Positions 1 to 25,907 of a DNA stretch of 25,907 bases are shown one piece after another. The DNA lies in the IMG/VR virus record IMGVR_UViG_3300006920_000209, positions 1 through 25,907 of that record; one strand, given 5' to 3'. The notes beneath the pieces were generated by a model, which did not search any database, was not told where the DNA came from, and was given only the letters and a program-made list of their open reading frames with translations. Within the stretch, counting starts at the first letter, position 1. Every line of letters starts with the position of its first letter. The translations under genes and the position numbers were made by a program. The DNA is from a virus.

Positions 1-2282
1 CCATTAGTCCCTCCATCTTTGTAGAGGTTGAGATTGTTCGCCGTGTTTCTGATGGCTACGTCGAAATAGTCGCCTTTCATGAACTCCTCTTTGTGCCTCC
101 TGATGATCTTAGTCAAGTGTGTTCTAGCTTCGGAATGGCCCATTTTTAGATATTTGGAGAGCGTCTCATAATACAATTCACCCATCATAATCTTAATAGA
201 TGGACTGTATTTAGATTGGACCACTTTCAATCCGGTGTATTTCATGCACCTCTCACCTTCCAGTGTTTCACCCTCATTGTCCACAACATGGAATGCATAG
301 TTTTTCTTTTTGAAAATCAGTGCCGAAGTGCAAGCTTTCTCTCTCCCAAAGTCATAATTGGGATTTTGGCAAAACATATTCTCTTTAACCCATGTATTCA
401 CCCTGTCGTTGATAAATGACCCCATATATCCTGACATTTTATGCCCGAACACATTGAGTTTATTGTCTTCCGAGAACAGGGGCTCGTCAAATTTCTCAAC
501 TATTGCGTCAAAAGTGATCATGCAACTATCAGTGTCTGCCGATGTGACAGCTTCAACCCCTTCCGGTTGATCAAACTTATCCCAAAATAATTCGTTGATA
601 GCGTTGATTGCAGTCTTGGTTACACCTTGCCCCGTAAGTGTGATTGATCTTGCGATATCCAGATCATAAAATGGTGAGATGTTGGCGGAAATAATACCGT
701 AACAACTATTGACCAGAATCTTGGTGATCTTAGTTTTCCTCTCATATTTCTTTTGATTCGCGGTATCACCCGCATCTCGATATTGTTTTGCCAATTTGGA
801 AAATCGCTGTTTGTTATCAAACTGCTTCTTGACAAAATCATAAATGACGCCCTTCTTCTTCTGGTCGAAGATAACATCCGCTCTACTCAGAACATACCCC
901 TTTGAAATGAATTCTTCGGCAAGATCTTCGGTGGCTATTTTTTTATCTTCACCCCATTCGGTGTAGTAAATGAATTCTGCTGTCCGTTCGGTTATCTTGC
1001 CGACCTTGGACTCTAGGGATGTATTCAATTCCAGCATACACCTAGGGTAAAGAGATGTTGCATCGTAAGTGAACAGGTTTGTTACCATGGCGGGAATTGG
1101 TTCTTTGACATACCCACCCTCGAAACTCACCTTATCGGATCTCTTTCGGGTTTCAACTACCTGTCCTTTTAAGAGAGCGGAATTTGAGATTGACCCCACG
1201 ATAACTTTAACTTTACCAAGACTATCCACGGTATTGCTAAATCCCTCATAACCCGTCTCTCTAGCTGTTTCGAGGAAATCCGAGTCGGCATCCATGGATA
1301 CTAGCAAAGCCACGTCAACAAGGTTATAGAGGCAGTAAGTCCCCCAATCTGATCTTGATAGGGAGAATAAGTTCGCCTCTGTATATTCGATCTTACCACA
1401 ACCCAATACATCAGGACTGGATGCTACATCATCAAGCTTCCAGCTAGGGCGCTGGGCACCAAACGTGAACGTCTTGAAGACATCCATGTAATCCATCACG
1501 TTGACTCCTTGAATTTTGTATTCGATTCGAGGATTTCCGAATTTATCAAAACCATCTCTGGTTGAGATCTTACCGTATGGTGATAGGCGAGTGTATTCGT
1601 CACCGCCCAATTTCAACTTGAGTCGATTGACAATGTATTGTGTATCAAACCCGTCGATATTCCAACCGGTGTAAATGTCTGGAACGTTATCCTCCCAGAA
1701 TGTGAGCATATGCTCCAACCTTTCCTTTTCATCGAAGATTTCATAATACTTGATATTATCAGGATTGACAATCTTGAGTTTACCCCCTTCACCGTTAAGT
1801 CTTTTAAGCTCCTGTTCAACACCGCCCTTGTCCCATGGGTGTTTACCCCACATGTGATATAACCCCGTAAGAGAATCGTAGATCGTCATGAGATCAATCT
1901 CATATTTGGCGTCTTCTGGTTTCGGGAATTCCTTCTCCGCAGGACACTCAATATCCAAAAAGAATATTCTCAATGGGTGTTCCGAGAAATTATCCTGTGA
2001 TTTCCGGCCATACTTACCAATGGCATATTGGGTTTCGGCTGGTAGATTATAGAAGAGCATGTCTTCGCATTTCTCGGCAAACCAATACCTCTTGCTGTCA
2101 TTTTCAAATTCTCGATATTCGAGATTGGTCCCATAGATTGATTTAAATTTACTTGGCTTATTTGTCTCAGTGAACAGAAAGGTTTTGAATGGGTGTGTTA
2201 TGGTTATCCTCTCACCCTCCTTGTTCCAAGTTGCTTCGTAAATTTCGCCTGCCTTCTTATTATACCAGATGTGTCTATACAT
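1..2282 (-). CDS. 43: DNA polymerase, family B (T4 gp43-like), C-terminus cut by window edge
   Basis: Replicative polymerase with 3'-5' exonuclease. The first 760 codons lie in the window; T4 gp43 has 898 residues, so the thumb region is missing. Seen directly: Exo I FLDIE (D110, E112), Exo II GWNIDGFD (residues 207-213), Exo III LVDVALL (D323), polymerase motif A YDATSLYP (D407), motif B NSCYG (from N525) and motif C ADTDS (D583, D585). The exonuclease and motif A positions nearly coincide with T4 (112/114, 324, 408); motifs B and C come about 35-40 residues earlier, so the palm/fingers segment is shorter. All catalytic acidic residues are present, so it should be active in both polymerisation and proofreading. 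It is the last gene of the minus-strand block, 84 nt after the HTH gene. The ATG at 2282 has no SD sequence. Confidence 0.97.
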   Translation of the reverse strand, partial: MYRHIWYNKKAGEIYEATWNKEGERITITHPFKTFLFTETNKPSKFKSIYGTNLEYREFENDSKRYWFAEKCEDMLFYNLPAETQYAIGKYGRKSQDNFSEHPLRIFFLDIECPAEKEFPKPEDAKYEIDLMTIYDSLTGLYHMWGKHPWDKGGVEQELKRLNGEGGKLKIVNPDNIKYYEIFDEKERLEHMLTFWEDNVPDIYTGWNIDGFDTQYIVNRLKLKLGGDEYTRLSPYGKISTRDGFDKFGNPRIEYKIQGVNVMDYMDVFKTFTFGAQRPSWKLDDVASSPDVLGCGKIEYTEANLFSLSRSDWGTYCLYNLVDVALLVSMDADSDFLETARETGYEGFSNTVDSLGKVKVIVGSISNSALLKGQVVETRKRSDKVSFEGGYVKEPIPAMVTNLFTYDATSLYPRCMLELNTSLESKVGKITERTAEFIYYTEWGEDKKIATEDLAEEFISKGYVLSRADVIFDQKKKGVIYDFVKKQFDNKQRFSKLAKQYRDAGDTANQKKYERKTKITKILVNSCYGIISANISPFYDLDIARSITLTGQGVTKTAINAINELFWDKFDQPEGVEAVTSADTDSCMITFDAIVEKFDEPLFSEDNKLNVFGHKMSGYMGSFINDRVNTWVKENMFCQNPNYDFGREKACTSALIFKKKNYAFHVVDNEGETLEGERCMKYTGLKVVQSKYSPSIKIMMGELYYETLSKYLKMGHSEARTHLTKIIRRHKEEFMKGDYFDVAIRNTANNLNLYKDGGTN

Positions 2283-2366
2283 TTCTTTTCGTTTTTAGAT
2301 GTGTTTATACTCGCTCTCGCGAAATTATATTAGGATGTTTTTAAAGTCGGTATCCTCGACTCTTTA

Positions 2367-2603
2367 CTAATTTTCGACGGTCTTGCTAATGAGACTGTAT
2401 TCGGATATTGTAGCTCCGCCCGTTGTCTTGAACGGTTCAGATGTGATATCAAACCCTTCATGTTTCAGCTCAAGAATCCTTGCGGCAAGACGGAAACAAC
2501 CGAAGTGATTCAGCGCGTATAAGGCATCGATGGATGCGTTATTCTGTAGATGCGAGAGGATTTTGTCTCTTTGGGTTAGGGACCTTGGTTTATTTGCGAT
2601 CAT
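2367..2603 (-). CDS. small helix-turn-helix protein (HTH_39-like)
   Basis: A 78-residue protein with the layout of the phage/bacterial HTH_39 family: a TQRDKILSHL first helix (residues 9-18), then SIDALYALNHFGCFRLAARI (about 24-43), where LNHFGCFRLAARI is the typical core, followed by a short beta wing (EGFDITSEPF). The family is thought to bind DNA; no target can be read from the sequence. It sits directly upstream of the polymerase gene in the same direction, so a role in transcription or replication control is possible but is only inference. Upstream there is a weak leaderless-type promoter candidate (TTGCTT at 2632-2637, 16 nt, TAGTCT at 2610-2615, 6 nt before ATG). Confidence 0.8.
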   Translation of the reverse strand: MIANKPRSLTQRDKILSHLQNNASIDALYALNHFGCFRLAARILELKHEGFDITSEPFKTTGGATISEYSLISKTVEN

Positions 2604-2609
2604 GGGTTA

Positions 2610-2637
2610 AGACTACATCACCGTAAATATTAAGCAA
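2610..2637 (-). promoter_or_regulatory. weak sigma70-like leaderless promoter candidate for the HTH gene
   Basis: On the minus strand TTGCTT (2632-2637), a 16-nt spacer and TAGTCT (2610-2615) are followed by 6 nt and the ATG at 2603. Each hexamer keeps only the core positions (TTG; T, A and final T), so alone it would be unconvincing. It is listed because its geometry equals that of the stronger promoters in this window. Confidence 0.35.
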
Positions 2638-2663
2638 GTCTTTTTATCCAAAAATAACCAGAT

Positions 2664-2960
2664 CTAAATACCATCGTCATCAACACTATATTCTCGACTT
2701 TCTGAGAGTGGATCAAACATGGTTGGATGAGACGGTTCTGTTGGATCAGGGATACCGTTTCCGGTGTATGTGCTTCGAGGCCAACCCGATACTTCGTGGA
2801 AGTTTGATGCGGCATCCTCATGAGTGCCGATAGGTGAAAGGCTTCCGCATGCGTCTTCACCCAGAAGAGTTCGACCATGAAAGAACGTGTGAATCTCACA
2901 GAGAATGTGCAAGGTCCGACCACCAGAATGTTGGTAATATTTTCCTATTTCGAATTTCAT
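2664..2960 (-). CDS. small conserved phage protein (MKFEIGKYYQH...HEVSGWP type)
   Basis: A 98-residue protein. The opening MKFEIGKYYQHSGGR, the LHILCEI strand, the LSPIGTHED segment and NFHEVSGWP resemble a small protein I recall from many phages and prophages, with no known function. The first two thirds look like a compact beta-rich domain; the tail (about residues 75-98) is acidic and probably disordered. A second reading frame (2630-2923) overlaps it, but only this frame has the family-like motifs. A TATAAT lies 2 nt upstream of the ATG, too close for the leaderless layout used elsewhere here. It is followed by the HTH gene 60 nt downstream. Confidence 0.7.
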   Translation of the reverse strand: MKFEIGKYYQHSGGRTLHILCEIHTFFHGRTLLGEDACGSLSPIGTHEDAASNFHEVSGWPRSTYTGNGIPDPTEPSHPTMFDPLSESREYSVDDDGI

Positions 2961-2971
2961 AAATTATATTT

Positions 2972-3205
2972 TTAGTCTTGTTTCACAACGTCAAACAAAT
3001 GCCGCATGAGGATGTCAGCGATGTCATTCGCTTCCTTATGAGACAATTTTTCATTGGCGTTATCCATAATTGGCATTGCGATGTTGCATTGCCAAGTGTT
3101 CGCGTAATCGGGATCTTTCTTCATTGCGGATTTCATGTGGGATACTGCCAATCTTGTTTTCCATTTTTTTGCGTTATTAAACCACACGGTTATGCTTTCT
3201 CTCAT
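2972..3205 (-). CDS. small conserved phage protein with NTWQCNIAM motif
   Basis: A 77-residue, mostly alpha-helical protein. The central TWQCNIAMPIMDN and the HKEANDIADILMRHLFDV helix match a pattern seen in many phage small proteins (a W-x-x-N-I-A-M turn followed by an H-x-x-A-N helix). The function of that group is unknown to me. The gene lies in a run of small minus-strand genes, 11 nt upstream of the next ATG at 2960 and 5 nt after the end of the preceding one. No SD is visible. Confidence 0.7.
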   Translation of the reverse strand: MRESITVWFNNAKKWKTRLAVSHMKSAMKKDPDYANTWQCNIAMPIMDNANEKLSHKEANDIADILMRHLFDVVKQD

Positions 3206-3210
3206 TACGC

Positions 3211-3465
3211 CTAATAAAGTTTGGTCTTGATGAGGTTGGTGTATTCCGTATAATTTAGACCGAGTGTTACCTGCATGTTAACCTCAAATTCTATAATCTC
3301 CCGCAAATCGCTGCGGGAGATACCGAGTTCTTCCTTAGTTAGTGGTGGGTCTAGAAATGGAATCGTTAATACACTGCCATCATCTAACGTGTAGTCGTAG
3401 TTCCCTAGGCATTTACTGCCGGTCGGCGTGGTGTCCCCTTTTTTAATTTCCAATATTTTACTCAT
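3211..3465 (-). CDS. hypothetical protein, 84 residues
   Basis: Not recognised. The protein begins MSKILEIKKGDTTP, has a short beta-like segment (YDYTLDDGSVLTIPFLD, residues 23-39) and a helical second half (LTKEELGISRSDLREIIEFE). Its ATG directly follows the TAA stop of the glycosyltransferase gene with no spacer, which argues for translational coupling. Codon use looks like that of its neighbours. Confidence 0.6.
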   Translation of the reverse strand: MSKILEIKKGDTTPTGSKCLGNYDYTLDDGSVLTIPFLDPPLTKEELGISRSDLREIIEFEVNMQVTLGLNYTEYTNLIKTKLY

Positions 3466-4695
3466 TTATTCTTTGTGTTGCCACTCTTCAAGTTTGGGTG
3501 AGATTGCACCTCTCCGCTTATTACCGTAAGGGACTAGATAACTCGCCATGAGGTATTTCATGTTTTCGGGATCTTCCATGAAGAACTGTTCGGAGTGCTT
3601 TCTCATCCCTCTAATCACCTTAGCATAATTCTCCCAGTCTTCAAGAAGGAATTCAATGTGACCCTCAATTTCCTCCACAGTATCGAATTTGAGGGGTGCT
3701 TCGTCATAAGGTTCTATGTTCTGGTAAATTCCCGCAATGCCCATTGCACCCATCTCAGTGAGCTTAATGTTGGATTTGCATCGGTTGAACATATTATTGT
3801 CCAACGGTGCCAAGAAAATGGTGGGTTCAAGATCCCAAAGCTTTTGAGGATACTGCATGATTGAACTCCATGGGATGTATTCGAATGTTCCATCTTTAAT
3901 ATAAGATTCAAACCCCAATGGGTGTGCGCCATAAAATACCCATTGAAATTTATCTTTGGTGTCCTTAATGAATTTCTTAATTTTGGAAAAGTCATCCACC
4001 CCTTTATTCTTATCGCCAATGTCAATATGGGTCCATGACCCAGCCCAAACAATTCGGGGTTTATTTTGGTGTTTCTCATATCGCTCCCGAATGATTCGCT
4101 CATCATAGAACCCCTCAAACAGATATTTTGGTAAAAAATTGGGTCGGTATGTCACCCGCTCGAAGTCCAAAACATCCCGATAGTATTTCTGCATGTATGG
4201 GGAGGCTACGTGTAACTCATCAGACAAATCCACGACTCTCCGAAAAGTGTCAAATCTCTCATTATTAGCATAACCCACCTTTGCGACATTAAAATCTGCG
4301 ATGTCATCGCCGTGGACTACATCATCAACGTCAATAATGAAGCGAAATGGAACATTCCCCTTTTTGTTGATTTCATTTTGAGCGAATCTAATTTGTTTAG
4401 CGAATTGGAGATACTTCGGGATTACCGGTCTCTGTAATACAACAGTATCCGATAACGTGTAAACCGGATTAATGAAATTTTCACCGTTTGGACGGTGAAT
4501 GATCACATCCTGAATAACGTTTGTTAATTGGATTTCGGCCATCCTCTCGGTATTGAGAGTCTGCCTAGGCCACTCGAACCTAAACTGGGTGCATCCATCC
4601 GAAATATCGGCTGGATAAAAAACCATTCGCCTAGGGGTCTTATCACCCCTAGGTTGAATGGTGGGTTTGTTAAATTCCAGACTCTTCTTGATCAT
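3466..4695 (-). CDS. glycosyltransferase, GT-B fold (GT4-like)
   Basis: A 409-residue protein from the chosen ATG at 4695. The opening VFYPADISDGCTQFRFEWP is typical of the N-terminal GT-B domain, followed by a long segment including IIDVDDVVHGDD. The second domain carries RIVWAGSWTHIDIGD, FQWVFYGAHP and a nucleotide-sugar-binding stretch with LAPLDNN, KSNIKLTEMGAMG and IYQNIEPYD, where the E of KLTEMG is the usual GT4-like position. Donor and acceptor cannot be read. The longer open frame to 4794 is rejected because it would overlap the upstream gene by more than 120 nt. A start at 4626 (MVFYPAD, 386 residues) is an alternative that would place a strong hairpin in the leader. The preferred start overlaps the preceding gene by 26 nt. 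It could act on phage DNA, virion proteins or host glycans. Confidence 0.85.
   Translation of the reverse strand: MIKKSLEFNKPTIQPRGDKTPRRMVFYPADISDGCTQFRFEWPRQTLNTERMAEIQLTNVIQDVIIHRPNGENFINPVYTLSDTVVLQRPVIPKYLQFAKQIRFAQNEINKKGNVPFRFIIDVDDVVHGDDIADFNVAKVGYANNERFDTFRRVVDLSDELHVASPYMQKYYRDVLDFERVTYRPNFLPKYLFEGFYDERIIRERYEKHQNKPRIVWAGSWTHIDIGDKNKGVDDFSKIKKFIKDTKDKFQWVFYGAHPLGFESYIKDGTFEYIPWSSIMQYPQKLWDLEPTIFLAPLDNNMFNRCKSNIKLTEMGAMGIAGIYQNIEPYDEAPLKFDTVEEIEGHIEFLLEDWENYAKVIRGMRKHSEQFFMEDPENMKYLMASYLVPYGNKRRGAISPKLEEWQHKE
4617..4653 (-). terminator. intragenic terminator-like hairpin or attenuator
   Basis: On the minus strand a perfect 9-bp stem, CCTAGGGGT with ACCCCTAGG (4645-4653 and 4630-4638) around a 6-nt loop, is followed 7 nt later by six Ts (4617-4622). 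It lies just inside the glycosyltransferase frame, so it could act as an attenuator or structure the translation start. One 9-bp stem in a window this size can arise by chance. Confidence 0.35.
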
Positions 4696-5116
4696 CGGTT
4701 TCGGGTGGCTTAGTAATCTCCGATATTTGTTTGATGTAATCTTGCAATAAATCGTTATCCAAATCGAGTTTACCCAAAGCGCCGAACAGAACATCAGCCG
4801 AAAACATAACTTGCACTTCTTTACTATATTCCTTACAGAGACCCTCGATGATTAGTGAGAACATTAGCGATAGTATTTCCATTGCTACATTTGGGTGTAA
4901 AAGACTAAGGGTTGATAAGAACTCGATTTTGACGCTTTCCATATAACCGTCATCATCATTAATGATATCCAAAAAGTTGAATTTCAAAAGAGAGTCGGGA
5001 TTTTTTTTGACCTCCTCTTGGAACTGTAGATACCGTTCTTTATAAATTTCCTGCGCTTCTTCTGGGGTTTGTTCTGGCACCACTTCGGCGTCAACAATTT
5101 CTGTATTTTTACCCAT
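4670..5116 (-). CDS. hypothetical acidic helical protein
   Basis: A 148-residue protein from ATG 5116 (MGKNTEIVDAEVV), not recognised. It has an acidic N-terminal segment, a helical region rich in EEAQEIYKERYLQFQEEV, a hydrophobic core around residues 75-95 (LSTLSLLHPNVAMEILSLMF) and an acidic C-terminus (PPETDDQEESGI). The open frame extends upstream to 5206, but starting there would overlap the preceding gene by about 86 nt, while ATG 5116 leaves a normal 4-nt gap. The hydrophobic stretch is moderate and probably a buried helix rather than a membrane span. Confidence 0.65.
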   Translation of the reverse strand: MGKNTEIVDAEVVPEQTPEEAQEIYKERYLQFQEEVKKNPDSLLKFNFLDIINDDDGYMESVKIEFLSTLSLLHPNVAMEILSLMFSLIIEGLCKEYSKEVQVMFSADVLFGALGKLDLDNDLLQDYIKQISEITKPPETDDQEESGI

Positions 5117-5120
5117 TATT

Positions 5121-5582
5121 CTAGGATGTGATGGATTGTAACGCCTCTCGGAACCATTTATACATTGAAATGCGAGCAGTTGCCTGTCCTCTCTTTTCGA
5201 TATCATTGATGAGGTCCTTGGAATACGCTAAAGAGTGCGCTTCGTATGTATCAATGTCAGTAATTAATTTTTGAATTTTTTTCTTGATTTCACCGCCGTC
5301 CGATGGGCGGGTATAATCCGATGTCGTTTTGACGGTCTCTCGAACAGGTGTTTTTCTGTCCGGTGTAAGGACCGGTGCGGTGTTTCGTTCCACTTGATCG
5401 ACCTTTCGTTCACTGACAACTGTTGTGTTTCTAGATTCCTTAAGCGCCACTAACTCACTCTCGGCTTTAGTCGTCCGTTCAACTAGCTCCTTGGTTAGTT
5501 TGGCGAGGGCTTTAATATCCTCCTGTGCGGTGTCCGGTGCTTTTGCCTCTTTAATCGTTTTGCCTGCTTTTTTCTTTGCCAT
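5121..5582 (-). CDS. hypothetical lysine-rich coiled-coil protein
   Basis: A 153-residue protein, not recognised. A basic start (MAKKKAGKTIKEAK) leads into a heptad-like helix (IKALAKLTKELVERTTKAE, about 24-42), then a Pro/Thr/Arg-rich linker (about 50-95) and a second helix (EIKKKIQKLITDIDTYE). The layout suggests an oligomeric or adaptor protein. It follows gp47 with an 11-nt gap in the same direction, so it may be co-expressed with recombination genes, but no function should be assigned. Confidence 0.6.
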   Translation of the reverse strand: MAKKKAGKTIKEAKAPDTAQEDIKALAKLTKELVERTTKAESELVALKESRNTTVVSERKVDQVERNTAPVLTPDRKTPVRETVKTTSDYTRPSDGGEIKKKIQKLITDIDTYEAHSLAYSKDLINDIEKRGQATARISMYKWFREALQSITS

Positions 5583-5593
5583 AATTTTATTTG

Positions 5594-6676
5594 TTATACT
5601 GTAGTTATATTAAGCAACTCCAAGCACTTTTCAAGTATTTTTTCTTTATGATTCCAAGATTCCTGCTTATCTATCAATTCCTCTAGGAGTTTTTCATCAG
5701 AGATTGAGTCTGAGATATCACTCATCTCACTCATATCAACATCCTTCTTTTCCTTTGAGAAACTAAACTTATGCTCAAAGGTTTTGGTTTCGGATAATAG
5801 TGTTTCGAACTTATCTAGGTTCTCCTCTGTAGGGATATCCCAGAGGACTTCCACAATATTACCGACTGCGGGTGATGGGTCCTTAAGCATCGCGCTAGCT
5901 CTCAGTGTTACGAACTTGGGGGAGAAGGTATTTTTAATCTCCTCGATAATTTTGTTCTTCTCAAGATCCAGAATATGAATGAAGCTTTCTTTCCCTGATT
6001 CATTTTTACCAAGTTGTAACGGTGTCCCAACATAACACACCTGCTTCTTACCTTTTTGGTAATCTCGAATCTGTCTCTCATGATAGTGTCCAGTATAAAC
6101 GATGTCGCAATACTCAAACAACTCCTTGGGTGTGTATCCGAAATCGGAAACTTTATAGTCGTTCAGTTTAAAGCTCTGAATATCAATGTGTGCGAATATG
6201 GCGTCAATCTCAACTTCATCCTCAAATGGATCACATGCCCATGGGACGATTCTATATTGTTTATCACCCACCTCGAAATCAGTGATGTCCTCAATTACCG
6301 TGATGTTGGGTTTGTTCTTGAACATCGACAATGCGGATACCTCGCATTTATTCTTGTAGTAGACATCGTGATTCCCTGCATACATTACAATCTCAAACTT
6401 ATCCGATAACTTCTTGAAAAAAGTATCTGCGAAATGCATGGTTCGGAAACTCATACCCTTCTCGGAAGTTTTGGATTGCTTCCCGTCGAAAATGTCGCCA
6501 AGAAAGAATAGGGTCTCGACCTTCCCGTAGAATGATTCGACGATCCATTCTAGGAGTCTCTCATATTCGGTTAACCATTTCTCACCAGAGTCGCCGTTAT
6601 GGCAACCCATATGGAGGTCTCCAACGACTCCGATCTTTGTTCCTTTAATGTCCACTGTTTTTATCGTATCACTCAA
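5594..6676 (-). CDS. 47: recombination endonuclease subunit, SbcD/Mre11-type (T4 gp47-like)
   Basis: A 360-residue metallophosphoesterase that with gp46 should form the end-resecting nuclease for recombination-dependent replication. Motifs in order: GDLHMG (D20, H22), FLGDIFDG (D61), GNHD (N102, H103), FAHID (H163) and GHYHER (H197, H199), i.e. the full two-metal site. The C-terminal 100 residues are acidic and helical, ending in a probable capping/partner-binding part. The start is a TTG at 6676; no ATG is available upstream in frame, and starting later would approach the first metal motif. It lies 17 nt after the gp55-like gene. Unusually, gp46 is not next to it but about 6 kb away on the other strand. 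Confidence 0.95.
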   Translation of the reverse strand: MSDTIKTVDIKGTKIGVVGDLHMGCHNGDSGEKWLTEYERLLEWIVESFYGKVETLFFLGDIFDGKQSKTSEKGMSFRTMHFADTFFKKLSDKFEIVMYAGNHDVYYKNKCEVSALSMFKNKPNITVIEDITDFEVGDKQYRIVPWACDPFEDEVEIDAIFAHIDIQSFKLNDYKVSDFGYTPKELFEYCDIVYTGHYHERQIRDYQKGKKQVCYVGTPLQLGKNESGKESFIHILDLEKNKIIEEIKNTFSPKFVTLRASAMLKDPSPAVGNIVEVLWDIPTEENLDKFETLLSETKTFEHKFSFSKEKKDVDMSEMSDISDSISDEKLLEELIDKQESWNHKEKILEKCLELLNITTV

Positions 6677-6693
6677 TTTTACCTATTCAAGTA

Positions 6694-7473
6694 TTATTGG
6701 GAAATTTCGTAAGTGTCGTCAAAGATCCGCTGGGGTGCCATGTTGGGGTTATCCGACATAAACTCAGAAAACTCATGTTCACGGTGTTGGTCAAGTGTAG
6801 ATACCGCTCTGTTCTCCTTCTTGATACGTGAAATTGCTTCATTTCGTGAAATTAAGGTAAGGTATCCAAAAGCGTTGAGCTTCTCGGTAATTCGCTCTCC
6901 GTTCATATCGTTAACAATGCCAGATTTGTATTTAATTCGCCCTGCAACCTTCTTCTCTTCGGCTTCATAAGTGTAGAAGCTGATTACTTTTTCGGGATCT
7001 TTGGATTTGACAATAGATAACCCCTTTACTATCTTCTCAGGAATCCAGCACTGTTCATTTTCAATCTCAAAGCGGTATTCATCGGTCGGGCCAAATACCG
7101 ATACGGTCTTCTTGGATTCTAGATTCTTAATGAAAAGCCTCTTACCGTATTCCAGATCATAGTCGCCGCTAAATTCATATCCCTTAAGTAGGGTCTTATA
7201 AATTCTACGGCAAGTTTTGTCGCCCCGCAGAATAAACTTCTTATCACATAATGTTGATACCATTCTGGACATTGCGTCATTCCTCATTTCATCGACAAAA
7301 GGGTATCCTGAAAAATTCCTTGCCTTCATTAAGTTGGTGGCAATATCTTTAATCATGTGACCTAACGCATTTTGCATCACGAAGTCTGGATTCTTCTCAG
7401 TCTGCTTGTAATAGTATTTGATCTCATCCCATAAATCGTCTTTTGAGATGTAATATTTCTTTTTTTCGCTCAT
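6694..7473 (-). CDS. 55: late-transcription sigma factor, T4 gp55-like, with about 115-residue internal insertion
   Basis: A 259-residue protein; T4 gp55 has 185. The N-terminal part (residues 8-75) has the gp55 layout: YYISKDDLWDEI, NALGHMIKDIATNLM, FSGYPFVDEMRNDAMSRMV. The second conserved block, NAFGYLTLISRNEAISRIKKE (200-220), normally follows within about 10-15 residues but here comes after an extra segment (about 81-197) rich in Lys and probable beta strands. The C-terminal tail (225-259) is acidic; in T4 this end contacts the gp45 clamp. It should direct host RNA polymerase to TATAAATA-type late promoters, and such boxes are present in this window. Start ATG 7473 is preferred over 7551 because it leaves a 4-nt gap after uvsW instead of a 74-nt overlap. 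Confidence 0.85.
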   Translation of the reverse strand: MSEKKKYYISKDDLWDEIKYYYKQTEKNPDFVMQNALGHMIKDIATNLMKARNFSGYPFVDEMRNDAMSRMVSTLCDKKFILRGDKTCRRIYKTLLKGYEFSGDYDLEYGKRLFIKNLESKKTVSVFGPTDEYRFEIENEQCWIPEKIVKGLSIVKSKDPEKVISFYTYEAEEKKVAGRIKYKSGIVNDMNGERITEKLNAFGYLTLISRNEAISRIKKENRAVSTLDQHREHEFSEFMSDNPNMAPQRIFDDTYEISQ

Positions 7474-7477
7474 GTTC

Positions 7478-8971
7478 TTAATAAGTAAGGGTGACATTCT
7501 TTTCAACCACAGGAATGGATTCTTTTCGATAAAAGGTAACCCTCTTGTCATAGTGTGTGGATGAATACTTTAGGTCGTCGTAGAAATCATAAAAAATAGG
7601 AACTTCATTTCCTCCGATTCTCTCAATCCGACCAATCAACTGAATGATTCGGATATAGGATTTCTGGGCGAAGTATCCGACCATGTAACTTAAATTCTTG
7701 ATAGAGATGCCTTCCCTCATGACTCCTGTTTTGACAATGAGGATAACATCCTTCTCGGTCTCTAGGCTCTTGTATATTCCGGTCCTGTCTTTTTTAGGAG
7801 TCTTCCCGTTAATGATTATGACCTTCCTCCCACAATCCTCGAACTGCTCTTTCAGCAACTCCTCCTGATAGTCCAAGTCTACCGGAATCATGGTGTTTCC
7901 CTTACAGTAAGTCAATACCCATTTCTTAATAAATGCATTTCGGGGCGTACTGGTGAGTAGGTAATCCCGCTCATTCTGGAATCTTTGGTTGGCGGTATAA
8001 GTGACTTTCACACCTTCATCGTTCACATAAGATAGTTCGTTCTTGTAGGAAGATCCATTGAACTTGAACGAGCAGACTTTAGAACTAGCTTTCAACCCTT
8101 TATCCTTGAGTTCTGTCGATGGGACCTTACATACCACTTTTCCGATTGTCCCCAATACTGAATATTTATCGGCTTTGCTTTCAGGGAGGGTTCCGGTGTA
8201 ACCCAAGATATTATTGGTTTTGATCTGCCTTATCAATTGTGTTATCTTTGATTTCTGCTTAACGATGTGGCACTCGTCAATCATGAACACCGAACTATTG
8301 GCGGCATTATCTAGGAATTCATCGCTTCTGGAAACTGAGAAGTTTGGGCCAAATATGGATATGGGGGTATCGTGCTTATTGGGTTCACCTGCCGCCCACA
8401 TGGATATCTCGGATTCAGTAAAACCATAATCCTGAATAAACTCCTCATAGGTCTTATGGATTAGGTGTGTTGGAACAAGAATGGAGAATGTTGTCGCGGG
8501 GTTATAATCCCAGTTGGTCTTGATGGTAGATGCAATGACGAGACCCTTTCCGCCACCGGTCCCAACCTCGACGATGCCCCGACCCCTCTTAAAGGTTCTA
8601 GCGATTGCCTTCTCCTGAATATCTCTATATTCAAAACCCTCAAAGCTATGTAGATCGTATTCATCAGGCATAGTGAAAGAGGGTTCGTAATAATACTTCG
8701 CACGGGATGACACCACGAAGGTTTTTTTCGGAGTGATATTTGGATCTACCTGTTTAGAATATGCGAATATCTCATTGAGGATACCGATTGGGAATTTACC
8801 ATCAAACGATATTAAATATTCATTTTTGGGGACATTTCTCTTGACATGAGCAGGCATATTGCGTCTAGCCTCATTCTCCCACGAGAAGTGATTTCTGAAC
8901 AAGTCGAATTCGTTCGTCTGTAGAACACCCACGCCATCTTCCGTCAAATCAATCTTTACCCACAATCCCAT
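7478..8971 (-). CDS. uvsW: UvsW-like SF2 recombination helicase
   Basis: A 497-residue superfamily 2 helicase like T4 UvsW, which drives branch migration and fork regression. Seen in order: an N-terminal accessory domain (1-100), YRDIQEKAI (Q-motif region, Q119), Walker A GTGGGKG (137-143), SILVPTHLI (motif Ia), IDECH (231-235, motif II), GYTGTL (258-262, motif III) and QLIGRIERIGG near residue 450 (motif VI). Odd point: the residue after the Walker A lysine is Gly rather than Ser/Thr, which normally coordinates Mg. The gene directly follows uvsY (1-nt gap) and precedes gp55. A uvsY-uvsW neighbourhood is also found in T4, supporting the identification. Confidence 0.93.
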   Translation of the reverse strand: MGLWVKIDLTEDGVGVLQTNEFDLFRNHFSWENEARRNMPAHVKRNVPKNEYLISFDGKFPIGILNEIFAYSKQVDPNITPKKTFVVSSRAKYYYEPSFTMPDEYDLHSFEGFEYRDIQEKAIARTFKRGRGIVEVGTGGGKGLVIASTIKTNWDYNPATTFSILVPTHLIHKTYEEFIQDYGFTESEISMWAAGEPNKHDTPISIFGPNFSVSRSDEFLDNAANSSVFMIDECHIVKQKSKITQLIRQIKTNNILGYTGTLPESKADKYSVLGTIGKVVCKVPSTELKDKGLKASSKVCSFKFNGSSYKNELSYVNDEGVKVTYTANQRFQNERDYLLTSTPRNAFIKKWVLTYCKGNTMIPVDLDYQEELLKEQFEDCGRKVIIINGKTPKKDRTGIYKSLETEKDVILIVKTGVMREGISIKNLSYMVGYFAQKSYIRIIQLIGRIERIGGNEVPIFYDFYDDLKYSSTHYDKRVTFYRKESIPVVEKNVTLTY

Positions 8972-8972
8972 A

Positions 8973-9398
8973 TTAACTCCGGCTTTCTAGGTCTATCAAT
9001 TTGACCATGTTTGTAGTTTGTTTCGAGAAAGTCCATGTGCAAATACCAACAACAGACTTTAGGTAGTCTGCTATTTGCTCTTGATCCTCGATTTGTCTAG
9101 TTACGCGCCTGACACCACCGTCACGAGATACAATCTTGAGCTTATCCTTTGGGTTACTGGTGTTTCGGTATTGAAGATCATTAACCTCCTTATCGGCAAT
9201 AACATCGGACACCAACTCGTCTCTTATCTTTTTCAGATCAAGAATGGTTTGTAGCGACCTGAAATGTAGAGTTAGCCATTTTAGATTAATCTGAGATATG
9301 TCCTCTAGCTTTTCCATCAAAGTAATTTGGTCAACCTCGAAATCCTTCTTCAATTGTTCGTCATATTCTTCTATGATTTTTATTGCACTCTTACTCAT
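8973..9398 (-). CDS. uvsY: UvsY-like recombination mediator
   Basis: A 141-residue helical protein. In T4, UvsY (137 aa) loads the UvsX recombinase on gp32-coated ssDNA. The N-terminus LKKDFEVDQITLMEKLEDIS, NLKWLTLHF matches the UvsY layout (a D-x-T-x-L helix, then a K-W-L motif), followed by a basic central part (KDKLKIVSRDGGVRRVTRQIE) and a final helix (MVKLIDLESRS). Primary identity is low, so family, length and position immediately before uvsW carry the call. The neighbouring upstream gene is a clear paralogue. The ATG is 3 nt after that gene's stop. Confidence 0.72.
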   Translation of the reverse strand: MSKSAIKIIEEYDEQLKKDFEVDQITLMEKLEDISQINLKWLTLHFRSLQTILDLKKIRDELVSDVIADKEVNDLQYRNTSNPKDKLKIVSRDGGVRRVTRQIEDQEQIADYLKSVVGICTWTFSKQTTNMVKLIDLESRS

Positions 9399-9401
9399 AT
9401 T

Positions 9402-9821
9402 TTACGCTTTGCACTCCAGTTCTATCAGATTCATTCTTTTCTCAAATCCCGACTTGAGAAAAGAATCCAATTTTTTATAAATTTCCGTCCATAAAAAAGA
9501 TACCAAATCTTGTTTAATTTCAATTTCGCAGTTGATGTCCTTCATGGTTGGCAGGCTACTTATCTTGACCTGTAAAGTCGAGTAACCTAAACTCCGAAAA
9601 CGTGTATCCGTTTTCCTCACTTCCTGAATTAAAGAATACTCCAAATCCTCTTTTTTATTTTCCAATTGTGATATTTCAAATTTAGCCTTAAAGATCTCAA
9701 ATAACCATTTTCTATAAATATTTGACATTTTAGATAATTTAGTAAGAAGAGTAATTCTATCCATTGAACAATCTTCTTTAAATTCATTTTCAATAAATGA
9801 ATAATCAACCTTTCCTTCCAT
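9402..9821 (-). CDS. second UvsY-like protein, tandem paralogue
   Basis: A 139-residue protein from ATG 9821. It aligns by eye over its whole length with the next gene: FKEDCSMDRITLLTKLSKMS against LKKDFEVDQITLMEKLEDIS, RKWLFEIF against LKWLTLHF, and the end MNLIELECKA against VKLIDLESRS. It is visibly AT-richer than its neighbours. The start is set by the promoter: a TATAAT box (9828-9833) sits 6 nt upstream of ATG 9821, so the earlier in-frame ATG at 9839 would not be transcribed from it. It is the first gene of the minus-strand block. It may form mixed oligomers with the other UvsY or have a separate ssDNA role; both are inference. Confidence 0.68.
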   Translation of the reverse strand: MEGKVDYSFIENEFKEDCSMDRITLLTKLSKMSNIYRKWLFEIFKAKFEISQLENKKEDLEYSLIQEVRKTDTRFRSLGYSTLQVKISSLPTMKDINCEIEIKQDLVSFLWTEIYKKLDSFLKSGFEKRMNLIELECKA

Positions 9822-9827
9822 AGAACA

Positions 9828-9855
9828 ATTATAGCACAAAATAAAAAATTAACAA
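9828..9855 (-). promoter_or_regulatory. sigma70-like leaderless promoter of the minus-strand block
   Basis: On the minus strand TTGTTA (9850-9855), a 16-nt AT-rich spacer and a perfect TATAAT (9828-9833) are followed by 6 nt and ATG 9821. Transcription should start at or within a base or two of the ATG, giving a leaderless mRNA. It is placed correctly to drive the block from uvsY down to the polymerase. Confidence 0.7.
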
Positions 9856-9979
9856 GCTTTTTTTTAAAAATAAAAAAATAAAAAAAAAGACTTGAAAAAT
9901 TCTCTCGCGCATGGATAATTAAAATTAGATAAGGATAAGGATTGAGTTAACTTAAATAATAAATAAGATAACTTAAAAT

Positions 9980-10012
9980 ATTAAATAGTTCACTACTAAT
10001 AAGCTATTTAAT
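9980..10012. repeat. AT-rich inverted repeat
   Basis: ATTAAATAG (9980-9988) and CTATTTAAT (10004-10012) form a perfect 9-bp inverted repeat around 15 nt. It lies inside the divergent region and could be an operator or cruciform. Confidence 0.45.
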
Positions 10013-10016
10013 AACT

Positions 10017-10029
10017 GCCCCTGCGGGGC
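10017..10029. repeat. GC-rich hairpin in AT-rich region
   Basis: GCCCC, TGC, GGGGC forms a perfect 5-bp stem with a 3-nt loop, the only GC-rich element in the AT block. No T run follows on either strand, so it does not look like an intrinsic terminator; it may be a structural mark or protein site. Confidence 0.4.
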
Positions 10030-10322
10030 TACATGAATTACTAATTGATTAAGTTGCTTAAGTAATTTGAAAGAAATCTTTAAGTTTACTTAAGCTAACT
10101 TAAGTTAGGCCGCGCGAGGCAATTTTTGAGAAAATTAACAAAATGATTTGACAAGTAAGGTGGATGATTACCACGAGGATGTTGCTCCAAATATTGCGAT
10201 TAAAGGGCTCTGTGGGTGTTCTGGTGATGTTTCCGGTTAAAATGGACAATCCATGCGCGATCATACCAAAAACCCCTCAGAACGCATCCTAGAGAAAAGC
10301 GGGGGTAGTAGTGAATAAGGTA

Positions 10323-10350
10323 TTGAATACTCAATTTACCAGTGTAATCT
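10323..10350 (+). promoter_or_regulatory. sigma70-like leaderless promoter of the plus-strand block
   Basis: TTGAAT (10323-10328), 16 nt and TAATCT (10345-10350) are followed by 7 nt and ATG 10358. The -10 keeps the key T-A-----T positions. An AAGG lies 4 nt before the ATG, so a weak SD cannot be excluded. Confidence 0.5.
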
Positions 10351-10357
10351 AAGGTTC

Positions 10358-11923
10358 ATGACTCGAACGAAGACCAAGAAACCTCTAGTGGTGATCACTA
10401 CATTTGATCGGGAGAAGTCCTTTTGGGAATGCTTTAATTCCATTGACCGCAAAAAGGTGGACATCTTCATTGTTCAGGACAGTAAGTCCGAGCATCATTA
10501 CACCGATGATTTTTACAAACTAAACGAGAGATACCCCAGTGTGTCAATGAATATCAAGTTACGTAATGTCGGCGTAGGCACATGTAAAGCGGACGGAATT
10601 GAATATGCCAAGGAGAATGGATATGAGCATTTATTTCTGGTGGAGGATGATGTTATCGTCACTGATAACTCGATTTGGAAACACTTCATGGACTTCTCGA
10701 AGCACTCGGGAGTGAAGCACACCAATTGGAATGGGGTTGCCACAAATCCAGTCAAATTTACATTTAACGTAAACGACAAAATCAAAGGTGAGGTGAGAAA
10801 TGAGGTCCATGGGAGCTTTCAGTATTTTGAGACATCGGTATTTGACGAGGTTCGCATGGATACGGATTACATCAACGCATATGAGCATGTGGACCTCGAA
10901 TACCAACTTTACCAAAAGGGGCTAATTCCACCTTTCTGGTTTTTCGTTTCACCGGAGAATTGTGGGGATTACCTGAAATGCGAACCTCCGAATGGCTCTG
11001 TTATTATCCAACATCCAAAGCACAAGGAGAATTTGGATCTGTCGATTAAAGTGTGGATTGACAAGTGGGGATTTAAACCTGTCCAAGTACCCGCCACCAG
11101 TCGTTCTGAGTTTGACCTAAAGAGGATACTGCTACAGTCCAAGTATGGTATTGTTCAGAAGAAACGTAAACCCGATAAGCCAAATCCAGTATCCATCATT
11201 TGCACTATCAAAGATAGGTCACATTTTCGCTATACAGACAATAGTCAATTGCTGCCATCGGAGTTACAAATGTGCAATAATCACGACAAGGTCATTGCAT
11301 CAGTATGGGGGGTGAATAAAGACAGGGGTGGTGTTCTACCCAATCAGATCCATCTGTCCAGTTCGGAGGGATTTCGACCTTTTGAGCAATTTTTAAAAAG
11401 TGTTAATGAACAAGCACATACCTTTAAAGGTGACGTGGAATTGGTTGTAGTTGATTGGTCCAGCACGGATGTCCCCGTCGAAGACACCCTGTCAGCATAC
11501 TGGGATCATGATGTAAAAATAGTCACCCTGAATCATGATGAGGTTTTCAGTAGGGGGTTTGGTTTGGATAGCGGCATCAAAGCCTCCAAATATGACTCCT
11601 TACACCTCACAGATGTCGATATGGTTTACCACACACCAAAGTTCCTAGAAGACGCATCAAGACTTAGTGATGAAGCCTTATTTCCAACAATTTACAAAGA
11701 GCAAACACCAAGTGGATTAACTTTGTATTTGGAGATTGCGGGATTTGGTATTGCATCCTTCTCCAAGGAGGATTACCTCAAGACAAGAGGATTCATTGAT
11801 AAGAGATCTTGGGGTGCGGAAGATACCGAGTTAGCACTGGAGTTTGAAAAATTACTAGGTCCTAGCAAGATCCGAAGGGATGTGTATAGCGGCGTCATCC
11901 ACAAATGGCATAGTTCAAAATAA
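10358..11923 (+). CDS. two-domain glycosyltransferase (two GT-A modules)
   Basis: A 521-residue protein with two transferase modules. Module 1 (about 1-250) has VVITTFDRE, DIFIVQDSKS, then FLVEDDVIVTD (EDD 96-98) and AYEHVDLEYQ; it is a paralogue of the GT gene at 16762. Module 2 (about 276-521) begins PVSIICTIKDRS, has VVVDWSSTD, a DVDM metal motif near residue 419 and RSWGAEDTELALEF near 485. That W-G-x-E-D-x-(E/D)-L block is typical of the C-terminal part of GT7/GT27-type beta-glycosyltransferases. Two active sites suggest that one protein adds two sugars in sequence. Substrate unknown. It is the first gene of the plus-strand block, facing the recombination operon across the divergent region. 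Confidence 0.85.
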   Translation: MTRTKTKKPLVVITTFDREKSFWECFNSIDRKKVDIFIVQDSKSEHHYTDDFYKLNERYPSVSMNIKLRNVGVGTCKADGIEYAKENGYEHLFLVEDDVIVTDNSIWKHFMDFSKHSGVKHTNWNGVATNPVKFTFNVNDKIKGEVRNEVHGSFQYFETSVFDEVRMDTDYINAYEHVDLEYQLYQKGLIPPFWFFVSPENCGDYLKCEPPNGSVIIQHPKHKENLDLSIKVWIDKWGFKPVQVPATSRSEFDLKRILLQSKYGIVQKKRKPDKPNPVSIICTIKDRSHFRYTDNSQLLPSELQMCNNHDKVIASVWGVNKDRGGVLPNQIHLSSSEGFRPFEQFLKSVNEQAHTFKGDVELVVVDWSSTDVPVEDTLSAYWDHDVKIVTLNHDEVFSRGFGLDSGIKASKYDSLHLTDVDMVYHTPKFLEDASRLSDEALFPTIYKEQTPSGLTLYLEIAGFGIASFSKEDYLKTRGFIDKRSWGAEDTELALEFEKLLGPSKIRRDVYSGVIHKWHSSK

Positions 11924-11950
11924 CTACTCTATTTTGTTGAATTATTAAAA

Positions 11951-12352
11951 ATGCAGTTTACTCTGATTAGAGACATGACCGACGATCACGCACACACACT
12001 CAACCCGTTCGACTGGACGCATCACCAATGCTCCCAAAAACTTTGGGGCGGAGATGTTATAGAACCAATCTTGGATAAAAAGGAATCCATTCTTGAGGAA
12101 GCCGAGGAACTCACCAACGGTGAGCGACAGAAGACATACGGTAATCCCAAAGACAACTTCGGGAATATTGCAACCGCTTGGAAGTGGTGGTTGAATGCGA
12201 AATATGGCTGTGACGTTACCATTGAACCCGAAGATGTCGCCATGATGATGACCCTACTGAAGGTTGCCCGAGAAGCTAATTTACAAAAACGTGATAATAT
12301 TGTTGACGGAGCGGGTTACTTTAACACATACTCAATGTGTCTAGAAGACTAA
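11951..12352 (+). CDS. DUF6378 phage protein
   Basis: A 133-residue protein. The region from about residue 46, ILEEAEELTNGERQKTYG, NPKDNFGNIATAW, then IEPEDVAMMMTLLKVAREA and KRDNIVDGAGY, matches the DUF6378 pattern common in phages. Its biochemical role is not established; the helical E-E-A and D-N-x-x-D signatures recall all-alpha NTP pyrophosphatase-like folds, which is only a suggestion. The N-terminal 40 residues are extra and variable. ATG 11951 is used; ATG 11975 (MTDDHAH) is also possible. There is no SD. It lies 27 nt after the glycosyltransferase. Confidence 0.75.
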   Translation: MQFTLIRDMTDDHAHTLNPFDWTHHQCSQKLWGGDVIEPILDKKESILEEAEELTNGERQKTYGNPKDNFGNIATAWKWWLNAKYGCDVTIEPEDVAMMMTLLKVAREANLQKRDNIVDGAGYFNTYSMCLED

Positions 12353-12377
12353 AACATTATGATTAAAGTAATTTCAA

Positions 12378-14225
12378 ATGAGACAAATTAATTTCGGAAA
12401 GACCACCACCAGCTACTTCCTCTCAACTGGCGAGAAGGTAGAATACGATTTACCCAAAGGTGTGACTTTCATTCAGGGGGTGAACGAATCCACGGGGCAA
12501 GAGGGGCAAAAAAATGGAGTGGGTAAGACCAACATTTTCTATGAACCATATTTCTTTGCGCTATACGGCGAACTCTCAAGGAACAATGTGCCGAAGGCAG
12601 ATATCCCCTTCGATAAGGGTGGGAAGAAAAAGTGTATTGTGTGTCAGGAGCTTGATGTTGTTGAGGGTGACACAGTCCAAAAGGTGAAGATCACTCGAAT
12701 CATTAACCCATCTAAACTCATTCTGGAAATTGACGGTGTCGATATGTCCCAGTCAAATGCACGATCAACACAGGAATACATTGTTTCGAAAATCTTGAAA
12801 GGCATCAAGAAGGAAGTTTTCATGCAGAGTGTTGCGTTGAAGGCTGATAGTAATTCCTTTTTTGAGATGGGTAAACCCGAACGTGAAAAGTTCATCGGAA
12901 CCATATTTGATTTAACATACATTAAGGAGACCGGAAAGCTGGCAGGTTCGGAATACTTGAAAACATCAAAATCTTGTGGGGAGAAAAATGTCCTTATTTC
13001 CAGTAAGACTACCCATATGGATTCTCTCAAGAATCAGATCCGTTTAATTAAAAGTGAATTAGATGAGCAGAAGGATAAACTGAGGGGTAATATGGCTCTT
13101 CGTCAAGAAGCAATCGACCAATTCGAATTGGGTGAAGAGCCGGTGAAGATTAATGTTGATGATCAGAAAGAGAAAATTCAGAGTGTGCTAACTCTCATTA
13201 AAACAAAGCTATCCGAGAATACTGATGAGCGAGATTCGTTTAAATTAGAGAAGTCTAGCTTGGAGCGAAACATCTCCACCAACCGTAACAAAATACGGGC
13301 GTTTGAGGACGGTAAGGCATGCCTTACTTGCGACAGACCATTTGAGGCTAAGGACGTTGCCAAATCACAAGAGTCCATTAAAGAGCTTGAGATCGAAATC
13401 AAAGACAACACTGCTGTTGTGGGGGATTTGGAATCGAAGCTAAAGAGCTTGCAGGTTATCGCGGATAAAATATTGGAAAAACAAGGCGCTGTTGATGATA
13501 AACGTTATGGTCTTCTTGGGGATATATCGAAAAATGGAGAGTCGATTCAACAATATCGGCTTCAGAAAGAACGGCTTGATAGGTTGATCGAGGAGAAAGA
13601 TGCTCTGAAAAAAGAGATTGATGAACCTCTTGATAGCTCCGCTCTAAATAACTCCCTATCGGAATACAAGGGTCTCCGAGATACCCTTGCGGAAGAAACC
13701 AAGATCTATGATGATTTAGTAATTGAGATGGAAGTCTTAGAATGCGTTAAGGTCATATTCGGCGATAAAGGTTTGCGGAGTGCTATCTTAGCGAGACTCA
13801 TCGACCTGTTCAATTCCAGTCTGAACAATTACCTTGCACAATTCAATCTGCCTTACACCATCACTTTTAACGATAACCTAGAGTATGTTGTCACCGGACA
13901 TAATGGAGTTGAGAAAAACTTCAATCTACTTTCAGGTGGCGAAAAATGGAGAGCGAACACCGCTTTGTTTTTCACCTTCTCGGACATCTTGAGAATCCAA
14001 AACCAAATTGGATTTAACATCAAGCTCTTTGATGAGTATTTCGATTATGCAGTCTGTCCACAAGGACTTGAGAATGTTTCAGAGGTGCTGATTGATCGAC
14101 TGGAGAAGTATGGTGAGAATGTTTTAATCATTACCCATAGAAAAGAATTTGATATTCCGAATTCTCAGGTTATAACAGTGGTGAAGGAACGGGGTATGAG
14201 TAGAATTTTAGAAGATGAACATTAA
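12378..14225 (+). CDS. 46: recombination endonuclease ATPase subunit, SbcC/Rad50-type (T4 gp46-like)
   Basis: A 615-residue SMC-like ATPase, partner of gp47. Seen: Walker A GQKNGVGKT (43-51), FFALYGE, a first coiled-coil arm (about 190-310), the zinc hook CLTC (C315, C318), a second coiled-coil arm (about 330-460), the ABC signature LSGGEKWR (518-525) and Walker B IKLFDEYFD near residue 550, then a D-loop-like helix and the ITHR switch motif near the end. All elements of a working head and hook are present. T4 gp46 is 560 residues, so this one has slightly longer arms. Its last codons overlap the next small gene. It is on the strand opposite gp47, about 6 kb away. Confidence 0.95.
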   Translation: MRQINFGKTTTSYFLSTGEKVEYDLPKGVTFIQGVNESTGQEGQKNGVGKTNIFYEPYFFALYGELSRNNVPKADIPFDKGGKKKCIVCQELDVVEGDTVQKVKITRIINPSKLILEIDGVDMSQSNARSTQEYIVSKILKGIKKEVFMQSVALKADSNSFFEMGKPEREKFIGTIFDLTYIKETGKLAGSEYLKTSKSCGEKNVLISSKTTHMDSLKNQIRLIKSELDEQKDKLRGNMALRQEAIDQFELGEEPVKINVDDQKEKIQSVLTLIKTKLSENTDERDSFKLEKSSLERNISTNRNKIRAFEDGKACLTCDRPFEAKDVAKSQESIKELEIEIKDNTAVVGDLESKLKSLQVIADKILEKQGAVDDKRYGLLGDISKNGESIQQYRLQKERLDRLIEEKDALKKEIDEPLDSSALNNSLSEYKGLRDTLAEETKIYDDLVIEMEVLECVKVIFGDKGLRSAILARLIDLFNSSLNNYLAQFNLPYTITFNDNLEYVVTGHNGVEKNFNLLSGGEKWRANTALFFTFSDILRIQNQIGFNIKLFDEYFDYAVCPQGLENVSEVLIDRLEKYGENVLIITHRKEFDIPNSQVITVVKERGMSRILEDEH

Positions 14226-14370
14226 AACACTAGACGAAGAAAAACACAATACTCGATTCCTATGGAAGGTCAACATCAACAACACGACTTGCAGAGTATA
14301 TCGGGTGGGTGGTCTGGAGCATGATTTTGGAATCAATAATCATCAAGACCCAGAGCTATGGGTAGTTTGA
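14215..14370 (+). CDS. small hypothetical protein, 51 residues
   Basis: An ATG inside the last codons of gp46 (11-nt overlap, different frame) opens a 51-codon frame ending in TGA. The product begins MNIKTLDEEKHNTRFLW and ends NNHQDPELWVV; it is polar with several aromatic residues and reads like a real small protein (RVYRVGGLEHDFG). Stop-start overlap with gp46 supports translational coupling. Not recognised. Confidence 0.55.
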   Translation: MNIKTLDEEKHNTRFLWKVNINNTTCRVYRVGGLEHDFGINNHQDPELWVV

Positions 14371-14374
14371 CCGG

Positions 14375-14503
14375 ATGGAGACATGGCCGGATGACGAAAA
14401 AGAGTCTATTATGGAAGATTATAGAGAATACGAAGATTGCGGTCGGATTAGAGTCGGATCTCTATTCGAGAGGGAGCACAGTGACATTAAATGGTTTAGA
14501 TAA
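14375..14503 (+). CDS. very small acidic hypothetical protein, 42 residues
   Basis: ATG 14375 starts 4 nt after the previous stop. The product METWPDDEKESIMEDYREYE continues to IKWFR; it is strongly acidic with Tyr/Trp. The longer frame from 14358 covers the same bases but gives an implausible basic N-terminus and would overlap two genes. The tight end-to-end packing favours this reading. Not recognised; acidic phage micro-proteins of this kind sometimes target host enzymes, but nothing here shows that. Confidence 0.5.
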   Translation: METWPDDEKESIMEDYREYEDCGRIRVGSLFEREHSDIKWFR

Positions 14504-14507
14504 AATA

Positions 14508-14729
14508 ATGAATATGATGAAAATTAGCATAGAGTGTAAGAACGCATTGGGAGACAAAATCGATACATGGTTATTTAAACCGGACGTGAAAAAGGAACTA
14601 CAGACATTAGGGATTTATGATCAGGTTAACGCAGAGCAAATTAGTGGTGTGGTGGCGGGTTTTATTTCGGGTCTGATCATGCAGCAGAAACTTGAAGAGC
14701 AATTTGTTATTGAAAATACCAAAATCTAA
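14508..14729 (+). CDS. small hypothetical protein, 73 residues
   Basis: The frame is open from 14358, but the start is placed at ATG 14508, 4 nt after the previous small gene. The product (MNMMKISIECKNALGDK) has a central LKxxL-like helix and a short hydrophobic helix, ISGVVAGFISGLIMQQKL (about 44-61), that could be amphipathic or membrane-associated. The -35 element of the next gene's promoter lies in its last codons. Not recognised. Confidence 0.55.
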   Translation: MNMMKISIECKNALGDKIDTWLFKPDVKKELQTLGIYDQVNAEQISGVVAGFISGLIMQQKLEEQFVIENTKI

Positions 14730-14737
14730 TGTAATAT
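14710..14737 (+). promoter_or_regulatory. sigma70-like leaderless promoter of the methyltransferase gene
   Basis: TTGAAA (14710-14715), 16 nt and TAATAT (14732-14737, preceded by TG) are followed by 6 nt and ATG 14744. The -35 lies in the preceding coding sequence. The predicted start of transcription coincides with the ATG. Confidence 0.55.
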
Positions 14738-14743
14738 AGAAAT

Positions 14744-15310
14744 ATGAGTGAGAAAACTTGGTCCCAATTGGAGGACGAGAAATATAGCTGGCTGTATGCA
14801 GGGGGTTACCCCAAAGGGAATCCCGAAGGTTTAGTTAGCCATTATAAGATCCCTAAACAGTCCAGCACAATTGATTTGGGTTGCGGTCTAGGGTCACTGT
14901 CCAACCACTTTGGAGACTACACTGGAGTTGATGTGTCGGAGTTCGTGGTCAATAAATGCAAAAAAAGTAATCCAAATGGAACCTACCACCACGAGAGTCT
15001 ACATCGTTTAGAAAATTTTTATGATAAAACTTATGACGTTGGCATTTCGGCAGACGTGTTTGAACACATCCCGCCTGATGAGGTCGATTCGGTCCTAAGG
15101 TCAATTTCCAAACTAGATTGCTCCGAATTTTACTTTGGCATTTCTATTAGACCATCCGGCATCTTAGATAAAGACGGGGGTAACCTCCACCTGACACTAT
15201 GGGACCAAGCGACATGGGTCAAAAAACTCCAAGAATATTTCGAGGTAGTAACCCACCACCGGTCAACCAAAATGCGTGGCTTGATTTACGTGAACGCTAG
15301 AAAAAAGTGA
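14744..15310 (+). CDS. class I SAM-dependent methyltransferase
   Basis: A 188-residue protein with a Rossmann-type methyltransferase core: motif I STIDLGCGLG (41-50), the acidic end of strand 2 TGVDVS (D63), and ISADVFEHIPPDEV (about 101-114), the motif-IV/post-motif region typical of small-molecule or sugar methyltransferases of the Methyltransf_11/23 type. The C-terminal part has LHLTLWDQATWVKKLQEYFEVV, common in capsule or LPS methyltransferases. It overlaps the sialyltransferase-like gene by 4 nt (GTGA), which links the two products in one pathway. Probable job: methylating a sugar in the glycan made by the neighbouring transferases (inference). Confidence 0.85.
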   Translation: MSEKTWSQLEDEKYSWLYAGGYPKGNPEGLVSHYKIPKQSSTIDLGCGLGSLSNHFGDYTGVDVSEFVVNKCKKSNPNGTYHHESLHRLENFYDKTYDVGISADVFEHIPPDEVDSVLRSISKLDCSEFYFGISIRPSGILDKDGGNLHLTLWDQATWVKKLQEYFEVVTHHRSTKMRGLIYVNARKK

Positions 15311-15852
15311 AGGACATTCTGCAAGACAAGACATTCTGTATCGTGGGCAACGGACCCTGTGAAAAGGGAACGGGGAATGGTCCAAAGATTGATGAGTTTG
15401 ACATCGTGTTCCGTTTTAATAATTTCGTGCTCGGTGGGCATGAGTTGGATTATGGTGAAAAAACAACTCATTGGGTAATGAATTTTTATAGAGACATTAC
15501 GGCGTTTGGGAGAAATAAAGAATTCGACATGATATGCCCCCTACCCCTGAATACTAATAAATATTTGGGTGTTTATAAGGGGACACATAAAGCAAACTTA
15601 TCCAAGTATTCTGATAAAACCAAATTCATCGACGTGGGTGTATTTGAAGACCTACGTATCAAGATACCAACCCCCAGCACAGGAATGTGTTTGATATGGT
15701 GGATTTATAAATCAGGATTAGCAATAACAAAAGACCAGATATTTGGGTTCTCTAACTTTTCCGAAAGACATTATCATTACTTTGACACCATGAAGGACAC
15801 GGTTCATAACGGGGCGTCGGAAAAGGCACTCATAGATAAAATTACGAAATGA
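15307..15852 (+). CDS. GT29 sialyltransferase-like glycosyltransferase
   Basis: A 181-residue protein. KTFCIVGNGP (8-17) with GPKIDEFDIVFRFN (25-38) and DYGEKTTHW (48-56) reproduces the sialylmotif-L-like start of GT29; PSTGM (123-127) corresponds to motif S; HYHYFD (155-160) and H167 near the C-terminus suit the motif III/VS region. It is shorter than animal enzymes, which carry membrane anchors and stems; bacterial and phage members are compact like this. GT29-like proteins outside animals need not use CMP-sialic acid, so the donor is unproven. The start codon is GTG in a GTGA overlap with the preceding methyltransferase; the stop overlaps the next methyltransferase by 4 nt (ATGA). Confidence 0.82.
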   Translation: MKDILQDKTFCIVGNGPCEKGTGNGPKIDEFDIVFRFNNFVLGGHELDYGEKTTHWVMNFYRDITAFGRNKEFDMICPLPLNTNKYLGVYKGTHKANLSKYSDKTKFIDVGVFEDLRIKIPTPSTGMCLIWWIYKSGLAITKDQIFGFSNFSERHYHYFDTMKDTVHNGASEKALIDKITK

Positions 15853-16448
15853 AAAAATATAATATCAAATACGGTTACGAACACCGAAAAGATTATTCCT
15901 ATTTCAACGATATGCCGTTTACAGATGGTTGGCAGAATGAGGTGTATCAAGAAGCAATAGAATTGGCAGAGAAAACCGAGGGAATTAATTTTGTTGCCGA
16001 TGTGGGTTGTGGATCGGCTTTCAAATTATTGAAATATTTTAACAGTGACGCATATGACATCAGTGGTTATGACGTGGAAGAGACGGTTCGTGCGTTAAAG
16101 GCCAAGCATCCCGAATATCCATGGCATATTTCCGACTTTGATGAGGAACCCTACGAGGAAGCTGACATGGTCATTTGCTCGGATGTCATAGAACATGTTC
16201 TTGATCCCGATGACCTCTGCAACTTTCTTAAGAAATTCAAAGCCAAAAAATATGTAATTTCAACCCCCGATAGGGATTTGGTATATGGTGGGCATGACCA
16301 CAATGGACCACCCAACAACCCCACCCATATTCGCGAATGGAACTTCTCCGAATTCAGGGATTACATTTCGAGTCATTTTCAAATAGAGCGACACTGGATA
16401 TCCAATAGACGACAAGCAACACAAGCAATAATTTGCAACACCAAATAA
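15849..16448 (+). CDS. class I SAM-dependent methyltransferase
   Basis: A 199-residue protein. Motif I FVADVGCGSAFK (48-59), strand-2 acidic residue in SGYDVEE, and MVICSDVIEHVLDPDDL (near 110-126) are clear. The C-terminal VYGGHDHNGPPNNPTHIREW and ISSHFQIERHWISN resemble methyltransferases found with glycosyltransferases in capsule, LPS and phage glycan clusters. It overlaps the GT29-like gene by 4 nt and is followed after 1 nt by the MazG-like gene. It is not a close copy of the methyltransferase at 14744, so the two probably act at different positions or substrates (inference). Confidence 0.85.
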   Translation: MKKYNIKYGYEHRKDYSYFNDMPFTDGWQNEVYQEAIELAEKTEGINFVADVGCGSAFKLLKYFNSDAYDISGYDVEETVRALKAKHPEYPWHISDFDEEPYEEADMVICSDVIEHVLDPDDLCNFLKKFKAKKYVISTPDRDLVYGGHDHNGPPNNPTHIREWNFSEFRDYISSHFQIERHWISNRRQATQAIICNTK

Positions 16449-16449
16449 C

Positions 16450-16758
16450 ATGAACAGATTACAATACCTACTAATGAAAGTTGCGGAAGAGTGCGCAGAG
16501 ATTACGAAAGTTGCTTCCAAGACTTCCCAATTTGGATGGGATTCCACCAACCCGTTTATAAAAGACGATAAAACTAATCGTGAAAAATTACAAATGGAGG
16601 TTAATGACCTGTTGGCGATATTGGATCTCCTGAATGAAAGCGGCGAGTTCTACCTTTATCAAGACCCCGAATACATCAAAGAACGTAAAGACAAATGTCG
16701 GAAGTATTATAACAAGTCCGTGGACTCGGGGTATGTATCGTTGGGGGAGGAACTTTAA
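16450..16758 (+). CDS. MazG-like NTP pyrophosphohydrolase-type protein
   Basis: A 102-residue all-alpha protein. LLMKVAEECAEITKVASKT (7-25) carries the EExxE metal-binding motif of MazG/all-alpha NTP-PPases, and REKLQMEVNDLLAILDLLNE (about 44-63) supplies the second E-x-x-D motif. Phages carry such proteins to hydrolyse non-canonical nucleotides or adjust alarmone or dNTP pools. It lies 1 nt after a methyltransferase and 3 nt before a glycosyltransferase. It could act on nucleotide precursors, perhaps nucleotide-sugar related, but the neighbourhood does not prove it. Confidence 0.75.
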   Translation: MNRLQYLLMKVAEECAEITKVASKTSQFGWDSTNPFIKDDKTNREKLQMEVNDLLAILDLLNESGEFYLYQDPEYIKERKDKCRKYYNKSVDSGYVSLGEEL

Positions 16759-16761
16759 AAT

Positions 16762-17574
16762 ATGAACATTGGAACTAAAACAGCACTGGGCATTGTGACC
16801 TATGACCGAGGGGATTTTTACGACAAAATCATCGACACTCTACCCAAAGATAGCGTAGATAAAATTTACGTGTATGATTCGTCTCCGAGTGATAAGAAAT
16901 ATGCAAAAACGAATGACCGAGTCAAGGTCATTTCTGGAGATGAACCCGCAACCGTGGGGGTAGCCAAGAATCGACTCTGGGCGGCTATGATTGAAGATGG
17001 GGCGTCACATCTATATCTCCAAGAAGATGACGTGAGGATCACTAACGGCTCCGTATTCGAGGCATATCTAGAAACCGCTAAACAGTCTGGTCTTTGGGGT
17101 TCCTTGAGCTATGCATGGCATGGTTCGGCTAACAAAAATCAGAAACTGGAGAGAATTGTTAAAAACTCAATCGACTATGAACACGGTGTGGGTGTTGATT
17201 TCACCAAAAACTGTGCAGGTGCGTTCACATACCACCATGCCAATATCATTGATAAGATCGGATATATCGACGAATTCTACAAAAACGCATGGGAGCATCT
17301 TGACCATTACCAACAGGTTGCGGAGAAGAAGCTGGCATCACATTGGTGGTGGTTCACGGACGCTAAAGATTCATTCAAATATTTTGAGGAGTTGGACAAT
17401 GACCAACTAGACCGTTCGGTTATCCGCAGTGATGTATCTTGGAAAGGTGATATGATTGAAGGTGCCAAACATTTCCGAAAAAGATTTGGAAATGCACCGT
17501 CCGATATGCCGTATGTCTCTGAAGAGGTGGCAATGGAGCGGATGCAATATCTACAGGAGAAATACTCCGTTTAA
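16762..17574 (+). CDS. glycosyltransferase, GT-A fold, paralogue of module 1 at 10358
   Basis: A 270-residue protein. LGIVTYDRGDF, KIYVYDSSPS, then LYLQEDDVRITNGSV (EDD 88-90) and NAWEHLDHYQQ align with FLVEDDVIVTDNSI and NAYEHVDLEYQ of the first module of the large glycosyltransferase. The metal-binding acidic motif is intact. It has a short C-terminal helical tail rich in Met/Glu. It closes the plus-strand glycan cluster; its last 4 nt overlap the 3' end of the opposing membrane protein gene. Acceptor and donor unknown. Confidence 0.85.
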   Translation: MNIGTKTALGIVTYDRGDFYDKIIDTLPKDSVDKIYVYDSSPSDKKYAKTNDRVKVISGDEPATVGVAKNRLWAAMIEDGASHLYLQEDDVRITNGSVFEAYLETAKQSGLWGSLSYAWHGSANKNQKLERIVKNSIDYEHGVGVDFTKNCAGAFTYHHANIIDKIGYIDEFYKNAWEHLDHYQQVAEKKLASHWWWFTDAKDSFKYFEELDNDQLDRSVIRSDVSWKGDMIEGAKHFRKRFGNAPSDMPYVSEEVAMERMQYLQEKYSV

Positions 17575-17861
17575 TCTATAGGGAACCAAAAAAGGGAACC
17601 AAGTAGCCCTAGGAAACTAATGGCGAATGGTAGGGTGAACCAGACCAAACCGGAGAACCAGACTCCGGTCATTAACACACCTACCCAAAAACCTAAGCAG
17701 GTCGGACATTTCGTTAGATATTGTCCGACCTCTTCTTTTCCAAATCTGGAAAATACACCCACAATCTTACCCCTAAACCCTTTGGCGAGGGGGCTGTAAA
17801 TCAGGATATTGATCAATCCCAAAGAGGCCAAAAACAATACCAGTAATTCAATACCAATCAT
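17571..17861 (-). CDS. small membrane protein with CPxCLGFW motif (DUF1360-like)
   Basis: A 96-residue protein: an N-terminal membrane segment (IELLVLFLASLGLINILIY, 4-22), a short basic loop, CPTCLGFWVG (about 52-61), then two hydrophobic helices covering most of the C-terminus. The C-P-x-C-L-x-x-W turn before a membrane helix recalls DUF1360-type small membrane proteins; the assignment is tentative. It is a lone minus-strand gene between plus-strand blocks; it converges with the glycosyltransferase (4-nt overlap) and diverges from the tail tube gene (18 nt). It may act at the host membrane. Confidence 0.6.
   Translation of the reverse strand: MIGIELLVLFLASLGLINILIYSPLAKGFRGKIVGVFSRFGKEEVGQYLTKCPTCLGFWVGVLMTGVWFSGLVWFTLPFAISFLGLLGSLFWFPID
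17700..17740 (+). terminator. possible plus-strand terminator downstream of the glycan block
   Basis: A perfect 9-bp stem, GGTCGGACA (17700-17708) with TGTCCGACC (17722-17730), is followed on the plus strand by a pyrimidine-rich TCTTCTTTTCC. Another perfect 7-bp stem lies just before it (17649-17655 with 17663-17669). They start about 75 nt after the glycosyltransferase stop and lie inside the opposing gene, so they may also be coincidental. Confidence 0.3.
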
Positions 17862-17865
17862 GTTA

Positions 17866-17873
17866 AATAATTA
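17866..17873 (+). promoter_or_regulatory. late-type promoter box candidate, tail tube gene
   Basis: AATAATTA matches TATAAATA at 6 of 8 positions and ends 6 nt before ATG 17880. Alone it is weak in AT-rich DNA, but the spacing matches the better late boxes at 23288 and 24486. Confidence 0.3.
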
Positions 17874-17879
17874 GTTAAT

Positions 17880-18515
17880 ATGAGCGACATCATCCACAAA
17901 ACAACTTGCCCCGACGAGCTACCCAAAAAGGAAGTGGTGGTTAGCGAATTTGGGACCGCCAGCAGAACTAGCGACCTAAACGGAATTCTGGACGATAAGT
18001 TTGATGCCATACTCCAATTACCGAAATGCCTCCGTCAATACAATCGCCTAAAGAAGGATGTAAAAAAGGAGGTCAGCTTGGACAGTCTGGAGATGTCAGT
18101 GAGATCATTCCCCATACCGGAGCTAACCATATCCTCTAAGAAATTAGGTATGAGTGTGGGGTCCACTACCATTACGGGTAGCAAATATGAGGAGCAATCC
18201 GACATTACGATCCAGTTCAGAGTAGATGATCGGATGAAGAACTACTACACCCTTTATCGATGGATGAACATGGTCGTCGATGTGGAAGCTGGGGACATGA
18301 CAAAATATAGCGAAAAGGAGCTAGTCACCTCATTCAGCGTTTTCTCATTAGACCAATATAGAAACCCCATCGGCGCACATACATTTCATGGCGTATCTCC
18401 AGTATCTATAAGCGGATGGACGTATGATCAAAATACCAACGGTGAAGAGATCTACGTTGATTTCACATTCGCCTACAATAAATTCACATTTGACTTGAAA
18501 GAGGACTTTGTGTAG
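17880..18515 (+). CDS. tail tube-like protein (T4 gp19 superfamily)
   Basis: A 211-residue virion protein candidate. An N-terminal extension of about 70 residues (MSDIIHKTTCPDELPK...) precedes a beta-rich domain: SVRSFPIPELTISSKKLGMS, then DITIQFRVDDRMKNYYTLYRWM (about 119-140), VFSLDQYRNPIGAHTFHG and a final VDFTFAYNKFTFDL. The strand pattern, the F-x-V-D-x-x-x-x-x-Y-x-x-x-x-x-W core and the terminal T-F-A-Y-(N/D) strand are typical of myovirus tail tube/gp19-type folds. T4 gp54 has a related fold, so a tube-initiator role is an alternative. The start at 17880 faces the divergent membrane protein gene across 18 nt. A late-type box lies upstream. Confidence 0.68.
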   Translation: MSDIIHKTTCPDELPKKEVVVSEFGTASRTSDLNGILDDKFDAILQLPKCLRQYNRLKKDVKKEVSLDSLEMSVRSFPIPELTISSKKLGMSVGSTTITGSKYEEQSDITIQFRVDDRMKNYYTLYRWMNMVVDVEAGDMTKYSEKELVTSFSVFSLDQYRNPIGAHTFHGVSPVSISGWTYDQNTNGEEIYVDFTFAYNKFTFDLKEDFV

Positions 18516-18523
18516 GGTATATT
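18495..18523 (+). promoter_or_regulatory. sigma70-like leaderless promoter
   Basis: TTGAAA (18495-18500), 17 nt and TATATT (18518-18523, 5 of 6 positions) are followed by 7 nt and ATG 18531. The -35 lies inside the 3' end of the tail tube-like gene. Confidence 0.6.
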
Positions 18524-18530
18524 ACCTCAT

Positions 18531-18653
18531 ATGGGTGAGGAATTAAAAAGGCGCACGGTGGCAGTTATGGACAAAAGAATTAAGTTAGCGGAGGAAAAAC
18601 TCAAAATATTAGAATATGTGGAATCTGTCAAAGAGTCCATCAATGCGTCATGA
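18531..18653 (+). CDS. very small coiled-coil hypothetical protein, 40 residues
   Basis: ATG 18531 to TGA 18653. The product is one charged helix (VMDKRIKLAEEKLKILEYVE) with heptad-like Leu/Ile spacing. Its stop overlaps the next start by 4 nt (ATGA), and a good promoter places transcription start at its ATG. Both points support a real gene despite its size. Not recognised. Confidence 0.6.
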   Translation: MGEELKRRTVAVMDKRIKLAEEKLKILEYVESVKESINAS

Positions 18654-18877
18654 ATAACGAAGACCCGTTCGATATCGAAATGTTTGATAAGTTGGACACC
18701 CTTACGAAGGCACGTAAAAAACTACGAGAAGACTTGCAGAGGTCTATTGATAACAATAGTCACTCAGGGGTAATGGACAAAATAATCGCAGAAATTTCCA
18801 AACTGAACAAAAAAGAAAGTAAACTGATTCACCGGATGCTTGTTTTATTGAGTTCTAGCAAAGAAGACTCTAAATAA
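18650..18877 (+). CDS. small coiled-coil hypothetical protein, 75 residues
   Basis: Overlaps the previous small gene by 4 nt. The protein is almost entirely helical: FDIEMFDKLDTLTKARKKL, then IIAEISKLNKKESKLIHRML. Charged heptads suggest dimerisation, possibly with the preceding 40-residue peptide. Not recognised; it could be an assembly helper given the tail tube gene upstream and the prohead-like peptide downstream, which is inference. Confidence 0.6.
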   Translation: MNNEDPFDIEMFDKLDTLTKARKKLREDLQRSIDNNSHSGVMDKIIAEISKLNKKESKLIHRMLVLLSSSKEDSK

Positions 18878-18881
18878 AGCC

Positions 18882-19037
18882 ATGAGACCAGAAATTAAAG
18901 AAGCCGTCAAAGAGTTCATCAATGCAGCACAAACTGATGATATTGCCAAGTCGGACGAATTGGCTAAAGCCATCATCACCAAAAAATTACAAGATCGCTT
19001 TGATATTGCAAAACAAGGGGTTGAGGAAAGCGACTAA
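18882..19037 (+). CDS. small protein, possible prohead-core-like peptide, 51 residues
   Basis: ATG 18882 follows the previous stop by 4 nt. The product (MRPEIKEAVKEFINAAQT, then KSDELAKAIITKKLQDRFDI and KQGVEESD) resembles the helical E-F-(V/I)-N-A, short loop, A-I-x-x-K-(L/V)-x-D-x-(L/F)-D-x-(K/A)-K pattern that I recall from head proteins of T4-like phages, where such helices occur in capsid assembly or prohead core peptides. The match is a pattern by eye, so the role is tentative. Its last 4 bases overlap the 3' end of the opposing acidic gene. Confidence 0.55.
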   Translation: MRPEIKEAVKEFINAAQTDDIAKSDELAKAIITKKLQDRFDIAKQGVEESD

Positions 19038-19663
19038 ATTAGTATCGCTTCGATCTTCTCAATAACTTCGGAAAAGTTATCAGCATTCGCTTCAGCCGGT
19101 AGATTGCCAATCCCGTATTTGATCAGGGACGGGTTGACGTTTGCAGCCTTAATGATTAGATTGAGCATATCAACCGCCATAGCATCATTAAGCTCAATTG
19201 GCTCATCCTCTATAGGCTCGGGTAATTCCTCACCTTCTGGAGGCAACCCACCTTCATCTCCCTCTGGTGGGGGTAATTCATCTCCTTCTGGATCAGGAAC
19301 ATCTACCTCTTCATCACCCTCCGCTTCCTGCATAATCTTTTCTGGGCGTTCGGATAAAACATTCTTAATAACGGAAAGCTTCTTATATGGACCCAATTCG
19401 ATGAATTTGGGCATATTCATATACGCTTCAAATTCATCACTAGGTTTGAATTTAAGAGCACTTAACAAAATGTTGGTCAAATATACCAATTTGGGTGTGT
19501 CATCCCCCACTTCTTCATCCTCAGAATCACCACCTTCAGGGTCACCTAGTGCGGATTCTTGTTTTTCGGGGTCCAGAAGGTCCATGCTCTCCTCCTCATT
19601 AAGAATCAAAGGTTTACCGAAATATTCTTGGTGAAATCGTTTAATCGTGTCTTTGAAGCTCAT
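19034..19663 (-). CDS. acidic low-complexity protein with Pro-Glu-Gly-Asp repeats
   Basis: A 209-residue, strongly acidic protein. The N-terminus (FKDTIKRFHQEYFGKPLIL) is helical and basic; an acidic stretch (35-55) follows; then a folded-looking middle (LVYLTNILLSALKFKPSDEF, about 59-78), a tandem PEGDE/PPEGE repeat tract (about 118-152) and a C-terminal helical domain (DAMAVDMLNLIIKAANVN). No family is recognised. Acidic scaffold or portal-associated proteins of phages look broadly like this, but that is only a resemblance. It is a lone minus-strand gene converging on the prohead-like peptide gene and diverging from the zinc-finger-like gene. Confidence 0.65.
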   Translation of the reverse strand: MSFKDTIKRFHQEYFGKPLILNEEESMDLLDPEKQESALGDPEGGDSEDEEVGDDTPKLVYLTNILLSALKFKPSDEFEAYMNMPKFIELGPYKKLSVIKNVLSERPEKIMQEAEGDEEVDVPDPEGDELPPPEGDEGGLPPEGEELPEPIEDEPIELNDAMAVDMLNLIIKAANVNPSLIKYGIGNLPAEANADNFSEVIEKIEAILI

Positions 19664-19677
19664 CTGAAATTAATTAG

Positions 19678-19704
19678 TTGAAAATTAATTAATTGTGTTA
19701 TCAT
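19678..19704 (+). promoter_or_regulatory. sigma70-like leaderless promoter
   Basis: TTGAAA (19678-19683), 15 nt and TATCAT (19699-19704) with an extended TGn just before it (19696-19698) are followed by 5 nt and ATG 19710. It lies in a 46-nt divergent gap that also contains an AATTAATT inverted repeat (about 19669-19692), a possible operator. Confidence 0.6.
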
Positions 19705-19709
19705 GAGGC

Positions 19710-19964
19710 ATGACTAGCGAAGTTATCATTACGTGCGACGAATGTGGTGTCAGAATGAACAAAGACGGACCCACACCTCAATATTATGGGTTATCGTTGA
19801 AATGCAGGGATTATCACACAGGACTGCATGGTGAGTTAAGTGGATTGTCGTATGTTAATTCGGTTTATATAACACCACCTCTACACACAGATATGGACTT
19901 TTGTGGGTTTTCGTGTTTATCGAAATGGGTATTGCGTGAAAAAGTTGACGAAAAAGTTGAATAG
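19710..19964 (+). CDS. small zinc-finger-like hypothetical protein
   Basis: An 84-residue protein with ITCDECGVRM (Cys 9 and 12), a middle part YGLSLKCRDYHTGLHGE, and a second pair in DFCGFSCLSKWVLREK. The paired C-x-x-C and C-x-x-x-C with a following S-x-W helix suggest a zinc-binding module like those in small phage proteins of unknown role. The C-terminus is charged. It has its own promoter with transcription starting at the ATG. Confidence 0.6.
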   Translation: MTSEVIITCDECGVRMNKDGPTPQYYGLSLKCRDYHTGLHGELSGLSYVNSVYITPPLHTDMDFCGFSCLSKWVLREKVDEKVE

Positions 19965-19979
19965 TAAAAATATCCCCAT

Positions 19980-19985
19980 TAAATA
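19980..19985 (+). promoter_or_regulatory. late-type promoter box candidate, co-chaperonin gene
   Basis: ATTAAATA (19978-19985) matches TATAAATA at 6 of 8 positions, with the last six bases identical (19980-19985). It ends 6 nt before ATG 19992. Confidence 0.35.
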
Positions 19986-19991
19986 CGATCA

Positions 19992-20459
19992 ATGAGTGAT
20001 GATTTAAGAGTTGTGTCAGGAACGGATCGAGTTGAGGGGGATTTGACATTCCAGTCCGACGATATCAAAGAGAACGATTACCTTATCCATGGTGCCGAGA
20101 ATATTACCGAAAAGGATTTCGATTACGGTTTGGATATCGATGGGTATAAAATCACGAAAGTTCTGGACGATGTCATCCTCTTGGAGGAGGTTAAGAAGGA
20201 TGAATCCGAGAAGGATGCGGGTGGTTACGTCATTAAGAACGGTCTGGCGTTTACCGAAGACCAACTAGGTGAGGTTGAAGGTGGCGGGGTTTACAAGGCG
20301 TATAAAATCAAAATGGCGGGTATGAATGTCAAGGAACTTGGAGTTGGCGACATAATTGTTGTCAATCAAAAGACGGCACTTAAGATTGATTTTTGCGGTT
20401 CCGATTACCTAATCTCACATGAGGGTAATGTTTATTGTGTTCTCGAAAAGAGTAAATAA
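19992..20459 (+). CDS. GroES/gp31-like co-chaperonin
   Basis: A 155-residue protein. Residues 56-153 follow the GroES fold order: VLDDVILLEEVKKDE (first strands), GGYVIKN (lead-in to the mobile loop), VYKAYKIKMAGMNVKELGVGDIIVVNQ (the V-x-x-G-D-I-V-V core strand) and DYLISHEGNVYCVLEK (final strands, as in the GroES ending). The segment between about 80 and 98 is the likely mobile loop that contacts the host GroEL. In T4, gp31 replaces GroES so that the capsid protein folds. The N-terminal 55 residues are an extra acidic extension. Sequence similarity is modest; fold order and the GVGDIIVVN block carry the call. Confidence 0.72.
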   Translation: MSDDLRVVSGTDRVEGDLTFQSDDIKENDYLIHGAENITEKDFDYGLDIDGYKITKVLDDVILLEEVKKDESEKDAGGYVIKNGLAFTEDQLGEVEGGGVYKAYKIKMAGMNVKELGVGDIIVVNQKTALKIDFCGSDYLISHEGNVYCVLEKSK

Positions 20460-20462
20460 TTT

Positions 20463-20489
20463 TTGAACTTCTGAGAAATCGAGTATAAT
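20463..20489 (+). promoter_or_regulatory. sigma70-like leaderless promoter
   Basis: TTGAAC (20463-20468), 15 nt and a perfect TATAAT (20484-20489) are followed by 6 nt and ATG 20496. It begins 4 nt after the co-chaperonin stop, so it fills the whole intergenic gap. Confidence 0.72.
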
Positions 20490-20495
20490 ACAGTT

Positions 20496-21242
20496 ATGGC
20501 AATTTTAAGCACCAGCGGAACTTCCAAGAGTGGAAAGTCAACATTCATCAAGCACTTCCAGAAGAAGTATAAGAAATATGGAACACCATCCGAAACCTAT
20601 CGGGACATTCCCAATCTAAAACTCTACGGTCAGGGGACTCAAGAATCTCAAGCTAGGATTAGGGATTTCATGTATGACCAAGCCAAAGAGACTTGGGCTA
20701 AACGGGATACTCAAAAGAATGTCATCCATGATCGGTGCCTATTGGATAACTTAGCCGCCACCATGATCCTCATGGGTAACGGTGATGGAACTATTTCGGA
20801 TTCATTTTTCACCGAGAGCATGGAGAAGACTAAAGCCTCAATGGAGTTCTACCACTGTGTGTATTATTTCCCCATCGAATCCCCAGACAACATTCCGCTA
20901 CCAGAATCTCTGGATAAAGAATATCGCCTCAAGATGAACATTATCCTAGAGAGTTTCGTTTTGGCCAAAGAGAAGGATGATGCAGATCGGAGAGACACAC
21001 TGTTTCCCGAGAAAAATTGCACATACATTGAACGGGTAACCGGAGCTTCTGTGGAAGAGCGGCTTTCCTTCGTTTCGGAAATTCTTGATGAGAACGGTGC
21101 GTTTATTTCGGAAGAAGAGTCCCAAGGCAACATGAACAGTTCCATTCTAGATGCGAGCGGTAACGTAGCCGATAACGGCAAAGCGGACATCACTCTGGAT
21201 GACTTTGGTTTCGAGAGAGAAAAAATAAATCTTGACGTTTAG
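20496..21242 (+). CDS. P-loop kinase/ATPase (AAA_28-like)
   Basis: A 248-residue protein. It starts with a strand and P-loop, STSGTSKSGKSTF (GxxxxGKS at 8-15), then VIHDRCLLDNLA (about 76-87), which resembles the D-R-x-x-x-D-N/L-A motif of nucleotide/nicotinamide-riboside kinase-like AAA_28 proteins, and FYHCVYYFPIE as a later core strand. The last 45 residues (EEESQGNMNSSILDASGNV) are acidic and probably disordered, an unusual tail for a kinase. Possible substrates are nucleosides, dNMPs or nicotinamide riboside; the sequence does not decide. Confidence 0.75.
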   Translation: MAILSTSGTSKSGKSTFIKHFQKKYKKYGTPSETYRDIPNLKLYGQGTQESQARIRDFMYDQAKETWAKRDTQKNVIHDRCLLDNLAATMILMGNGDGTISDSFFTESMEKTKASMEFYHCVYYFPIESPDNIPLPESLDKEYRLKMNIILESFVLAKEKDDADRRDTLFPEKNCTYIERVTGASVEERLSFVSEILDENGAFISEEESQGNMNSSILDASGNVADNGKADITLDDFGFEREKINLDV

Positions 21243-21259
21243 CGATATCCGTGTAGATT
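21232..21259 (+). promoter_or_regulatory. sigma70-like leaderless promoter
   Basis: TTGACG (21232-21237), 16 nt and TAGATT (21254-21259) are followed by 6 nt and ATG 21266. The -35 lies in the last codons of the kinase gene. Confidence 0.55.
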
Positions 21260-21265
21260 GTAATC

Positions 21266-21850
21266 ATGACGATTACTGAACAACTGAACACCCTACCGAA
21301 CACCGAAGATTGTCTCTTTGTTGAGCTTAAAGGCTACCGAAACGGCAAGGGTGATGTAGGCAACTACACTATCAATGCCACACTTAATTACGAGGATGCC
21401 TTGCGCCATGACATCGATTTTGTTGAGAGTTGGGAACCGAACAAACGAGATGAGCTTATACTTCAGGCTAAAATTAATGAGACCACTAAAGTAGCCGAAG
21501 AGTCGCTCTCCGATCTCCTAAAAACCGCAAAGGAAGCCGTCTTGGTTTCTCTTAAGAAAGATTCCGCCCAATCTCAGGCCCAATCTCTGGCACAAAAGGA
21601 GGCATACCGGAAAGTGGGACCGGCTACCCGTGAGCATATTGAATCCGGCTCCGTAATGATTCGCGGTTTACTTCACGACAAGCGGCTTATCTCAGAATCC
21701 GATAAGAAGGTCGTTAATAGCGCACCAAAAACGTTGGCTAAAAAAGTCATAACCGAATACTTGAAGACCAGCCGATTTAATCAGTTTAAGATTGACCAGT
21801 TTGATAAACTTTCCTTTAGTGAAAAGACACAAACTCTAATCTTGGAATAA
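21266..21850 (+). CDS. hypothetical protein, 194 residues
   Basis: Not recognised. The N-terminal part is mixed alpha/beta (CLFVELKGYRNGKGDVGNYT, about 16-35), followed by a long helix (about 70-125) with a Gln/Ala/Ser-rich run (SAQSQAQSLAQKEAYRKVG) and a C-terminal helical part ending SEKTQTLILE. The A/Q-rich helix hints at a coiled coil. It has its own promoter. Confidence 0.6.
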   Translation: MTITEQLNTLPNTEDCLFVELKGYRNGKGDVGNYTINATLNYEDALRHDIDFVESWEPNKRDELILQAKINETTKVAEESLSDLLKTAKEAVLVSLKKDSAQSQAQSLAQKEAYRKVGPATREHIESGSVMIRGLLHDKRLISESDKKVVNSAPKTLAKKVITEYLKTSRFNQFKIDQFDKLSFSEKTQTLILE

Positions 21851-21858
21851 AAATAATA

Positions 21859-22119
21859 ATGACAAAAACCAACTACACTAGCGTCGAGGAAATTGAAACA
21901 ATGTTTGACGAGTTTTGGGTTCCTTTCGATAAGAAAGAACTGGGGACATCTGATACCGGAATCATCATCAACGCTATCGTTGATGAAAAATCGGGTAAAC
22001 TTTACATTGAGAGATTTGAACCGATAACAGAAAATATCACCGTGTATTCTTTTGAAGGCGGAAACCACCCTACAACTTGGTTGCTAGATGAGGGTGGATC
22101 TATTGAAGCAACTCTTTAA
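21859..22119 (+). CDS. hypothetical protein, 86 residues
   Basis: Not recognised. A small acidic alpha/beta protein: VEEIETMFDEFWVPF, a beta segment GIIINAIVDEKSGKLYIERF, then ITVYSFEGGNHPTTWLLDEGG. It follows the previous gene by 8 nt without an SD; AATAAAAA upstream matches a late box at only 6 of 8 positions. Confidence 0.55.
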   Translation: MTKTNYTSVEEIETMFDEFWVPFDKKELGTSDTGIIINAIVDEKSGKLYIERFEPITENITVYSFEGGNHPTTWLLDEGGSIEATL

Positions 22120-22126
22120 ATAAATA
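22119..22126 (+). promoter_or_regulatory. late-type promoter box, DUF5662 gene
   Basis: AATAAATA matches the T4 late consensus TATAAATA at 7 of 8 positions and ends 5 nt before ATG 22132. The box overlaps the last base of the preceding stop. Confidence 0.45.
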
Positions 22127-22131
22127 AAATT

Positions 22132-22665
22132 ATGAGTGAGGAAAAACCCGCTGATGATAAACCTGTTTTGACACTAGAACAGAAAGACGCATTCCGAAAG
22201 AAACTCTTTGGTATCCAGAGACATATTAATAGGGTCCGAGAAAATGGGGAGAAATTGGTGGAAAGACTGGTGCAAACTTCGGAAACAGAAGATGACCTAG
22301 ATTTCGCTAGGAGACTCTTACACCGCATACAAGCCCATGACATGAGCAAGTTCATGGGGATTGAGTTTGATGCCCTTGACAGCGATTCTGGGAGCGACCT
22401 GTTCAAACTGGCGATCAAGCAACACCACCAAACCAACGACCACCATCCTGCCTTCTTCGGAGAAGGGGGCATTAAGCAGATGAATGATCTTCAAATTGCA
22501 GAATTTGTTCTGGACTGTGGTGCAAGGGCACAAGAAATGGGAACTGACTTAAGAACCTATATGAAGGAGACTGCCCCCAAACGTTTCGGGTTCACTACCA
22601 AAACTAAGGTTTATCAAAACATTAAGAAATCCATGGACCTTCTACTTGACCCCACATTTGGCTAA
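22132..22665 (+). CDS. DUF5662 family protein
   Basis: A 177-residue helical protein. RIQAHDMSKFMGIEFDAL (about 64-81), LAIKQHHQTNDHHPAFF (about 92-108) and FVLDCGARAQEMG match the DUF5662 pattern of conserved His/Asp (HD...SKF and HHxxNxHHPxxF), common in phages. The arrangement of HD and HH residues suggests a metal-dependent HD-like active site, but no activity is established for the family as far as I know. The N-terminus (1-25) is an acidic extension. Confidence 0.72.
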   Translation: MSEEKPADDKPVLTLEQKDAFRKKLFGIQRHINRVRENGEKLVERLVQTSETEDDLDFARRLLHRIQAHDMSKFMGIEFDALDSDSGSDLFKLAIKQHHQTNDHHPAFFGEGGIKQMNDLQIAEFVLDCGARAQEMGTDLRTYMKETAPKRFGFTTKTKVYQNIKKSMDLLLDPTFG

Positions 22666-22683
22666 AATAACGCAACTTATTCC

Positions 22684-22689
22684 TTGACA
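22684..22689 (+). promoter_or_regulatory. TTGACA -35-like element, incomplete promoter
   Basis: A perfect TTGACA lies 24 nt before ATG 22714. The best -10 match, TATGAC (22702-22707), sits 6 nt before that ATG, as in the other leaderless promoters, but the spacer is only 12 nt, so a normal sigma70 contact is doubtful. Confidence 0.3.
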
Positions 22690-22713
22690 AACAAAATAAA
22701 ATATGACACACTC

Positions 22714-23292
22714 ATGCCCATGAGCAACTATACATTGACAGAACACCCTTACAGTAAACACGTCGGACACGTATGCATCGGGAGGGGTTCGGGGGAACTA
22801 AGCCATTACAGAAAAGAACATGATCTCAATCTGTTGGCTTTAGGGGTTGGATCGTCAACCCCAACCCTGACCACAGGTTGGTCAGGTGGTTGTGTGGATT
22901 CATATTACTACATGACCACCTGCGATTACCATTCACACATGAACAAAATGAAAACCCCAACTAAAGAGCAAATCATCGAGGTGGCTGAATACTTTCCCGA
23001 GGCTAAAGCCGCACTGAAGAAGTTATTCCCTGACATTTTTACGAGAAAAGCGTCAGAAGGAACCGTGGATAGCATCAGGTTCGGAACCGAAATGACCGCA
23101 TATAAAGACCTACACTACGAGTTGACGGGGGCACGGTCAGGATGCTTCCTACAACTTAGAAGCACAGGTGTCTATGCTAACGAGGGGTTGGTCCTTGGTC
23201 ACATAAGTGACGATGCAGAATACTCCATTGTTGGTGATGGGTCATTTAAAATTCTAATCATGAAACCAAGCCATAGTCCTTCCGATGGATAA
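22714..23292 (+). CDS. hypothetical protein, 192 residues
   Basis: Not recognised. ATG 22714 (MPMSNYTLTEHPYSK) is used; ATG 22720 is an alternative. The frame is open to a TTG at 22684, but those bases are a perfect TTGACA that looks like a -35 element rather than a start. The protein has a Gly/Ser/Thr-rich stretch (GVGSSTPTLTTGWSGGCVDS), a helical middle and a beta-rich C-terminus (GCFLQLRSTGVYANEGLVLG). The part coding for the Gly/Thr stretch folds into two adjacent perfect hairpins (22843-22862 and 22866-22886). Confidence 0.6.
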   Translation: MPMSNYTLTEHPYSKHVGHVCIGRGSGELSHYRKEHDLNLLALGVGSSTPTLTTGWSGGCVDSYYYMTTCDYHSHMNKMKTPTKEQIIEVAEYFPEAKAALKKLFPDIFTRKASEGTVDSIRFGTEMTAYKDLHYELTGARSGCFLQLRSTGVYANEGLVLGHISDDAEYSIVGDGSFKILIMKPSHSPSDG

Positions 23293-23295
23293 ATA
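23288..23295 (+). promoter_or_regulatory. late-type promoter box, papain-like protease gene
   Basis: GATAAATA matches TATAAATA at 7 of 8 positions and ends 5 nt before ATG 23301; it overlaps the preceding stop codon. Confidence 0.5.
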
Positions 23296-23300
23296 ACCAT

Positions 23301-24014
23301 ATGGACATTACCCTGAAGAACAATCAACTCACTGAAGACATTAGACTGGATAGAATTGAGCAGTTTGATGAAGAAAGCCGGAGATTTCCCATCGGAGATT
23401 TACGAGGGGCCTCCGGTAAACTTAGATCTTACACATGGAGATGTAAGGATTGGTTCGATCAAGGAACGGAGGGTGCTTGTGTCGGATTCTCGTTAGGTCA
23501 TGAATTAGCCGCACGTCCAAGTGAGGTTAAAGACTTGGATTACAAATACCTCCTTGAGAAGATCTACTGGGAGGCACAGAGGAATGACCCATGGGCGGGT
23601 GGTTCCTACCCAAACGCATCACCCAAATATGCAGGGACCAGCGTTCTGGCGGGAGCGAAAGCCGTTAAAGAACTTGGCTGGATTGAGGAGTATCGATGGG
23701 CGTTCAATATGGATGAAGTTCTATATGGACTGGGTCACAATGGCCCTGCCGTTATTGGAATCCCATGGTATCGTGATATGTATTCGCCCGACAAGAAGGG
23801 GTTCGTCAAGCCAACTGGTGGAATAGCTGGTGGTCATGCGATCCTCGCTAGAGCAGTTAACATCAAAAAAGGTTACGTTACCCTAAGGAATTCTTGGGGT
23901 AAAAACTGGGGTAAAAATGGTGACTGCTATGTCACATTCGAAGATCTAGAGGAATTACTCAAGCAACGTGGGGAATGTTGTTTTCTGATGAAGAGGAAAA
24001 CTAAACTTGATTGA
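23301..24014 (+). CDS. papain-like cysteine peptidase (C1A fold)
   Basis: A 237-residue protein with the full papain layout: WFDQGTEGACVGFSL with oxyanion Gln 54 and catalytic Cys 60, GGHAIL with His 179, and LRNSWGKNWGKNGDCYV with Asn 197, followed by the usual Gly-rich strand. No signal peptide and no long inhibitory propeptide are present; only about 45 residues precede the active-site region. Papain-type enzymes are uncommon among phage gene products; possible roles are virion protein maturation or attack on a host protein or peptide cross-link. The late-type box just upstream suggests late expression (inference). Confidence 0.88.
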   Translation: MDITLKNNQLTEDIRLDRIEQFDEESRRFPIGDLRGASGKLRSYTWRCKDWFDQGTEGACVGFSLGHELAARPSEVKDLDYKYLLEKIYWEAQRNDPWAGGSYPNASPKYAGTSVLAGAKAVKELGWIEEYRWAFNMDEVLYGLGHNGPAVIGIPWYRDMYSPDKKGFVKPTGGIAGGHAILARAVNIKKGYVTLRNSWGKNWGKNGDCYVTFEDLEELLKQRGECCFLMKRKTKLD

Positions 24015-24017
24015 GAA

Positions 24018-24293
24018 ATGCCTAGAATAAAAAGCGGGGGTGTCTCTTGGAAAGGGGTGGGTTATGACATTAACCCTGAAACCACTAGGCATACCGATGA
24101 ATCCCTTCTATGTGGTTGGCCATCAACGGGGGTCTCCTTGGAGTTTTATGATGACGGAACCGTTATAGCTATAGGACCAACTGAGGACGATCCGGAAGTT
24201 GACGGAATGTGCGATGATATCCGGATTGAGGACCAAGAGTGGATTGAGAAATTTGCCGAAAGTGGATGGCGTGGGATTACCCGCCACAACTAG
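24018..24293 (+). CDS. hypothetical protein, 91 residues
   Basis: Not recognised. It begins 3 nt after the protease stop. A Gly/Trp-containing N-terminus (MPRIKSGGVSWKGVGYDI) is followed by VSLEFYDDGTVIAIGP, a short beta hairpin, and an acidic tail with IEDQEWIEKFAESGWRG. Its 3' end overlaps the opposing zinc-ribbon gene by 17 nt. Co-expression with the protease is likely; whether it is a partner or inhibitor is unknown. Confidence 0.58.
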   Translation: MPRIKSGGVSWKGVGYDINPETTRHTDESLLCGWPSTGVSLEFYDDGTVIAIGPTEDDPEVDGMCDDIRIEDQEWIEKFAESGWRGITRHN

Positions 24294-24480
24294 AGCACCC
24301 TCTAATTCTCTTTGATTTGGTCGTGGTGGTTACACCCACGTTTCTCTGATTCCTCCTCTCCAACACCGAGTTTCGAGCCTTGCAGAATTCATTGCAGAAC
24401 TGGGGGTTGGATGAATCGGCACTGTTGCAGAGGGTTTGTGTTCCACACTCTGCACACGGTATTTTAACAAATGAACTCAT
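24277..24480 (-). CDS. small zinc-ribbon-like protein
   Basis: A 67-residue protein from ATG 24480 (MSSFVKIPCAECGTQTLCN). Cysteine pairs: C-x-x-C (CAEC), then QFCNEFC, a C-x-x-x-C typical of treble-clef or zinc-ribbon modules, and CSSC at the extreme C-terminus after a basic Thr/Lys-rich linker. A longer frame begins at 24510, but a perfect late-type box (24486-24493) lies inside that extension, 5 nt before ATG 24480, so the shorter start is chosen. It probably binds zinc and nucleic acid; function unknown. Confidence 0.62.
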   Translation of the reverse strand: MSSFVKIPCAECGTQTLCNSADSSNPQFCNEFCKARNSVLERRNQRNVGVTTTTKSKRIRGCSSCGG

Positions 24481-24485
24481 ATTTT

Positions 24486-24493
24486 TATTTATA
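24486..24493 (-). promoter_or_regulatory. perfect T4-type late promoter box
   Basis: TATAAATA on the minus strand, identical to the T4 late consensus, ends 5 nt before ATG 24480. In T4 the start site lies about 6 nt downstream of this box, which here means the start codon itself. It is recognised in T4 by gp55, and a gp55-like gene is present at 6694-7473. Confidence 0.65.
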
Positions 24494-24497
24494 GTTG

Positions 24498-24525
24498 TTG
24501 ACACTCCCACCCAATACTGTAGGCT
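24498..24525 (+). promoter_or_regulatory. sigma70-like promoter candidate with perfect -35
   Basis: TTGACA (24498-24503), 16 nt and TAGGCT (24520-24525) are followed by 8 nt and ATG 24534. The -10 is poor (3 of 6). It stands back-to-back with the late box on the other strand. Confidence 0.4.
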
Positions 24526-24533
24526 GACTACAG

Positions 24534-24692
24534 ATGAAATACAAAGTGATCGAAAAAAGAATGGTAACCGTTGAATATATTATCGAGGCTGAGTCCGAGA
24601 TTGCTGCGGGGAATCTGGATGGGGAAATCCTTGAGGCGACTGAGACTGATGATACCGGTCACATGCTAGATAGCGTCGAAGAAACCGATTAA
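24534..24692 (+). CDS. small acidic hypothetical protein, 52 residues
   Basis: ATG 24534 to TAA 24692. The product (MKYKVIEKRMVTVEYIIEAE, then an acidic tail ending DSVEETD) has a beta-like first half, KYKVIEKRMVTVEYIIEA, followed by many Asp/Glu. The composition and reading-frame integrity look like those of a real gene, and a -35 element lies upstream. Not recognised. Confidence 0.58.
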   Translation: MKYKVIEKRMVTVEYIIEAESEIAAGNLDGEILEATETDDTGHMLDSVEETD

Positions 24693-24696
24693 CGAA

Positions 24697-24828
24697 ATGA
24701 GTGAATACGTAATAAAATTGAGAGTCGAGGACGACTGCTTTGTCCGTGCGAGGAAAATACTAAAATGTGCTGGGATACGTGATGGTGGCGGATTATCGGG
24801 TAGAATTGCGGAGTCTGTGGAAGTTTGA
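24697..24828 (+). CDS. small hypothetical protein, 43 residues
   Basis: ATG 24697, 4 nt after the previous stop, to TGA 24828. The product MSEYVIKLRVEDDCFVRARK continues with CAGIRDGGGLSGRIAESVEV. It has a beta strand followed by a basic helix and a Gly-rich turn. Tight spacing with the preceding small gene suggests a pair. Not recognised. Confidence 0.5.
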   Translation: MSEYVIKLRVEDDCFVRARKILKCAGIRDGGGLSGRIAESVEV

Positions 24829-24862
24829 TTGAAAACCAAACAAGCCAAACTAACTAATATTG

Positions 24863-25600
24863 ATGGCTAAAAAGAACCCGCAAGTTAGATTTGAAGAAGT
24901 GGAGAAAGCAATGGAGAAAAACAACTCCCGCCCAAGCTTCATCTTCAAGAAAAGACCGTTTAAGTTCACTAAAAAACAGAATGATATACTAAAGTGTATG
25001 TTCGATGAACGTAGCAAAGTAATCATTATCGAAGGACCAGCGGGAACCTCAAAGAGCTATCTTTCAATTTATGCAGCATTGTCCGAATTTTCTAAAAACA
25101 ACATTGAATCAATCCTTTACCTTCGGACTGCGGTTGAGAGCGCATCTAGAAGTTTGGGTTTCCTGAAGGGGGACCTTGATGAGAAGTTCAGCGTCTACAA
25201 GCAGGTCTTGGAGGATAAGGTTGAGGAGTTGGTTGAGGAGAAAGACCAGAAGTTCCTGATGAACTCCAGTTTACTCGAAGCACTTCCTATCAACTACATT
25301 CGGGGTGCATCTTGGCGGAATAAATTCGTAACTCTAGATGAAGCCCAAAACGCAAACCTTGATGAACTAAAAACACTCATGACCCGAATCGGAGAAGGCT
25401 CCAAGTTGGTTATTTGTGGTGACAAGCAGCAAAGTGACATCAAACACTCTGGATTAAAATCCCTGAAGATGATTTTCAATGATGAGGAATGTCGAGATAG
25501 AGGAATCCACTTCTTTCAGCTAACGGAAGAAGACGTGGTCCGATCCGAAATTGTTAAGTTCGTTGTTCAGAAGTTTCAGGGATATGAAACCGGACGCTAG
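24863..25600 (+). CDS. phoH: PhoH-like ATPase
   Basis: A 245-residue P-loop protein of the PhoH group, widespread in marine and environmental phages. FTKKQNDILKCM (35-46), Walker A IIIEGPAGTSKSYLS (residues 54-68, GxxGTSKS), YLRTAVE, then NYIRGASW and FVTLDEAQN (Walker B, 155-163), and LVICGDKQQSD as the sensor motif, are all in family order. The usual Walker A GTGKT reads GTSKS here. PhoH proteins are linked to RNA metabolism and nucleotide hydrolysis; their benefit to phages is unsettled. ATG 24863 is preferred to the TTG at 24860. A TTGAAA at 24829-24834 has no good -10 at the expected place. Confidence 0.92.
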   Translation: MAKKNPQVRFEEVEKAMEKNNSRPSFIFKKRPFKFTKKQNDILKCMFDERSKVIIIEGPAGTSKSYLSIYAALSEFSKNNIESILYLRTAVESASRSLGFLKGDLDEKFSVYKQVLEDKVEELVEEKDQKFLMNSSLLEALPINYIRGASWRNKFVTLDEAQNANLDELKTLMTRIGEGSKLVICGDKQQSDIKHSGLKSLKMIFNDEECRDRGIHFFQLTEEDVVRSEIVKFVVQKFQGYETGR

Positions 25601-25615
25601 AGATAATTAGAGTTA

Positions 25616-25907
25616 ATGGCTAAATCTGTCCCATTATCCGCTATCAATGATAGCTTCACAACAACACCAATAGAATTCGGTTACATCAACCCTAATCGTA
25701 GCACTATTAGTGCCTTTGATGCTGATGTCGGCACTCAGGGTGAGCTACGGGGTATTTGGGACGTGTCTAGTAGCTTTGATAGCGTAAACTTCCTAACGGA
25801 CGTTAGATCTAACATAAACGAGGTTAGCGTTGAATCTCTTTTAGCTCGATATACCGATAATCCACCGGAGGTATTATCAGGGTCACCCGCATGCTTCAAT
25901 TATTGGA
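25616..25907 (+). CDS. hypothetical protein, C-terminus beyond window, possible virion protein
   Basis: The first 97 codons of a gene running off the right edge, from ATG 25616. The product (MAKSVPLSAINDSFTTTPIE) is rich in Ser, Thr, Asn and Asp with FGYINPNRSTISAF and GELRGIWDVSSSFDSVNFL; few Lys and many small polar residues suggest a beta-rich structural protein. A GATAATTA box (25602-25609, 6 of 8 against TATAAATA) ends 6 nt before the start, consistent with late expression. No family is recognised from this fragment. Confidence 0.55.
   Translation, partial: MAKSVPLSAINDSFTTTPIEFGYINPNRSTISAFDADVGTQGELRGIWDVSSSFDSVNFLTDVRSNINEVSVESLLARYTDNPPEVLSGSPACFNYW

Follow-up and report, generated by a model that had tools for sequence, protein, structure and literature searches.

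Predicted leaderless promoters of two types in an uncultured clade of T4-like phages

Judging from the placement of their promoters, transcription units in an uncultured clade of T4-like phages very probably begin, for the most part, with no 5' leader, in both the early and the late programme, and they lack Shine-Dalgarno (SD) sequences. Leaderless mRNAs are usually seen as a peculiarity of particular hosts or as rare cases in phages, and no prior report of leaderless promoters in such a clade was found in the open-access literature. If this reading is true, the clade would be the first virus lineage of lytic type known to have specialised in leaderless translation, with two independent promoter systems in one lineage locked to the start codon while T4-like outgroups keep the SD. 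The analysis starts from a window of 25,907 nt, the whole stretch of DNA examined, which corresponds to positions 1 to 25,907 of IMG/VR record IMGVR_UViG_3300006920_000209.

Promoters abutting start codons in the window

A preliminary description of the window had listed seven genes on both strands with a sigma70-like promoter placed almost directly against the ATG. All seven sites read as claimed in sequence, spacing and position, and two further sites that it had called weaker also hold, the one before 2603(-) as an exact fit and the one before 24534 with an 8-nt gap. These early (sigma70-type) promoters, predicted from the sequence, are given below as -35 hexamer, spacer, -10 hexamer and distance to the ATG.

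2604..2637, minus strand: early leaderless promoter TTGCTT-16-TAGTCT-6, ATG 2603(-)
9822..9855, minus strand: early leaderless promoter TTGTTA-16-TATAAT-6, ATG 9821(-)
10323..10357, plus strand: early leaderless promoter TTGAAT-16-TAATCT-7, glycosyltransferase ATG 10358
14710..14743, plus strand: early leaderless promoter TTGAAA-16-TAATAT-6, methyltransferase ATG 14744
18495..18530, plus strand: early leaderless promoter TTGAAA-17-TATATT-7, ATG 18531
19678..19709, plus strand: early leaderless promoter TTGAAA-15-TATCAT-5, ATG 19710
20463..20495, plus strand: early leaderless promoter TTGAAC-15-TATAAT-6, thymidylate-kinase-like ATG 20496
21232..21265, plus strand: early leaderless promoter TTGACG-16-TAGATT-6, ATG 21266
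24498..24533, plus strand: early promoter TTGACA-16-TAGGCT-8, ATG 24534, predicted leader 0-2 nt

We scored the early pattern as TTG-N15-17-TAnnnT-N5-7 directly 5' of an ATG, with gene starts assigned by simple rules, at 43 curated starts and 998 other ATGs of the window. The enrichment over both controls that the preliminary description had proposed as a test is present: the pattern stands at 8/43 curated starts versus 5/998 other ATGs (Fisher P = 5e-9), and dinucleotide-shuffled upstream regions gave a mean of 0.21 (sd 0.45, maximum 3 in 3000 shuffles). The window contains 76 copies of the core TTG-15..17-TAnnnT; measured from the core to the following start, distances cluster at 5-8 nt and equal exactly 6 in 5/9. 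TAnnnT alone is weakly enriched (9/43 starts versus 59/998 other ATGs), and the signal therefore lies in the -35 element and the spacing. Since the pattern had been chosen after the sites were seen, the window test by itself is partly circular, a concern that is removed by the independent test on relatives described below. Degeneracy of the -10 hexamer is greater in the window than in the relatives, and about 70% of window genes carry neither an early nor a late leaderless element.

Another signal escaped the preliminary description: four window genes have the T4 late box TATAAATA placed 5 nt 5' of the ATG. The late box is found at 4/43 window starts versus 0/998 other ATGs (shuffles 0.09), and it occurs with no -35 element, on late genes and alongside a gene for a gp55-type sigma factor, whose product would be the predicted reader of these promoters.

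18869..18881, plus strand: late leaderless promoter TCTAAATA-N5, ATG 18882
22119..22131, plus strand: late leaderless promoter AATAAATA-N5, DUF5662 gene ATG 22132
23288..23300, plus strand: late leaderless promoter GATAAATA-N5, papain-like peptidase ATG 23301
24481..24493, minus strand: late leaderless promoter TATAAATA-N5, exact T4 late consensus, ATG 24480(-)
6694..7473, minus strand: gp55-type late sigma factor gene (phrog_234 late sigma, E 3e-12)

The T4 late box spans about -13 to -6 (PMC2988020), so a gap of N5 places +1 on the A of the AUG. In the mechanism that we propose, host RNA polymerase with its housekeeping sigma would read TTGa-N15-17-TATAAT, the last T lying 6 (5-8) nt 5' of the ATG, and the phage gp55-type sigma would read a late box (N)ATAAATA ending 5 nt 5' of the ATG. 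With +1 on the A of the AUG at both promoter types, the mRNA would begin with its start codon, and the ribosome would therefore have to bind a 5'-terminal AUG/GUG, as 70S or through 30S-initiator tRNA. The SD would then be dispensable and lost, and downstream genes of an operon, often overlapping, would probably be reached via coupling. Promoter matches predict rather than prove a transcription start point, and it is from their geometry that we infer the exact +1 and leaderless translation. As RNA polymerase is able to move +1 by 1-3 nt, a leader of 1-3 nt may remain on some of the mRNAs.

The same arrangement among relatives and the use of Shine-Dalgarno sequences

Relatives were found, and a tree was built, with the DNA polymerase gene at one end of the window.

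3..2282, minus strand: T4-like DNA polymerase (gp43) gene (phrog_262, E 8e-135)

Selection by this protein only, with promoters ignored, yielded about 98 IMG/VR contigs at 29-34% identity. The early pattern precedes 196/1106 clade genes versus 23 at a control distance, and its core is found most often 6 and 7 nt from the start (87 and 46 of 1009 relatives' genes, over a background of about 5 per position). An unsupervised count of positional k-mers over 1205 starts returned only TTGA at -35, TATAAT at -14 to -12 and TAAATA/ATAAAT at -14 to -11, together with their flanks, and no SD word was among them. The codon at the predicted +1 is ATG or GTG, with TTG in 1/181. In two large relatives, the late box lies exactly 5 nt before the ATG of 28/194 and 17/134 genes. 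The two promoter types divide the genes of these relatives by function: sigma70-type promoters stand before genes of replication and metabolism (UvsX, gp55 sigma, helicase, SSB, dUTPase, exonuclease, thymidylate kinase), and genes for the capsid, the tail and lysis have the late box (portal, major head, head protease, sheath, adaptor, endolysin, fibres). Enrichment is confined to the starts of transcription units: promoters precede 2% of genes overlapping their upstream neighbour versus 44% of those following a gap of 20-39 nt.

The near absence of SD sequences noted in the preliminary description extends to the whole clade: of the 1106 genes scored, 45 have one, versus 58 at the control distance, i.e., there is no excess. 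The window itself has few candidates (4 versus 1 in the control), and an SD-like word stands at 2/43 curated starts, neither of these genes being promoter-bearing. In contrast, other T4-like contigs gave 479 versus 48 in the control, which confirms, for the T4-like outgroups tested, the earlier remark that SD sequences are the norm in T4-like phages. T4, Aeromonas T4-like phages, S-PM2, phiM9 and other T4-like contigs all use the SD and lack the leaderless pattern, and SD use was also seen in both phiM9 and XG4, which are near the clade by terminase. The clade and its SD-using T4-like relatives thus offer a natural experiment on what drives the evolution of leaderless initiation, and the geometry supplies a rule by which start sites and promoters can be annotated correctly in this common group of aquatic phages.

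All leaderless rows of the DNA polymerase tree lie on one side of a branch, with the window as their sister on a long branch (support 93-98). The leaderless promoter architecture is restricted to one T4-like clade. T4-type core genes are present by PHROG matches (gp43 polymerase, gp46/47, gp55, UvsW, gp19). There is no close isolate, the best identities being 28% (window polymerase), 33% (clade polymerase) and 38% (terminase), and a PhoH search that used only the window sequence gave no relatives.

The host and alternative readings

On balance we favour the view that a whole, widely sampled clade dropped SD initiation and rebuilt its host-sigma early and gp55 late programmes as leaderless, the two unrelated promoter types converging as the host ribosome favours 5'-terminal start codons; such selection by the host ribosome is what we infer. 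The leaderless architecture would in this way be a molecular hint about the host's ribosome. The preliminary description had taken it as possibly pointing to an actinobacterial, Deinococcus or archaeal host type, and this part of its account was not supported, while the sigma70-type promoters placed for a start at the AUG and the near absence of SD sequences were.

Adaptation to an AT-rich actinobacterium (or Deinococcus) with abundant leaderless genes is unlikely. WhiB is a common, not universal, actinophage gene, and a WhiB-type regulator gene was found in 0/20 clade records, many of them fragments. Some relatives carry a heptose kinase/adenylyltransferase gene and one carries bS21, a family not found in Corynebacterium by a control search. 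Taken with the gp55-type sigma, these genes indicate that the RNA polymerase is bacterial and weakly suggest a Gram-negative host. Leaderless genes do exceed 20% in the phyla concerned (PMC3160421), and the closest matches of the window's papain-like peptidase are Streptomyces phage genes (46-48%), but leaderless genes are also present in many other phyla. The clade records contain no psbA and so give no sign of cyanophages.

Less probable by some distance is that the AT-rich element near -12 is no promoter and instead acts as an A-rich, SD-less ribosome-binding signal of the Bacteroidetes kind, with transcripts starting further 5'. Bacteroidetes lack SD sequences and have A-rich starts, and published work assigns possibly related Far-T4 phages to Bacteroidetes/Flavobacteriales (PMC7198788, PMC13037479). 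Three cultured Flavobacteriia phages (phi14:2, phi38:1 and 11b) resemble the clade in making no use of the SD, and they have an A-rich tract at -13 to -10 (63% A). Unlike the clade, however, they show hardly any leaderless promoters and no matching start context. The clade element is coupled to TTG at a fixed spacing of 15-17 nt, occurs as two distinct words (TATAAT and TAAATA) that sort by gene function and is missing from genes within operons; promoterless clade genes have no A-tract, and the Bacteroidetes -7 box TAnnTTTG gives no positional peak in the clade.

It is slightly less probable again that the promoters are real and gene-adjacent but that translation begins at a downstream codon, leaving a short leader. 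The starts are indeed predictions, but the PHROG match of the glycosyltransferase at 10358 begins at protein residue 11 and profile position 7, near the profile start, so this start is correctly placed. The thymidylate-kinase-like match at 20496 runs from residue 7 (profile 9) with a P-loop near the N-terminus, marking ATG 20496 as the real start. Clade starts are also not preceded by an SD, and the predicted +1 codon is nearly always ATG or GTG.

An archaeal host, whose own RNA polymerase would make the leaderless mRNA, is highly improbable: an archaeal TATA box would be expected near -26, where none was seen, and the positional k-mers give bacterial -35/-10 spacing only, with a gp55-type sigma gene besides. 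The sole relatives among genome contigs are two Thermoplasmata MAG contigs (24-25% identity), but both have SD-like starts and lack leaderless promoters, and we rejected this MAG as a host clue, the contigs probably being a binning artefact. Chance can be dismissed as next to impossible: AT-rich upstream sequence does yield TAnnnT and TTG from which a reader may pick hits, but the full pattern exceeds internal ATGs and every shuffle, recurs at an identical positional peak in about 98 independent contigs and is lacking in other AT-rich T4-like phages.

Comparison with known systems

The early promoters resemble those of bacterial leaderless 'TA-led' genes, in which TANNNT lies about 12 bp 5' of the start codon with no SD (Zheng et al. 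2011, PMC3160421): the clade -10 is likewise about 12 bp from the start, with no SD and with the predicted +1 at or beside the start codon. 'TA-led' genes, however, are host genes, mainly of Actinobacteria and Deinococcus-Thermus, whereas the present ones belong to a phage clade of lytic type, in which the -35 TTG is conserved as well and a second box, the sigma-specific late one, is used in the same placement. With T4 (PMC2988020) the clade shares the late box TATAAATA, a gp55-type sigma gene and the split into early replication and late virion genes. Exact late boxes of T4 lie mostly 21-28 nt 5' of the ATG with the SD between, whereas those of the clade lie at 5 nt and the SD is gone.

Like the uncultivated Far-T4 phages (PMC4360716), the clade is T4-like and aquatic, and its two large relatives carry GTP cyclohydrolase, phosphoribosyl transferase and queuosine genes; gp23 is absent from the window. 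The sole Far-T4 isolate, the Rhodothermus phage RM378, differs in having SD sequences and no leaderless promoters. Closeness to RM378 was considered and rejected, as the clade proteins reach 151 bits (portal) and 180 bits (sheath) against T4 and 68 and 64 against RM378. As for RNA genes, tRNAs were considered as host clues and rejected, the clade loci scanned containing one tRNA-Asn; an Rfam search of the window gave no matches, and a tmRNA call in a relative was taken as spurious owing to its implausibly long tag.

Early promoters at start codons in the window

The IMG/VR record is linear, so the window, which covers all 25,907 bases, is a fragment. It carries T4-type genes for DNA polymerase, SbcC/SbcD (gp46/47), a UvsW-like helicase, a gp55-type late sigma factor, tail tube, PhoH, and thymidylate kinase, and it also encodes several glycosyltransferases. 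We curated 43 gene starts and read every promoter site in the sequence. The seven leaderless sigma70-like promoters claimed in a preliminary description, i.e., promoters from which the mRNA would begin at the start codon, were all found exactly as given; of its two weaker cases, 2603(-) obeys the same rule and 24534 matches with an 8-nt gap. The element TTG-N3-N15-17-TAnnnT-N5-7 precedes 8 of the 43 starts, compared with 5 of the 998 remaining ATGs (P = 5e-9), and it is likewise enriched over shuffled upstream regions (mean 0.21, maximum 3 in 3000). Its core occurs 76 times anywhere in the window, with the gap to the next start clustering between 5 and 8 nt and measuring exactly 6 nt in five cases. 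TAnnnT without a -35 element is only mildly enriched; the pairing with the -35 therefore matters.

Relatives, Shine-Dalgarno signals, and host

Relatives were gathered on polymerase similarity alone. Across this clade of uncultured T4-like contigs, the early promoter precedes 196 of 1106 genes, versus 23 at a control distance, usually as AGTTGATT-N16-TATAAT-N6-ATG. Among 1009 genes from 77 new contigs, the core-to-ATG gap peaks at 6 nt (87 genes) and 7 nt (46) over a background of about 5. Shine-Dalgarno (SD)-like words number 45 at the proper distance versus 58 at the control distance; with no excess, there is thus no SD signal in the clade. Other T4-like contigs retrieved with the same polymerase query gave 479 SD words versus 48 at the control distance and no promoter peak, and the leaderless pattern was absent from T4, Aeromonas phages, S-PM2, RM378, phiM9, and XG4. 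Two trees place the window, on a long branch, as sister to the leaderless contigs with the SD users outside (support 93-98).

The host type that the preliminary description had drawn from leaderless initiation found no support: WhiB was not detected in 20 clade records, many of them fragments, and the heptose kinase/adenylyltransferase and bS21 encoded in relatives weakly favour a Gram-negative host. The bS21 gene of one clade phage (locus L271, G011 60388-60537, minus strand; E 8e-17) is notable as the phage does without SD. The possibly related Far-T4 phages, attributed by others to Bacteroidetes/Flavobacteriales (PMC7198788, PMC13037479), have some genes in common with the clade. Two T4-like polymerase contigs of ~7 kb (L174 and L175) are binned in a Thermoplasmata archaeon MAG; they have SD-like starts, making binning contamination likely.

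The late box and the division of genes

When words were counted by position across 1205 clade starts, with no pattern supplied, the -35 and -10 words emerged, plus TAAATA/ATAAAT at -14 to -11, the latter being the T4 late box. In four window genes, exactly 5 nt separate the end of this box from the ATG:

18882, late box
22132, late box
23301, late box
24480(-), late box

This spacing is seen at 4/43 window starts versus 0/998 other ATGs, and two large relatives have it in 28/194 and 17/134 of their genes. In T4, by contrast, the distance from an exact late box to the ATG is mostly 21-28 nt. The T4 box spans about -13 to -6 (PMC2988020), so that N5 puts the predicted +1, whose exact position we infer, on the A of AUG. 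Judged by spacing, N6 after the sigma70 -10 hexamer likewise sets the predicted +1 there. The usual +1 bases are purines; the codon at the predicted +1 is ATG in 150 cases, GTG in 30, and TTG in 1.

In the two large relatives, late-box genes match portal, major head protein, head protease, sheath, adaptor, endolysin, and fibres, and sigma70-form genes match UvsX, a gp55-type sigma, helicase, SSB, dUTPase, exonuclease, thymidylate kinase, and queuosine-type enzymes. The window's thymidylate kinase gene is preceded by the early form, and so is that of a relative. In keeping with the promoter claim, the elements sit at transcription-unit starts and hardly ever at overlapping genes. The main rival reading replaces promoters with an A-rich, SD-less ribosome site of the Bacteroidetes style, and cultured Flavobacteriia phages do have an A-tract at -13 to -10; however, clade genes without promoters show none there, and A-tracts account for neither the -35 element nor the functional split. 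These comparisons establish the geometry, the promoter classes, the SD loss, and the restriction to the clade, and our best reading is that the early and late programmes both yield leaderless mRNA. Translation would start from the 5'-terminal AUG, and inner genes of units would be reached by coupling. Taken singly, leaderless genes, T4 late promoters, and SD-poor phages all have precedents; the open-access literature searched contained no report of a clade of T4-like phages in which early and late promoters alike are fixed at the start codon.

Other features of the clade and window

QueD, QueE, and GTP cyclohydrolase are among the early genes of clade records G022 and G012, which suggests a 7-deazaguanine DNA or tRNA modification pathway. 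In front of the clade's DNA polymerase gene, and of some others, a conserved GGAACT box lies a few nt 5' of TATAAT, for example:

L020 (clade locus), 5294
L024 (clade locus), 6236
L025 (clade locus), 258
G012, 43113
G012, 61366
G012, 90973

GAAC is enriched near -23 in clade starts, and the box, often without a TTG -35, may mark a middle-type promoter class, third beside the early and late ones, that has a dedicated activator.

In the window, a papain-like peptidase (23301-24014) is 46-49% identical to Streptomyces phage and phage GX15bay proteins, the nearest known relatives among all window genes searched, and possibly reflects transfer between very different phages. A glycosyltransferase family 29 (sialyltransferase-type) domain (15307-15852; Pfam E 8e-15) lies within a sugar/methyl transferase cluster. 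The 9-bp hairpin CCTAGGGGT-GATAAG-ACCCCTAGG at 4627-4660 (-) stands a few nt ahead of the probable glycosyltransferase start 4626(-), where neither an early- nor a late-class promoter is present. The 500-bp AT-rich divergent intergenic region at 9840-10357, with repeated CTTAA(G)/AACTTAA words, inverted repeats, and a switch of sign in GC and AT skew, is a candidate replication origin or regulatory centre.
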